Source: a virus
Virus record (IMG/VR): IMGVR_UViG_3300042905_005722
Span: 1-47,611 of that record
Strand: one strand, 5' to 3'
DNA: 47,611 bases
Shown here: one piece after another, positions 1 through 47,611 of the stretch
Layout of the letters: each line of letters begins with the position of its first letter
Numbering within the stretch: position 1 is the first letter of the stretch
Position numbers and translations under genes: made by a program
Notes under the pieces: model-generated
Seen by the model: the letters and a program-made list of their open reading frames with translations, nothing else
Told to the model about the DNA's origin: nothing
Databases searched by the model: none

Positions 1-3000
1 GGACGGCCCATCATCAAGGACAGCTACGTGCAAAACCTGCGCGACGACGGCCTCGCCGCCGTGGCCGACGCCATCCCCTCGACCGAGACTCAGACCCGCA
101 ACCGCTATGCCCAAAAACCCACCGCCGAAGGACCACAGCCTGCCAGCGCAAATCAACCCGGACCTCAGCAACCTCAGCCCGCAGCAGCGCAAGGTGCTGC
201 ACCAAACGCTGGCAGCAGCACCAACGCAGGCCCAGTTCAAAATCCTGCTCAACAAGGGACTCAGCCGACACGAAGCGGGAGTGCTCCTGCACAATCTGGC
301 GCTCCGGTAGCCGCCGAGGCCCCATCTACCAAAGCACCCACGACCGAGAAGGCCATCGCCGACTGGCTCGTGGACCGCTACATGCCGGACAAGGAAGCCG
401 AGGCCGCCGCCAAAGCCATCGCCGCCCACCCGCAAATGGCAGGGAAGTCCTTCGAGGACTTCAACAAGATGGCCGGCTCCCAACGCGACGCCCTGTTCGC
501 CGAACTCGGCATCACTGGCAGCAAGGCCAAGTCTAAAGCCGCCGACGACCCGTTGCGTTACAACAGCGCGTCAGCAGATCCATTCGCCGCTGCCAAGGCC
601 AACGCCAACAAAGCCGCCGACGAATTACTCAACGCCGTCAACAAATCCAAAACAACGTCGCCCGAGGACATCGCCGACGCGCTCGCCAAGGCGCAGGCTG
701 CCTACGACGACACCATCGAAGGCACGTCCGAACGTGCCGCCGCCGAGAAACGCATCGCCTACCTGCGCGAACGCCAGGTCGTGGCCGACCTCGCTCCAGT
801 GAAGGCGTCCGTGAAGGCCAAGGAGATCACCGAGGCCGACGCCACCGCCGCTGCGGCCCAAGCCGTCGAAGCCAGCGGTCAGACGCTCACACACAGCACA
901 CTCCGTCAAGCCCTCGAACTCGGCCTTGGCTGGACCACCGAGCGCTCAAACGTCGCCGCGCACAACCACCTCGGCACCAAGGACCAGTCCGAAACTCCGC
1001 TGGCCACCGGCGACCGCGCCGACACCGCCAACCGCCCGCAGCCAACGCCGTTCTCCGACGAGGGCAAAGACCCCAGCGCCGCACGCATGGGACCGGACCT
1101 CAGCATCAAGAGCAAGTCGCCTCTGCGCAAAAACAGCGCCTACTCCCGCTCCAAACTGTTGACTCTGGCCCGCATCAAAGACCCGGCCAAGAAAGCCTGG
1201 GCACGCCAGGCCTTCGCCGCCATGGAGGACAGCTTCCAGCGCCACCACGCGCTGTATGACGCCATCGCTGTCGGTCCCGCCGCGGTGCGCCGCCTGAATG
1301 GCAGCATGACCGCCGTGGAAGAGATCGACGGCCGCATCACCCGCCTGCTCGACCTCGACGCCATCGTGGCGAACTTCGACTACCTCAGCAATCCGGCCGA
1401 CGCCATCCGCGCCACCGGCATCGAGGAGGACATCCACGCCGTCGTCCTGCGCCTCGCCCGCACCCAGCCGGAGAAATACGGTCGCGAAGCCATCCGCCGC
1501 CAGTGGCGGAGTCTGCCGCAGATGCTCCGTGCCCAGGTCTGGCAAGCCTACGACTACGGCCGGACCACCATGCCCGCAAAGCTTACCGCGGCACAGGAAT
1601 ACCACATGCAGAACGAGTTTCTGCGCATGCTGGTGCAGGACCAGGCCTTCGCCCAGGCCATCACCGAGACGGTAGACACCCCCACCACGCTCGTCGCGTG
1701 GATCCGCGACTTGCTGCGCGACCTGTCCAAAACCCTGCGTGACCTCATGGGCTTGGTTGACGCCCCGCTCCGTGCCGAACTCGAAGGCATGGTGGCCCAG
1801 ATCGCCGACCAGCTTCGCATCTACGAGGGCAAAAGCCGTGGCAACGAGGACCGCCTCGCCACCCTCGACTACCTGCGCGACCCCGCCGGCATCGCCCTCC
1901 AGGCCATGGAGAACGGCGTCCTCTTCGACCACCTCGCCAAGACCGACCCAAGCCTCTCCCCCGAGGCCATGGCCCGCGCCTTCGACCTGCTCACCCCCGA
2001 GCTTCAATCCATCGCGTACCGCGCCTACCGCTCCAGCAAACAACCAGGCACGAAGAACCAGGAACGGAAAGAGAACAAGTCCGACCTCCTCCGCCACCTG
2101 CTCACCGCCATGACCGGCGACCGCAGTGTGTCCCGCGAGGTGCAGACTGCGCTGCTGGCATCCTCCGACCGTTTGGGATTCCCGCCCGAACTCGAATTTG
2201 CCCAGTTCATCCAAGGGGGCACCAATGAAGGTGGCAGCATGCCGAATGCCCGCCAGCGTGCTCGTATCGAAGCCGCCGAGGCTGAAGGACGCGAAGAAAC
2301 CCCAGCTGGTGGTCATGGCAGTCTCATGGTCTGGCCAGACGAAGCGCAGTTTGTGCGAAAACACGGTTTCGGACGCACCCACCTCAACACCACTGCGCTG
2401 GCCATGTATCAGGCCGCCAAAGCGGGCAGCCAGCCCGCGATGGATCGCCACGCTCGACTGCTTGTGCGTGAATTGACCGAAGAATTGGGGGAAAGCCCCG
2501 AAAATGCGCAAAACACCGCCGATACACTCATGTCGGCAGCAAAAATGGCGGCAGGAACGATGCAGGGAGAGAGAGGCCGACCTGCCGGAGAAGCGCCAGG
2601 CACTACGAGCAGCACCGCTGACTCGCAACGTGGGTATCTCCCTGCATCTACCCGCTCCACGAATCTCCTCTCCCGCCTCGTTTCCCGCCTCACCCAGCGC
2701 ACCGAGGCCCCGCCTGCCGACCTCCTCGCCCTGCTCAAACAGCAGCCCGAGGCCGCCCGCAAGACCCTCGCCAGCCTGCACGCCCGCCTGCTCCGCGCCA
2801 GCGCCGATCTCGCCGGCGCCCAGTTCGCGCAAAGCCAGACCATCACCCCTGCGACACTGGCACGCCAGGTCGCTGCCGCCGTCACCAGCACCCCGCCACC
2901 ACCGCCCGCGCCAGCAGTCAACACGGCGCCTCAATCGCGCCCCGTGCCGCGCACGCCGCTGGCCATCACTGAGGCGCCGCGCCCCGGCGCCAGCCGCCCT

Positions 3001-6000
3001 GCCTACGTCAACCCGCAGGCCATCGACGCCATGGTCGCCGACATGGCCGACCGCCGCCAGCGCATCGCCGAGGTCGAAGAAGCTCTGGCCAAACGCGATG
3101 CCGAGATCGAGGCATTCGCGAAGCGCAACAAAATCGACAACCTCGTCACGGCCAAATACAAGCTCGAGGAACAGGAGCGCCGCGAGGCCGAGCGCCGCAA
3201 GGTGATCGCCGAAAACCGCGCCAAGTTCTTCCTGCGCGACAACGCCCTGCGCGAGATCGAGCAGGCCCGCCAGAACGGCCGCAACGTCGAGAAGGAGTCT
3301 CTCATGTTCCTCCTTGGCACCGGTCAGATCGGCCGCCGCCGTGGCGCCGCCGACCTGCGCCTCATGGGAGAGTCGGAGAAGCGCATGCTCGCCGCCCTTG
3401 GCATCGGTGTGGACACCGCCACGGACGGTGGCTACTACTACACCCTCAGCCGCCTGAAGTCCGCCCTCCTGGCCGTGGAATACACCCTGGACGGCAGCGC
3501 CGAGCGCCAGCTTGCGCTCGACGAACTCGACTACGTGCGCCAGCAGCCCGTCGAGTGGCAGACCGCCCCGGACGACTCGAAACCCGCCTACGTCCAGTGG
3601 CACCGCGGATGGGAGCACCTCATCATCCGCGACAGCGCGCTGGCCGACCTGGCCCTCACCATGCCAAACGTGGCTGCCGCCATCCCGCACAGCGAGTCCG
3701 AGCGCCGCGCCACCCTGGGCCTGCCCGCCCAGCCCGCCCCGACCACCGAACGCCCCGTCTCCGCAGAGAAAAAGCAGGATAGTCCATCCCCCACACCCAC
3801 CGCCTCACCCACACACACACGCGTGGAGGCGCGAGACGAAACCACCCCTGTGGAGGCACCCCCGGCAGCCCGCGCACCCGCCGCACGCCCCTCGCCAAAG
3901 GCCCGCATCCCCCTCGGTGGCAAACTGTCGCTGCCCGCCGAGTTCGCGTCCCAGGACGATCTCGACGCGTTCAACTACCAACTCGACCGCGAGTCCCTGC
4001 TGCGCGAGACAACCACCGCCGCCGAGCGCCGGAAGGCCACCGAACGCATCCAGTCCCTCCGTGCCCGCCTCATCGACGAGTCAGGCGCTACCAAGGAGGC
4101 CATCGAGCAAAAACTCGCCGACTACCACCGCGCCGTCATTGACGGCGCGAAAAAAGCGGATCCGGTCGAGGTTTACCGCCCCACCCCGTTCCACGCCTTC
4201 GCTGGCGCGATCACGGACACCAGCGAGGCCACGCTGCCCGCTCCCGTCGGTGGCGACATCATCAGCGGCATGAAGGCGCAGGGCATCCGCCACCTCGGCC
4301 CGCCGGACAACAGCGACGGCTGGGCCTGGTATCGCGAACTCAAAGCCGACGCCGCCATGTCCAAGATGAAACCCCGCGAGGCCAACCGCCTCGCCAAGGC
4401 TGGCGACATCACCGACGCGAAGGCCCGCCTCGCGTGGATCGACATGCATGTGGTCTCGCAAACCGGCGGTCGCTCCATCGACGAGGCCGCCGCCGAGCTC
4501 AATGAGTCCGAGTACCAGCAGTTCCCGATCACCAGTGGCGAGGAACTCGGCCGCGCCATCATGGACGCCATCGCCACCCGCCTCACCGCCCGCGATGCCG
4601 CCCCTGACCCCGTCGTCCAAGCCGAAAAGCAGGCCATCCAGCAGGGCGGAGACTTCCGTGCCGTCGCCGAAGGTGCCCCCGGCCAGCCCTTCACTGGCCG
4701 CACCCTCGCCGCCCGCGTCCAAACCGGCGACGAAATCCAGATCGGCTCCGAATGGCTCACCGTCACCGACATCGATGCCGAGGAAGGCACCGTCGCCCTC
4801 GACAGCGACCGCTACGGCCCCCAAGCCATTGAGCCTGACCAAACCATCCGCCTCCGTGCCATCGGTGACGAGTCGCTCAGCGACTCGCCAGCGACTCGCT
4901 CAACCGTCGCTCAACCCTCGCTGAGCGATCTCCAAAACGACCCCGACGTCATCGCCGCCCGCGACGAACTCCTCGCCGCCATGCGCGAGGCCGGCATGCT
5001 CTCCGCCTCCGACCGCATGGGAGCCATCGGCTATGTGAATGACAATGGTTCTGTCTCTCTTAAATTCGGCCAACTCAGCAAACTCCGTCACTCAGAGACA
5101 AAACACGCCCAAAACACCTTCCGTTATGTCGCAGCAGAAGGCACCGTGTTCTGGTGGAAAACCCCAACCGAACTCGAACAGGAAGCGGTGGCCGCCGAAT
5201 TTGAACGCCGAGGCTATTCATCCCCGCGCCATAAAAACATCCTCACCAGTGACACTGAGTCCAGCCTCAAAACACAGGACTTAATCCACGGTAAACTCCC
5301 CGCCTCCCACCGTTTCACCCCCGAGGAAATCGCCACCGTTCGCGAAGAACTGGCATCCAACCGCCTGGATGATGCCTACCAGGGCGGCAACGCCTGGTTC
5401 CACCCGCGCACCCAGAAGTGGATCAATCTCGGCATGGAACCCCACTTCATGGCCGCGCCGATGATCCACCAATGGGGCTACGGCCCCGCCATGGTGGATG
5501 GCTGGGCTCGCGTCGTGACCGAAACCAACTCCCGTGGCGAGCGCACCCTCGGCGTCGAGTTCTACGGTCCCCTCACCCGCCGCATCCAGCGCGTCATGTT
5601 CGACACCGCCCTCACTCGCGGCATCGACCCCGACAACATCGCCTACGACCCCCACGCCGAACGCTACTACGGCAAAAAATACGACGACGAAACCGGCGAC
5701 CTTCTCTCCGCCTCCCCTCGCCAACTGGAAAAACTCCGCGACGATGTCCTGCGCTCCAACCTGTTGGAATCCCGCATGCGTGGTCCTCGTGCCTGGCTCA
5801 CCCCAAGAGCGGAATGGATCAATGTGCAGGAGCATCGCGAGGTCTTCCCGCCAAAACCCCACATTCTGCACAGTTACGACGCCATGCATCAAGCGGGCTT
5901 CGTGCGCGTGGCCCACTCCATGCTGCTGCATGCCGAGTTCCACACCGGTCGCCTAACTCCCGCTCAACGCCGCGAACTCGAAAACACCGCCATTGAACGG

Positions 6001-9000
6001 CAGACCGAACTCTCTCTCGACCCCCAGCCCCTCCCCGCCTCCCCCCGCTTCCGCAACGCCGCCTCCCAGTTCGCCGACACCGCCTGGAACAAAAACATCC
6101 GCAGCTTCCCGGCTTTCCTCGACTTCGCCGCCAAAACCGTCCCCGAGGCCTTCCCGGTCCTCAAGACCCCGCACCTGCGCAGCGCCTGGAACACCATCCT
6201 AAACGAAAAAGACTTTCCTGAGATCACCCGCGCCGAAGAGGCCGACGCCCTGCGCCCTTACGGCAGCCCGAAGATCGAGCGCCGCTTCGGCGAAATGCCG
6301 CCCGACATCGCCGCCCGCGACGAATCCATCACCCCCGAGTCCCTCGGCATCCCCACCGTCAAACTCGCCAAGCAAGCTAAACCCGTCCCCCCTACCGACC
6401 TGCTCGGCAACCCAATCGCAGAACACGAAGAGGAGGATGAAGACGAATCTGGCGACTCAGAAGACAAGGTGCAGAATCGCGGTTCCACCGAACTGCAACG
6501 CCTCCAAGCCATCGACGAGCTGTACGGCCCTCTCGCTCCCGGCGTCGAGGTCATGGAGACGCAGAACCAGGACGGCGACACCGTGCCCCACATCATGCGT
6601 GGACGTGGACTCATGCTCGCCATCGACGGCCAGCCCCACGTCGCCATCCGGTCTGTGGCCTTGCCATCGATCGGCACCGGTCACGCCCCCGGCGTCCGCT
6701 TCCTCCCGCTCGCAGGCGACAAATCCAACTGGACCGGCCACATCAACAAAGCCCTCCGCATCGCCGATCCACAGCTCGACGACCACACCGACATCTACAT
6801 CGAGCCCTACGGTGGCGGCCTCGTCTATCTCCAGAACCTGGAACCTCTCCTGCGCACCACGAAGCCCGTCTTCATCGCCTCCAGCCAGGAGTTCGAGCCA
6901 GACCGCAATCTCATCTACACCACCCTCCAGCGTGGCGATGCCGCCGCCCTGGCGGACATTCAAGCCATACTGAGCGACATCAACCACAAACCCCAAACCG
7001 ACGCCGGCGAGGCCCTCGTGCGTGTGTTTTACACCAAGTCGAAAAAACGCATCGTCCGCAAGCTCTCCCCTGGTGCCGCAGCGCAACTCCCCAACCTCGT
7101 CGCACTTCTCCAGCGCCCTAATGTCAAAATCCTCCCATGGAATGACGTCCAGACCTTCGAGCGCGCCACTGCCTTCGCCCAGCAAGGCAAACGCGTGACG
7201 CTGCTGGAAGACTCCAACTACGCCGACCTCTACGCCGAAAAAACCCAGGACCAATACAAAGACATCGACACGCATCCGGACATGTTCAATGCCGGCAAAA
7301 TCACCGACTTCATCGGCAAAGACCCCAAAAAACTGCTCACGCAGAAACTCCCCGTCTATCGTGCCGTCCTCGACGCCGGCGGCACCGTCATCGCCACCAA
7401 CAACATGAACCCCGACCTCATCAACGGCCTCCTCGCGGAGTTCGGTGATGCCGGTCACTGGTTTGGTTACGCCCACCGCACCCGTCCCGTGCCGGACGGC
7501 TTCATGCGCCACCCGGATGGCAAGGGCGTTCTTTGGTCCACCGAGCGGCCAGAATACCTTGCTATCCTGCGAAAAGGAGTCGTTAATCCCACCACAGGAG
7601 CACCCAAATATGGAACAGACACCTCAGCAGGACTTGACTATCGGACAGGCCCACGGCGGTTACTGGAAGGACTTGATCGCGCAGCACAACCTCGTCGAAC
7701 GCCAAGTCCTCACACAGGAGGAAGCCTCGAAGCTGCTCAATCACTCCGTGGACCAACCCATACCAACGGACCTAGCCCAAGTGCTGGACCGGTGCCTGGC
7801 AGCGACGGCAAAAAAACCGATCCCCGCACCCCAGTCCTAGACGCCACCATGTCCGGCGGTCCCGACTGGGACTTCACCCAAAGCGCCCAAGTCGCCGCTG
7901 AACTCGACGCCGGATGGAGATCCGCTGACGAGCGTGATGCCGAGATGATGGCCGCCGGCGGCATCGACGACACCGAGGACGCCATCACCCTCGACGAACT
8001 CGAACGCGCCGAGATCGAGCGCCAACGCCAGTTCTACCGCGATATCAACGGCAACACCCGCCCCGAGGCACTCCAAGCCTCCCGCCGCATCCACCCCGCC
8101 ACCGGCCAGCCCCTCGCCGCATCATCCCGCAAAAAAGGACCCACCTTCCCCGGACTCAAGAAGCCCACGCTGCCCGCGCCCACGCCGCGCCCTGAACTCT
8201 TCGATGAATGGGCAGCCGCACTCGGCTACGCCAATTCACTCTACGGCTACCGTGGCGAACCCACACCCGGCGAACGCACCGGCTACGGCAACACCGAAGG
8301 CAATGGCATCTACCTCATGCGCAGTCGCGACGAAGCCGAGCCGTTCGGCCATGTACGCCGCGTCCAGTTCCCTGAACCGCACCGCCCCTTCCTCGTCACC
8401 GGCGACGATCTCTACCTCCTCAACGAGTCCGAGGACCTCGACCAGCCCATCGACCCCGCCAAGGACACCCCCTGGCTCCAGGCCAGCAAATACGCCGCCC
8501 AGCACGCCCACAACCTCGGCAAAGGCCGCTGGGACGCCCAGCTCGCCGGCGACATCCTGACCAAGCTCCTCATGGAGTCCGGCTACGACAGCGTCTATGT
8601 CAAAGGCATGCCCGACGACTGGGTCGTCCTCCTCCGCACCACCCGCCCCGGCCAAAAACCCCTCGCCCCCCTCCCAGCCTCAGCACGCACCCCAAGTGAT
8701 GCGGGCACTTCTGCCCGCACCTCTCCCCGTCTCGCGGCAGCGCCCCGCGAAGTCGAGCCCGGCTTCTACTCCAAACTCGAGCAGGTCATCACCGACAAAC
8801 TCCCCGCCAAAGGCAACTCTCCCGCCAGCGTCAAAGCCCTCCTCGAAAATAACGGCGTCAAGACCGATGAAATCAAATGGTCCGGCCTCCTCCCCTGGCT
8901 CCAGGAACAAGCCAAAACCGGCCCCATCGCCCAGTCCGCCCTCCTCGACTACCTCCGCACCCAAGGGGCCGTGAAGTTCAGCGTCACGCAGCTCGGCGGA

Positions 9001-12000
9001 CCCCTCATCCCCGCCAACGATGAAAAGCGCTACCGTGAACTAGTCCGCATTTCGGACCCCACCCCTGAGCAAGAAGCCGAACGCATCGCCATCTTCCATC
9101 GCCGGCACAACGCTCGCAAAAGCACCGCAGAAACCCGCAACACCCAATGGCAACTCCCCGGCGGCACCAATCCCCAAGAAGTCGTCATCACCTGGAATCA
9201 GTCGTTACCACCTGAGCCGACCCATGAGGACCGCGCCAACTCCATGTCGCGCCGCGAATTGATCCAATGGTATCGCACGCATATTTTCGACGACATCCCC
9301 CAGGACGCCTCCGAAGACGCCGTCACAACCGAGCGGCTTCGACAATTGTTCATCCAAAACGCCACCCTCCACCCGAGCAACAACCCCTACTACAAAACGC
9401 CTCCACGCGTCTCCCCCAACTACCCCGAAGACACCACCCACTACGGCGACCTCGACGCCCTCGCCTGGTATCGCGCCAACGACCGCACCCTCGACGGCTC
9501 CCCCGGCCTCTTCGTCGAAGAATTCCAGTCCAAATGGCACCAGCTTGGACGGGACAAGGGCTATCGGGGGGACCGACAGGCTAATGGGCTTCCGACCGCT
9601 TTCACCCTCAAAGAAAACGCAGGGGGATGGAGCGTTTATGACGCACAAGGACGCGATGCAGGCTGGGCAGAAACACAAGAGGATGCTATCAAAGCAGCAC
9701 TGAAATACGAAGGAGGAAGTGATACCGGCATCCCCGACGCCCCCTACCGCACCGCCTGGCCCCTGATGCTTTTCAAGCGTGCCCTGCGCGACGCCGTCGA
9801 AGCCGGCAAAGCCTGGATCGGCTGGACCACCGGCGACACCCAAGCCGACCGCTACGACCTCAGCAAGCAGGTGGACCGAATTCGTTACATCCCGGGACAC
9901 CAACGACTGCTCGCCGACAAAGGCGGCACGAACGTGATCGACCAAACAGTGCCGCCCGAGAAACTCGCCGACCATGTAGGCAAGGACATCGCCGAACGCC
10001 TGCTCAACAACCCCACCCGCATCATTGACGCCCTCGGTGGCGCACAGCACGAACTCTCCGGCCTCGACCTCCGCGTCGGTGGCGAAGGCATGCGCAAGTT
10101 CTACGACGACATCCTCGTCAAAGAGTTCGGCAAATACGTCAAGCAGTGGGGCGGCAAGGTGGAGCAGTCTGAGATCAACACCAGCACCACGCTGTCCACC
10201 CCCGAATTTAAACCCATCTCAGGCAGCGACTGGGAAACATTCGCTGGCGCTGAGGCTTTCGCCAATGGTGACCGGCCTCTATTTGCGGAAACCACCATCA
10301 ATGTGGACGGCCAGCCGGAATCCGTGGTTGTCATCATCGATGCCAACGGTCTGCAAATGGTGTCATCTGAAGGCGAAACCAACTGGATGGCCCCCAATGA
10401 CGTTTTCCCCGGTCAGACTTCCTCCGGCTGGTGGCGCTCCGCCGCATCGGCCCAGTCCGCCGTCGAGATCGCCTGGAAAGTCGAAATGAGCAAGTTCTGG
10501 CGCGAACTCCAGCCCATTGTGGGCGAAGGCGTGGCCACCCCACGCCAAGGCACCACCCCCATCTGGCGCATCACCATCACCCCCCAGATGCGCGAGAGCG
10601 TCTCCCGCGGCCAGCCCCTCTTCGCCGCCACACGCTTCCCGCTCGACCGCGCCCTGGCACCCACCGCCACCGCCCCAAACGCCCTCTTCGCGCCGTCTCC
10701 CCGTCTCCCTGTCTCCCCGTCTCCAAGTCTGCTAAACGCCGCCTACACCGCCGCAGCACGCGGCCAGAGCAGCCAATGGCTGCCGATCCGCGCCGTCTTC
10801 GCCCAGGCCCGCCTCCTCGACCCACGCCTCACCCCGGACGCCTTCATGGCGGCCGTCAAGGCCGCCGACGACGCCGGCACGGTCTATCTCTCCCCGCCGG
10901 AGTCCGCCGCCACCGTCGCCGCCGCAGGCCCCTTCCAGCTTCGCAACGCCTCCGGCATCGTCGTCACGGACATGACACTGGCTCCGTCCGCGCTCGCCGC
11001 TTCAAATCGCCGCAACTCGCGACAAACCAGTGGCTTTCTAGCCCCGCAGGGTGTAGCTTGGAAGCATGGAGAATCTCGGCTTATTCAAGGGCTCGCCCAA
11101 GCAGACGCTTTCAAAGGAACAGGCGTTGGCCTTGTTTCGAGCGAATCAGAAAAACCGGAAACTTACACGCGTACCGGGCGATCAATTCCGCCCTACACCG
11201 AACGCGCAGACCTCTCCGACCTTGCCTACGAAGAAGCAAAGCTGATCGAACGCGCCAGTGCTGAAGGATTCTTCTGGGACAACGCCCAAGTCGAAAAAAT
11301 CATCGCCTACCTTGGCGACGCCGGCGGCGGCACCGAGCACGATGTTTACATCACTGGCGAAAAACGCCATCTGATCGTCATCCGCAGCACCATCCTCGAC
11401 AGCTACGGCTTCCAAGGCCGCTCTCCGGCTCAATACCTCCAGCGCCTCCAGAGCTACAACACCGCATTCCCCGGCATCCAGACGCGCATGATCGGCGTCT
11501 CACGCAACACGCGTGGCAACGGCGTCATCTGGACCGTTCAGCCCTTCGTCGAAGGCATCGAACTCAAGGATGACAAGCGCCTCCAAAGCCTCATGGAGGC
11601 CAAAGGCTGGGTCCGCATCGACGGCCCCGGCGACGACACCATCGTCTATCGCCACCCCCCGACCGGCGCCATCATTCGCGACGCCCACACTGGCAACATC
11701 CTCGTCAAAGGGAAAGAACTCTTCCCCATTGACGTCATCGTCACCAGCCTCGGCTCACTTTCCGAAGTCGCCCCGTCTCCCAGTCTCCTAGTCTCCCCGT
11801 CTTCGCCCCTCCCCGCCGCCCAGCGCGTCGAGCAGGCAGCCGCCCAAGTCGAACCCAATCCCACCCCAGCCCAGCAGGACGCCGGCAACTACCAGAAAGG
11901 CCACCTGCGCTGGAACGGCCTCGACCTCACCCTCGAAAACCCACGCGGCACCGAGCGCACCGGCCGCAGCAAAGATGGCCGCGAATGGTCCGTCACGCTG

Positions 12001-15000
12001 CCGCACCACTACGGCTACATCAAAGGCACCACCGGCAAGGACAAAGACCACATCGACTTCTTCATGGGGCCAAACCCCGACTCCGACCACGTCCTCATCA
12101 TCAACCAGCGGAAACTTGAAACTTCAAACCTGAAACTTGAAACTGGCGCAGCCGCCCAGTTCGACGAGCACAAAATCATGCTCGGCTTCCCGGACGCCGC
12201 CTCCGCCGCCCGCGGCTACCTCGCCGCCTACGAACCCGGCTGGAAAGGCCTCCAGTCCGCCGTCCCCACCACCGTCGCCGGCCTCAAACACTGGCTCACC
12301 CACGGCAACCACACCCGCCCCGCCAAACCCTCCGACATCCCCGTCAATGATGTCAGCAAAGTCAATCCGGTCCCTCTGACCGCAGCCGCCGCTGCCCGCC
12401 CAGCGACCACCCACACCCTCCCGGACGGCTACCACCTCACCGGCCCTGGCCTGCACCTCCTGCCCGCCAGCATCCGCGCCCACCACGGCACCCCGCACGA
12501 CATCCCGCTCGAGTCAGGCTTCTCCACCGCCAAAATCGGCTCCGGCGAAGGTGCCCAGGTCTATGGCTGGGGCCTCTACTTCGCCGAGGCCATGAAGGTC
12601 GCCGAGCAATACCGCAAGGCCCTCAGCTATCCCATTTTCCGCATTGGCGACAAAGAGTTCTTCCAGCGCGAAGGACCCGAGGCATTCAAAAAATGGGCCA
12701 TCGCCCATGTCGGCCAGGACTGGCCTCGCGCTGCCGTGCGCTACTTCGAGCACGCCGTGGACCAGTTCTACCACGACAGCACCACCTACGGCTACAGCTT
12801 CGACGCCGCCTCCAAACGTGCCAAAGACACGATCCGCAACTTGCTCGCGCAGGAACAGGTCGAGAGCTACCGCATCCAGGAGGTCACCGACGCGTTGAGC
12901 CGCATCACTGACAACGCCATCGACACCACCCCCTACGACTCCCTCGAAGGCCGTTGGACCGCCCGCGCCGTCGGATGGAAACCCGGCGAGGAATCGTTCT
13001 CCATAGACGCCAAAGCCTTCAACGACATCTGGAGCCGCCTTGGCTGGTATGCCGCCACGTTCGCCGACGCGCCTGCTCGATTGAAGTCCGAGTATGAAGC
13101 ACAACTCAACGTCCAGTCCGAGGAATATGACCGCCTCCTCGACAGTGGCAGGACCTCGGCGGACCCTATGGTTCTGGACACTTCCTCCCGCGTCCGCCTC
13201 GCCCAGGCCGCCCTCGACCTCCTGAACTCCGGCAAAGTCGTGCCCGAGGCTAACAAACGCCGCGGCAACCTTTACACCGTCGAACTCCTTGGTGACCCGG
13301 CTGAGTTTCTCGATTGGAATGACGACCTCATCAACCACCCCCAAGAAATCCAGCAGCGCTTCATGGACGCCCTGCTGCCCGTGATTGGACACCAAGTCGT
13401 CGATGGCCGACTGCCTGAATATCGCCGCTCGATGACCAGCACAGAATTTCCTTGGCTCGTGCTCAATACCAAAGGCTACTCGACCATGAACGACTACGCG
13501 ACCCGCGAGGAAGCGGAGCAAGGCCGCAAGGAACTCGATCACAATTACGCCTACCAGGACATCGGCAGCACCTACCGTGATGCCTCCCAACAAAAGGGCA
13601 TGACACCGCAAAAGGTGTCTGAGGCTCTAGCCAAGGCCGGCATCAAAGGCATCCGCTACACCGACGCCGCCAGCCGCTACCGCATCGAGAAAACCAGCCA
13701 CGCGTGGGAAGTGCTGACCAGTACGGGCAAACTGGTTGCCAAAGAACCCACCGAGGAAGCCGCTCGCGCCGCCATGGCCAAGCTGCAAACCTACAACTAC
13801 GTCCTCTTCGACGACAAACTCGTCAAGATCATCGAGCGCAACGGCCAACCCCTCTCCTCTTCTCCCAGTCTGGCCGCCTCCCCCCGCGCTCAACGCCTCC
13901 AGGCCTGGCAGAATGTCCCCGGCAAAGGCGATCCCGAATCGCTGCAGACAGGCTATATCAGCGGCAAGCACAACGCCACCATCGCCGCCCGCGCCAAAGA
14001 GCGGGGCGACATCGGGCTCCTCATCACGCCACTGATCCCCAGTTACCTCGCCCACACGACCGACTACCCATTCGTCGCCATCGACAACGGCGTCTTCTCG
14101 AAAGCCACGCCCTTCGACCCGGCGGCCTTCAAACAACTCGTCGACCGTGTGGCCGCCACACCAGCGGTGCGCGCCAAAACACTCTTCGTCGTCGCTCCAG
14201 ACGTCGTGGGAGACGCCGCCGCCACGCTCGACCGTTTCCCGGAATGGGCGCGCTTCATCCACGACAAACAACTGCCCGTCGCCCTCGCCGCGCAGGATGG
14301 CCTCGAGGACATCCGCGCCCGCATCCCATGGGATGACATCGACGTGCTCTTCATCGGCGGATCCACCGAATGGAAAACCGGCCAGATCGCCCCGGCAAAG
14401 CGGGCGGCCTGGGCCGGAATCTTCATGGAGGCCCACCGCCGGTCTATCCCCGTCCACATGGGCCGCGTGAATACCAACGACCGCATCGCCGGCATCGCCC
14501 AAATCGTCGGAGCCTCCACCGTCGATGGCACTTACCTCGCCTTCGGCCCGGATAAAAACCTGCCGAAACTCGAGCGCATGCTCGACCAGTTGAATGTCCA
14601 CGGCAACGACCTCGGTGCGCAGCAATTCCCCGAACTCGGTCGCGCTCCCAGCATCAACGAACTTTACGACATCGCCCTCGACGACACGATCATCTCGCCC
14701 GACCAACTCGGGGCCTACGAACCGGCCACCAAGGAAATCAACGCCATCCGCGTCTCGATGGGACTCCCCACCTTGGACGGCAAACGCGACCAGCAGCTCG
14801 AACTCGCCCTCTTCGCCTCCCCCCGCCCCCTCTCCGCCCTCAGCTCCACCGTTTCCCGCGCCGCCCAAACCACCTCCACCGCCGCGGCCTCCATCGCCCG
14901 CCTCACCGGCCTCGAAGCGCCGCTCGCCACCCTCGGCTCCAACAACCTCGACAAACGCCTCTCCGCCGCCCTCGACCGCGTCGCCGCGCCCAAGGTGAAC

Positions 15001-17775
15001 TCCGCCAAAGCCGCCGCCCTCGCCTGGCTGAACCAGACCGAAGGAGCCGCACCCACCGTGAAGGGCTTCATCGACCAGCTCCTGCCAAACGCCCTCATGC
15101 CCCGCGAATGGCTTGCCCTGAAGCACGAAATGGACCGCAAGGCCGCCTTCGGTGCCGAGCAGGCCAACGACCTCATCCGCGCCCTCAGCGACAAAGCCCG
15201 CCTCTCCGACCTCGCCTACCCGCCGGAGTTCTCCCAGGACCCCAAATGGCGCATGCAGATGTTCGACGCCATGGAGGGCAAACTCCCCCTGTCCAGCCTC
15301 CCCGAGCCGCTCCAGCGCCTCGCCGAGCGCCTCCGCACCATGCTGCGCCAGACCGGTGAGGAACTCGTGAAACAGGGCCTCATGAACCCGGACACCTTCG
15401 AGGAACTCCAGGCCAACGGCTGGATGCCCCGCTACACCGAGGACGAAGCCCTCGCCGCCGGCGGTTCCTTCCTGAAAGCCTTCAAGCTTGGCGTCCGCGA
15501 TCTCCTCCAGCAGCGCTCCACCGCCTACCACGTCGTCGATACCTCCCGCCGCGACCGCACCGGCCAATACGTCACCGTGAACCGCGAGGAAGGCGGCAAG
15601 CGCAACCGCTGGCGCTTCCGCGACAAAGCCCAGCGCGACGCCTGGTTCCAGACCTTCCTCCGCCAGCACATCCTGACCCAGCTTCGCGACGAGTCGCCGG
15701 AGGTGAAGGCGATGCTCACCCCCATGGGCCGCAACGACCGCGCCGCCGTGCGCGACCAGATCCGCAAGCTCACCCTCGACGACTTCGCCGCCAAAGAAGC
15801 GCTCTCCCCGGTCCTGCGTCGCATGATCAAGGACCTGAGCTACCAGGCCCAGCAGCGCTTCCAGACGGTCGATCCCTTCACCCCCGAAAAGCTCGTCAAA
15901 GACCCCGTCTATGCGGTCGCCCGCTACGTCCTCGGCCAGTCGCACAACGCCGCCACCATGGAACTCATGCGCTCCACCGCGGCGAACCCAGAATGGACCA
16001 CCGACGTGGACACCGCCGGCTTCACCCTCATTCCCGACAGCCCCCGCTTCGGACCCCTCGCCGGTAAATACCTGCGCGAGGACATCGCCCGCCAGATCCT
16101 TGACCTCGTGGACGTGCCAAACGCCGCCCTCCGCGCCTACGACGGCCTCCTGCGCAAATGGAAAGCCGCCAAGCTCGTCTGGAACCCCGGCTCCCATATC
16201 CGCGACGCCATCGGCAACACCGTGTTCGCCTACCTCGGCGGCAATTCCATCTGGAACCCCGGCAACTGGCAGCACTACCGCGACGCGATCCAGATCCTCC
16301 GCGAAGGCCAGTCCCAGGATGGCACCACCTTCGCCGAACTGCTCGAACAGCAGGTCCTCGGTGGTGACGCCTACTCCACCCAGGTCAAGGAGCGCCTGAA
16401 AGGCCTCCTACCCGACACCAAGACCATCGAGGATTTCAATCCCGGCCGCCTGCAGCGCACGCTGATGGGCTTCGGGTCGGCTTTCCACGGCACCAACGAA
16501 TGGCTCTCCGACATCCGACGAGTCCCTGACGACTTCTACAAGATCGCCGCTTACCTGCGCTACAAGAGCCAGTTCAAAAACTTGAAACCTGAAACTTCAA
16601 ACTTGGAACTCCAAAGCCGCGCAGCGGCTGAGGTCAGAAAGTGGTTCCCCTACTACGACCGCCTCGGCTCCAGTGGCACCACGAAGGCCATCGGTCGCTT
16701 CATTAACCCGTTCTTTTCGTTCTTCCGCGAGTCCACCCGCATCCTGCTCACCGCCGCCCACGAGCGCCCGCTGGCGCTCACCGCCGCCCTGGCATTCCCC
16801 GCCGCTTTGTCCTCGCTCTCCGCCATGCTCCTCGGCCTCGACGACCGCGACCGCGAAGAGATCGAAAAAGACCTCGCCGGACGCGGACTCGGCATCCTCG
16901 GCCTTGGCAATGCCCACCTGTTCTCCATCCTGCTGCCCATGCGCAGCAGCCAGGGCCAGGTGCAGCAGTGGGACATCTCCAGCACCATGCCCTTCGCCGA
17001 CCTCCTCGGCTCCCGCATCGTCCCGCTGGAAGAGAAAGAATCCGCGTTCCAGACCGCCTGGCGCAAGCTCCTCTCCGCCGGCCCCGTCATGGGCCTCGCC
17101 TACTCCTGGGCCACCAACCGCGACACATTCTCCGGCCGCCACATCGTCGAGGCTGACATGACGACGGGCGAACAACTCCGCGCCTACACTGGCCACGCCG
17201 CTGGCGTCATGCTCCCGCCGCTGGCGCCCGACCTCATCGGCGCAGGTCCGCTGAGCAGGGCAGGGGAGGTCCAGACCAACAAGACGCTCCAGACCTACGA
17301 CCCCACCCAGACCTGGCTGCGCTCGTTCTTCGGCCTCAACGTCAAGTCCGCCGAACCGAACCTCTACCGCCTCGCCGACGATTTCCGCGTCTCCCAGGGC
17401 ATCCAGAGCACCCAGGGCTACGACTACGGCACCACCCGCGAAAGCCGCGCCAAACGCGCCCTGGTGGCCGCCCTGGCCCAGCCGGAGCCGGATCTCGCCC
17501 GCGTCAAGGTGCTCGCCGAAAAGCTGCGCGAACTCGGCATCAGCCTCGCCACACCGAAGGACATCGAGAAGGTCCTCAAAATCATCGACCCCGCCCAGGT
17601 CATCGGCGGCGGCCACCGGAAGGACGGCACCGGCATCACCGCCGCCGACGCCCGCCAGCGCTTCCGCGCCAGCCTGCCCCCCGAGGCCCGCCAGAACTAC
17701 GAGCAGACCCTCCAACTCTACCAGCGCATCCTCGCCCGCGCCCCGGTCATCATCACCCGCGCCCGCAACCAGTAA
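1..17775 (+). CDS. Giant multidomain phage polyvalent protein (5' end outside window)
   Basis: The frame is open from base 1 to the TAA at 17773-17775. Residue numbers count from the GTG at 28, but the true start is probably upstream. Order of parts: helical region (EFLRMLVQDQAF near 530); coiled coil about 1000-1070; small beta-barrel-like region near 1560; D12-methylase-like 2225-2480; ADP-ribosyltransferase-like 2738-2875; polyvalent-associated blocks 2913-3535; kinase-like 3750-3910; pyrophosphatase-like 3945-4100; second ADP-ribosyltransferase-like 4150-4605; transglycosylase/DpdA-like 4626-4861; conserved helical C-terminal core 4970-5915 with a hydrophobic stretch at about 5583-5605. 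Pro/Ala/Ser-rich linkers separate the parts. Such polyvalent proteins of phages and conjugative elements are thought to enter the recipient cell with the DNA and counter host defences; that role is inferred here. GC at third codon positions drops sharply at 107-310, 7613-7840 and 11010-11200, where other frames look coding. No internal stop or frameshift is seen. Processing into smaller products is possible. Confidence 0.9.
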   Translation, partial: GRPIIKDSYVQNLRDDGLAAVADAIPSTETQTRNRYAQKPTAEGPQPASANQPGPQQPQPAAAQGAAPNAGSSTNAGPVQNPAQQGTQPTRSGSAPAQSGAPVAAEAPSTKAPTTEKAIADWLVDRYMPDKEAEAAAKAIAAHPQMAGKSFEDFNKMAGSQRDALFAELGITGSKAKSKAADDPLRYNSASADPFAAAKANANKAADELLNAVNKSKTTSPEDIADALAKAQAAYDDTIEGTSERAAAEKRIAYLRERQVVADLAPVKASVKAKEITEADATAAAAQAVEASGQTLTHSTLRQALELGLGWTTERSNVAAHNHLGTKDQSETPLATGDRADTANRPQPTPFSDEGKDPSAARMGPDLSIKSKSPLRKNSAYSRSKLLTLARIKDPAKKAWARQAFAAMEDSFQRHHALYDAIAVGPAAVRRLNGSMTAVEEIDGRITRLLDLDAIVANFDYLSNPADAIRATGIEEDIHAVVLRLARTQPEKYGREAIRRQWRSLPQMLRAQVWQAYDYGRTTMPAKLTAAQEYHMQNEFLRMLVQDQAFAQAITETVDTPTTLVAWIRDLLRDLSKTLRDLMGLVDAPLRAELEGMVAQIADQLRIYEGKSRGNEDRLATLDYLRDPAGIALQAMENGVLFDHLAKTDPSLSPEAMARAFDLLTPELQSIAYRAYRSSKQPGTKNQERKENKSDLLRHLLTAMTGDRSVSREVQTALLASSDRLGFPPELEFAQFIQGGTNEGGSMPNARQRARIEAAEAEGREETPAGGHGSLMVWPDEAQFVRKHGFGRTHLNTTALAMYQAAKAGSQPAMDRHARLLVRELTEELGESPENAQNTADTLMSAAKMAAGTMQGERGRPAGEAPGTTSSTADSQRGYLPASTRSTNLLSRLVSRLTQRTEAPPADLLALLKQQPEAARKTLASLHARLLRASADLAGAQFAQSQTITPATLARQVAAAVTSTPPPPPAPAVNTAPQSRPVPRTPLAITEAPRPGASRPAYVNPQAIDAMVADMADRRQRIAEVEEALAKRDAEIEAFAKRNKIDNLVTAKYKLEEQERREAERRKVIAENRAKFFLRDNALREIEQARQNGRNVEKESLMFLLGTGQIGRRRGAADLRLMGESEKRMLAALGIGVDTATDGGYYYTLSRLKSALLAVEYTLDGSAERQLALDELDYVRQQPVEWQTAPDDSKPAYVQWHRGWEHLIIRDSALADLALTMPNVAAAIPHSESERRATLGLPAQPAPTTERPVSAEKKQDSPSPTPTASPTHTRVEARDETTPVEAPPAARAPAARPSPKARIPLGGKLSLPAEFASQDDLDAFNYQLDRESLLRETTTAAERRKATERIQSLRARLIDESGATKEAIEQKLADYHRAVIDGAKKADPVEVYRPTPFHAFAGAITDTSEATLPAPVGGDIISGMKAQGIRHLGPPDNSDGWAWYRELKADAAMSKMKPREANRLAKAGDITDAKARLAWIDMHVVSQTGGRSIDEAAAELNESEYQQFPITSGEELGRAIMDAIATRLTARDAAPDPVVQAEKQAIQQGGDFRAVAEGAPGQPFTGRTLAARVQTGDEIQIGSEWLTVTDIDAEEGTVALDSDRYGPQAIEPDQTIRLRAIGDESLSDSPATRSTVAQPSLSDLQNDPDVIAARDELLAAMREAGMLSASDRMGAIGYVNDNGSVSLKFGQLSKLRHSETKHAQNTFRYVAAEGTVFWWKTPTELEQEAVAAEFERRGYSSPRHKNILTSDTESSLKTQDLIHGKLPASHRFTPEEIATVREELASNRLDDAYQGGNAWFHPRTQKWINLGMEPHFMAAPMIHQWGYGPAMVDGWARVVTETNSRGERTLGVEFYGPLTRRIQRVMFDTALTRGIDPDNIAYDPHAERYYGKKYDDETGDLLSASPRQLEKLRDDVLRSNLLESRMRGPRAWLTPRAEWINVQEHREVFPPKPHILHSYDAMHQAGFVRVAHSMLLHAEFHTGRLTPAQRRELENTAIERQTELSLDPQPLPASPRFRNAASQFADTAWNKNIRSFPAFLDFAAKTVPEAFPVLKTPHLRSAWNTILNEKDFPEITRAEEADALRPYGSPKIERRFGEMPPDIAARDESITPESLGIPTVKLAKQAKPVPPTDLLGNPIAEHEEEDEDESGDSEDKVQNRGSTELQRLQAIDELYGPLAPGVEVMETQNQDGDTVPHIMRGRGLMLAIDGQPHVAIRSVALPSIGTGHAPGVRFLPLAGDKSNWTGHINKALRIADPQLDDHTDIYIEPYGGGLVYLQNLEPLLRTTKPVFIASSQEFEPDRNLIYTTLQRGDAAALADIQAILSDINHKPQTDAGEALVRVFYTKSKKRIVRKLSPGAAAQLPNLVALLQRPNVKILPWNDVQTFERATAFAQQGKRVTLLEDSNYADLYAEKTQDQYKDIDTHPDMFNAGKITDFIGKDPKKLLTQKLPVYRAVLDAGGTVIATNNMNPDLINGLLAEFGDAGHWFGYAHRTRPVPDGFMRHPDGKGVLWSTERPEYLAILRKGVVNPTTGAPKYGTDTSAGLDYRTGPRRLLEGLDRAAQPRRTPSPHTGGSLEAAQSLRGPTHTNGPSPSAGPVPGSDGKKTDPRTPVLDATMSGGPDWDFTQSAQVAAELDAGWRSADERDAEMMAAGGIDDTEDAITLDELERAEIERQRQFYRDINGNTRPEALQASRRIHPATGQPLAASSRKKGPTFPGLKKPTLPAPTPRPELFDEWAAALGYANSLYGYRGEPTPGERTGYGNTEGNGIYLMRSRDEAEPFGHVRRVQFPEPHRPFLVTGDDLYLLNESEDLDQPIDPAKDTPWLQASKYAAQHAHNLGKGRWDAQLAGDILTKLLMESGYDSVYVKGMPDDWVVLLRTTRPGQKPLAPLPASARTPSDAGTSARTSPRLAAAPREVEPGFYSKLEQVITDKLPAKGNSPASVKALLENNGVKTDEIKWSGLLPWLQEQAKTGPIAQSALLDYLRTQGAVKFSVTQLGGPLIPANDEKRYRELVRISDPTPEQEAERIAIFHRRHNARKSTAETRNTQWQLPGGTNPQEVVITWNQSLPPEPTHEDRANSMSRRELIQWYRTHIFDDIPQDASEDAVTTERLRQLFIQNATLHPSNNPYYKTPPRVSPNYPEDTTHYGDLDALAWYRANDRTLDGSPGLFVEEFQSKWHQLGRDKGYRGDRQANGLPTAFTLKENAGGWSVYDAQGRDAGWAETQEDAIKAALKYEGGSDTGIPDAPYRTAWPLMLFKRALRDAVEAGKAWIGWTTGDTQADRYDLSKQVDRIRYIPGHQRLLADKGGTNVIDQTVPPEKLADHVGKDIAERLLNNPTRIIDALGGAQHELSGLDLRVGGEGMRKFYDDILVKEFGKYVKQWGGKVEQSEINTSTTLSTPEFKPISGSDWETFAGAEAFANGDRPLFAETTINVDGQPESVVVIIDANGLQMVSSEGETNWMAPNDVFPGQTSSGWWRSAASAQSAVEIAWKVEMSKFWRELQPIVGEGVATPRQGTTPIWRITITPQMRESVSRGQPLFAATRFPLDRALAPTATAPNALFAPSPRLPVSPSPSLLNAAYTAAARGQSSQWLPIRAVFAQARLLDPRLTPDAFMAAVKAADDAGTVYLSPPESAATVAAAGPFQLRNASGIVVTDMTLAPSALAASNRRNSRQTSGFLAPQGVAWKHGESRLIQGLAQADAFKGTGVGLVSSESEKPETYTRTGRSIPPYTERADLSDLAYEEAKLIERASAEGFFWDNAQVEKIIAYLGDAGGGTEHDVYITGEKRHLIVIRSTILDSYGFQGRSPAQYLQRLQSYNTAFPGIQTRMIGVSRNTRGNGVIWTVQPFVEGIELKDDKRLQSLMEAKGWVRIDGPGDDTIVYRHPPTGAIIRDAHTGNILVKGKELFPIDVIVTSLGSLSEVAPSPSLLVSPSSPLPAAQRVEQAAAQVEPNPTPAQQDAGNYQKGHLRWNGLDLTLENPRGTERTGRSKDGREWSVTLPHHYGYIKGTTGKDKDHIDFFMGPNPDSDHVLIINQRKLETSNLKLETGAAAQFDEHKIMLGFPDAASAARGYLAAYEPGWKGLQSAVPTTVAGLKHWLTHGNHTRPAKPSDIPVNDVSKVNPVPLTAAAAARPATTHTLPDGYHLTGPGLHLLPASIRAHHGTPHDIPLESGFSTAKIGSGEGAQVYGWGLYFAEAMKVAEQYRKALSYPIFRIGDKEFFQREGPEAFKKWAIAHVGQDWPRAAVRYFEHAVDQFYHDSTTYGYSFDAASKRAKDTIRNLLAQEQVESYRIQEVTDALSRITDNAIDTTPYDSLEGRWTARAVGWKPGEESFSIDAKAFNDIWSRLGWYAATFADAPARLKSEYEAQLNVQSEEYDRLLDSGRTSADPMVLDTSSRVRLAQAALDLLNSGKVVPEANKRRGNLYTVELLGDPAEFLDWNDDLINHPQEIQQRFMDALLPVIGHQVVDGRLPEYRRSMTSTEFPWLVLNTKGYSTMNDYATREEAEQGRKELDHNYAYQDIGSTYRDASQQKGMTPQKVSEALAKAGIKGIRYTDAASRYRIEKTSHAWEVLTSTGKLVAKEPTEEAARAAMAKLQTYNYVLFDDKLVKIIERNGQPLSSSPSLAASPRAQRLQAWQNVPGKGDPESLQTGYISGKHNATIAARAKERGDIGLLITPLIPSYLAHTTDYPFVAIDNGVFSKATPFDPAAFKQLVDRVAATPAVRAKTLFVVAPDVVGDAAATLDRFPEWARFIHDKQLPVALAAQDGLEDIRARIPWDDIDVLFIGGSTEWKTGQIAPAKRAAWAGIFMEAHRRSIPVHMGRVNTNDRIAGIAQIVGASTVDGTYLAFGPDKNLPKLERMLDQLNVHGNDLGAQQFPELGRAPSINELYDIALDDTIISPDQLGAYEPATKEINAIRVSMGLPTLDGKRDQQLELALFASPRPLSALSSTVSRAAQTTSTAAASIARLTGLEAPLATLGSNNLDKRLSAALDRVAAPKVNSAKAAALAWLNQTEGAAPTVKGFIDQLLPNALMPREWLALKHEMDRKAAFGAEQANDLIRALSDKARLSDLAYPPEFSQDPKWRMQMFDAMEGKLPLSSLPEPLQRLAERLRTMLRQTGEELVKQGLMNPDTFEELQANGWMPRYTEDEALAAGGSFLKAFKLGVRDLLQQRSTAYHVVDTSRRDRTGQYVTVNREEGGKRNRWRFRDKAQRDAWFQTFLRQHILTQLRDESPEVKAMLTPMGRNDRAAVRDQIRKLTLDDFAAKEALSPVLRRMIKDLSYQAQQRFQTVDPFTPEKLVKDPVYAVARYVLGQSHNAATMELMRSTAANPEWTTDVDTAGFTLIPDSPRFGPLAGKYLREDIARQILDLVDVPNAALRAYDGLLRKWKAAKLVWNPGSHIRDAIGNTVFAYLGGNSIWNPGNWQHYRDAIQILREGQSQDGTTFAELLEQQVLGGDAYSTQVKERLKGLLPDTKTIEDFNPGRLQRTLMGFGSAFHGTNEWLSDIRRVPDDFYKIAAYLRYKSQFKNLKPETSNLELQSRAAAEVRKWFPYYDRLGSSGTTKAIGRFINPFFSFFRESTRILLTAAHERPLALTAALAFPAALSSLSAMLLGLDDRDREEIEKDLAGRGLGILGLGNAHLFSILLPMRSSQGQVQQWDISSTMPFADLLGSRIVPLEEKESAFQTAWRKLLSAGPVMGLAYSWATNRDTFSGRHIVEADMTTGEQLRAYTGHAAGVMLPPLAPDLIGAGPLSRAGEVQTNKTLQTYDPTQTWLRSFFGLNVKSAEPNLYRLADDFRVSQGIQSTQGYDYGTTRESRAKRALVAALAQPEPDLARVKVLAEKLRELGISLATPKDIEKVLKIIDPAQVIGGGHRKDGTGITAADARQRFRASLPPEARQNYEQTLQLYQRILARAPVIITRARNQ
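107..310 (+). CDS. Small protein encoded inside the giant gene (+1 frame), first of three
   Basis: A 67-residue frame from ATG 107 to TAG, offset +1 from the giant frame. It reads as an ordinary small helical protein (LSPQQRKVLHQTL, FKILLNKGLSRHEAGVLLHNL), while the giant frame over the same bases is a Pro/Ala/Gln-rich linker. Third codon positions are mostly G/C in this frame and much less so in the giant frame, which favours this frame as the selected one. No clear Shine-Dalgarno sequence precedes it, but most genes here lack one. Function unknown. Confidence 0.55.
   Translation: MPKNPPPKDHSLPAQINPDLSNLSPQQRKVLHQTLAAAPTQAQFKILLNKGLSRHEAGVLLHNLALR
4868..4930 (+). repeat. Cluster of TCGCT/AGCGA palindromes inside the giant gene
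   Basis: GAGTCGCT and AGCGACTC form a palindrome around 4878, followed by further AGCGA and TCGCT copies to about 4930. The tract encodes a Ser/Thr-rich linker (DESLSDSPATRSTVAQPSLSD) between the barrel-like region and the next globular part. It looks like an inserted short repeat that happens to keep the frame. Confidence 0.6.
6700..7467 (+). other. Domain: D12-class adenine methylase-like fold with altered catalytic motif
   Basis: Residues 2225-2480 of the giant protein. A start resembling the FxGsK region of Dam-type enzymes (FLPLAGDKSNWTGHINKAL) is followed by EPYGGG at 2259, the usual SAM-binding EPFxG motif. The DPPY catalytic motif appears to be replaced by DSNY at 2395, followed by a GGTVIATNN strand. 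The domain may have lost N6-adenine methylation or work on a different substrate. The family call rests on motif order only. Confidence 0.45.
7610..7840 (+). CDS. Small protein encoded inside the giant gene (+1 frame), second of three
   Basis: A 76-residue frame, ATG 7610 to TAG 7838-7840, starting MEQTPQQDLTIGQAHGGYW. An AGGAG sequence at 7596-7600 lies 9 bases before the ATG, one of the better Shine-Dalgarno matches in the window. The product looks globular and amphipathic (VLTQEEASKLLNHS, LAQVLDRCLAA). The giant frame across the same bases is low complexity with many A/T third positions. It sits right after the D12-like domain. An in-frame ATG of the giant frame follows at 7849, which could be an internal start. 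Function unknown. Confidence 0.65.
   Translation: MEQTPQQDLTIGQAHGGYWKDLIAQHNLVERQVLTQEEASKLLNHSVDQPIPTDLAQVLDRCLAATAKKPIPAPQS
8239..8652 (+). other. Domain: ADP-ribosyltransferase-like, first copy
   Basis: Residues 2738-2875. The YRGE start at 2741 and the GNGIYLMRSRDEAEPFG stretch match the usual ART pattern of an R-containing first strand followed by G-x-Y-x-(T/S)-x3-A-x2-(Y/F)-G. The domain ends in a strand with VVLLR. Transfer of ADP-ribose from NAD to a target is the family activity; the target is unknown. A REP-like hairpin-coding insert follows at once (8700-8719). Confidence 0.5.
8700..8719 (+). repeat. REP-like hairpin inside the giant gene
   Basis: TGCGGGCA, loop CTTC, then TGCCCGCA gives a perfect 8-bp stem. 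It lies in a linker-coding stretch right after the first ART-like domain. It resembles repetitive extragenic palindromes, but only one copy was found here. Confidence 0.55.
8764..10632 (+). other. Domains: large-polyvalent-protein-associated blocks
   Basis: Residues 2913-3535. The first block has the pattern FYSKLEQVI ... WSGLLPWL ... LLDYL, found again and again in phage polyvalent proteins. The second has FVEEFQSKWHQLGRDKGYR, then GIPDAPYRTAWPLMLFKRAL, AWTTG-like IGWTTGDTQADRY, GEGMRKFYDDIL and a closing ITPQMRESV. Two extra segments interrupt the second block: about 50 residues around 3180-3230 and about 90 residues around 3390-3490. Function is unknown in the family. Confidence 0.6.
10694..10730 (+). 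repeat. 8-bp tandem tract (CGTCTCCC type) inside the giant gene
   Basis: Four degenerate copies of CGTCTCCC in a row encode a Pro/Ser linker (SPRLPVSPSPSL). The same motif family recurs at 11774-11804, around 13850-13884, and near 22973-23020. It marks domain boundaries rather than domains. Confidence 0.7.
11066..11245 (+). CDS. Small protein encoded inside the giant gene (+1 frame), third of three
   Basis: A 59-residue frame, ATG 11066 to TGA 11243-11245, starting MENLGLFKGSPKQTLSKEQA. The middle is strongly basic and helical (LALFRANQKNRKLTRVPGDQ). Third positions are richer in G/C here than in the giant frame, which in this stretch is a poorly structured linker before the kinase-like domain. 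A GGA four bases before the ATG is a weak ribosome site. The tail after about residue 42 may be non-conserved. Function unknown. Confidence 0.5.
   Translation: MENLGLFKGSPKQTLSKEQALALFRANQKNRKLTRVPGDQFRPTPNAQTSPTLPTKKQS
11275..11757 (+). other. Domain: protein-kinase-fold-like
   Basis: Residues about 3750-3910. GGGTEHDVYITGEKRHLIVI resembles a glycine-rich loop followed by the lysine strand. RDAHTGNILV at 3884-3893 resembles the HxDxxxxN catalytic loop of atypical kinases, and PIDVIV at 3901 the metal-binding Asp motif. Kinase-like domains occur in polyvalent proteins. Activity is not certain because the catalytic loop is atypical. Confidence 0.5.
11774..11804 (+). repeat. 8-bp tandem tract (CGTCTCCC type), second copy
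   Basis: Degenerate CGTCTCCC/AGTCTCCT units encode SPSLLVSPSS between the kinase-like and pyrophosphatase-like domains. Same unit and same kind of place as the tract at 10694. Confidence 0.7.
11860..12330 (+). other. Domain: inorganic-pyrophosphatase-like
   Basis: Residues about 3945-4100. QQDAGNYQKGHLRW, GLDLTLENPRG, HYGYIKGT, KDKDHIDFFMGP and FDEHKIMLGF give, in order, the conserved pattern of the pyrophosphatase-like domain found in polyvalent proteins. The acidic residues of DKDHIDFFMGP and FDEHK are kept. An 18-residue insertion encoded by a 7-bp tandem repeat (12112-12144) splits the domain just before FDEHK. Confidence 0.65.
12112..12144 (+). repeat. 7-bp tandem tract (AACTTGA type) inside the pyrophosphatase-like domain
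   Basis: Units AACTTGA, AACTTCA, AACCTGA and AACTTGA repeat at 7-bp spacing over 33 bp. The length is a multiple of three, so the frame survives. It encodes KLETSNLKLET just before the conserved FDEHK motif. A sister tract of the same length lies at 16578-16610. Confidence 0.8.
12475..13842 (+). other. Domain: ADP-ribosyltransferase of polyvalent type, second copy
   Basis: Residues 4150-4605. AHHGTPHDI, FSTAKIGSGEGAQVYGWGLYFAE and VAEQYR form the typical opening of the polyvalent ART family. GIKGIRYTDAASR and NYVLFDDKLVKI form the typical closing strands. Two inserted modules of about 40 residues lie near 4469-4505 and 4550-4588. Established family activity is ADP-ribosyl transfer; the target here is unknown. 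Confidence 0.65.
13903..14610 (+). other. Domain: tRNA-guanine transglycosylase / DpdA-like TIM barrel
   Basis: Residues 4626-4861. Recognisable in order: FVAIDNGVFSK, FVVAPDVVGDAAATL (4720), VALAAQDG (Asp 4757), FIGGSTEWK (4775-4783), VHMGRVNT (4809) and STVDGTYL. This series is the one I associate with phage proteins of the transglycosylase superfamily, including DpdA, which exchanges guanine in DNA for a 7-deazaguanine. No QueC/D/E or FolE homologue is visible in the window, so preQ0 would have to come from the host or from the missing part of the genome. Confidence 0.6.
16578..16610 (+). repeat. 7-bp tandem tract (AACTTGA type), second copy
   Basis: Units AACTTGA, AACCTGA, AACTTCA and AACTTGG repeat over 33 bp and encode NLKPETSNLEL inside the helical C-terminal core. 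This is nearly the same peptide as at 12112-12144, so both copies use the same reading phase of the repeat. Confidence 0.8.
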
Positions 17776-17879
17776 CCCACCCCCACCTTGACAAATCCAC
17801 ACCCCATGTCACACTGACACCATTGCAAGACGGCAACGGGCTGGATCTACCCCCACCCGCGCTCATGAGTCGCCCGAAC

Positions 17880-17915
17880 AACCCGCCCCGGACTGATCCC
17901 CGTGGGCGGGTTTTT
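17880..17915 (+). terminator. Rho-independent terminator of the giant gene
   Basis: AACCCGCCC (17880-17888) pairs with GGGCGGGTT (17904-17912). A short inner CGG/CCG pairing adds to the stem, and TTTTT (17911-17915) follows. It lies about 105 bases after the giant gene's stop codon, the expected position for ending that transcript. Confidence 0.85.
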
Positions 17916-17924
17916 CATACCACC

Positions 17925-17957
17925 CCGACCCGTCCGAAACGTCGGACCCGTCAGACT
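17925..17957 (+). repeat. 9-bp tandem tract shared with the RusA-like gene
   Basis: Units of the form ACCCGTCCG / AAACGTCGG / ACCCGTCAG repeat at 9-bp spacing. The 20-base core CCGACCCGTCCGAAACGTCG occurs again inside the coding region at 22876-22908, on the same DNA strand. Confidence 0.75.
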
Positions 17958-17971
17958 CACCCGCCGCGCAA

Positions 17972-18001
17972 GAGCGCAACAAGCCACCCCTTGTTGCGCT
18001 C
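17972..18001 (+). promoter_or_regulatory. Perfect 12-bp hairpin upstream of the 18 kb operon
   Basis: GAGCGCAACAAG (17972-17983), six-base loop, CTTGTTGCGCTC (17990-18001). No T-run follows directly, so it is not a standard terminator. It could be a leader structure, a protein-binding site or part of a small RNA. Confidence 0.6.
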
Positions 18002-18089
18002 CCTCCCTGAAAAATCTTTGCTTATCCTGTGGACTAAAAGCTAAAGACCCCGATACTACTGTCGCAACAAAACCCTCACCACACACACC

Positions 18090-18332
18090 ATGAGCACACA
18101 CACCCACCGCATCTTCGACACCTTCAACCGCCGAATCGTCAGCAGCCATCGGTCGCTACGCACGGCAGTCATCGCCGCCAGCAAATTCCAGCGCCGAGTC
18201 CGCAGAAGCAACGGCCCCAACAGCTACATACCGACCAGAATCGAATATCTAACTCAAGACGACGACCCTCAATGGCTCGCTGTTCCCTTCGATGAAATCC
18301 ACGATGCCGAATACGCCGCAGGCATCCGCTAA
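18090..18332 (+). CDS. Hypothetical 80-aa protein
   Basis: First gene of the rightward cluster of small genes. The N-terminal half is strongly basic (RRIVSSHRSLRTAVIAASKFQRRVRR), suggesting contact with nucleic acid. The C-terminal half is acidic (DDDPQWLAVPFDEIHDAEYAAGI). No known motif is seen. The ATG follows an ACACACACC leader with no Shine-Dalgarno sequence. The next gene starts 17 bases later, consistent with one transcript. Confidence 0.65.
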   Translation: MSTHTHRIFDTFNRRIVSSHRSLRTAVIAASKFQRRVRRSNGPNSYIPTRIEYLTQDDDPQWLAVPFDEIHDAEYAAGIR

Positions 18333-18348
18333 CCCACCCCCACCCACC

Positions 18349-19128
18349 ATGACCACCCTCGCCCCCCCACCCACCACCACCGCGCTCCACCCCTTCTACG
18401 AAACCCTCGGACCCGGCCCCTACCGCTTCGTTGGCTGCTACGACCTTGGAGCCGCCCAGGACCCCACCAGCGCCAGCAACTTCGGCAACCTGCGCGGGTG
18501 GCTCGCCGACGCGCCCAAGCTCAAAGCCGGCCTCGGCACCTGCGCCCACTGCGGCACCGCCATCCTGAACATCTGCATCGTCCGCGTCGGCAACGGTGAC
18601 CTCTACGGCGTCGGCGAGGACTGTGTCGAGAAATGCAGCCAGGGCGGTCTCTGGACCGGAGCCAAAGCGGTCCTCGCCGCCCGCCGCAACGCCAAAACCC
18701 GCGCCAAAGCCCAGGAGCGCAGGCTGGCCATCGCCGCTGCCAAATGGGAAGCTGAACGCCCCGAGCGAGAAGCCCGCCAACGCGAGCAGCAGGCCAAGGC
18801 GCAGGCCGCCTTCGAAACCGCGCACGCCACCATCATCGAGCGCTTCACACGCCACCTCGGCCTCATCGAGTGGCTGGTCGGCCCGTCACTGGCGCAGGAC
18901 TGGCTCGAACACTACACCGCCCGCCACCCAGGCTACTGCAGCACACTCTTCGCCGAGTTCTCCCCACCCTGCGACATGGGAAACTTCCACCAGAGCCTCG
19001 CCATCCAACTCGTGCAGCGCGGCACCCTCAGCCCACGGCAGGCCGAATGCGTCGCCCGCAACATGTATGGCCGCGCCCAAAAGAATGCCGCCGCCCGCGA
19101 CGCCCTGATCACCACCCTCACTGCATGA
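18349..19128 (+). CDS. Hypothetical protein with Cys cluster and coiled coil
   Basis: 259 residues from the ATG at 18349, preceded by CCCACCCACC. The N-terminal part holds CAHCG, then NICIVRVGNGDLYGVGEDCVEKC, a possible zinc site with two Cys pairs. A long charged helix follows (about 105-155, rich in A/E/R/K), then a helical C-terminal part. Phage proteins with this CxxC ... VGxDCxxK layout exist but have no assigned function. The stop overlaps the next start (ATGA), so translation is probably coupled. Confidence 0.75.
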   Translation: MTTLAPPPTTTALHPFYETLGPGPYRFVGCYDLGAAQDPTSASNFGNLRGWLADAPKLKAGLGTCAHCGTAILNICIVRVGNGDLYGVGEDCVEKCSQGGLWTGAKAVLAARRNAKTRAKAQERRLAIAAAKWEAERPEREARQREQQAKAQAAFETAHATIIERFTRHLGLIEWLVGPSLAQDWLEHYTARHPGYCSTLFAEFSPPCDMGNFHQSLAIQLVQRGTLSPRQAECVARNMYGRAQKNAAARDALITTLTA

Positions 19129-19325
19129 CCGGCACCGAAATACTCAAAGCGATGGACCAAGGCTGCACACTTCACAGTAGCATGTTCGGTTTCTGGCTAA
19201 TAAACCCCATCGATTCCCGCTGCACCAACGTCCACAACGGAGCCGCAAAAGCCCTCGCTCGGAAAAAGCTGATCCAAAAGGTCAAAGACAGTCAATGGAT
19301 CAAAACAACTCCTCCTAACCCATAA
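19125..19325 (+). CDS. Hypothetical 66-aa protein
   Basis: ATG 19125 overlaps the previous stop by four bases. The pattern EILKAMDQGCTLHSS ... FWLINP ... GAAKALARKKLIQKV resembles a small phage protein family with a helical start and a strand-rich middle. Function unknown. It keeps good G/C third positions at its start and ends nine bases before the next gene. Confidence 0.65.
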   Translation: MTGTEILKAMDQGCTLHSSMFGFWLINPIDSRCTNVHNGAAKALARKKLIQKVKDSQWIKTTPPNP

Positions 19326-19333
19326 CACCCACC

Positions 19334-19675
19334 ATGAAAACCGCCGCCCCATACACCCCCACCCCATACACCCCCACGCAAGTCCTCAACAATCTGCGCA
19401 ACTTTGTCCACGAACTCCGCCACCACACCGACAACCTGCCCGTCGGCCCCGGATTCGTGCGGCACCAGTGCGAGTCCATCCTCGCCCGCGGCATCGCCGA
19501 CACGCTGCCGACAACCCCCGGCAGCCTCCTCGACACTCTCGCCAACGTCACCGCCGCCCTCGAAAACTGCCTCCTCCACCACGGCCAGCTCATGCCCGCC
19601 GCCGACCTCTACCAGCGCCAGATGCTCGTCGCCGCCACCAAACACACCCTCCAGCAGCACGGCCTGACCGTCTGA
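19334..19675 (+). CDS. Hypothetical 113-aa helical protein
   Basis: Preceded by TAACACCCACC, the leader also seen before 19911. After a duplicated YTPTPYTPT start the protein is mainly helical (VLNNLRNFVHELRHHT, LLDTLANVTAALENCLLHH, MLVAATKHTLQQHGL). No known motif. A 7-bp tandem tract follows its stop. Confidence 0.7.
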   Translation: MKTAAPYTPTPYTPTQVLNNLRNFVHELRHHTDNLPVGPGFVRHQCESILARGIADTLPTTPGSLLDTLANVTAALENCLLHHGQLMPAADLYQRQMLVAATKHTLQQHGLTV

Positions 19676-19705
19676 ACCAAGAACCAAGAACCACTAACAC
19701 CTAAC
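19675..19705 (+). repeat. 7-bp tandem tract (AACCAAG type) between small genes
   Basis: AACCAAG, AACCAAG, AACCACT, AACACCT, AACC run directly from the stop of the 113-aa gene. The AACCAAG unit recurs at 27343-27382. Confidence 0.75.
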
Positions 19706-19720
19706 CCCACCCCACCACCC

Positions 19721-19894
19721 ATGCACACCCTCACCACCCCCCAAACCGCCATCGTCATCAACGCCTTGCACATCGCCATCGCCGCCTACGCCGCCGACGC
19801 GGACACCCTGACCCAGTCCGGCCAGCACCGCCTCGCCGAGCAGTTCAAACGCCAGCACAACGAAGCCCAGGAACTCCTCAACACCCTCGAATAA
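19721..19894 (+). CDS. Hypothetical 57-aa helical protein
   Basis: ATG 19721 to TAA 19892-19894. Codon third positions are almost all G/C, supporting real coding. The sequence is helical: a hydrophobic first half (AIVINALHIAIAAYAADA) and a polar second half (LAEQFKRQHNEAQELLNTL). Function unknown. The intergenic spacing and leaders match its neighbours. Confidence 0.6.
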   Translation: MHTLTTPQTAIVINALHIAIAAYAADADTLTQSGQHRLAEQFKRQHNEAQELLNTLE

Positions 19895-19910
19895 CCCCAT
19901 AACACCCACC

Positions 19911-20297
19911 ATGAACACACCCGCCCCCACCCACGGCTTCGGCGACTCCGTCCTCGCCGACGAATACGACGACGCCCTCGCCGCCAGCGCCTACCAAACA
20001 ACCGACCCTAACGGCGATCTCTGGACCATCCAACCGCTGCAACCCCACCCCGCCTGCCGCCCGCTCTTCACCGGCCACAGCCTCATCTGCGTCGAGCAAT
20101 ACAACGGCCCCGGCGAAATCGCCTGCTACCAACCCGTCTGCCTCGCCAGCAGCGAGATCGAGGCCATCACCCTGATCAGCCAAGACTACCTCCACCGCAG
20201 CGCCGAGGCCGGCGACCTCTGCCCCGAAGGCTACGCCCTCTGGACCCGCGACGACCGCGGCCACTACCGCCGCACCGCCGAAATCTCCAAAGCCTGA
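19911..20297 (+). CDS. Hypothetical 128-aa protein
   Basis: Starts after TAACACCCACC, the same leader as at 19334. Acidic, with an aromatic, strand-rich middle (DLWTIQPLQPHPACRPLF, GHSLICVEQYNGPGEIACYQPVCLA) and a C-terminal WTRDDRGHYRR. It does not match a family I recognise. It sits in a run of small cotranscribed genes. Confidence 0.65.
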   Translation: MNTPAPTHGFGDSVLADEYDDALAASAYQTTDPNGDLWTIQPLQPHPACRPLFTGHSLICVEQYNGPGEIACYQPVCLASSEIEAITLISQDYLHRSAEAGDLCPEGYALWTRDDRGHYRRTAEISKA

Positions 20298-20304
20298 CCC
20301 TGCC

Positions 20305-20643
20305 ATGCCCACCCAGATCCACTCCAACGGCATCCCGCACCACCCCACAGCCTCGCTCGACGACCTCTTCCACCTGCTCGCCACCGAGCCGCTGGACCGC
20401 AAGTTCGAGGCCTTCGGCAACTTTATCTACGCCGCCGGCAGCCACCGCCACGGCTTCACCCAGCCCGACCTCCGCGCCGCCGCCCGCCGCGACAAGCTCG
20501 TCCATGTCTGGGGGAACTTCCTCCACCGCTCCCACGTCTTCAACATCAGCACCAACGACAAACCTCTCCTCCAGCGCCTGCACCACGCCATCCGCTCCAA
20601 CCAAAAACGCCCCGACTACCTCTCCCAACCTCAACCCTCATGA
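20305..20643 (+). CDS. Hypothetical 112-aa protein
   Basis: Starts seven bases after the previous stop. Mixed helix and strand, with DLFHLLATEPLDRKFEAFGNFIY and a His-rich C-terminal half (HVWGNFLHRSHVFNI). No motif recognised. Its stop overlaps the next start by four bases (ATGA). Confidence 0.7.
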   Translation: MPTQIHSNGIPHHPTASLDDLFHLLATEPLDRKFEAFGNFIYAAGSHRHGFTQPDLRAAARRDKLVHVWGNFLHRSHVFNISTNDKPLLQRLHHAIRSNQKRPDYLSQPQPS

Positions 20644-20948
20644 AAAATTGGTACCTCACCCGCCTACGCGTCCAAGGCGACGAATTATGGACCACCAGCC
20701 CCGATGTCCTCGCCATCTCCACAGCCCAAGCCGCTGAGGAAGCCCTGCGCGAAAAAGCCATCGGCCTGTGCGTACGGTGTGGCTCCGCTGGCGGCGACGG
20801 CGGCGACATAGCCTTTCTCATCGACCGCGGCGACCTATGGCTGGACGTAGGGGTCGAAGTCGAAGCCGCCTTGGACACCCAAGCCAATCCCCTCTGGGAA
20901 AGGTTTCTCCTCAAAGCCAAACGCACCATCAGCATCACCACGGTCTGA
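20640..20948 (+). CDS. Hypothetical 102-aa protein
   Basis: ATG overlaps the previous stop, suggesting coupled translation. The opening WYLTRLRVQGDELWTTSPDVLAI, then EEALREKAIGLCVRCGSAGGDGGDI, looks like a small alpha/beta protein with one CVRC pair. Third positions are less biased than in neighbours. Function unknown. Confidence 0.65.
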   Translation: MKNWYLTRLRVQGDELWTTSPDVLAISTAQAAEEALREKAIGLCVRCGSAGGDGGDIAFLIDRGDLWLDVGVEVEAALDTQANPLWERFLLKAKRTISITTV

Positions 20949-20975
20949 ACCATTAACCAGTAACCCATAACCTCA
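20948..20975 (+). repeat. 7-bp tandem tract (AACCATT type)
   Basis: AACCATT, AACCAGT, AACCCAT, AACCTCA fill the gap between two small genes. Same period as the tracts at 19675 and 27343 but a different unit. Confidence 0.7.
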
Positions 20976-20982
20976 ATCCCCC

Positions 20983-21204
20983 ATGCCCCGCTTCCTTTCC
21001 ACCCCACGCCGCGTCTCCGGCGCCGCGACCGCCCCGGCCGACAGCCGACCGCGCCTCCCCGGCGCCCCAGGCCCCAAACCGGCCGTCATCAGCCGCGAGG
21101 ACACCATCGCCGAGCTTCGCGTCATCTATCGCCTCATCGACTCCGGCACCCTAGAGCTCGCCAAAACCAAACTCATCCAACTCGGCCGAAACCTCCAATC
21201 CTAG
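20983..21204 (+). CDS. Hypothetical 73-aa protein
   Basis: A Pro/Arg/Ala-rich, probably disordered N-terminal half (residues 1-38), then one helical hairpin-like region (TIAELRVIYRLIDSGTLELAKTKLIQLGRNL). The layout suggests a small DNA- or protein-binding accessory protein, but this is a guess. It ends four bases before the next start. Confidence 0.55.
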   Translation: MPRFLSTPRRVSGAATAPADSRPRLPGAPGPKPAVISREDTIAELRVIYRLIDSGTLELAKTKLIQLGRNLQS

Positions 21205-21208
21205 CACC

Positions 21209-21454
21209 ATGGACACCATTCATATCAGCGAACTTGTGCTCGACAACTACGTCGACGCCCACCCCCTGTTGGAAGATCTCTACCACACAGACGCCATCAC
21301 CCGCCAAGTCATGGACCAGTCTGCCCAACAGGGCTTTGCTTGCGTCGTCATGCTTTTCATGCTGGCCAAAGCCCAACTGGAAGCCCGCCAAGCGCTCGAG
21401 CACAAACTCGCCGAGCATCTGAAGCAACATCCGCCAATATTTACCACACCATGA
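21209..21454 (+). CDS. Hypothetical 81-aa helical protein
   Basis: Almost wholly helical, with a hydrophobic middle (GFACVVMLFMLAKAQLEARQALEHKLAEHL) too short and polar for a confident membrane call. The stop overlaps an ATG that begins a 12-codon mini-frame leading to the next gene. Function unknown. Confidence 0.6.
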   Translation: MDTIHISELVLDNYVDAHPLLEDLYHTDAITRQVMDQSAQQGFACVVMLFMLAKAQLEARQALEHKLAEHLKQHPPIFTTP

Positions 21455-21489
21455 CCCACGCTGACATCGAAACCCTCCTCACACCATGA
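21451..21489 (+). CDS. Possible 12-codon coupling peptide
   Basis: ATG 21451 overlaps the stop of the 81-aa gene, and the TGA at 21487-21489 overlaps the ATG of the 104-aa gene. A ribosome could pass from one gene to the next through this mini-frame (MTHADIETLLTP). It may equally be chance, or an N-terminal remnant. Confidence 0.35.
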   Translation: MTHADIETLLTP

Positions 21490-21800
21490 CCGCCGCCGAC
21501 ATCCCCGCCTCGCTCCAATGGGACATCTCCCACGCCAAACGCGCCTTGCGCGGACAACCGCTCCCCATCCTCCGTGATGCCCTGCGCATGGAGTCTCAGA
21601 AATACCGGCCCCGCAAACGCCTGCTCAAATGGCTGCAAGATGAAATCATCGGCGACAAATTCGTCCACATGCTCGCCGAATACAAAGCCTATCGCGAAAC
21701 CCTCTCCAAAGCCCAACTTCGCAAACTTGAGCTAAACTGCTTGTCCGTTTTTTTGCGCCAGCGCTACCCCGACAACAAATGCCTCCTCAATCGTCCATGA
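21486..21800 (+). CDS. Hypothetical 104-aa protein
   Basis: Helical and basic, with DIPASLQWDISHAKRALRGQPLPILRDAL and RKRLLKWLQDEIIGDKFVHMLAEY. No known motif. The start is set by the overlap with the preceding mini-frame. Its stop overlaps the next ATG by four bases. Confidence 0.65.
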   Translation: MTAADIPASLQWDISHAKRALRGQPLPILRDALRMESQKYRPRKRLLKWLQDEIIGDKFVHMLAEYKAYRETLSKAQLRKLELNCLSVFLRQRYPDNKCLLNRP

Positions 21801-22045
21801 CCATTTCCCCATCCTCAAGTTTCCCCCTCTCCCCTTCTCCAACCACCGGCCCAAAACGCCGAGGTGGCCCCCGCACCCCCGGACCCGGCAAACGCATCGG
21901 ACGGCCCAGGAAAGCCGCCAAAGACAAAGCCGTCGTCCTCCAGATCGTCCTGAGCAACGCCAAAAAACGCACCGCCCTGAAGCGCAAGGCCAAAGCAGCC
22001 AAACTCACCCCCGGCGCCCTCATCGAACGCGAACTCAAACTCTAA
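21797..22045 (+). CDS. Small basic AT-hook-like protein
   Basis: 82 residues. A Ser/Pro-rich start, partly encoded by a CTCCCCTTCTCC tract, then KRIGRPRKAAKDKAV with the GRPRK core typical of AT-hook minor-groove binders. A C-terminal helix region (KRTALKRKAKAAKLTPGALIERELKL) resembles a ribbon-helix-helix end. Probably a DNA-binding accessory or regulator. The start overlaps the previous stop. Confidence 0.6.
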   Translation: MTISPSSSFPLSPSPTTGPKRRGGPRTPGPGKRIGRPRKAAKDKAVVLQIVLSNAKKRTALKRKAKAAKLTPGALIERELKL

Positions 22046-22050
22046 CGACC

Positions 22051-22419
22051 ATGAACTACAAAGGCAAACTGTACGGCAAAATCGGCAAAACCGTCATCCC
22101 GCTCAAAATGACCAGCAACGATGTCGATCAACTGCAAAAGGACCACGACGACCTCAAACTGAACTACGTTGCCCTGTGCACCCGCCTCCAGGAATGCGTC
22201 CAAAAACACCGCATCGGACTCGGTGGCGAAAAACTGGACCAACTCGTCGTCACCTACATCGACCGCCTGACGACCGCCCTGCAACGCCTCCAGGCCGCCC
22301 TCGAAGAGGCAAGCTGCGTTGCGACATGTCGCACCGACCCTGTGTCACTGCCCATATGGGCAGTGGCACCCACGGCTGTTGACGGTCATTCGTCCTTCCT
22401 CATTCCTGGTCGAGTCTAA
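22051..22419 (+). CDS. Hypothetical phage protein, MNYKGKLYGKIG type
   Basis: 122 residues. The opening YKGKLYGKIGKTVIPLKMTSNDVDQL followed by a coiled coil matches a small accessory family common in phages (functions not known). The last 25 residues or so look unrelated and run into the region shared with the oppositely oriented RusA-like gene; the two 3' ends overlap by 20 bases. Last gene of the rightward cluster. Confidence 0.65.
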   Translation: MNYKGKLYGKIGKTVIPLKMTSNDVDQLQKDHDDLKLNYVALCTRLQECVQKHRIGLGGEKLDQLVVTYIDRLTTALQRLQAALEEASCVATCRTDPVSLPIWAVAPTAVDGHSSFLIPGRV

Positions 22420-22963
22420 GCTCGACCCAGGTCCCCTCCTCGCATTTCCGCCGCACCCGCTCCTGTCGGTGAACGATTTCCACAAATTCCGGCGCATCGT
22501 CCGGCAGCAGGCCAGGGAAGGCATACTTGAGGCAGTCCGTCATCCCCTTGGTTGAGCCGCACCAGTTCTCCGCATCGAGCGGCTTCACCGTCACCCGCGT
22601 GTAAGCAATCCCCAGCCGCCGCGTCGGCTTCGGAAACACCGGCAGCCGGATTTCCCGCACATCCTTCCCAGCCACCAGCAACGCCAGCACCCGCCGCGCT
22701 TCGTGCAGCATCGCCTCTCCAGGCCACTCCATGTCATGGATCGTGGACAACGCGTCAAACAACGCCGCCGCCTCGTGCTTCCGCGCCCGGTAGCTGTGCG
22801 ACCAATGCCGCCCCTTTGTCCGGTTAAGCGATAACGTATGCACCGCCGGCAGCCAGAGGCGTAGACAAGGAGACTCCGACCCGTCCGAAACGTCGGACGC
22901 GTCAGATTGTAGGCACCGCGTCACCGGACACTCATCATGATCGCAGAGAGCCAGTCGCTTCAT
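22400..22963 (-). CDS. RusA-like Holliday-junction resolvase
   Basis: 187 residues. The core KPLDAENWCGSTKGMTDCLKYAFPGLLPDDAPEFVEI (residues 127-163) keeps the RusA pattern D-x-D/E-N, K, D, then DD: D130, N133, K139, D143 and D155-D156. RusA enzymes cut four-way DNA junctions as dimers, usually to clear recombination or replication intermediates before packaging. The protein is longer than usual: residues 1-40 are an extra N-terminal part, some of it encoded by a 9-bp tandem tract, so a later start is possible. Last gene of the leftward operon; overlaps the previous gene by four bases. Confidence 0.75.
   Translation of the reverse strand: MKRLALCDHDECPVTRCLQSDASDVSDGSESPCLRLWLPAVHTLSLNRTKGRHWSHSYRARKHEAAALFDALSTIHDMEWPGEAMLHEARRVLALLVAGKDVREIRLPVFPKPTRRLGIAYTRVTVKPLDAENWCGSTKGMTDCLKYAFPGLLPDDAPEFVEIVHRQERVRRKCEEGTWVELRLDQE
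22876..22908. repeat. 9-bp tandem tract inside the RusA-like gene
   Basis: Same 20-base core as the tract at 17925-17957 (CCGACCCGTCCGAAACGTCG). Read on the minus strand it encodes LQSDASDVSDGSESP in the N-terminal extension of the RusA-like protein. Confidence 0.75.
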
Positions 22964-23289
22964 GGCCCCACCTCCTCTCCCTGTCTCCTCTTCTCCAAGT
23001 CTCCCTGTCTCGTCCGAAAATCCACAGCCCCTCCCAGCTTTTCCAAACCAATGCTCTCCCCACCCTCGACGATGTAGCGAAACATCTCCCTCCGACCCGT
23101 CTGCGCATTCGTGACCATGACATACCGCATCGCATCCACCGCGTAATCCGCCGCCAGATCCACACCCACCTCATACCGGGCAGCAGGAGCAGGCACCACC
23201 TCCACCACCTTCGGAGCCACAATCACCCCCAGGAGCTTTTTCAAAAAGCCCCGGCGCCCATTCGTCATTCCGCATTCGGGTTTCATCAT
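22960..23289 (-). CDS. Hypothetical protein with twin-arginine-like N-terminus
   Basis: 109 residues. NGRRGFLKKLLGVIVAP resembles a Tat signal (R-R-x-F-L-K), but the hydrophobic part is short. The rest has a strand-rich core (VDAMRYVMVTNAQTGRREMFRYIVEG). The C-terminal 20 residues (TRQGDLEKRRQGEEVG) are encoded by an 8-bp TCTCC-type tract and are likely non-functional. ATG 23289 overlaps the upstream stop. Export or membrane association is possible but unproven. Confidence 0.6.
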   Translation of the reverse strand: MMKPECGMTNGRRGFLKKLLGVIVAPKVVEVVPAPAARYEVGVDLAADYAVDAMRYVMVTNAQTGRREMFRYIVEGGESIGLEKLGGAVDFRTRQGDLEKRRQGEEVGP

Positions 23290-23663
23290 TCACCCCTCCT
23301 CCCCCTCTTGGCGCACCACACCCGCAGCGCCGCCAGCAGTTCCTCCCCGACCAACGTGCCCGGAATGCCCGCCGACCGCGGAGGATACGTCCCGCGCTTC
23401 AAGCCGTAAAAATTGAGAGACTGCTCAAACCGGTCCTTCCCTGGCAGATCCAGCGCCGTCACGCCCCGATACACCGCCGGCCCCTCCGGTTTCATGTCCC
23501 GGACCGCTTCCTGCGCCGCACCCGGTTTCATGCGCGAGCGGCAGCACCACGTTTTGACCGTGCCGATGGGCAGACCAAAGTCCCGCGCTAGGACCGAGAA
23601 CGACACACCCCGCCGGCGTTCCTCCAGCACCACCTCGCGGATCCGTCTCGGCCGCGCCTTCAC
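23286..23663 (-). CDS. Small HTH protein (transposase-like or terminase-small-like)
   Basis: 125 residues from the GTG at 23663. The GTG start is chosen because GTGA overlaps the upstream stop and GGAGG lies seven bases before it. Residues 5-45 (RRIREVVLEERRRGVSFSVLARDFGLPIGTVKTWCCR) form a clear helix-turn-helix of the type in terminase small subunits and transposase N-termini. The remainder has no recognised motif. Its role here could be DNA recognition; no terminase large subunit is nearby to support a packaging role. Confidence 0.6.
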   Translation of the reverse strand: MKARPRRIREVVLEERRRGVSFSVLARDFGLPIGTVKTWCCRSRMKPGAAQEAVRDMKPEGPAVYRGVTALDLPGKDRFEQSLNFYGLKRGTYPPRSAGIPGTLVGEELLAALRVWCAKRGRRGE

Positions 23664-24022
23664 GCCGCCACCTCCCCAAGGTTGTGTTGCGACACTCCTG
23701 TCTCCCAGGACCGCTTCGGCACCGCTAGACGCTTGCGCAGCACACGCAGCAACCGGTCCCACCCACACTCCACCACCCAGCCCTGCGCAGCCACAGCTAT
23801 GCCGTTCATGCGCCGCCCCTGCCGAATCGTCCACCTGCGCACCTTACCGTCCGCCGCGTGCCACTGCAGCACGCCAAGCAACTCCCCCGCAGGCACCCGC
23901 CGAGGACCATCATGTGGACCCGACTCCATACGCTTCCGCGCCTTGGCCGCATGCGCTTTCGCCGAACTTGCCGGCGTCCACGATCCACGCGTTTTGATTC
24001 TGGTCTTGCGTCTAATTCCCAT
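23660..24022 (-). CDS. Hypothetical basic 120-aa protein
   Basis: The ATG at 24022 is preferred; a longer reading from 24145 would be mostly overlap with the upstream gene. A highly basic N-terminus (GIRRKTRIKTRG, AKAHAAKARKRM), then a strand/helix part (GELLGVLQWHAADGKVRRWTIRQGRRMNGIAV) and a final helix. Possibly nucleic-acid binding. Overlaps the upstream gene by 11 bases and the downstream one by four. Confidence 0.55.
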   Translation of the reverse strand: MGIRRKTRIKTRGSWTPASSAKAHAAKARKRMESGPHDGPRRVPAGELLGVLQWHAADGKVRRWTIRQGRRMNGIAVAAQGWVVECGWDRLLRVLRKRLAVPKRSWETGVSQHNLGEVAA

Positions 24023-24272
24023 GAGAATCGGATAATGCTTTGTTATGCGAATCCAGGTCAGCAGCGAAAGCATCAGAGCAAAGATGCAGGTCATCACAGA
24101 GACCGCCAGCCAGCAGGCCGTCACACGGCTTATCGACGCCTTCACACGTGCATTGAGTTGTCAGCGTGTCGAGCCAATCGGAATACGCTTGCTCGTCATC
24201 TGGGGACGGCAGGGCATCGGCGCATAACACGCCACTGGTGGCAACGGAAGGGGGGCTTGCTGGAGTATCCAT
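24012..24272 (-). CDS. Hypothetical Cys-containing 86-aa protein
   Basis: From ATG 24272. Acidic, with CTCEGVDKPCDGLLAGGLCDDLHLC in the middle, a loose cluster of Cys that might hold a metal or disulfides. Third positions are less G/C-rich than in most genes here, as in the neighbouring genes 24274-26042. Function unknown. Confidence 0.55.
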   Translation of the reverse strand: MDTPASPPSVATSGVLCADALPSPDDEQAYSDWLDTLTTQCTCEGVDKPCDGLLAGGLCDDLHLCSDAFAADLDSHNKALSDSHGN

Positions 24273-24273
24273 A

Positions 24274-24588
24274 TTAATCTTGGCTTGAGAGTTGAGCGGC
24301 TTCGGTGGGGCTTTCTCCCGCCCCTTCCGTCGCCACAGTTGGGACGTTCTGTGGATGCAGTTCTGGACACGTCCCGCTTCCGTGGTCGCTCCATCTTCCA
24401 CACATTGCGCACCAGAGCTTTGTCGGCTTCGCTGGGATGGTTCCCTTGCCTGCACATTTCGGGCAGAGTCCTTTACTGGACGGCCAGTCGAACTCTCCAT
24501 TTCTGCATCCCACTTGATCGCAGCGGATCACAGAACCATCGCATGCAGGCAACGGCTCGGAGTTAGTCTGTTGTGTTTTCATAGTCAT
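24274..24588 (-). CDS. Small zinc-ribbon-like protein
   Basis: 104 residues from ATG 24588, chosen because it overlaps the upstream stop; a second ATG lies two codons on. Pairs CDQVGC, LCPKCAGKG and LWCAMCGRWSDHGSGTC suggest DnaJ-type CxxCxGxG and zinc-ribbon elements. Likely a small metal-binding adaptor; partner unknown. Member of a run of Cys-rich genes. Confidence 0.6.
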   Translation of the reverse strand: MTMKTQQTNSEPLPACDGSVIRCDQVGCRNGEFDWPSSKGLCPKCAGKGTIPAKPTKLWCAMCGRWSDHGSGTCPELHPQNVPTVATEGAGESPTEAAQLSSQD

Positions 24589-24845
24589 TTGCTCGCCGTC
24601 GCCTGATGCTGGTTGTTCGAGAGACAAGGCTTCACAGATTCCACCAGCACTCCACCGGACACACCTTCCACCATGACCATGACGGAATGCCCGCCCATGA
24701 CCCACGCTTCGGAGCGCGTTTTCGTTTCAGTTCCCTCACGCAGCGGGGCGATCAGCTTGTATCGCATCACCGGCGTTCCGACGGGGTGCGAGAGGTTCCA
24801 TTGTGCGGCTTGCGCGGCGAGTTTTTCGGGATTCGGTCTTTTCAT
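24585..24845 (-). CDS. Hypothetical 86-aa protein
   Basis: From ATG 24845. A polar start (KRPNPEKLAAQAAQWN) and a strand-rich middle (GTPVMRYKLIAPL, EAWVMGGHSVMVMVEGVSGGVLVESV) suggest a small beta-barrel. No family recognised. It follows a 111-base gap with two hairpins. Confidence 0.6.
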   Translation of the reverse strand: MKRPNPEKLAAQAAQWNLSHPVGTPVMRYKLIAPLREGTETKTRSEAWVMGGHSVMVMVEGVSGGVLVESVKPCLSNNQHQATASK

Positions 24846-24891
24846 GGTATCGGTGTTGGTTGGTAATTCGGCTCTCGAACAAGGCGTGAGA

Positions 24892-24961
24892 GCTAACCGC
24901 CGGGACGTTCTTTCTTGGAATCGGAGCTACCTTTCGGCGGTAGCTCCACTTGATCGTTAGC
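24892..24961 (-). promoter_or_regulatory. Hairpin region bounded by GCTAAC/GTTAGC (attC-like?)
   Basis: Read on the minus strand it begins with GCTAAC, which contains the TAA stop of the 125-aa gene, and ends with GTTAGC. Between them is a perfect 9-bp hairpin GGAGCTACC/GGTAGCTCC (24923-24947). A further stem, GCTCTC/GAGAGC (24871-24893), adjoins it. A second GTTAGC lies at 25372-25377, before the same gene. This resembles the outer pairing of an integron attC site but lacks its usual symmetry; it may only be an attenuator or terminator. Confidence 0.35.
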
Positions 24962-25334
24962 GGGAAGCATAGACCTCCGCGTCTGGGGTTTCTTCGCACG
25001 CTCGGAGGTAATCGCGCACGAAGGACACGAGCCCCTCGTAGCTACCCCAGCCGTTCGACGGGTTGAGCTTCTTGAATCGTTCAGGTTCGGATTCGAGCTT
25101 GGCGAGTCCATCCTTCAGAGGCTCGATCAGTTGTGCCGCTTTGGTCATTCCGTTTTCATCCGGTCGCCACAGCGCCTCGTAGATTCCGGCTTCACCTGCC
25201 ATCTTGTTGAGGTTGTGGGTGATGTTCCGCGAGTAGTATTCCTCACGCTCTTCTCGCTCGTGCTTGTTGTCGCAGCAGGAGCAATAGCATTCCACCTTTC
25301 GGGGGGGGCCTTGGAGATATACGTCTAAGCTCAT
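24957..25334 (-). CDS. Hypothetical 125-aa protein, MSLDVYL type
   Basis: From ATG 25334. MSLDVYLQGP is followed by CYCSCCDNKHEREEREEYYSRNITHNLNKMAGEAGIYEALWRP and a C-terminal YEGLVSFVRDYLRACEETPDAEVYASR. Proteins with this MSLDVYL start and NITHNL motif occur scattered in phages and bacteria without known function. It is flanked on both sides by GTTAGC elements and has weaker GC bias than average, which hints at separate acquisition. Confidence 0.65.
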   Translation of the reverse strand: MSLDVYLQGPPRKVECYCSCCDNKHEREEREEYYSRNITHNLNKMAGEAGIYEALWRPDENGMTKAAQLIEPLKDGLAKLESEPERFKKLNPSNGWGSYEGLVSFVRDYLRACEETPDAEVYASR

Positions 25335-25407
25335 AGTGGTGTTTTCTGGTGGTTTCCCGCCACCCCAAACCGCTAACAAAACGGTCGAGGCAACGGCGAT
25401 AAAGTCT

Positions 25408-25752
25408 CTAGTCGAGGTCGGCGTCCTTCGCGCCGTGCCTCACCTCTGCGTTGTGCCAAAGACAACGCGGCGCGATCATTCCGCGTTCCATTTTTGACAG
25501 ATTGGAGGCGTCTATGCCAAGCTGCCTAGCTGCCGCTCGAAGTGTCATTCGGCGATAGATGCGCTCAGCCTTGAGCCTTTGGCCATAGGCGTGCCACCTG
25601 TTAACGCACTCAGGCATCATGCCAGCACCTGCACACATATCGCATTGCCCCAAGCTCTGCCCATGGAAGTCCAGAATGATCTTAAACCCTCGGCACTGAG
25701 GGCAGGCAGAACAATTGGCTGGAGAAGGATCGCTCAGGTTTTCGGTGCTCAT
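25408..25752 (-). CDS. Zinc-ribbon plus XRE-type HTH protein
   Basis: 114 residues from ATG 25752, which overlaps the upstream stop by four bases. CSACPQCRG ... GQCDMCAGAG forms a likely zinc ribbon (residues 13-42). GQRLKAERIYRRMTLRAAARQLGIDASNLSKMERGMI (about 55-92) is an XRE-family DNA-binding domain. Probably a phage transcription regulator in the leftward operon; the exact role is unknown. Confidence 0.65.
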   Translation of the reverse strand: MSTENLSDPSPANCSACPQCRGFKIILDFHGQSLGQCDMCAGAGMMPECVNRWHAYGQRLKAERIYRRMTLRAAARQLGIDASNLSKMERGMIAPRCLWHNAEVRHGAKDADLD

Positions 25753-26042
25753 TGGCGCTCCCTCGGTTGCTGTGCTTTCTCGTTCGGCGCACTTTCGACG
25801 TATGGCTTGCCGCCTCCGGCACAGACATAGCGCGGCTGACTGCCTCTCTGAACCTCGTGCGGCGGAGTTAATCCTTTTTTTTCCCAAGTGTTCCAGTGCA
25901 TGATATGATCGGCTGGCCCGGAGTTATTCTTGGGCTTCGAGCCGTAAAAGAGTTTGGAACAGCCGCATACCGCGCAACGCCGATGCACGCGACCAGATCG
26001 AGCGCTGCTGTCCAACTTTGATGTTTGATTTTCTGGGGCCAT
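25749..26042 (-). CDS. Small Cys-containing protein
   Basis: 97 residues from ATG 26042, directly after the XRE repressor-like gene (one-base gap). CAVCGCSKLFYG, an N/H-rich middle (DHIMHWNTWEKKGL) and YVCAGG suggest a small metal-binding fold. No recognised family. Probably cotranscribed with the repressor-like gene. Confidence 0.55.
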   Translation of the reverse strand: MAPENQTSKLDSSARSGRVHRRCAVCGCSKLFYGSKPKNNSGPADHIMHWNTWEKKGLTPPHEVQRGSQPRYVCAGGGKPYVESAPNEKAQQPRERQ

Positions 26043-26043
26043 A

Positions 26044-26481
26044 TCACTTGGACTTTTTGGGTTGATTCTCTTCACGTGCCCCATCGGTCGCGTGATTTTT
26101 GACGTTCCCATACCGCACCTCCCGCCTCTCCGGTATCGCTTTCGGATCCGCGCCCAGTTCCTCGCGAACCAGATGCGCAATCCATTCGGTGACCGACGCA
26201 AACCCAACCTCACGGGACCGACGCAGGCACTCCTCAAACGCATCCACGGTCATCTTTATGCTGCCGATATCATCGAGCACATGACCGCCGACCAGTGACC
26301 GCGACTCGAACGGTGCTTGGCCATGAAACAGCCAAGACAGCAACAATTGCGCCGGCCCCGGAATCTCCTGTCCATTCTCCCAACGGTTGACCGCGGACGA
26401 ACTGATCCGCAGCAAATCCGCCACCTGCCCCTGGGACAAACCAAAGCTGACCCGTAAATCTCTCAATTGTGTTCCATTCAT
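26044..26481 (-). CDS. XRE-family repressor-like regulator
   Basis: 145 residues from ATG 26481. Residues about 5-55 (LRDLRVSFGLSQGQVADLLRISSSAVNRWENGQEIPGPAQ) are a clear XRE helix-turn-helix. The C-terminal part (MTVDAFEECLRRSREVGFASVTEWIAHLVREEL) resembles a small dimerising ribbon-helix region rather than a LexA-type protease. It stands at the head of the leftward operon and next to the divergent control region, as expected of a CI-like or Cro-like switch protein. Which decision it controls is inferred from position only. Confidence 0.7.
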   Translation of the reverse strand: MNGTQLRDLRVSFGLSQGQVADLLRISSSAVNRWENGQEIPGPAQLLLSWLFHGQAPFESRSLVGGHVLDDIGSIKMTVDAFEECLRRSREVGFASVTEWIAHLVREELGADPKAIPERREVRYGNVKNHATDGAREENQPKKSK

Positions 26482-26567
26482 AATTGCATAATGCACCAAC
26501 TCACAAAAAATGCAAATTCTAGTTGCGAGCTGGGGTAACCCAAGCAATATGCACACGCAAGCCCGAA
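26482..26567. promoter_or_regulatory. Divergent operator/promoter region of the lysogeny-like switch
   Basis: The most A/T-rich intergenic stretch in this part. It carries the 11-bp palindrome TGCATAATGCA at 26485-26495 and further TGCA half-sites near 26510, 26549 and 26568, one overlapping the rightward start codon. On the minus strand TTGCAT, then about 18 bases, then TTATGC, forms a plausible promoter with a very short leader. Likely bound by the XRE protein. Confidence 0.55.
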
Positions 26568-26843
26568 ATGCATAACCCCAGCATAACTCGTAGCCACGCA
26601 GCGCCGCACAAGCGGCTCAAACCCACCGGCCAACCGCCGGTCAAAAAACCCACCCCAATGAGCAAACCGCGCCCTCGTCGTGAAGTCGTCATCCGCACGG
26701 CATCCGTCACCCAGGATGACACAATACTACTTCAAGACCTCGACGCAGTCGCCAGGCTGCGCAGGACCACACGCACCGCCATCGTCGCCGACATCGTCAA
26801 GCAAACGCTTGGCCCAAAATTCTCCAAGCACATCACCGCCTGA
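26568..26843 (+). CDS. Small basic regulator-like protein at head of early operon
   Basis: 91 residues from ATG 26568; the in-frame ATG at 26658 is an alternative that would remove a Pro/Lys-rich leader. The folded part (VVIRTASVTQDDTILLQDLDAVARLRRTTRTAIVADIVKQTL) looks like a ribbon-helix-helix: one strand, then two helices. By position it could be the counterpart of the XRE repressor. No closer identification. Confidence 0.5.
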   Translation: MHNPSITRSHAAPHKRLKPTGQPPVKKPTPMSKPRPRREVVIRTASVTQDDTILLQDLDAVARLRRTTRTAIVADIVKQTLGPKFSKHITA

Positions 26844-26846
26844 CTC

Positions 26847-27104
26847 ATGCCCACCCCACTCACAGCTACCCAGGTCGTCGACCTCCTCGGCGGCCCGCTC
26901 GATGGTGAGCGCCACGACATACCATCGCACGCCAGTGCCCTGAGTTGGGACGCCGATTCCACGGCGCAGTACTGGGACGGCGACCCCAAGCACAACCCCG
27001 CCTCGCTGGCCGGCCACGCCTACTTCTACAATCCATTCGCCACCCAGCGTCTCGGCCGCCCCATCTTCATCCACGCCACGCTGCCGTGGGACTACCTCGC
27101 CTGA
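26847..27104 (+). CDS. Hypothetical 85-aa protein, LLGGPLDGE type
   Basis: Contains VVDLLGGPLDGERHDIP and a C-terminal GHAYFYNPF ... FIHATLPWDYLA. The GGPLDG start with a closing aromatic strand is a small family common in phages of many hosts, function unknown. Starts four bases after the previous stop. Confidence 0.65.
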   Translation: MPTPLTATQVVDLLGGPLDGERHDIPSHASALSWDADSTAQYWDGDPKHNPASLAGHAYFYNPFATQRLGRPIFIHATLPWDYLA

Positions 27105-27124
27105 CCAACCAGCAAACCAACACC

Positions 27125-27337
27125 ATGAAACTCGAACCGCCAGCCTACATCGACCTCACCGGTCACCTCGCCTCGCTGCGCAGCAGCCTGACCCCGGCCT
27201 GCCGCCACTTTGAGGCCGCACCACACCTCTACGTCAGCCGCAAGCAGCCTTTCAACCCCGCCGGCAGCATCTTGCGCATGACGGCATGGTGGCTCGCTCT
27301 CACCGCCCTCGGCGTCGCCGTCATTGCCCTCTGGTAA
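27125..27337 (+). CDS. Small membrane protein
   Basis: 70 residues from ATG 27125 after AACCAACACC. A soluble N-terminal part is followed by one C-terminal membrane segment (MTAWWLALTALGVAVIALW), giving an N-in or tail-anchored layout. Function unknown; too early in the operon to assume a lysis role. Confidence 0.55.
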   Translation: MKLEPPAYIDLTGHLASLRSSLTPACRHFEAAPHLYVSRKQPFNPAGSILRMTAWWLALTALGVAVIALW

Positions 27338-27342
27338 ACTGC

Positions 27343-27382
27343 AACCAAGAACGAAGAACCAAGAACGAAGAACAAGGAACCC
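27343..27382 (+). repeat. 7-bp tandem tract (AACCAAG/AACGAAG)
   Basis: Alternating AACCAAG and AACGAAG units, then AACAAGG and AACC, fill the whole gap before the next ATG. The AAGGAACC end also places AAGGA at a Shine-Dalgarno-like distance from ATG 27385. Confidence 0.75.
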
Positions 27383-27384
27383 TC

Positions 27385-27627
27385 ATGACCGCCGAAGAAC
27401 TGCTCGCGCAAGCCCGCCAATGGACCCGACCTGACCGCGGCCATACGCAGTCGCCCCGCCAGTATGCTCACGTGGATCCAACCATCCGCCTGCTCGCCGG
27501 CCAGGGATGGAGCGCCGCTGCCATCACGCGCAAATTGATCGAGGTCAAAGCCTTCCCCGCCGAGCGCCGAAGCTCGCTCTACGCCCGCACCTGCCGCGTC
27601 GTTCGGCAGGTCCTCGCCAAAAACTGA
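27385..27627 (+). CDS. Hypothetical 80-aa protein
   Basis: A basic helical protein with HVDPTIRLLAGQGWSAAAITRKLIEVKAFPAERRSSLYARTCRVVRQVL. The middle resembles a helix-turn-helix seen in small phage DNA-binding proteins. It directly precedes the replication-initiator-like gene, so a role in replication control is possible. Confidence 0.6.
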   Translation: MTAEELLAQARQWTRPDRGHTQSPRQYAHVDPTIRLLAGQGWSAAAITRKLIEVKAFPAERRSSLYARTCRVVRQVLAKN

Positions 27628-27649
27628 CCACACACCCACATCGCCCCCG

Positions 27650-28783
27650 ATGCCCGAAACCTGGATCAAATTCCGCGACGACCTCGATACCGACCCCCGA
27701 GTCGCCCGCATGGCTGTGCTGCTCAACCAGACCGCCGCCAGTTACGTCCTGGCCACCGAGGCCCGCGACCTGTTCGAACGCGTGACGAAGGCCGTGACGC
27801 GTCACGCTATGCGTGACGTGACGCTCGCCGGACTCGCACGCGTCTGGAGTCACGCCAACCGTCACACCCAGGATGGAGTGTTCCGTCACACCGGCCTCGA
27901 CTACCTCGATGACCTCGCACGCATCCCCGGCTTCGGCCGCGCCATGCAAGCCGTCGGCTGGGCCTGCCACGACCCCGAAACAGACACCGTCACACTGCCC
28001 AATTTCATCGAGCACAATGCGCCGGACAAGAACGGTCAGCGCTCGCAAACCGCCGCCGCACGCCGCGCCCAGCGCTACCGCGACCGCATCAAAAACCAGC
28101 CATCGCCGGCCGCCGATCCGCCCATCACGGACGACCGTGAGCGTGACGCCGTCACGTTACGCGTCACGCCGACCGTAACGCCTGAGAGCGTGACGCATCA
28201 CGTAACGCGTAACGTGACGCCTTCTATATCTTACTCTTCCTCTATCTCTGGTACTGGTACTGGTACGGTACCGGAAGGGGAATCCAGAGGGGAAACCCCA
28301 ACCACCACTCCCAACCCGCTCGAAGCCATCGACGAGGCCAAACGCCGCATCAACCGACTCCGGCAAAGCTGGCACAAGCTGCCCCACTGGTCCGCCGAAG
28401 AGGACGCTGCTCTCTACGCGGCCCTCGGCAACCTCCGCGCTTTGGAGGACCAGGACTGGTGCATCCTTGCCTACTGGCTGCGCTGGGCGCACTCGGCGGC
28501 CAACACCCAGAGCAAAGATCCCGTTCGCGTGACGTCACGCCGTCACGCCTTCGTCACGGACCTGCCCGCCTACCTCGACCGCGCCGTCACACATTGGAAG
28601 CAGTGCGGCTGCCCAAAGCTGAACGCGGACGGCACAATTCGGAAAGCGACCAGCGCCACACCTGCCGCGCCGACCGTCTCCCCCGAGCCGGAAGGCATGT
28701 CCGACGACTTCCGAGCCATGCTCACCGACCTGAAGATCCCGCCCCGCCAACCCACCGTCGCAACAAACCCCGCCGCCGCATGA
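27650..28783 (+). CDS. Phage replication initiator / replisome organiser-like protein
   Basis: 377 residues. The opening WIKFRDDLDTDPRVARMAVLL, with LARVWSHANRHTQDGVF and DYLDDLARIPGFGRAMQAVGW, is the layout of phage replication organisers with an N-terminal winged helix. AARRAQRYRDR follows, then a Val-Thr-rich stretch (RVTPTVTPESVTHHVTRNVTP, about 165-190) encoded by an array of CGTNACG motifs. The C-terminal half is helical (EEDAALYAALGNLRALEDQDWCILAYWL). As in lambda O, the gene itself may contain the origin. It would load a helicase at that origin; no helicase gene is seen in the window. Stop overlaps the antirepressor start. Confidence 0.6.
   Translation: MPETWIKFRDDLDTDPRVARMAVLLNQTAASYVLATEARDLFERVTKAVTRHAMRDVTLAGLARVWSHANRHTQDGVFRHTGLDYLDDLARIPGFGRAMQAVGWACHDPETDTVTLPNFIEHNAPDKNGQRSQTAAARRAQRYRDRIKNQPSPAADPPITDDRERDAVTLRVTPTVTPESVTHHVTRNVTPSISYSSSISGTGTGTVPEGESRGETPTTTPNPLEAIDEAKRRINRLRQSWHKLPHWSAEEDAALYAALGNLRALEDQDWCILAYWLRWAHSAANTQSKDPVRVTSRRHAFVTDLPAYLDRAVTHWKQCGCPKLNADGTIRKATSATPAAPTVSPEPEGMSDDFRAMLTDLKIPPRQPTVATNPAAA
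27781..28560. repeat. Iteron-like CGTNACG array inside the initiator gene (candidate origin)
   Basis: Three clusters: 27781-27823 (five CGT(G/C)ACG copies, including the palindrome GTGACGCGTCAC), 28142-28219 (about nine copies with G, C, A or T at the variable base), and 28528-28558 (four copies). Right after the middle cluster comes a lower-GC pyrimidine-rich stretch (28221-28249) and three GGTACT-type tandem units ending in GGTACC (28249-28270). Repeats next to an easily melted stretch within the initiator gene is the classic layout of a phage origin. Confidence 0.6.
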
Positions 28784-29532
28784 ACACCACCCTCCAAACC
28801 TTCACCTTCGCCGGCACCCACCCGATCCGAACCGTCATCGAGGACGGCGAAATCCGGTTCGTGATGCATGATATTTGTAACGCTCTAGGGCTTACTAATC
28901 CGACCATGGCGGCACAATATCTCGCTGAGGATGAGAGGGGTCTAAGCATTACTGAGACCCCCTCCGGCACCCAAACAATGGTCAGCATCACCGAGTCGGG
29001 CCTCTACGCGCTCGTGTTCAAAAGTCGCAAACCCGAAGCTCAAAAGTTCCGCAAGTGGGTGACCGCCGAAGTCCTCCCCGCCTTGCGCCAGACCGGCTTC
29101 TACAGCATGCCCCAGACCGCGCCGCAGTTTCACCTGCCGCAGACCTTCGCCGAGGCCCTCCGGCTGCTGGCCGATAGCCACGAGCAGGCCGAGGCGCTCA
29201 AACTCCAGGTCGAGGCCGCCAAACCGGCGGTCGAGTTCGTGGACCGGTTCGTCGACGCCCAAGGAACGTTCGGCATCCGCGAGACAGCCAAACTCATGGG
29301 AATGCCGCAGAACGAGTTCGTCGCCGAGTGCCTGCGCCACCGGATCCTGTTCCGCGAAAACGGCCACCTCCAACCCTACGCCGAGCACCGAAGGGACGGT
29401 TACTGCGCTCTCAAGGCTGGCGAAGCCAACGAGCATGCCTTCACCCAGACCCGCTTCACCGCCAAAGGCATCGAATGGCTGCGCCGCCGCCTGCACTGCC
29501 CGCCCACCACCCTCCAACTCGTCGCCGCATGA
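28780..29532 (+). CDS. BRO-N / KilAC phage antirepressor
   Basis: 250 residues from ATG 28780, overlapping the previous stop. Residues 1-110 are a BRO-N domain (FVMHDICNALGLTNPTMAAQYL, GLYALVFKSRKPEAQKFRKWVTAEVLPALRQTG). Residues about 130-250 form a KilAC/ANT-type domain (AEALRLLADSHEQAE, FGIRETAKLMGMPQNEFVAECLRHRILFREN, TAKGIEWLRRRL). Such proteins bind DNA or repressors and favour lytic growth. The BRO part has visibly lower GC (28860-28960), a sign of separate origin of the two halves. Confidence 0.85.
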   Translation: MNTTLQTFTFAGTHPIRTVIEDGEIRFVMHDICNALGLTNPTMAAQYLAEDERGLSITETPSGTQTMVSITESGLYALVFKSRKPEAQKFRKWVTAEVLPALRQTGFYSMPQTAPQFHLPQTFAEALRLLADSHEQAEALKLQVEAAKPAVEFVDRFVDAQGTFGIRETAKLMGMPQNEFVAECLRHRILFRENGHLQPYAEHRRDGYCALKAGEANEHAFTQTRFTAKGIEWLRRRLHCPPTTLQLVAA

Positions 29533-29612
29533 CCACGCTGCTCGCCATCGCCATCGTATCGACCCTCGCCCTGGCCCTCTGGAACCTCATCCTTCCCCCA
29601 CCAACCCCATGA
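29529..29612 (+). CDS. Tiny membrane peptide (27 aa)
   Basis: ATG 29529 overlaps the previous stop, and the TGA at 29610-29612 overlaps the next start. One membrane segment (TTLLAIAIVSTLALALWNLIL) and a Pro-rich tail. The overlaps on both sides support translation. Role unknown. Confidence 0.5.
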   Translation: MTTLLAIAIVSTLALALWNLILPPPTP

Positions 29613-29749
29613 CCCCGATCTCGCGTTCGTTCCTTGCCCTGCTCGTGCTGAGCCTCATCGCCCACGCCCTACTGCTCGCGCTGCTTCACCTGCATATCCG
29701 CGAAGGTCACCCGCACCCTCATTTCCCCCAACACGCCACCCACAAGTAA
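29609..29749 (+). CDS. Tiny membrane protein (46 aa)
   Basis: Starts within the stop of the 27-aa gene. A single N-terminal membrane segment (FLALLVLSLIAHALLLALLHL) and a His-rich tail (HIREGHPHPHFPQHATHK). The pair of overlapping small membrane proteins may act together; a lysis or membrane-sensing role would be a guess. Confidence 0.5.
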   Translation: MTPISRSFLALLVLSLIAHALLLALLHLHIREGHPHPHFPQHATHK

Positions 29750-29758
29750 ACACACACT

Positions 29759-30403
29759 ATGCCCGCCCCCACGCTCACTTTTTCCCCGGCTATGTTCCAC
29801 GCGGCCGTCGTCGCCAAAAACAAGACAGTCACCCGCCGGCACATCCAAGAGGTCCACCACGATTGCGTCAGCAACCCACGGCTGGAAACTGCCGTCATCC
29901 GTGGCGTGCAGCGCTATCGCGGCATAGCCACGCTACCGAGCGGGATCAACGTGGACTACGGCGCCCCATCCCATTTCCCAGGTGAAACCAAACCCGCCGT
30001 CACCTCATGGGCGGTCAACGCAAGTCTGGATGACATTCGCCCCACAGAACTGGTTGGCCACGGCCTAGAGGTATGGTTCAACGACGGTTCAGCCAAGCCC
30101 GACTGGGCCGGTAAAACCCGCCCTGGACGCTTCCTGCCGCGCACCCTCTACGACTTCGCCCCGAAGATCCGCATCGTATCCACCCAGCCCGAGTGGTTGC
30201 ACGACATCACCGACGCGGATGCTCTAGCCGAAGGCATCCACGCCATCGGTCACAAGTTCGGCGTGCCGCATGCTGATGGCGACTACCACCACCAATCCAG
30301 CAGCGCCCGCGACTCTTACTTCCTGCTGTGGGACTCACTCCACGGCCCAGGCCACGCCGCCACCAACCCGCTGGTCTGGCGCACCGAATTTGCTCTCGCA
30401 TAA
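29759..30403 (+). CDS. ASCH-domain-like phage protein
   Basis: 214 residues. LTFSPAMFHAAVVAKNKTVTRRHI at the start, RPGRFLPRTL in the middle and the ending IRIVSTQPEWLHDITDADALAEGI ... YFLLWDSLHG ... NPLVWRTEF form the conserved frame of phage ASCH-like proteins. ASCH domains are RNA/nucleotide-binding barrels related to PUA; the phage members have no settled function. Longer than the minimal domain because of an insertion at about 40-110. Confidence 0.7.
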   Translation: MPAPTLTFSPAMFHAAVVAKNKTVTRRHIQEVHHDCVSNPRLETAVIRGVQRYRGIATLPSGINVDYGAPSHFPGETKPAVTSWAVNASLDDIRPTELVGHGLEVWFNDGSAKPDWAGKTRPGRFLPRTLYDFAPKIRIVSTQPEWLHDITDADALAEGIHAIGHKFGVPHADGDYHHQSSSARDSYFLLWDSLHGPGHAATNPLVWRTEFALA

Positions 30404-30422
30404 CCACACCCACCCCAGCACC

Positions 30423-30962
30423 ATGCTCCACGCCCCCACCCTCGCCAACAACCTCTGCGACCTCTGCCAGGAACCCCTCGGACGCTACCACACCTACCTC
30501 CTCCACCAACCGGACATGGTGCTGTCCCAAATGGCCGACGCCACGCCGGCGCATCTTGGCTGCATCGAGTTTGCCGTCGAGAACCCGGACACCATGGGCA
30601 TCGAGAAGCTGCAGGAAGGCGCCTGGAAGATTTTAGGCATCGCCACCGTCAAAACCTCCCAAGACAGCCCCAGTGGACGTTTGGTGAGCATCCTCAACGA
30701 CGCCGGCGCCAAAGAGGCCCGCCTGCACCTTTTTACCCCGGACACCCTGCGCTTCCTGCACCTCAGCGTCTCCGCTGGCCATGTCGTCACGCGCAGCGCC
30801 ACTCCGGACGAACTCATCGCCTGGCTGCAGCCAGCCCTGTTGCGAGCGCTGACCCTTGCCCGCTCCGAGGACGAGCAGCGCGAGGTCTACCGCCAACTGG
30901 GCCTCATCCAGAGCAAACTCTGCGCCGCCGACCGCGCCGCCTTTCAAACCCACCTCAACTAA
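30423..30962 (+). CDS. Hypothetical 179-aa protein
   Basis: From ATG 30423. The N-terminal part has LCDLCQEPLGRYHTYL and a later single Cys, a possible metal site. The rest is helical, with a C-terminal RSEDEQREVYRQLGLIQSKL. No family recognised. Position between the ASCH and SSB-like genes suggests an early DNA-metabolism or takeover role. Confidence 0.6.
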   Translation: MLHAPTLANNLCDLCQEPLGRYHTYLLHQPDMVLSQMADATPAHLGCIEFAVENPDTMGIEKLQEGAWKILGIATVKTSQDSPSGRLVSILNDAGAKEARLHLFTPDTLRFLHLSVSAGHVVTRSATPDELIAWLQPALLRALTLARSEDEQREVYRQLGLIQSKLCAADRAAFQTHLN

Positions 30963-30970
30963 CACACACC

Positions 30971-31642
30971 ATGCACCCCACCATCGCCGCCGCCCTCCCA
31001 AAACTCGCCGCTCAAATTGATACCGAACGCCCCCTCATTGCCCGCGCCATTGCCGACTACGTCACCGTCGAAATCAACGCCGCCACCGAGGAAGTAACGC
31101 TCCATGTCTCCGACGAGGCCAGTTACGACCTGCTCACCACCATCAGCCAGCGCACCTACCTGCGACAGGCCTTCGACGACCACCACTTCCTCGCCTACAC
31201 CCTACGCATCGAGCGTCCACGGCCCACCGCGCCCAAACCCGCCGCCGAGCCGCCAGCATCCCCCACACCCCCTCGCTGCATCCTCGACCTCCGCCAGCGG
31301 GCCGCACTGCTGACATGGCTCGAAGCACGCCCCAATCTTTGCGCCACGCTCACCGACAACCAGCTTGCGGCCGACGCCACCGCTGAACTGGGATTCCCCA
31401 TTGGAACAACCAATATCCGCACCATCCGCGTCCACGAACTCGGCATCGCCAAAGCCAAAGCCGAGCCGCCTGCGCCGCCGTCCGACATTTCGCTCGCGGT
31501 GCTCCAGGCCGCCGTGGACCGCCATAGCCTGCAACTTGACGCGATCCAGGGAATCAACCTCGCCGAGGTTCTCACCAACCTGCGCGATTCGCTCCACGCC
31601 CTCGATCTGCGCGTGAAGGCGCTCGAAACCCTCAACGACTGA
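30971..31642 (+). CDS. Hypothetical 223-aa protein
   Basis: Starts after AACACACACC. N-terminal alpha/beta part (about 1-80), Pro/Ala linker (about 82-100), then a helical region with LTDNQLAADATAELGFPIGTTNIRTIRVHELGI, which resembles a helix-turn-helix, and a C-terminal coiled coil (LTNLRDSLHALDLRVKALE). Possibly a DNA-binding protein. Ends four bases before the SSB-like gene. Confidence 0.6.
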   Translation: MHPTIAAALPKLAAQIDTERPLIARAIADYVTVEINAATEEVTLHVSDEASYDLLTTISQRTYLRQAFDDHHFLAYTLRIERPRPTAPKPAAEPPASPTPPRCILDLRQRAALLTWLEARPNLCATLTDNQLAADATAELGFPIGTTNIRTIRVHELGIAKAKAEPPAPPSDISLAVLQAAVDRHSLQLDAIQGINLAEVLTNLRDSLHALDLRVKALETLND

Positions 31643-31646
31643 CCCC

Positions 31647-31988
31647 ATGCGCGACACCAACCACATCTTTCTGTCCTGCACCGTCCTCATGGAGCCGCAA
31701 CCGTTCGGAGGCGATGGCACCGCGGCCGGCTGCGAGATCAATGTCGTGGTCCACGACGAGTGGAAAAACGCGGACGGCTCCCCCGGCCACCGCGAGGACT
31801 TCTTCGGCATCGTCGCCTACGGACCCGTGACCAAACGCGCTCTCACCCTCAACGTCGGCGACCGCATCATGGTCACCGGCACGCTGCGCAGCGAATCTCT
31901 GCCCAAAACCGATGGCAAAGTTGAGCGCAAAACAAAAGTCCGCGCCAATTCCATCGAGCACCTGCGTCGCATCACCAACACCAAATAA
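31647..31988 (+). CDS. Single-strand DNA-binding (SSB)-like protein
   Basis: 113 residues. INVVVHDEWKN ... REDFFGIVAYGPVTKRALTLNVGDRIMVTGTLRSE ... RKTKVRANSIEHLR follows the OB-fold order of phage and bacterial SSBs, with VGDRIMVTGTLR matching the usual G-x-x-V-x-V-x-G-x-L-R strand pair. It lacks a long acidic tail, so it may not recruit partners as host SSB does. It would coat single-stranded DNA during replication started from the nearby initiator gene. Confidence 0.6.
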   Translation: MRDTNHIFLSCTVLMEPQPFGGDGTAAGCEINVVVHDEWKNADGSPGHREDFFGIVAYGPVTKRALTLNVGDRIMVTGTLRSESLPKTDGKVERKTKVRANSIEHLRRITNTK

Positions 31989-31990
31989 CC

Positions 31991-32025
31991 CCGTCAATCT
32001 CGTCAATCCCGTCAACAACGTCACC
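31991..32025 (+). repeat. 9-bp tandem tract (CGTCAATCC type)
   Basis: CCGTCAATC, TCGTCAATC, CCGTCAACA, ACGTCACC fill the gap between the SSB-like gene and the next ATG. Same class of short-period tract as elsewhere in the window. Confidence 0.7.
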
Positions 32026-32595
32026 ATGCCTCGTCCCCGTAAACTTTCCAAAACCAAACAACTGCGCCGTCATTTGCGCCAAGCCATCGCCGATCACAAA
32101 TTCTGTTACGACGCGCTGAATCGCACCTGCTGTGAGCACATGGCCGAGGTTCTTCGTCTGCGATCCCGTCTCAATGCCTACGGATGCTGCACCGTAGACT
32201 CCAACTTAGCCAAACAGTTTTATACTGTTTCCATGCGCCTGAACCGAACCCTTGTCGGCACCCTACAAAACCCCGGAGAACTACTGGCCGATCTGGCCGA
32301 AAAACTCTGCACCCAACTGGTCCGTGAAGTGCCGGAGCTATCCGGCACACTACCTCACGAGTTTTTCACCAAGATCCGTAATTTACCCTCCAACGAGCGC
32401 CGTGCCCACCTAATTCCGCTTTGGGATTGCCTGCGTCACGACATCTTCAATGCTCACGTTGCCTACGACGCTAAAGACAATGCCGACATCCAGGAACTTA
32501 ATCAAGTTTTTACTTACGGCCTCACCTTCCCCTCCTTCTGCCACCTTCTGACCTTGCTCGAAAAACACGCCAACTGCCTCCCTGCAAAAGAATAA
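32026..32595 (+). CDS. Hypothetical 189-aa helical protein
   Basis: From ATG 32026. A very basic start (PRPRKLSKTKQLRRHLRQAI), then all-helical sequence with several Cys (NRTCCEHM, YGCCTVD, LCTQLV, FCHLL). Third positions are noticeably less G/C-biased than in flanking genes. No family recognised; nucleic-acid binding is plausible from the N-terminus. Confidence 0.65.
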   Translation: MPRPRKLSKTKQLRRHLRQAIADHKFCYDALNRTCCEHMAEVLRLRSRLNAYGCCTVDSNLAKQFYTVSMRLNRTLVGTLQNPGELLADLAEKLCTQLVREVPELSGTLPHEFFTKIRNLPSNERRAHLIPLWDCLRHDIFNAHVAYDAKDNADIQELNQVFTYGLTFPSFCHLLTLLEKHANCLPAKE

Positions 32596-32618
32596 CCCCA
32601 ACCCCGCACCCACACTCC

Positions 32619-33635
32619 ATGCACCTGCTTTACTACCACCAAAACTGCGCAGACGGTTTCGCCGCCCTCTGCATCGCCCACGCCGCCCTGCTCGCGCAGG
32701 GTGTCACCCCCGACGAAATCCGCTGCCGACCGATCCAATACGGTTGGCCCGCCCAGATCCCCGACCTGTCCGCCGAGGCCTGGTTCGTGGACGACCACAT
32801 CTGGTACCTAGACTACACGCCGCCGGCAGACCAACTGGCCTCACTCGTGGCCGATCTCGCGACCTGGAACAACACCATCAAACTCACGATCATCGACCAC
32901 CACGAGAAGATGGCGCCGCTGCATGGCTACAAGCTCAACCCCGATAATAAACTATTTGCCCACAAGTTCTCAGCCCCACCGTTCGAGTCTGTGTTCGCAT
33001 TCATCAAGTCTGGCGCCTCGCTGACTTGGGAGTATTTCCACACCGGCACCATGCCGGCCGCCGTGGCCCTCATCGCCCGCCGCGACCTCGGCCATGCATG
33101 GCAGGACACCGACGACCCAGCCGAAGCCGCGCTCAACCGCCAGGCCCTCGACCTCCACGCCTACCTCTTCCGGCTGCTGCCGCGCACGCTCGAAGCATGG
33201 TCCCCGATCATCCACGGCCAAACAGGCTTGACTGCTTGCTTGAGCAATGGACAACGCCTGCGTGACGCCGACGCTGCTATCATCGCGCATGCCGCCCGCC
33301 ACTGCCATTGGCTCGACATCAAACGGCTAATCCGCCACACCGGCGCCATCCCAGAAGGACTGGACCGCATCCCAGCGGTCAACGGCCTCGGACCGGAAAT
33401 GGTCTCCGACGCCTGCCAAATGCTGCTGTCCACCTACCCGGACGCTCCGTTCGCCGCGTCTTGGTGGACCGACGCCAAAACCGGCCGCACGACCTACAGC
33501 CTGCGCAGTCGAAAACCCGGCCACCCGAACGGCCACACCAACGTCAACCTCGTTGCGCAAATGTGCGATCCCGGCGGAGGCGGCCACCCATGCGCCGCCG
33601 GATTCTCAACCACCCAACCCGTGCCGCTTGTCTGA
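32619..33635 (+). CDS. DHH-family phosphoesterase
   Basis: 338 residues. NCADGFAA (9-16), LDYTPP (D65), IIDHHEK (D93-H94-H95) and GGGGHPCAAGF near residue 320 are the DHH and DHHA1 signature motifs in order. Family members cleave short RNAs, phosphoester dinucleotides or single-stranded DNA with a two-metal centre. This one is about nanoRNase/oligoribonuclease size, not RecJ size. In a phage it could recycle nucleotides or remove nucleotide signals used in defence; the substrate is not visible from sequence. Confidence 0.85.
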   Translation: MHLLYYHQNCADGFAALCIAHAALLAQGVTPDEIRCRPIQYGWPAQIPDLSAEAWFVDDHIWYLDYTPPADQLASLVADLATWNNTIKLTIIDHHEKMAPLHGYKLNPDNKLFAHKFSAPPFESVFAFIKSGASLTWEYFHTGTMPAAVALIARRDLGHAWQDTDDPAEAALNRQALDLHAYLFRLLPRTLEAWSPIIHGQTGLTACLSNGQRLRDADAAIIAHAARHCHWLDIKRLIRHTGAIPEGLDRIPAVNGLGPEMVSDACQMLLSTYPDAPFAASWWTDAKTGRTTYSLRSRKPGHPNGHTNVNLVAQMCDPGGGGHPCAAGFSTTQPVPLV

Positions 33636-33637
33636 CC

Positions 33638-34000
33638 ATGCCACGAGGTGATCACCACCGCATCCGCATCACGCCCGCCGGCGGCATGCTCCGTGCCTGG
33701 AGCACGGCAGCCGCCGCCGGCCACAGCCTCACCCCTGGCGAGTTCCTTGTCCTCTGCGACATCGTGGAAACCCGCCAGCAACTCATGAGCATCCGCACGC
33801 GTGCTCGCCGACTCCGCATCAGCCACGCGCTGGTCTGCCAGGCCCAGCAAAAATTCCAGGAGCGCGGCCTCGTGACGCTCACCGAGCTTCCATGGCCATG
33901 CCCACACCTCAAACGATCATACACCAGCTATGCTGCCACCCCGACAGATTCCGCGCTTCGACTTTTCGGCAAGCGCCGCCTCCGGTCACCGATTGCCTGA
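33638..34000 (+). CDS. Winged-helix regulator-like protein
   Basis: 120 residues starting two bases after the previous stop. SLTPGEFLVLCDIVETRQQLMSIRTRARRLRISHALVCQAQQKFQERGLVTLTELPWP looks like a MarR-type winged helix: helices, recognition helix, then the wing. Probably a transcription regulator. Its 3' end overlaps the next frame by about 70 bases if that gene starts at 33930. Confidence 0.6.
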   Translation: MPRGDHHRIRITPAGGMLRAWSTAAAAGHSLTPGEFLVLCDIVETRQQLMSIRTRARRLRISHALVCQAQQKFQERGLVTLTELPWPCPHLKRSYTSYAATPTDSALRLFGKRRLRSPIA

Positions 34001-34196
34001 CTACACGCCATGCCCGCAGTGCGCTCCAGACGGCACCTCAATGCCATGCGCCGCAGTCAGTCCTGACCCACGCCCAGGCTACAAATGCACGCGCCCCACA
34101 GGCCATGACGGCGATCACATCGCCTGCGCCCTCCACGAGCACAGCATGCACTCCTGGCCCCGCGAAACCCCGCCATTCCATCCACAACGCGCATGA
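33930..34196 (+). CDS. Small Cys/His-rich protein
   Basis: 88 residues from ATG 33930; an in-frame ATG at 34041 would give only 51 residues and avoid the overlap. I keep the longer start because CPQC lies in the extra part. The core YKCTRPTGHDGDHIAC ... HSMHSWP is a C-x(n)-GHxGxHxxC pattern common in tiny phage proteins, probably binding zinc. Its stop overlaps the next ATG. Confidence 0.55.
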   Translation: MLPPRQIPRFDFSASAASGHRLPDYTPCPQCAPDGTSMPCAAVSPDPRPGYKCTRPTGHDGDHIACALHEHSMHSWPRETPPFHPQRA

Positions 34197-34435
34197 CCTG
34201 CCTGCAAGCCATCATCCACGCCCTTTCGGCGCACCAGCGACCCGTGATGCTGCGCATAAGCACCCTGCGTGAACGCGCAGGAGCCGAACTCGCCCGACTG
34301 CGCTCCCACCTGCCCCTACGCAAGCAGGTCGAGCATTGGGCCAGCCTCCAAGGTCTCGTGGCCACATGGAGTAATGACGACCACTTCGTGACTTTCCACC
34401 CCACCACCCCAGAACAACACCGCCCCCATGCCTGA
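34193..34435 (+). CDS. Hypothetical 80-aa protein
   Basis: ATG overlaps the previous stop by four bases. Basic, helical sequence (MLRISTLRERAGAELARLRSHLPLRKQVEHWASLQ), ending in a short strand (HFVTFHP). Function unknown. Overlaps the next gene by eight bases. Confidence 0.6.
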   Translation: MTCLQAIIHALSAHQRPVMLRISTLRERAGAELARLRSHLPLRKQVEHWASLQGLVATWSNDDHFVTFHPTTPEQHRPHA

Positions 34436-34754
34436 CACCGACACCATCGACGACCTCAACGACATCGCCCTGGTCATTTTTGCCGACCTCGGCGCCTCGA
34501 AAAACGGCAAGCGCCTCCACACACGCATCTCCACCATCGTCTCCGGCATCACCGGCGGCGGTGGTTTCTACGACGTAGGCCCACCGAAATGGCTCCGCGC
34601 CCTCGTCGCCACCGGCCTTGCCACCGCCCGTGCCAACAAAAACTCCCCGCCCGGACAGTACATGGTCGAAATCACCGACAAAGGCCGCGAATTCCATCGC
34701 AGCCTGATGCAGTCCCTCCGTGCCCAAGCCCCAGCAGCAGGAGGTCCCCGATGA
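34428..34754 (+). CDS. Hypothetical 108-aa protein, possibly winged-helix
   Basis: Residues 45-95 (GGGFYDVGPPKWLRALVATGLATARANKNSPPGQYMVEITDKGREF) look like the second half of a winged helix with a C-terminal ITDKGREF, the usual end of such domains in regulators. Possibly DNA-binding. The stop overlaps the next start. Confidence 0.55.
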   Translation: MPDTDTIDDLNDIALVIFADLGASKNGKRLHTRISTIVSGITGGGGFYDVGPPKWLRALVATGLATARANKNSPPGQYMVEITDKGREFHRSLMQSLRAQAPAAGGPR

Positions 34755-35527
34755 GCCAGTGGTCCATCAGCAACGCCGACCGACGCCGCGAGCAGTTCTG
34801 GCGCACCAAGCCGCCCGACCCCACGCAGCAGCACGCCAAGGCGGGAGTGCCTTACTACCGCCCAGGCCAATCCCGAGTCCTCATGCCGGACGACTTCATG
34901 CCACTGGGACCGCACGCCGGAAAGCACCTGCGAGCCGTTCCAGCCGCGTACCTGGCCTGGGTGAATGCGCAGCCTTGGTCCGCCGCATGGCCCCACTGGC
35001 AGCCCGTCGCCGACTTCCTGACACGGTTCCCGTTGCCGCCACATGACCCCGTACACGCTGAAATGTACGTCACGGCACTCCGGCACGACCACGCCGAGCT
35101 TTACTGCCTTCCCGGCCACAACGACTACCTCCACACGTTCGCCGAAGGTGCCTTGCGCCTGGACCGTCGCCACTTCTGGAACAATCCGCGCCAGGTCGAG
35201 TGGCCTCACTACCGCCTGACCGCCCGTCTGCACGACGCCGCACTCGGCCACGGCGCCGTCCTAGTCGATGCCAGCACCCGCCTGGCTCACATCCGGATCT
35301 GGCGCTCCAAACTGAGCTTCCAACGCGTCCACGAAGGCACTGACGCAACAAAACCCAGCGCCTGCGACTGCACCAAACATGCCTACAGCAAAGTCGAAGC
35401 CGAAACAGCCCTCAACCACCGCCTCAACGGTCGCAAGCACCACCGCAACACCCGTCCTGAGTTCCTCCGCATCTACGAATGCCCGCTCTGCGGCTTCTGG
35501 CACCTCACCTCCAAACCCCTCCGCTAA
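34751..35527 (+). CDS. DUF3820-like domain fused to a zinc-ribbon C-terminus
   Basis: 258 residues. MPLGPHAGKHLRAVPAAYLAWVNAQPW (about 50-76) matches the M-P-x-G-x-x-x-G-K-x-L-x-x-x-P-x-x-Y-L core of the DUF3820 family, small domains often attached to exonucleases. The middle is alpha/beta. The C-terminus (KHHRNTRPEFLRIYECPLCGFWHLTSKP) is a zinc-ribbon-like module found alone in many bacterial small proteins. Function unknown. Last clear gene of the rightward early operon. Confidence 0.6.
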   Translation: MSQWSISNADRRREQFWRTKPPDPTQQHAKAGVPYYRPGQSRVLMPDDFMPLGPHAGKHLRAVPAAYLAWVNAQPWSAAWPHWQPVADFLTRFPLPPHDPVHAEMYVTALRHDHAELYCLPGHNDYLHTFAEGALRLDRRHFWNNPRQVEWPHYRLTARLHDAALGHGAVLVDASTRLAHIRIWRSKLSFQRVHEGTDATKPSACDCTKHAYSKVEAETALNHRLNGRKHHRNTRPEFLRIYECPLCGFWHLTSKPLR

Positions 35528-35560
35528 TCATGCCAAACCAACACTGCTCCCCAAAACCAC

Positions 35561-35671
35561 ATGGAAGCGACCCAGTGCATGCGCGTCACTCTCCGTCCTC
35601 GCATTTCCGTCAAGATGGATTCCCGCTTCCGCAGCACCTTCGTCACTCCCCGAGATCCCGCAGCATCGTGA
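35561..35671 (+). CDS. Possible 36-aa peptide
   Basis: ATG 35561 to TGA 35669-35671. Third positions are mostly G/C, and the product (MEATQCMRVTLRPRISVKMD...) could be a small basic strand-rich peptide. It overlaps the 3' end of the opposite gene by 29 bases. No start signal supports it, so it may be chance. Confidence 0.3.
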   Translation: MEATQCMRVTLRPRISVKMDSRFRSTFVTPRDPAAS

Positions 35672-36290
35672 CCAGATCGCGCCGCGTCAGTCCGCTCTCG
35701 GCTTTTTCCGGCTTGACCCACACCTTGCCAGCCTCCACGCGCCACCCGACGCGTTCGACTTTCTTCATCCCGTCCAGCCTCGACTGTTCCACTACCAACT
35801 GCGCGGCCCGGTTGGCAAAGTAGGCCTTCTGCGCTTCCTCGTCGCGAACATGGACCGCGCCATCGTCAGTCACGCGAAACACCTGCCGACGCTGGTCCTC
35901 GCTCATTTCGGCCACATCCACCAACCGGGTATCAAACCCACGCCCACGCCGCACCACCACAGGCACACGCTCGCGCAAATATCGCTCCTGCTCCTCAAGA
36001 GGCAGTTTGCCGAGATAACTGGCCGCCCGTCCGCCGATCATCACGAGTTGCGGATGCAGCAGCCCCTCACCCACGCGTGTGAGCCGCGACCAGAAGTCCC
36101 TCAGCGACGGATTGGACTGGGCCACAATAGCCTCTCGCGCATGATCCGAGAGCGCCACCCATTTCCGTGCCGCACTGGCAAGACGCTCAGCCGATAGCTT
36201 CGCGTCGTGCAGTATCTCCTCGAGCACCTCTCGCTCGCGCTTCGAAAGGCCATCCACCTCCACCGTCAATGTTTGGATCTGCATGTTCAT
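35643..36290 (-). CDS. Hypothetical 215-aa protein
   Basis: A helical, highly charged protein (LSKREREVLEEILHDAKLSAERLASAARKWVALSDHAREAIVAQ) followed by EEQERYLRERVPVVVRRGRGFDTRLVDVAEMSEDQRRQVF and a C-terminal part with KVWVKPEKAESGLTRRDLVTMLRDLGE. Not recognised. It lies beside the integrase on the opposite strand, in the place where lysogeny-control genes are often found. Overlaps the upstream gene by four bases. Confidence 0.65.
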   Translation of the reverse strand: MNMQIQTLTVEVDGLSKREREVLEEILHDAKLSAERLASAARKWVALSDHAREAIVAQSNPSLRDFWSRLTRVGEGLLHPQLVMIGGRAASYLGKLPLEEQERYLRERVPVVVRRGRGFDTRLVDVAEMSEDQRRQVFRVTDDGAVHVRDEEAQKAYFANRAAQLVVEQSRLDGMKKVERVGWRVEAGKVWVKPEKAESGLTRRDLVTMLRDLGE

Positions 36291-36547
36291 GGTTTGGTTT
36301 TCAAATGTTGGAGCGCCGCCGCTTCAACCGCCGCCCGTTCCTCGCGCCTGCGCTTCCGCCGCTGCGCCGACCGCTTCTCGCGGTTCGCCGCCGCCCAGGC
36401 ACGCAGATACTCTTCCCGCTCCCGCCGCCGTTCATCCATCTGCGCCACGGTTTCACCCGCGGATCCGCGCCGCCGCAGGCCCACGCGAAACTCGGCATGG
36501 TACTCCCGCATGTAGGCTCGGCGCTGCTCCGGATCGGCAAAAGGCAT
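36287..36547 (-). CDS. Small basic protein next to the attachment site
   Basis: 86 residues. FADPEQRRAYMREYHAEFRVGLRRRG is a start seen in many tiny phage proteins, followed by a strongly basic helix (DERRREREEYLRAWAAANREKRSAQRRKRRREERAAV). The long charged helix may bind DNA. It begins about 50 bases from the first GGAGTA repeat, so an excisionase-like role is conceivable but not supported by motif. Confidence 0.55.
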   Translation of the reverse strand: MPFADPEQRRAYMREYHAEFRVGLRRRGSAGETVAQMDERRREREEYLRAWAAANREKRSAQRRKRRREERAAVEAAALQHLKTKP

Positions 36548-36594
36548 GCATCAACTTGCAAACTTGTTAAGGCCCTGTCAACACCGCCCCAAAA

Positions 36595-36614
36595 TAGGAG
36601 TAGAAGTAGGAGTA
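36595..36614 (+). repeat. GGAGTA repeats, left of the tRNA fragment
   Basis: TAGGAGTAGAAGTAGGAGTA: three near-copies of (T/A)AGGAGT at 6-bp spacing, followed by AACGCC. A sister tract lies at 36803-36824 on the other side of the tRNA fragment, also ending in GGAGTAA and CGCC. Candidate arm-type binding sites for the integrase. Confidence 0.55.
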
Positions 36615-36654
36615 ACGCCAAAAAACGCCGATTCCCCTACGTAAGCCAAAAAAA

Positions 36655-36721
36655 TGGTTCAATGGTAGAACACGAGCTTCCCAAGCTTGATACGTGGGTT
36701 CGATTCCCATCACCCGCTCCA
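36655..36721 (+). tRNA. 3' part of a tRNA-Gly(CCC) gene: probable attP core
   Basis: D arm GTTC/GAAC, anticodon stem CGAGC/GCTTG with loop TTCCCAA (anticodon CCC, 36680-36682), T arm GTGGG/CCCAT, acceptor 3' strand CACCCGC, then TCCA with an encoded CCA ending at 36721. The 5' acceptor strand that should pair with CACCCGC is missing; CAAAAAA-type sequence is found instead. So this is not a working tRNA gene but the part a phage carries to rebuild the host gene on integration. The adjacent integrase fits this. Confidence 0.85.
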
Positions 36722-36802
36722 ATCCAATCGCTGTACGCAGGGGAATTGGGCAAATTACCAAGTTTACACGCAAAACCACGCCGCCGCCGACAAGTTGACA
36801 TC

Positions 36803-36824
36803 AGTAGGAGTAGGAGTAGGAGTA
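36803..36824 (+). repeat. GGAGTA repeats before the integrase
   Basis: AGTAGGAGTAGGAGTAGGAG carries three perfect 6-bp units ending eight or so bases before the integrase ATG, so it also offers Shine-Dalgarno-like AGGAG. TTGACA at 36795-36800 just upstream could be a -35 element. See also the left copy at 36595. Confidence 0.6.
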
Positions 36825-36831
36825 AATCGCC

Positions 36832-38079
36832 ATGAACGCCCCCAGCACCGCACGAGTTCACCGCCATCCGGACCCGCAGAAGGGCCGGTACTGGACCGCC
36901 TATTTTTCAGCCTGGGACGCCGAGCAACAGCGCTGGAAAACCGTCTCCAAAAGCACCCGCAGCACCGACCGGACCAAAGCCCTGGAGGTCGCCCGCGAGT
37001 TTGAGCGTGTCGCGCTGGCCGCCGGAGGCCCGACCGGCACAGTGCGTCTATCGCGTGAGCAGATCCAGGACACCATCGACAGCATCCTCCGCATCGCCGG
37101 ACACCGTCCCATTGTCCACAGCCGGACCTGGCAGCAGCACTCCGAGGCATGGCTGGACGCCCAGAACAAACGAATCCCCAAGACCCTGACTCTTCGGACT
37201 TGGCAGACCTACAGCGGCCACATCAAAAATTTCGCCAACTGGCTCGGCGACGATCTGGCGACCATGCCTCTTCTGGGCCTGACCGGCGACCACCTCCAGC
37301 GCTGGTATCACGACGGCCTCGCAGCAGGTCTGAGCGCCGGGACGATGAACAACACCGCCACGACGCTCTCCAGCGTTTTCCAGCATGCCATCGACGAGGG
37401 CATCGCCACTCGAAATCCCGTCAATCTGATAAACCGGGACGACAGCGGTCGCAATACCCGCGACGCGTTCAGCCTCGATCAGATGGACCGCATCCTGACG
37501 CACCTGCGGAAAACCAAGCAGCAAGACTGGCTGACGGTGGCCCTGCTGGGTTTCTGCACGAGCCAGCGCCTCGAGGACTGCGCCCACGCCGTGCGGACGG
37601 CGTTCGAGCAGGCCCAGTTCGGCAAGCTGGGCCAATGGTGGGTGTGGACGCTGACGCAGCGCAAGACCGGCAAGGTCATCCGCATTCCGCTGGTCGAGCC
37701 GCTAGCCTCCCACATCGCCGACCTCATGAGCTCACCGCCGCACGACCTACTCCTGGCACCATCGCTGGCCCGCGACACCGCCGGCGGATGGCAGGACAGT
37801 CTGTCGGCGCAATTCGCCGAGATTTTGAACGAGTGCGGCATCGCCGGCCGCCATGTGCCAGGGAAGGGGAAGGGACGCGCCTTCAACAGCCTCACATTCC
37901 ACAGCACACGACACACCTGCAACAGCCTCCTTGCCGAAGCCGGCGTCCCGGCCGATATCCGCCTCCTGATCACCGGCCACGGCGACAAGCGCACCAACCT
38001 CGGATACACCCACCTCACCGACACGACGAAGGCCAAAGCTCTCCAGAAAGCCTTCCAACGCCGCGGGAAGGCCGCGTGA
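36832..38079 (+). CDS. int: Tyrosine-type phage integrase
   Basis: 415 residues. Catalytic pattern in order: R246 (TSQRLEDC), K278 (QRKTGK), H357-x-x-R360 (FHSTRHT), H383 (ITGHGD) and Y392 (GYTH). The N-terminal part has an arm-binding-like region, then a core-binding domain (about 95-200). It catalyses recombination between attP and a host attB, here a tRNA-Gly gene, by a covalent 3'-phosphotyrosine intermediate. It stands next to the tRNA fragment, divergent from the 36.3-36.5 kb genes. Its stop directly abuts the stop of the convergent late operon. GGAGTA repeats precede its start. Confidence 0.92.
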   Translation: MNAPSTARVHRHPDPQKGRYWTAYFSAWDAEQQRWKTVSKSTRSTDRTKALEVAREFERVALAAGGPTGTVRLSREQIQDTIDSILRIAGHRPIVHSRTWQQHSEAWLDAQNKRIPKTLTLRTWQTYSGHIKNFANWLGDDLATMPLLGLTGDHLQRWYHDGLAAGLSAGTMNNTATTLSSVFQHAIDEGIATRNPVNLINRDDSGRNTRDAFSLDQMDRILTHLRKTKQQDWLTVALLGFCTSQRLEDCAHAVRTAFEQAQFGKLGQWWVWTLTQRKTGKVIRIPLVEPLASHIADLMSSPPHDLLLAPSLARDTAGGWQDSLSAQFAEILNECGIAGRHVPGKGKGRAFNSLTFHSTRHTCNSLLAEAGVPADIRLLITGHGDKRTNLGYTHLTDTTKAKALQKAFQRRGKAA

Positions 38080-38445
38080 TCAAAAATAACACGCCATGGT
38101 CAAACCCTCGACAGTCTCGCCATCCTGCACGGTCAAGGTCTGGGTGGTGGTGGGGCCTCCAAACGAAAGCGTGGTCTCGTTGCCGTCGATGGTGAAAATC
38201 AGCTTGGCGGGTATTTTTGCTCCCAGTTGCGTAATGGTAAAAACTTCAGCAACTCCATTGGTGTTGGTCCACCTATTCCAGGGTGTTACAACAAAACGCC
38301 CCAGGGCGAAGTATGGAGCCGCTCTTTGCCGCAGAGACACGCCGCCCAACGTCATATCGTTGCCAATGGCCTTGTCTAACTCAAAAGAGCAGCCAGGACC
38401 CCGCACAGGGACGAACCCATCATTGTCTGGCGTGGGAATGGTCAT
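38080..38445 (-). CDS. Hypothetical structural protein, last gene of late operon
   Basis: 121 residues from ATG 38445, which overlaps the upstream stop. Beta-rich sequence with no Cys cluster and a small-residue pattern (AEVFTITQLGAKIPAKLIFTIDGNETTLSF, TQTLTVQDGETVEGLTM), as in phage tail or fibre accessory proteins. Family not recognised. Confidence 0.6.
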   Translation of the reverse strand: MTIPTPDNDGFVPVRGPGCSFELDKAIGNDMTLGGVSLRQRAAPYFALGRFVVTPWNRWTNTNGVAEVFTITQLGAKIPAKLIFTIDGNETTLSFGGPTTTQTLTVQDGETVEGLTMACYF

Positions 38446-38951
38446 GAATACCAATAGTTGAACGTCGGCGAGGCCCCAACCTGCGCCGAAAAATTGAACC
38501 ACTGGTAGCGCACCACCTCGCCAGTATCAGTGTCCACCGTGCAAAGGAGGATGCGACCATAAGTGGCATCACTGACCTGCGTCGTGGACGAAATCTCAAT
38601 CGATGTGGCCGTGATGGTGCCACCAATCTCGTAACCGTCCTCCTCTATGTGATCCAACGTGCAACGCAGGTACACGTAATTCAGCCCGCTGGACAAAGTC
38701 AGTCCCGTTACGGTTGGCAGGAAGGTAGTGACACCGTCGTTAATGCTCCCGGCTGAAAGTTCCAAATCCGTCCCGCTCACTGTCGGCGCCCATGCGCCTA
38801 CAAATTCACTTGGCAACACTGGCACAGGCTCCGGCTCGTGCGCCTCGACTTCCAAAGACTGGAGGCCGCCATAGCCGCGAATGCGAATATTCTGTCCGCG
38901 CCGAAGCTGCTGTCCGGGCTGCTCAAACAGACGCGAATGTTCGGGCATCAT
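38442..38951 (-). CDS. Hypothetical structural protein, 169 aa
   Basis: A polar N-terminus (LFEQPGQQLRRGQNIRIRGYGG), then a beta-rich domain (TGLTLSSGLNYVYLRCTLDHIEEDG, GGTITATSIEISSTTQVSDATYGRILLCTVDTDTGEVVRYQWFNF). This kind of sequence is typical of tail fibre or baseplate accessory proteins. Function inferred from location and composition. Confidence 0.6.
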   Translation of the reverse strand: MMPEHSRLFEQPGQQLRRGQNIRIRGYGGLQSLEVEAHEPEPVPVLPSEFVGAWAPTVSGTDLELSAGSINDGVTTFLPTVTGLTLSSGLNYVYLRCTLDHIEEDGYEIGGTITATSIEISSTTQVSDATYGRILLCTVDTDTGEVVRYQWFNFSAQVGASPTFNYWYS

Positions 38952-38953
38952 GG

Positions 38954-40039
38954 CTAGGCTGTGGTGTTAAAAGTTCCGACAGGGCCGTAAACACGCACAC
39001 CTTGGCTGGTGAGCGCCCACGGCTTAAAACTGTAAGCCGTCGACGGCAGCAGACCGGTCACAGCGACCGTGTACGTGCCCGTCGTGCCCGTGGTGGACAC
39101 CGAAGTCGCCAACGAATTGCCGACTTCTGGGTTGGCGTCGAGCGAGGTCCGAGCATACACGACGCCCCGGCTGCTCACCACCGCGTTGTCCTCGATGGCA
39201 ATGGTGCCCCCGAGTGTCGCCGTCGTGCTCGCCACGCTGGCGGAGGTCGGCAGTGTCACACGGACGATCATCGGCCGGTAGGCCGTCACTCGCCGCCGCA
39301 GCCAGCCACCGAGCACCTCCCGCTGCCTGTCATCCACGACGATGGAGTCTGGCCAGTCGGTGTAATTGGTCGCCGCCTCGTAAAAAGCAGCATTCACATA
39401 CGACACACCACCAACGGTCAAAGCCGGATCCAATGGCACCGAAATATCAATCTCGTCGTGCAGACACAAGAGCAAATTGACCGAGCCGACCGACTGGTAA
39501 TACGTCTCCAACCCAATCGAGTACGTAAACCCGATCTCATCATTCACTGACCTGTCAATCATGGGCTCGTAGTGAGGAATCTCAAAAGGCACCGGCGAAA
39601 AAAACTCCTCAATCAGCACCCGCGTCGGACCCTGGTACGCATTCTTGTAGCGCGGCCTCGTGATGTACGAGCCGTCCAGCCGCTTGTAGCTTGCCAATGA
39701 AAGCAGCACCGCCGGCCAGAACATGCTTGGATCGATGTCCGCCGAGGAATTGTAGGCCACCAGCGCCGTCTCTCGCGAGAGGTTGGGCGCGAAAAAGAAC
39801 TGCCGACGCATCTTGCCGGACTTGGCGATATGCACCAGCCGGTAGGACTGCAGCGCCGTTGGCACCGTGGCCGCGTGCTTAACCCAATCAGGACAGTCGC
39901 TCCACAGCACAGTCGAGGTCTTGAACGCCGGCAGCGTGCAATCCGCCAGTGAATGAGGCTGCGGTTCACCCGCATCGATCACAAACCCGCGGATCTGCGG
40001 ATTCGGCAGATCGAACCAGTCGAAAGGAGAGTCAGGCAT
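38954..40039 (-). CDS. Structural protein with C-terminal fibronectin-III-like domain
   Basis: 361 residues. The N-terminal 260 residues are unrecognised, with many aromatics (HIAKSGKMRRQFFFAPNL, GFTYSIGLETYYQSVGSVNLLLCLHDEIDI). The last 95 or so (TSASVASTTATLGGTIAIEDNAVVSSRGVVYART ... GTYTVAVTGLLPSTAYSFKPWALTSQG) have the spacing of a fibronectin-III/Ig-like domain, common on phage surfaces for weak binding to cells. Probably a tail or surface protein. Confidence 0.6.
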   Translation of the reverse strand: MPDSPFDWFDLPNPQIRGFVIDAGEPQPHSLADCTLPAFKTSTVLWSDCPDWVKHAATVPTALQSYRLVHIAKSGKMRRQFFFAPNLSRETALVAYNSSADIDPSMFWPAVLLSLASYKRLDGSYITRPRYKNAYQGPTRVLIEEFFSPVPFEIPHYEPMIDRSVNDEIGFTYSIGLETYYQSVGSVNLLLCLHDEIDISVPLDPALTVGGVSYVNAAFYEAATNYTDWPDSIVVDDRQREVLGGWLRRRVTAYRPMIVRVTLPTSASVASTTATLGGTIAIEDNAVVSSRGVVYARTSLDANPEVGNSLATSVSTTGTTGTYTVAVTGLLPSTAYSFKPWALTSQGVRVYGPVGTFNTTA

Positions 40040-40041
40040 GG

Positions 40042-40740
40042 CTACGGCGCCACCTCCCGTGGCTGTTTGGCGGCCGTGGAGGGTTTTCGCAGAGCGTAGG
40101 CCACAGCCGCGAGTTCAGGCTTGCCCGCCAGCAGGGCGGCCCCGCCATAGATAGTGAGACGTTCCTCCCGCGACAACCCGGCGATATCACCCGCACAGGA
40201 GGGAAACACCAGCAGCGCCGCCAGGGACGTTGCCCGCCGAAACCAACTGGACGGACGCAGCCGACCGCCAGGGCCAAGGTTGCGCACGCCCGCGTACATG
40301 GTTTTGGCCTTGCTGGGCCGGACGCTCCAGTTGTTCAAGCGCTCGTAAAAGTGCCGATGAATAACCTCGGCAGAAAGTTTCTCCGGATAATCCGCTCCAA
40401 GCTGCTCGCGCAACCAGTCGGACCCGCCGGAGAAAATGTCGCACAGGAAATCGTGCTCCAAGGCAGGAACAGTGCAAAGGCCGTCGGGCGTGTAGTTCCA
40501 CGGGAAACCCCAAAACACCGCCGGGACCGATGCCTTGTCGAATTCATACCCCGCCGGGATTTCGTGCCGGATCCACAAATCGTCCCGCACGCGGACCCAG
40601 AACCCATGACGCTCTTCCAAGCGCCACAGTGGTCCTTTGCTCCAAGGCCACAAACCAAAGCCAATACTGGCATCCCTCAACGGCGTGATGTCCGGCGTGC
40701 GCAGCGACTCCCAAGAAGGTGATGTAAATGAGGTGGTCAT
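40042..40740 (-). CDS. DUF1353-like phage protein with extra hydrophobic C-terminus
   Basis: 232 residues. WIRHEIPAGYEFDKASVPAVFWGFPWNYTPDGLCTVPALEHDFLCDIF matches the DUF1353 core (P-x-G-F-x-x-D-x-A-S-x-P ... A-x-x-x-H-D-x-L), phage proteins found near tail and lysis genes. The last 65 residues add a hydrophobic, Cys-ended stretch (ATSLAALLVFPSCAG) that resembles a lipoprotein signal but lies inside the protein. Overlaps the upstream protease-like gene by four bases. Confidence 0.7.
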   Translation of the reverse strand: MTTSFTSPSWESLRTPDITPLRDASIGFGLWPWSKGPLWRLEERHGFWVRVRDDLWIRHEIPAGYEFDKASVPAVFWGFPWNYTPDGLCTVPALEHDFLCDIFSGGSDWLREQLGADYPEKLSAEVIHRHFYERLNNWSVRPSKAKTMYAGVRNLGPGGRLRPSSWFRRATSLAALLVFPSCAGDIAGLSREERLTIYGGAALLAGKPELAAVAYALRKPSTAAKQPREVAP

Positions 40741-41234
40741 GACTCGGGATGGGTGATGGCCTTGAATCTGGCCCGGTAGCGTTTGGCCTCGTCCTCGGCG
40801 ATGAGGTGATTGAGCAGGGCGGGCTGCATGACATCACCAGCAATCGGCGAATGCCAATGGTCGCCATCGTCGAGGAACACATGGCCGAACTCATGGACCA
40901 GCGCAGCCAGCAACGGGTTGTCGCCCCGGCTCCAAAACTTCCACCACGGACCCGCGTCCCACGACACGTCCGTCGCCAGGGTGATGCGCCAATAGACCTG
41001 CCCGCCGCGCTTGCAGCGCTGGCACTGCGCGACCCGCGTGGGCGACTCTGAGCGATCCACCTGCCCCCAGGCAATGAGGATGTCGGCATTCTGTGGACGC
41101 TCGATCAACGCCACCAACCGCTTCATGGCGACATTCCATTCCTGGGCCGCACGATGGACGAGTTTCATCACCCTCGCGCCGGACAGCGACGAGGGGATGG
41201 AAAACGCGTCAACACTGTAGGCCAGGACGTCCAT
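40737..41234 (-). CDS. Metzincin/matrixin-like metalloprotease
   Basis: 165 residues. ALVHEFGHVFLDDGDHWHS (about 111-129) has the zinc motif HExxH (H114, E115, H118) followed by possible third ligands H126 or H128. The downstream GDVM (M136) would be the Met-turn. Matrixin-type proteases have HExxHxxGxxHS, so there is a short insertion here. A CxxC pair (QCQRC, about 71-74) lies upstream. No signal peptide. Possibly a virion-associated or maturation protease; substrate unknown. Confidence 0.65.
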   Translation of the reverse strand: MDVLAYSVDAFSIPSSLSGARVMKLVHRAAQEWNVAMKRLVALIERPQNADILIAWGQVDRSESPTRVAQCQRCKRGGQVYWRITLATDVSWDAGPWWKFWSRGDNPLLAALVHEFGHVFLDDGDHWHSPIAGDVMQPALLNHLIAEDEAKRYRARFKAITHPES

Positions 41235-41239
41235 GAGGG

Positions 41240-42445
41240 TTATTTGTGCAGAACCAGCCCAAATCCGCTCTTGGTGCTCTGGTTGGTGATCTGGACGAGG
41301 AAATCGTTGCCGTTCTCGCGATGGATGAAGAAATCAGTGTCCAGCGTGAGCGCCGCCATATCGTGCGCCTGCGTCCCGGCGTCGGCCTTGACCTGCGTCA
41401 ACACAGTCAACACCGAACCCGGCTGGTCGAGCACATCGACGCCAAGAGCCAGTTCGTCCGCGGCATCCCATTTGTAAACGCCATCGATGTAAGTGTCGAA
41501 GGCACCGTGCGCGGTCGCACCTGCCGTGGAGAGAAGGATCTTGTAGGCGGTGATCGCATCGCCCGTGCCTCCCGTGAGGCTGGAAATATCGACCTCGACC
41601 CAGGTCCAGACGTTCGGCGTGCTCACCGCCGGAATGTTGAACGTGCGATCCCCACCGTTGTCGGTGAGCACCAGAGTCAGGTCGCCGGCCGCGACGGCCT
41701 CGGACACGTAGATCCACATGCCGACCGACTCATTGGCCTCGAGGTTGTCGCTGGACAGTGACGCGGTCACGCCGTCACCGGCCACACTGGTGGCAGGCCA
41801 GGCCAACTTGAGCGAGTTGCTGCCAATGCGGGCATAGGTGCTGCTTTGAGTATCCGTTGGAGCCACCCCGACTGTTACAGCCGAAAACTCGGCCGCCGGC
41901 GTGTCATCCATCCATGCCGTGGTCTCCGTGGAGCCGTTGGTCATGGTTGCAAATGGCACCAGCTTGATGTTGAGCGCGGCCGTGAGGGTATTCGCGGCCC
42001 CCAGATTGCCCCCGGAAGGATCCGTGGCCAGAACCTGGTCACCGTAGAGTTTCCCTGCCAGCACCACCCAGTTGTTGGCGTTGGCGTGGAGAATGACCTG
42101 CTGGTACTGCGACCCAAGCACCAACGTGCTGGCGCCGGAGATGGTCTCCGAGCCGGCCGCGTCCACGGTCACGGTGTTCGCGCTGGCGTCGGTTTTCGTG
42201 ACGACCAGGTAAGGGTAGCGCTTGGAGCTCACCGGCGGCAGCGTGATGGTGGCCGCGGCCGCGCTGGCATTGACCAGCAGCGTGTGATCCTCCGGCTGGA
42301 CCGAGTAGGACGCCTGAGTGACCGTCTTGGCGTTCGCGTTGTAGGCGAGGCCAGGACGAGAGTTGACGATGTTGGTAACCTGCCCGAAGGCAGCCGATGT
42401 GAGCCACAGCAGGGCCGCGGCAAGGAGTAGGGTATTGGTTTTCAT
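41240..42445 (-). CDS. Fibre-like protein with an N-terminal signal peptide
   Basis: 401 residues. The start MKTNTLLLAAALLWLTSAAFG, then Q, is a textbook Sec signal peptide ending in AFG. A beta-rich region follows (SYSVQPEDHTLLVNAS, RYPYLVVTKTDASANTVTVDAAGSETI, QQVILHANANNWVVLAG) of phage-fibre type. Around 185-320 comes a jelly-roll-like part (SVGMWIYVSEAVAAGDLTLVLTDNG, TWVEVDISSLTGG, FDTYIDGVYKWDA) of carbohydrate-binding type. A signal on a virion-type protein is unusual. Leader AACACCCACACCC precedes the ATG. Confidence 0.65.
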   Translation of the reverse strand: MKTNTLLLAAALLWLTSAAFGQVTNIVNSRPGLAYNANAKTVTQASYSVQPEDHTLLVNASAAAATITLPPVSSKRYPYLVVTKTDASANTVTVDAAGSETISGASTLVLGSQYQQVILHANANNWVVLAGKLYGDQVLATDPSGGNLGAANTLTAALNIKLVPFATMTNGSTETTAWMDDTPAAEFSAVTVGVAPTDTQSSTYARIGSNSLKLAWPATSVAGDGVTASLSSDNLEANESVGMWIYVSEAVAAGDLTLVLTDNGGDRTFNIPAVSTPNVWTWVEVDISSLTGGTGDAITAYKILLSTAGATAHGAFDTYIDGVYKWDAADELALGVDVLDQPGSVLTVLTQVKADAGTQAHDMAALTLDTDFFIHRENGNDFLVQITNQSTKSGFGLVLHK

Positions 42446-42489
42446 GGGTGTGGGTGTTCTATAGGTTGATGTTGTTTGGAATTACCATG

Positions 42490-42801
42490 TCATTTTGTGG
42501 TCAAGGCCCGCTCGATCTTCGTCACGCTCTCGCGGATGTATTGGAGGTCGCGGTTTTGCAAGGCGGTGTCCTGCCGCAGCACAGAAATGCTTTCCGAGTG
42601 CGCCTTAATTTGCCCGCGCAGTTCAGAGCGGTCGGACATGCTTAGCTTGTCCGCTTCGACCAAGCTGCCGATCCGGCTCTCCTGCGTCGCCACCCATCCG
42701 CCCACGGTTGCTGCGCCGACCAGCAAACTGGCGATGCCGCCGATCAGCCAGCGGATTGTCTGGCGTAGAGCTTCGATTGCGGAGCTTTCGTCGTGGCTCA
42801 T
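42490..42801 (-). CDS. Small membrane-anchored coiled-coil protein
   Basis: 103 residues from ATG 42801. One membrane segment at about 18-40 (WLIGGIASLLVGAATVGGWVA), then a charged coiled-coil tail (LSMSDRSELRGQIKAHSESISVLRQDTALQNRDLQYIRESVTKIERAL). This layout fits phage holin-associated or spanin-like inner-membrane proteins (DUF2730-like). The lysis role is inferred from layout and late-operon position. Confidence 0.55.
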   Translation of the reverse strand: MSHDESSAIEALRQTIRWLIGGIASLLVGAATVGGWVATQESRIGSLVEADKLSMSDRSELRGQIKAHSESISVLRQDTALQNRDLQYIRESVTKIERALTTK

Positions 42802-42832
42802 GGTGCGTTGCGGCGTCCAGCCGTGGTGAGGT

Positions 42833-43207
42833 TTACTGCAAGTAGGGGAGCAAAGGTTCCAAATCGGGAAGCGTTTCCTGAGCCTCGAACTCTGCGAGCG
42901 GCAGCGCGCCAAGCTCGCCGACCTCGCAGGGGGATTGCTGAATCTCGGTGATCTGCTTTACCACCTCCGCAAAATCCGGATGGTCAGGCGGCACACGACC
43001 ACCGTGCGCGGCAATGACGGCGTTCACGGCCTCCTCACACGCAGTTACATGCGGAGTGAGCTTGCTCTTTATGCGAGCAATGGCGAGGCAGGTTTTGCCG
43101 CTGAACGACAAACGAACTTCCGTGGGCTTGCCTTCCTTGGAAATGGTGATGGGCTTCGACAGTTCAGCGAGTGCGGTGTAGAGGCGGTTGGCTTGGAGGT
43201 TGGTCAT
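42833..43207 (-). CDS. Hypothetical 124-aa protein
   Basis: KPTEVRLSFSGKTCLAIARIKSKLTPHVTACEEAVNAVI with a C-terminal acidic, Leu-rich tail (LPDLEPLLPYLQ). Helical; resembles small tail or head accessory proteins placed after fibre genes, but no family is recognised. No Shine-Dalgarno sequence precedes it. Confidence 0.6.
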   Translation of the reverse strand: MTNLQANRLYTALAELSKPITISKEGKPTEVRLSFSGKTCLAIARIKSKLTPHVTACEEAVNAVIAAHGGRVPPDHPDFAEVVKQITEIQQSPCEVGELGALPLAEFEAQETLPDLEPLLPYLQ

Positions 43208-43216
43208 AGTGTCGGA

Positions 43217-43483
43217 TTAGAGAGTTGCGAGCGCGGCGGCTTTGCCAGCCTCAAGAGCGGCGGCGATCTTCACAGGATCACCCCCGGCTGCAGCGGCGAT
43301 TTCAGCACCAACTGGTTTCATGAGTTCAAGTAGTCGAGCCTCCGTCGCCCGAACCTCTTCATCAAGAATGTTGCTTAACAGCAAATCCGCATACTCCGTT
43401 GGGGTTAGCTGACTTCCGGCGGAGGTATTGTAGCGCTGTGCCAGTCGTTCAAGCGCCGCTTGTTGGGGGGAGGAGAGGGTCAT
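43217..43483 (-). CDS. Hypothetical 88-aa helical protein
   Basis: From ATG 43483. Helical, Ala/Leu-rich (QQAALERLAQRYN, EYADLLLSNILDEEVRATEARLLELMKPVGAEIAAAAGG, AALEAGKAAALATL). Probably cotranscribed with the fibre-like gene that ends five bases upstream. Function unknown. Confidence 0.55.
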   Translation of the reverse strand: MTLSSPQQAALERLAQRYNTSAGSQLTPTEYADLLLSNILDEEVRATEARLLELMKPVGAEIAAAAGGDPVKIAAALEAGKAAALATL

Positions 43484-43487
43484 AAAA

Positions 43488-44546
43488 TTAAGATTGAGAA
43501 ATAAGTCCGAGTGTTTGCAATGCTGTAATAAGGGTGTCCGTAGAGCTGCCCGTAGGGACGACCTGACGAGCAACGGGTGTGACGTTGTAGAACCCCAGGC
43601 CAACGGCGTCTGCTGTCACACGGGGCACGGGAGCGCCTGTTGTGACTGAGGCCGCCAAGTGGCAAGCCCCGCCTGCCACGCTGCCAGTGCCACCTGAAAG
43701 CGTCAGTGACGCTCCCGTTCCCGTGGTGACATTGTGAGCAGAAAGGTATTGAGCTGTTGGAGTTGTTGCATGTGTCTCACCCAAACCAAGGCTCGCTGCC
43801 GTCTTGCGTTTTAGCCATGTGTCAGCTATGAAGGTAGGAGCAAAAGCCAGATAACCGCCATTTACCAGCTCCGTTGAACCTATATTACGGACATTTAGAT
43901 AACTATAACCGCCAACCTGAATTTGAACACTATAAACATACGCCAATATTCCAGAATTGTCTCGTCCCCGAATGTAGGAGGAAGTTCCATCGTCGCTGAC
44001 AGAAAAGCAACTTGTGGAGTTCTTTTGGAGGTCGATTAGTTTACTAGATGCGCCGCTGGCCGTGTTGGTGACATTAGCCTTGATGAGTGTCGGCGAGCCA
44101 CTCGTATTCCACGTTCCCGCAAGGTCGATCATGCTCGTGGCATTTGAGCCTGTGAGCGAGTAGCCAGTGGAGGCAAGGATGCCCGTATTCGCATTCGCCT
44201 GCGTGATCGTTTGCAGCGTTGTGAACACATTCGCCCCCAAAAGTGCCGCCGTGCCCGTCGCCGGGACGGTCAGGGTGTAACCGCCAAGGGCAATAGTGCC
44301 GCTGCCTGTGGTGGTGAAATTGCCGCCCAGATCGACGTTACCCGCCAGTTTGATCGAGCGCGAGGCATTGAGCACATCGAGCGTCAGTGTGCGGGCGGCG
44401 GTCAGCGCCACCGAGGACGTGAACCCAAGTGTGACATCGAACGCGGCGGAGGTATCCCGCAGGCCAAAACCTGTGATCCCGGCAATCGTTCCGCCAGTGA
44501 TCGCGGCTATGCCGCTGGCGCCCGAAGATGGAATATAAAGTGGCAT
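43488..44546 (-). CDS. Tail-fibre-like protein
   Basis: 352 residues of Gly/Thr/Ser/Ala-rich, beta-type sequence with repeating short strands (IKLAGNVDLGGNFTTTGSGTIALGGYTLTVPATGTAALLGANVFTTLQTITQANA), typical of trimeric phage fibres. The middle (SSKLIDLQKNSTSCFSVSDDGTSSYIRGRDNSG) and the end (GLGFYNVTPVARQVVPTGSSTDTLITALQTLGL) match the common 'reporting' pattern of phage fibre or peptidase-free tail proteins. The section from 43850 to 44060 has lower GC, which suggests exchange of the host-binding region. Confidence 0.7.
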   Translation of the reverse strand: MPLYIPSSGASGIAAITGGTIAGITGFGLRDTSAAFDVTLGFTSSVALTAARTLTLDVLNASRSIKLAGNVDLGGNFTTTGSGTIALGGYTLTVPATGTAALLGANVFTTLQTITQANANTGILASTGYSLTGSNATSMIDLAGTWNTSGSPTLIKANVTNTASGASSKLIDLQKNSTSCFSVSDDGTSSYIRGRDNSGILAYVYSVQIQVGGYSYLNVRNIGSTELVNGGYLAFAPTFIADTWLKRKTAASLGLGETHATTPTAQYLSAHNVTTGTGASLTLSGGTGSVAGGACHLAASVTTGAPVPRVTADAVGLGFYNVTPVARQVVPTGSSTDTLITALQTLGLISQS

Positions 44547-44558
44547 AGCAGGTGATGG

Positions 44559-44846
44559 TTAAGCGACGTTACAGGCAAACTTCTTCCCGGTGGTGGCGCA
44601 GAGCACCGACATCCGGCCCGACGGCAGAAAGCCCACAGGCGCTTCCCAATACCCGCCTGCCGGAATGTAAATCCCCTTGTCCGCAACAGCGACGGCGCCA
44701 AAGCGGATCCACATGGCTGTATCGCTGGTGTTCTGGAAATTGACGAAGGCCTTGGGCGTTTGGGAATCCGAATAAACATCCTGAGCAGTCCCACCCGAGG
44801 AGATAGTGCCTGAATAATCCTTCAAAACTCCATGTTGCGTGATCAT
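44559..44846 (-). CDS. Small beta-sandwich structural protein
   Basis: 95 residues. AFVNFQNTSDTAMWIRFGAVAVADKGIYIPAGGYWEAPVGFLPSGRMSVLCATTGKKFACNVA matches a widespread small phage structural pattern (R-x-x-L-x-I-x-N-x-S-x-x-D-M-W-V, G, P-x-G-x-x-Y-E). Probably a capsid decoration or tail accessory protein. Confidence 0.65.
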   Translation of the reverse strand: MITQHGVLKDYSGTISSGGTAQDVYSDSQTPKAFVNFQNTSDTAMWIRFGAVAVADKGIYIPAGGYWEAPVGFLPSGRMSVLCATTGKKFACNVA

Positions 44847-44847
44847 T

Positions 44848-45750
44848 TTAATACCCTTTCTTCGTGCGGATTTTCGCCGGGAAGGTGTGCTTCCTGGCGT
44901 TGGTTTTTTCGATGTGCAGGCCCCTGGCCCGTTGGTAGCGCAGCGTCGCGTCCTCCTTCGAGGCCGATCCTAGCCAAAGCTGGCTGCCTTTGAGATTTTC
45001 CTCGCAGAACGCCACCACGGTGGCCTCCTCGGCAGGCAGGACCGGCAGTTCGGTGGTGCTGGCTAGCATCGCGGTCGTGATCGCGGTCGGCCACAGCCGG
45101 CGCTGGAACCGCACGGAATACACCGCATCAGGCTGCGGCCAGAGCCGCAGGATGTAGAGCGGAGTCCCGCCGCCGGTCAGACCGTTGAGTGACTCGACCC
45201 ACCAGCGCTCCGGCGTGCCAATCTCAAATTTGAGCGCCTTGCTTTCGTCCGACCAGTCAGGAATGCCGTACTCCAGCATCTGGCTGCCGGTCTCCCAGAG
45301 CAGCATCACCTGGCCCTCGACAGCGTCCTCCAGGTAGCCAAGCTGGATCGCATCGCTGCGCACTTCCAGCGTCGTGGATCCCGTGGCGCCTTCGTGATGC
45401 ACCATCAGCGTGTTCAGAGCCTGCAGCCGATTGTAGCGACTGCTATCGTTGCCGACGACCACCGTGCGGCCCAGGTAGGACGACTGGTCGGCCCAGGATG
45501 GCGCGAAGGCGATGGTGCGGCTGCCCGCCGTCACGGTGATGTCCTTGGTCACCGCGGCGGCCAGTCGTTCGACCTTGACCTCGGTGCGCCGATGGTCCGG
45601 CAGACCGGACACAAACTCGGCGAGACCCTCATTCACGGCCTGCACGAGCCAGCGCTGCTGCGTGCTCGACATGGACGCCGGCACCGTGGACAGGTTCCGC
45701 GAGCAGTCGGTAAGCAGTTCGGCGATGGTCATGACAATCAGCAGCAGCAT
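44848..45750 (-). CDS. Head-tail adaptor-like protein
   Basis: 300 residues if the ATG at 45750 is used; ATG 45732 (MTIAELL) is an equally good start. MTIAELLTDCSRNL followed by TQQRWLVQAVNEGLAEF and long beta-rich sequence (VTAGSRTIAFAPSWADQSSYLGRTVVVG, YILRLWPQPDAVYSVRFQRRLWP) is the layout of adaptor or tail-tube A-like proteins of podoviruses and siphoviruses. Located two genes downstream of the capsid gene, as expected. Confidence 0.55.
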   Translation of the reverse strand: MLLLIVMTIAELLTDCSRNLSTVPASMSSTQQRWLVQAVNEGLAEFVSGLPDHRRTEVKVERLAAAVTKDITVTAGSRTIAFAPSWADQSSYLGRTVVVGNDSSRYNRLQALNTLMVHHEGATGSTTLEVRSDAIQLGYLEDAVEGQVMLLWETGSQMLEYGIPDWSDESKALKFEIGTPERWWVESLNGLTGGGTPLYILRLWPQPDAVYSVRFQRRLWPTAITTAMLASTTELPVLPAEEATVVAFCEENLKGSQLWLGSASKEDATLRYQRARGLHIEKTNARKHTFPAKIRTKKGY

Positions 45751-45757
45751 GGTGGAT

Positions 45758-46366
45758 TCACTTTTTCTTAATCTTCTTAGGCTTGGCAGCAGCCGAGTCT
45801 GAGGACTCCGGCGCCGTCGCCCCCGCGTCGGCTACCGGAGCCTCAGCCTCAACCAATGGCTCCATCGCTGGAGCCGTGGAAATTTCAGGAGCAGGCACAA
45901 TCGGCCCTGGCGCCGCCTGCCGCGCTTCTTCTTCGGTCGCAAAAGTGGTGATGAGCGATACATCCGACTCCCACACTTGTGCCGTGCCCATGTAGCGACA
46001 CGGATCGGACTCGTAATCGACGAGCATAAAGCCGATGCCATCCGCCGGCACGATGCTGACGCGGACGGTGTCTGGCAGTGGCACCACCGGCTTGCGTGGG
46101 GCAGGGGGCGCTTCCGGCTGCACCGGAGCAGCCACGGACTCGGCGACCTCGACCTCGACAAGCCGCACGACCGGGATCAAACCATAAATGCCCTTGGCCT
46201 GCTCGCCGAGCACCTTGTCGGCAACGCGATTGAACTCGTCCATGGGCAGAGGGCGCCCGTCATACGCCAGCACATTGCCATGCGCAAGACACCGCTTGAA
46301 CCCGCGGATGGAAGGTACGCTGCGCGACACGCCAGCGAAATAAATGAGGCCTCGGACTTCTTTCAT
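45758..46366 (-). CDS. Hypothetical protein with Pro/Ala linkers after the capsid gene
   Basis: 202 residues from ATG 46366; a longer start at 46423 would add 19 Pro-rich residues. An N-terminal folded part (VRGLIYFAGVSRSVPSIRGFKRCLAHGNVLAYDGRPLP), a linker, a second small fold (VRVSIVPADGIGFMLVDYESDPCRYMGTAQVWESDVSLITTFATEEEARQA) and a Lys-rich end. Probably a minor head protein; not recognised. Confidence 0.55.
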   Translation of the reverse strand: MKEVRGLIYFAGVSRSVPSIRGFKRCLAHGNVLAYDGRPLPMDEFNRVADKVLGEQAKGIYGLIPVVRLVEVEVAESVAAPVQPEAPPAPRKPVVPLPDTVRVSIVPADGIGFMLVDYESDPCRYMGTAQVWESDVSLITTFATEEEARQAAPGPIVPAPEISTAPAMEPLVEAEAPVADAGATAPESSDSAAAKPKKIKKK

Positions 46367-46432
46367 AGGGGGCAGGGAGAGTGTTTTAGAGAAAGGCGGT
46401 GGCGGCCGGACTTCGACCGCCACCGCGAATGG

Positions 46433-47611
46433 TTACGCATCGATGATGCCGGGATACATGATGGCGTGTTTGATCACAGCCACCCCAGGCTTGTTGCCGA
46501 TGCGGTCCTCGCACAGGCATTGGCCGAACACTGACTCGATGTAGGTGTCCATGACGAAGTCACCGTTGTGACGCTGTTCCTGGCGCTGATTGCGCACGCT
46601 ACCATAGCCACGGTAAGCAGCCTGACGGTAGAGGAACAGAGTGGCGCCGAGGGGCACACCCTTGGCGTTGCACAGCGTGACCAGCGAGCCGACACCATGA
46701 GTCACCGTGTGGACATTGCTGTCCCAGGTCACCTGGCCGACGGTCTGGTAGCGGACGCCGGAATCGGAGGCACCGAGACGAGCCGAAACGGTCAGCTTGT
46801 TGCCGTCGTTCGCGGAGCACTCGTAAATGGCCCACTTGCCCGGATCGGTCGCCGCGTTCGGAGGATTGCTGATGCGAACGTAGAACACGTTCTGCGTCGC
46901 TCCATCCTCGCCGAGGGCGGTCAGATCCCAGCAAACCTCGGAGGTCGCCGACAGCGTGTCCGCCGCACGGCTGCCCTGAGCAGGCCGCCACTGGTACTCA
47001 TATTTGGGGAAGTACTTGAAGTATTTCTTCTTCGTCTTGGCCGCGGAGGTGGCGTTGCCGCCGCCTTTGATGTCGAACGTGGTGGTCGCACCGGTAATAG
47101 CTACACCGAGCAGCGCCTGCGGATTAAGAGGAGAACCCACGGCGCCCTCAATGTCGCCGCGTTTCGGCACATACTCCTTGATGACATGGCCATCCACAGA
47201 CGCCACACCGCCGGACCAGAGTAGGTTGGCCACGCCACGGTCGAAACCATTTTGCAGGTTCAGACGGTAAACGGGATCCAGCTTGAGGCCATACGTGGCA
47301 TTGTCGGTGGCCAGGACGACGGCACCCCAAATCGGATTGCCATTTTTGTCCTTGCCGACCTTGGCAGCCGTGCCGCCGAGAGGCTTGAGGATGGCGCCGC
47401 CCTTGATGATCTCGTCGTAGGTCAGGCCGTCCGACATGCTGATCAAATCCTGCGAGCCAGCCGTGTAGAAGTGGTTCGCCGAATTGGTCTTGTGCAGGAA
47501 GGTCATCTGCATGGAGTGGCTCTTGTACTTGCCGAGCCAGCGGCCGAGTTTGCGCGGGATGTGGCGCTTGATCTCGTTGCTGAGGCCCATGATCTCGGTG
47601 CCGCGCTTCGT
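46433..47611 (-). CDS. Probable major capsid protein, N4-gp56-like (5' end outside window)
   Basis: The frame continues to the window edge upstream of the ATG at 47588-47590 (TKRGTEI before MGLSNEIKR), so the start is probably outside. At least 385 residues. GLSNEIKRHIPRKLGRWLGKYKSH, then SANHFYTAGS, an insertion-like Gly/Lys-rich stretch, GDIEGAVGSPLNPQALLGVAI, and a C-terminal DFVMDTYIESVFGQCLCEDRIGNKPGVAVIKHA give the general order of N4-gp56 or DUF4043 capsid families. First visible gene of the late operon. Family call is moderate; the structural role is supported by the genes after it. Confidence 0.6.
   Translation of the reverse strand, partial: TKRGTEIMGLSNEIKRHIPRKLGRWLGKYKSHSMQMTFLHKTNSANHFYTAGSQDLISMSDGLTYDEIIKGGAILKPLGGTAAKVGKDKNGNPIWGAVVLATDNATYGLKLDPVYRLNLQNGFDRGVANLLWSGGVASVDGHVIKEYVPKRGDIEGAVGSPLNPQALLGVAITGATTTFDIKGGGNATSAAKTKKKYFKYFPKYEYQWRPAQGSRAADTLSATSEVCWDLTALGEDGATQNVFYVRISNPPNAATDPGKWAIYECSANDGNKLTVSARLGASDSGVRYQTVGQVTWDSNVHTVTHGVGSLVTLCNAKGVPLGATLFLYRQAAYRGYGSVRNQRQEQRHNGDFVMDTYIESVFGQCLCEDRIGNKPGVAVIKHAIMYPGIIDA

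Follow-up and report, generated by a model that had tools for sequence, protein, structure and literature searches.

The giant polyvalent protein and its setting

The DNA analysed here, called the window throughout, is a linear fragment of 47,611 bases from an IMG/VR virus. It begins within a very long reading frame in which we found several unrelated effector domains on one chain, namely Kinase-PolyVal, an inorganic pyrophosphatase (InPase) and a domain resembling the guanine transglycosylases DpdA and TGT (Table 1). Both Kinase-PolyVal and InPase are among the kinds of domain treated in Iyer et al. 2017 (PMC5512222), and a giant multidomain chain bearing this pair is also what polyvalent proteins of the DarB/DdrB type present.

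Table 1. Position of the giant reading frame, its domains and the conserved motifs of the DpdA-like domain in the window
Feature	Position	Strand	Evidence and remarks
Giant polyvalent protein reading frame	1..17775	+	5,924 aa; 5′ end open at the contig edge
Kinase-PolyVal domain	11230..11742	+	PF18762, E 4.6e-11, over cut-off
Inorganic pyrophosphatase (InPase) domain	11869..12297	+	PF18823, E 9e-47, over cut-off
Stretch preceding the DpdA-like domain	12460..13851	+	By eye ART-PolyVal ADP-ribosyltransferase-like; no Pfam match
DpdA/TGT-like (beta/alpha)8 domain	13939..14601	+	Residues 4647-4867 of the open frame; phrog_15826, family HMM, AlphaFold2 model, hhalign
AIDNGVF motif	14077..14097	+	First invariant Asp at 14083-14085; aligned with LDSGAF of phage DpdA
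PDVVGD motif	14197..14214	+	Invariant Asp at 14200-14202; aligned with LDGIGD/LDVIGD of phage DpdA
QDG motif	14293..14301	+	Invariant Gln, 65/65 and 22/22; next residue Asp in 56/65, Asn in 9/65
FIGGSTEWK motif	14350..14376	+	Invariant Gly-Gly, 65/65 and 22/22; aligned with IGG of phage DpdA
HMGRVN motif	14455..14472	+	His, Gly and Arg 65/65 and 22/22; His aligned with residue 196 of 9g DpdA
DGT motif	14524..14532	+	Asp-Gly 65/65 and 22/22; Asp on the last strand (204-209 of the model), beyond the hhalign span
C-terminal region	14893..17763	+	In common with giants L141, L142 and L143 (47-62%)

The IMG/VR contig 3300034106_006602 comes from the same virus, with 100% identity over window positions 1-22291 in two overlapping alignments, and it adds 1,112 residues upstream, so that the giant reaches about 7,036 aa. 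On the same strand and upstream of the giant, this contig has a gene resembling tail lysozyme (phrog_1259, 8.5e-24), one that is unassigned and one for a portal protein (phrog_1216, 1.3e-12); beyond these, a terminase-like gene occupies the other strand. Furthermore, a terminase-like gene precedes, in the same orientation, the giant of about 7,366 aa in the contig of a related virus (G001, which holds locus L010). This gene setting is as expected for a virion protein and, given such neighbours, the giant is probably packaged. It has been argued that injection of the DNA brings polyvalent proteins along (PMC5512222), and the Dar proteins of P1, which are part of the virion, act in cis (PMC12707154). 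A preliminary description of this DNA had called the protein giant and possibly injected; the polyvalent domains and the portal and tail-lysozyme neighbours speak for this, and for injection their support is indirect.

A conserved domain family within and outside giant proteins

The family profile, of which the window sequence is itself a member, places the DpdA-like domain with an E value of 9e-75, and the independent PHROGs profile phrog_15826, listed there with function unknown, matches it at E 3e-47 and matches 6/6 of the isolate-phage relatives scanned. The preliminary description had located a transglycosylase-like domain at 13903-14610 from five motifs, and we found PDVVGD, AAQDG, FIGGSTEWK, VHMGRVNT and STVDGTYL in the order it named, in frame and within the giant reading frame, with limits that agree with the profile-placed domain to about 12 residues. 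The AIDNGVF motif, which bears the first invariant aspartate, was missing from that motif list.

Standard profile libraries are silent on this domain: neither Pfam-A nor NCBIfam matches it, the Pfam TGT profile PF01702 has no match anywhere in the record, and sequence searches of the PDB (phmmer and profile) return nothing significant. Scattered weak matches were judged to be chance, namely EAL in 7/65 and Spt4 in 1/65 of the aligned members (Pfam-A; best E for EAL 0.022), as well as Prod1 and other weak matches among PDB sequences.

Relatives are widespread. A tblastn search of 50,697 phage records found 21 with relatives at 37-45% identity, and 11 of these 21 are annotated as 'DpdA-like tRNA-guanine transglycosylase', so the domain family itself is already annotated in phage records. 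IMG/VR holds at least 465 relatives, as counted by a pattern scan built from an eight-sequence alignment, and our IMG/VR analyses rest on the best 80 of these 465, with counts biased accordingly towards near relatives. The alignment of 65 sequences consists of the window and 64 of these 80 loci; another 22 sequences (the 16 other IMG/VR loci and six isolate phages) were kept outside the alignment and checked afterwards. On plasmids, the domain has a match in 167 of 72,556 records. A genome scan yielded 31 loci, 26 of them from Paraburkholderia, Caballeronia and one Burkholderia; none exceeds 46% identity, and thus the scan contains neither a prophage of the window virus nor a host for it.

Predicted fold and invariant residues

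An AlphaFold2 model built from the 65 aligned sequences (pLDDT 94.4, pTM 0.91) has eight strands in barrel order, that is, the (beta/alpha)8 barrel of the DpdA/TGT superfamily. When the model was compared by VIA-align with 1,000 Foldseek candidates, TGT accounted for 49 of the 50 listed entries (Z 14.9-15.5; 218-226 residues superposed at an rmsd of 3.0-3.6; best Z 15.5 over 218 residues), these TGT entries being mostly repeat crystal structures of one enzyme and hence not independent. The sole other entry among those listed is Cap10 (Z 14.9). By itself, the predicted fold says TIM barrel, with TGT the nearest family, and it does not decide on TGT, because 909 of the 1,000 have a Z of at least 8 and because Foldseek on the PDB ranks PdxJ first with TGT just behind. 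As several TIM-barrel families fall in the same narrow E range, we set the Foldseek result aside as proof of TGT. A search of BFVD gave as its best match an uncharacterised 499-aa protein of a marine virus, below which several phage proteins named 'queuine tRNA-ribosyltransferase' are interspersed with other barrels.

Eleven positions are invariant in all 65 aligned sequences (D61, P99, D100, Q131, G152, G153, H185, G187, R188, D208 and G209 in the numbering of the model), and all eleven are kept in the 22/22 sequences that were not used for the model. D61, D100, Q131, G152-153, H185 and D208 fall on or just after strands 3, 4, 5, 6, 7 and 8, respectively, which puts invariant aspartates at strands 3, 4 and 8. 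Their order matches that of Asp102, Asp156, Gln203, Gly229-230 and Asp280, which we take to be the corresponding residues of TGT. On this motif order the invariant aspartate of the DGT motif is a candidate nucleophile, as the presumed counterpart of Asp280. The preliminary description would have been contradicted by a model that lacked a TIM barrel or the catalytic aspartate positions; the predicted model has both.

Relation to phage DpdA and to bacterial TGT

For comparison we aligned nine phage DpdA or queuine tRNA-ribosyltransferase proteins (CAjan, 9g, MMDA13, Erebus, Ssp-JY38, Tres, Mufasa8, phiSM and Sonali gp87). Comparison of the domain family with these nine by hhalign gave a probability of 87.5% (E 3.6e-6) and a score of 48.0; shuffling the columns 100 times gave at most 25.3, and reversing the profile gave 12.1. 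The relation to known DpdA is thus above chance at the profile level, and pairwise BLASTP against the CAjan DpdA gives no match. The alignment pairs AIDNGVF with LDSGAF, PDVVGD with LDGIGD, FIGG with IGG and VHMGRVN with HAFGIT or HGFGIT. It ends before the last aspartate, so that the first two invariant aspartates are aligned with phage DpdA and the third is matched by order only. Residue 196 of the 9g DpdA, the histidine of HGFGIT, aligns with the invariant histidine of the domain, which is present in 65/65 and 22/22 sequences. According to Hutinet et al. 2019 (PMC6884629), DpdA conserves this histidine and DpdA2 lacks it.

The domain thus has in common with phage DpdA (9g, CAjan, Rosebush-type) the motif order DSG, LDVIGD, IGG, HGFGIT and then S-DS, the same histidine, the absence of a TGT-type zinc motif, a phage location and a significant profile match. 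It differs in being shorter (about 220 residues against 240-346), in forming part of a giant protein and in lying on a fragment devoid of preQ0 genes.

Closer relatives are the proteins annotated by SEA-PHAGES as 'DpdA-like tRNA-guanine transglycosylase', of which Sonali gp81, Phegasus gp54 and Aoka gp40 belong to the same family (39-45% identity; phrog_15826 at E 1.4e-89 or better). Unlike the window domain, these are stand-alone genes. A precursor transporter is encoded near the Phegasus and Aoka genes but not near Sonali gp81. Sonali has a second, full DpdA (gp87), located beside ParB-like and QueC-like genes.

Bacterial TGT has the same fold and motif order as the domain but differs from it in two respects, the zinc motif and the profile match. 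The motif CxCxxC...H is found in 4/5 TGT sequences and in 0/65 family members and 0/9 phage DpdA, and the window domain has no cysteine at all. Against an alignment of five TGT, hhalign gave 0.6%, which is not significant; a control with true phage DpdA against the same five sequences gave 8.9%, also not significant, and since this control fails as well, the five TGT sequences are too few to settle the comparison.

These comparisons bear on the nature of the substrate. DNA is most likely the substrate of the domain as far as its sequence indicates, because its kin at the profile level are DNA enzymes and it lacks the zinc motif of the tRNA enzymes. That host tRNA or another host nucleic acid is the target instead of phage DNA appears improbable to us: the closest solved folds are indeed those of tRNA enzymes, and polyvalent proteins are predicted to include domains acting on host molecules (PMC5512222), but the zinc motif is absent from the family just as it is from phage DpdA, and the family profile lies nearer to phage DpdA than to TGT.

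7-deazaguanine genes beside the relatives, and a search of the window

Neighbouring reading frames within 6 kb were clustered for 86 relatives (the 80 best IMG/VR loci and six isolate phages). One cluster of membrane proteins is far ahead of all others, with 31 loci against nine for the next, and Pfam names it Vut_1 (PF02592), with 6/6 of the transporters scanned over the cut-off. Neighbours identified as QueC (1/1) and PTPS/QueD (1/1) are also over their Pfam cut-offs; QueE-like (radical SAM) and QueF-like neighbours have Pfam matches below cut-off.

For counting, profiles were made from the phage neighbour clusters, and merging redundant loci at 90% identity left 70. Of these non-redundant loci, 38/70 have the transporter within 3 kb and 35/70 within 300 nt. 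Among the loci with a transporter hit, 49 in all, every one has it within 3 kb and none solely farther away. QueC is encoded within 3 kb in eight of the 70 loci, QueE-like in seven, QueD in six and QueF-like in ten, with one locus each where QueE-like or QueD occurs solely beyond that distance. Altogether, 48/70 loci have at least one of the five 7-deazaguanine genes within 3 kb, a count that falls to 47/70 when QueF-like is left out and to 46/70 when only the transporter, QueC and QueD, confirmed over the Pfam cut-off on representatives, are retained. Phage homologs of the transporter YhhQ showed no correlation with a phage group in the work of Hutinet et al. (PMC6884629); here, in contrast, the YhhQ-type transporter goes with the DpdA-like family. 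An apparent fusion of transporter and DpdA-like protein in locus L040 was rejected, as the two frames differ and the genes overlap.

The clade to which the window domain itself belongs is different. None of its ten loci (nine non-redundant) has any of the five genes nearby, and a search of ten records of this clade (G000-G009) gave neither Vut_1 nor QueC in any of them. Because the own clade has no pathway genes nearby, a function based on neighbourhood is carried over from relatives at about 35-45% identity, and a change of function in the fused clade is conceivable.

Furthermore, the window contains no FolE (PF01227), QueC (PF06508), QueD/PTPS (PF01242) or radical SAM (PF04055) match, in agreement with the preliminary description, which saw no preQ0 synthesis gene; PF04055 is a weak test for phage QueE, the QueE-like phage neighbour also scoring below cut-off. 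The transporter PF02592 was likewise not found in the window, the phage-neighbour profiles hit nothing in the window or in the searched stretches of the giants, and the five other records with giant proteins, themselves fragments, gave no match to QueC, QueD/PTPS, radical SAM or Vut_1. As the window is a linear fragment, this absence of preQ0/G+ synthesis genes is provisional. Such genes accompany DpdA in some phage groups, and the largest group, with 76 phages, is without them (PMC6884629).

With no preQ0 genes or transporter in the window, the preQ0 would come from the host, a source that Hutinet et al. considered for phages that have DpdA only. In their data, Mycobacterium phage Orion, with DpdA alone and a host that lacks the pathway, has no detectable modification, and one DpdA-only phage in Salmonella has a trace of dADG (PMC6884629).

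Collectively, the fold, the profile comparison with DpdA, the invariant residues and the gene neighbourhood of the relatives support the assignment of the domain to the TGT/DpdA superfamily, as the preliminary description had proposed from the motifs. That the domain is instead a TIM barrel with a different chemistry, PdxJ- or EAL-like for instance, and no more than resembles TGT is in our view very unlikely: PdxJ as first Foldseek match and the weak EAL matches argue for it, but the score against DpdA above all 100 shuffles, the motif order, the DpdA histidine and the 7-deazaguanine genes beside 48/70 relatives argue against it.

An exchangeable cassette among giant proteins

Six distinct viruses have the domain in reading frames of more than 2,400 aa, several of which are cut at the edge of the locus: the window virus (also seen as L009), L010, L011, L012, L013 and L018. 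The contexts vary. L012 contains ddrB-ParB and L013 contains LPD1, each above its cut-off; L018 has ResIII just over and FtsK_gamma just under cut-off; RadC is present in the giant of the L010 contig; and L011 gives an ART-PolyVal match alone, below threshold at E 0.0013. The L012 chain of ParB and DpdA is suggestive, because ParB-like genes adjoin the full DpdA in Sonali, Mufasa8 and phiSM.

The giant of L011 is otherwise different from that of the window, and at E 1e-5 the match between them is confined to residues 4633-4925 (66%). L010 has further parts in common with the window giant beyond the domain. Conversely, the C-terminal part of the window protein can be aligned with L141, L142 and L143 over 939-983 columns, and no DpdA-like domain occurs in any frame of these 21-kb loci, whose reading frames extend past the locus. 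In L142 the slot between two common parts (window residues 4168-4965) holds other sequence. The domain behaves as an exchangeable cassette among giant proteins.

In a tree of the 65 sequences, nine rows were marked as fused (L015 and L017 by reading-frame length alone). Eight of them form one set together with L014, a 355-aa protein, with support of 100/98; L065 is a separate fusion. Sequence comparison shows the signature of purifying selection (window against L010: dN 0.23, dS 1.11, with dS near saturation).

The domain family is annotated elsewhere in phages, and what appears to be new is its place in giant polyvalent proteins, together with the neighbourhood evidence. Relative to the polyvalent proteins of PMC5512222, a base-exchange domain is an apparently new component: words starting with TGT, queu or deazaguan do not occur in the main text of Iyer et al., whose supplementary domain list may differ. 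Titles and the beginnings of abstracts in the literature yielded no transglycosylase placed in polyvalent proteins. Both terms occur in PMC12839542, where defence systems are discussed and in a citation, and PMC12707154 treats DpdA and the P1 Dar proteins separately.

Proposed activity and timing

On balance we favour the explanation that the domain is a zinc-less guanine transglycosylase of the phage DpdA type, carried as a cassette in a packaged polyvalent giant, which places a host 7-deazaguanine into phage DNA. Base exchange is the most likely activity of a DpdA-type domain of this sequence. Under this hypothesis, the short enzyme would break the glycosidic bond of guanine via an intermediate linked to an aspartate and would put preQ0, or a 7-deazaguanine derived from it, in its place, drawing on the queuosine pool of the host. 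The giant, encoded beside virion genes, would be packaged, and the domain, as one among several activities on the chain, would modify the phage DNA when the next cell is entered or while virions are assembled.

As to timing, the domain may act in the producing cell on progeny DNA before packaging, with the giant bringing it to the packaging site. We consider this variant a serious one that falls a little short of an even chance. It fits with the gene adjoining portal and tail-lysozyme genes on the same strand, and isolated phages that have DpdA and a preQ0 pathway do have modified virion DNA (PMC6884629); the argued injection of polyvalent proteins (PMC5512222) and the action in cis of P1 Dar proteins from the virion (PMC12707154) point the other way. 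That a DpdA ejected from the virion marks the incoming DNA with a queuosine precursor of the host, before any phage gene is expressed, is a tentative and rather doubtful extension; if it does, the disguise would need no synthesis pathway of the phage.

Finally, the domain might serve counter-defence, by Cap10-like binding or editing of a deazaguanine-bearing protein or of a host Dpd mark, thereby blocking the defence. Cap10 of type IV CBASS is described as a member of the transglycosylase family and binds a deazaguanylated partner (PMC11996544). Its TGT-family fold is among the top structural matches of the window domain (Z 14.9), but Cap10 is a host defence protein that binds protein-linked 7-deazaguanine (PMC11996544). 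The fused clade, without the pathway genes of its relatives, leaves room for such a role, but the precursor transporter and synthesis genes beside stand-alone relatives indicate supply of a base, not its removal, and we hold this explanation to be slightly less probable even than action on host tRNA.

For the family as a whole, the neighbourhood result supports a functional assignment for phrog_15826, of unknown function in PHROGs and present in hundreds of viral contigs and in 167 plasmid records, and it hints at a frequent pairing of precursor import with a DpdA-like enzyme. For polyvalent phage proteins, the proposed activity would, if true, add DNA-base exchange to those they carry and would provide a concrete case in which hypermodification of DNA possibly precedes replication. 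Modification of DNA on arrival with preQ0 made by the host is now a testable question and, if the domain is active, the phage may disguise its DNA with a compound that the host itself has made.

Relatives of the domain on plasmids, in bacterial genomes and in phages

We found relatives of the DpdA-like domain in 167 plasmid records, 132 of them Pseudomonas plasmids; the eight listed (H64-H71) are carried on plasmids of 365-555 kb, show 27-29% identity in the domain and are annotated as hypothetical. A relative with ~28-35% identity is also present in 26 Paraburkholderia, Caballeronia and Burkholderia loci (L095, L097-L121), and the six proteins read among these share some 60-80 additional residues at the N terminus.

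In Arthrobacter phage Sonali (L003, L089), a short DpdA-like gene (gp81) occurs together with one for full DpdA (gp87), the latter adjoining ParB-like and QueC-like genes. In locus L065, the domain is followed in one ORF by a C-terminal region that matches a PD-(D/E)XK nuclease below threshold (E 5e-4), and this fusion stands apart from the polyvalent fusions on the tree.

Other features of the window

Within the giant protein, one stretch resembles a D12-type DNA adenine methylase on inspection by eye; it has no Pfam match and is shared with L010, another giant-protein virus, at 59% identity. Directly 3′ of the giant gene lies one copy of a 34-nt repeat that holds an internal hairpin (TCCGA-AACG-TCGGA). 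At the start-codon repeats containing CACCCACCATGA, a Shine-Dalgarno sequence was not evident by eye. The GTGACG/CGTCACG palindromes are possibly replication-origin iterons within a putative replication gene.

Features of the window and of locus L065 (window positions unless L065 is named)
Feature	Position	Remark
D12-type methylase-like stretch	~6460-7857	giant residues 2154-2619
34-nt repeat, two copies	17922-17955; 22873-22906	94% identity
CACCCACCATGA-containing repeats	18334; 19319; 19896	at start codons
GTGACG/CGTCACG palindromes	27781-28224	inside ORF 27650-28783
Tyrosine integrase-like ORF	36832-38079	by eye
DpdA-like fusion ORF	L065:9911-12547	~880 aa

Finally, the putative tyrosine integrase, so read by eye from its sequence, suggests that this virus is a temperate phage.

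Follow-up and report, generated by a model that had tools for sequence, protein, structure and literature searches.

A CGTNACG array inside a phage replication initiator-like gene: a probable in-gene origin whose DNA word is paired with a short basic helix

The initiator-like gene and its surroundings

The window analysed here, a record of an uncultivated virus, spans 47,611 bases and carries on its plus strand, at 27650–28783, a gene for a phage replication initiator-like protein of 377 aa, recognised through PHROG, tblastn and BFVD matches. The protein matched PHROG 2509 ('replication initiation protein') with an E-value of 9.7e-24 over residues 46–149, with further matches to PHROG 9474 and PHROG 2447. 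In tblastn it shared 29–42% identity with initiators of the epsilon15, phiPSA1, CP2 and TL-2011b type, and its fold matches in BFVD were replisome organizer, primosomal protein 1 and DUF1376 entries. Neither Pfam nor the PDB sequences yielded a match, and no PDB match reached significance in the fold search, the N-terminal domain giving only weak MarR-like fold matches there. By sequence match this domain is of the PHROG 2509 type, and a role as initiator is predicted for the protein.

The AlphaFold2 model contains a winged-helix-like N-terminal domain (residues 5–122, encoded at 27662–28015, plus strand), with pLDDT values of 94–97 across residues 50–120. This is followed by a predicted basic helix (residues 126–149, 28025–28096, plus strand), modelled as one unbroken helix that includes the basic stretch TAAARRAQRYRDRIK, encoded at 28049–28093, and in which R139 and R144 are invariant. 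Most of residues 169–221 have pLDDT values <50 and are predicted to be disordered.

Directly after the initiator-like gene lies an antirepressor gene (Bro-N plus KilAC, 28780–29532), followed by a gene matching a PHROG of unknown function; no gene for a P-like or DnaC-like helicase loader was recognised just downstream of the initiator, and a DnaC-like gene is present in the phiPSA1 and Carin1 relatives. Elsewhere, the window encodes a 5915 aa open reading frame (28–17775, plus strand; no Pfam match within the first 1800 aa), a DHH phosphoesterase-like phage protein (32619–33635, PHROG 4771, E-value 7.6e-36) and a tyrosine integrase (36832–38079), beyond which the genes are on the minus strand, including an SU10 adaptor-like gene (44848–45750), and the GC skew changes sign. 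The cumulative GC skew changes at about 38–42 kb and has its minimum near 41–42 kb, where the gene orientation flips, and since the skew tracks gene orientation it is uninformative on the position of an origin.

CGTNACG clusters, the adjoining tract and selection on the DNA

The original prediction placed about eighteen CGTNACG motifs in three clusters inside an initiator-like gene, and our exact count within this PHROG 2509 gene was indeed 18 copies in three clusters. By motif count these are cluster 1 (5 copies, 27781–27823), cluster 2 (9 copies, 28142–28219) and cluster 3 (4 copies, 28528–28558), all given on the plus strand. Cluster 1 falls within the coding sequence of the N-terminal domain and encodes an insertion which, in the alignment, is present in array-bearing relatives, cluster 2 encodes the linker predicted to be disordered from its pLDDT, and cluster 3, in the C-terminal part, is not general among relatives. 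The whole window contains 33 copies versus 14.8 expected, with 18 of these 33 concentrated in 2.4% of the sequence.

A pyrimidine-rich stretch and GGTAC repeats had been described as following the array, and both are real (28220–28249 and 28250–28272, plus strand), but they adjoin cluster 2 only, with cluster 3 lying approximately 260 bases beyond. In a stability scan, no other 50 bp of the gene were as unstable as those from position 28221 (z of 3.5, 99.9th percentile of the window). The pyrimidine-rich tract is a candidate unwinding element, against which its A+T content of only 56% counts. In the relatives, the A+T content rises by 12 to 15 points for the 50 bp just after the array and then drops back, and most relatives carry a polypurine tract, AGAGAAGAG, at the corresponding position, with AGAGAAG observed 83 times versus 11 expected, or 7-fold over the codon expectation. 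The GGTAC repeats are short, and nothing similar to them was found in the relatives. Hairpins with perfect stems of 6–10 bp are located just after the purine tract in some relatives, among them L135, L167, L170 and L237, and stems of 7–10 bp are reached in some; these were rejected as a feature, as the mean stem length at this position (6.0) is hardly above that of other windows of the gene (5.4).

The protein segments encoded by the array are rich in V-T repeats, and 11 of the 18 copies are read in the V-T frame, with cluster 2 encoding a disordered linker, which would fit an array that arose secondarily, from selection acting on a V-T-rich linker peptide. The remaining copies are read in the other two frames (5 as R-x and 2 as xNA), and all three frames are likewise used across the family (111:78:21 over 26 non-redundant genes, counting that of the window). 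The spacing between copies peaks at 5, 7, 10–11 and 12 bp (34, 27, 25 and 28 observed versus 2.7, 1.3, 1.1 and 3.8 expected). In 2000 synonymous-codon shuffles, with protein and codon usage fixed, the gene contained 4.00 ± 1.67 CGTNACG copies with a maximum of 9, versus 18 in the real gene. The comparison of synonymous variation across the motifs, which the original prediction had put forward as a check, revealed strong constraint inside the motif: synonymous third positions differed between relatives in 6/215 comparisons inside CGTNACG versus 502/1791 outside (2.8% versus 28%, a 10-fold reduction), in pairs which share sequences and are thus non-independent, with the direction being identical in every gene tested. 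The free central N of the motif differed in 7/58 cases, between the inside and outside rates. In an earlier divergence test, based on distant pairs, turnover of the copies within the arrays blurred the outcome.

Two sister motifs occupy the corresponding places in other subfamilies (see below) and are constrained in the same way, with 37/370 synonymous differences inside versus 1636/4440 outside for TGCGGAC, and 1/715 versus 3550/8231 for GCGTTAC, the latter constraint being stronger than that on CGTNACG. Loss of the motif from relatives that keep the peptide had been named as the pattern that would speak against an array maintained as DNA; in the relatives the array is kept and the frame of the peptide varies. 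The use of three frames, the excess over codon shuffles, the nearly frozen synonymous sites and the presence of other words in sister subfamilies together leave a peptide-driven array as a hardly credible explanation, which we rejected on the basis of the shuffles and the frozen sites. Selection on the DNA, and not on the peptide, thus maintains the CGTNACG copies, and these data support the view, put forward in the original prediction for the VT-rich segment, that the V-T, R-N, R-D and R-H repeats of the protein are a by-product of the DNA sites.

DNA words, basic helices and arrays in other proteins

A search of viral contigs with the single protein returned no relatives, and an alignment-based search returned 45 viral relatives, the best with 48% identity. 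Relatives with an AxRxxxYRER helix have 3–19 in-gene copies of CGTNACG, usually at several-fold to tens of times the density of the flanks. The epsilon15-type initiators (PHROG 2509; Salmonella phage epsilon15, Xanthomonas phage CP2 and Escherichia phage TL-2011b) share the N-terminal domain family and the layout of domain, basic helix, in-gene sites and purine-rich tract, but differ from the window in their basic helix and in their in-gene word, with CGTNACG being replaced by TGCGGAC in the epsilon15-type and by GCGTTAC in the TL-2011b/CP2-type relatives. These two words are positioned in the part encoding the N-terminal domain and recur at the basic helix or beyond it, spaced by 11–12 bp, and in each subfamily the in-gene sites occupy two places approximately 200–300 bases apart. 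We found no description of the in-gene words TGCGGAC and GCGTTAC of epsilon15-type initiators in the open-access literature.

Three helix classes, AERQRRYRERK, DRKRxxRK and RVxxHRK, are paired with CGTNACG, TGCGGAC and GCGTTAC, respectively. The helix class matched the word in 26/26, 40/44 and 25/25 genes with no cross-over, although the classes largely coincide with clades, so that this match alone amounts to few independent events. We subsequently applied the rule unchanged to an independent set of 75 relatives from a genome collection, 55 of which could be assigned to a helix class, and the expected word was found in 6/8, 35/40 and 5/7 of these, again with no cross-over. This bears on the alternative in which a host factor recognises the repeats, or in which they represent a word related to methylation or restriction, rather than sites for a phage protein. 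The GTNAC contained in CGTNACG is a restriction enzyme site, which would fit such a role, but the word tracks the helix class of the phage protein and not the host, with classes A, B and C all present in proteobacterial prophages, and the loci with arrays range widely in GC content. We therefore consider a host-directed word very unlikely, and sites for the phage protein remain the preferred reading.

Three close CGTNACG copies, irrespective of the protein encoded, were found at at least 80 loci in IMG/VR, and the figures for array loci given here are among the matches listed. Open reading frames over these arrays matched PHROGs for replication initiation (9474, 2509, 2447, 3926 and 1408), primosomal proteins (3992, 9327 and 6451) and a DnaD-like protein (10469), as well as Pfam DUF1376, with replication proteins at at least 29 of the 80 listed loci, as judged from the PHROG matches of single proteins or from their alignment to the family of the window gene. 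When a model of the basic peptide of this family was compared with the 4893 open reading frames of the listed array loci, the best 21 matches were all array-bearing, as are only 195 (4%) of the 4893; matches were typically located 5–30 aa from the array, many of them in proteins with unrelated N-terminal domains. Arrays of the control palindrome GCTNAGC exist, yet no basic-peptide match was obtained in GCTNAGC loci. Only 4 of 56 open reading frames over GCTNAGC arrays (L353 and others) matched PHROG 9327, the commonest primosomal family, and this palindrome may represent a further word class.

The reverse scan, for codons specifying ERQRRYRERK, identified 14 places in IMG/VR; at nine of these, CGTNACG is found within 450 bases of the peptide, either in multiple copies or as close pairs. 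Peptide and CGTNACG occur together without a recognised initiator domain in L342, L346 and L350; the remaining places have a single or only distant CGTNACG (L340, L341, L345 and L348) or none (L352), and CGTNACG arrays without the basic peptide are found in L046, L059 and L063. The L342 gene (2599–3060) is a 145 aa open reading frame with the basic peptide and no recognised domain, with 18 CGTNACG copies inside it and 22 within 450 bases of the peptide. A tblastn search of phages and plasmids with a 31 aa peptide-plus-array query gave no matches, and a second peptide scan gave two, both known family members.

Since the same motif and helix are found in proteins lacking the N-terminal domain, the word goes with the basic helix and not with this domain. 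The best reading is that word recognition is linked to the basic helix (about residues 126–149) rather than, or not only, to the winged-helix domain, and in the simplest reading the helix itself would read CGTNACG. Basic regions of eukaryotic bZIP proteins are likewise short Arg-rich helices, which recognise a small palindromic site with TNACG half-sites, but this resemblance is a lead only; the protein studied here comes from a bacterial virus, has no leucine zipper and shows no demonstrated homology. Membership of the bZIP family was rejected, as in the AlphaFold2 model no zipper follows the basic helix, which stops at residue 149 and gives way to disorder.

In-gene CGTNACG arrays are also present in three terminase small subunit genes (PHROG 1496; L043, 3614–4150; L089, 7058–7843; L016, 3–548), with the AERQRRYR basic peptide in L043 and L089 and a related peptide in L016. 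This peptide-plus-array pair means that such an array alone is no proof of an origin, and the sites could instead serve packaging, partition or recombination, the initiator annotation being only loosely right. Phage P22 offers a precedent, its pac site being located within its own small-terminase gene (PMC9611059), a recognition site in the gene of the recognising protein, as proposed for the arrays; pac is, however, a single 22-bp asymmetric sequence and not an array (PMC9611059). The window gene is no terminase but matches PHROG 2509, and the array-bearing open reading frames scanned individually are mostly of replication initiation, primosomal or DnaD-like type, which renders a transaction other than replication improbable for the window. 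The terminase cases indicate that such arrays are putative binding-site arrays, the use of which would be set by the protein carrying the helix, and in the terminases they are possibly in-gene packaging sites.

A probable in-gene origin and its relation to known systems

In phage lambda the origin is located inside gene O and comprises four 18-bp iterons together with an AT-rich region of 39 bp, and in Stx phages extra iterons accompany extra residues in O (PMC7466680, PMC6022878). The original prediction that the gene follows the lambda O principle holds, in that repeats, an unstable tract and an initiator are combined in one gene, as in ori-lambda. Repeated palindrome-like sites, conserved as DNA, are located in the middle of the initiator coding sequence, a low-stability tract adjoins them, as in a lambda-O-type origin, and the initiator is expected to bind them, a prediction drawn from the way in which basic helix and motif vary together. 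The window family differs from lambda in its 7-bp CGTNACG sites with variable spacing of 5, 7 or 10–12 bp, present in 3–19 copies in two or three clusters, and in the part linked to specificity, which in the window protein is a short basic helix after a winged-helix-like domain. The 377 aa protein was not placed in the lambda O family, as its PHROG matches are not O-like and the Pfam and PDB searches described above gave no significant match.

DNA-level constraint and the matching of protein and site would also fit an operator array, where the protein would bind within its own coding sequence to repress transcription of the gene or set its timing, with the origin located elsewhere; an array of in-gene sites would also suit a transcriptional road-block. 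The sites are, however, deep within the gene and not at a promoter, they occupy two places approximately 200–300 bases apart in each subfamily, a low-stability tract adjoins them, and the proteins are of replication and primosome types, all of which makes an operator rather unlikely, if the least improbable of the alternatives. Given a DNA-protected array and a word paired with the basic helix, the gene very probably contains the replication start site of the phage. We propose that its product is a phage replication initiator whose binding sites lie within the gene itself, most likely as the phage replication origin. Carried by a winged-helix and/or oligomerising domain, the basic helix would bind the palindromic 7-bp sites, and protein bound along the dense array, at spacings of 5, 7 and 10–12 bp, would stress the adjacent low-stability tract. 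This tract would then open, and the C-terminal part may recruit a helicase or the primosome, in the manner of O at ori-lambda.

More broadly, the helix of approximately 20 residues (AERQRRYRERK-type) and the CGTNACG array in the same gene may form a portable phage module that has moved between unrelated proteins and tethers its recipient to one place in the genome, with sister helices and their other words representing a readable specificity code; we give this proposal about an even chance. The recipients would, on an equally balanced estimate, be winged-helix proteins, DUF1376/primosomal proteins, short initiators, terminase small subunits and small unknown proteins. No description of such a helix-word module was found in the open-access literature, and the helix-plus-array module appears to be new, the principle of an in-gene origin being already known.

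These pairings would allow candidate replication origins, or perhaps packaging sites, to be placed in uncultivated phages from sequence alone, and they predict which few residues of an initiator read which DNA word. They also offer an explanation for the low-complexity V-T, R-N and R-D segments of phage initiators, which would arise where the ribosome translates DNA sites. Should the helix bind in the predicted way, it would constitute a short, portable DNA-recognition element of bacterial viruses, present in otherwise unrelated proteins.
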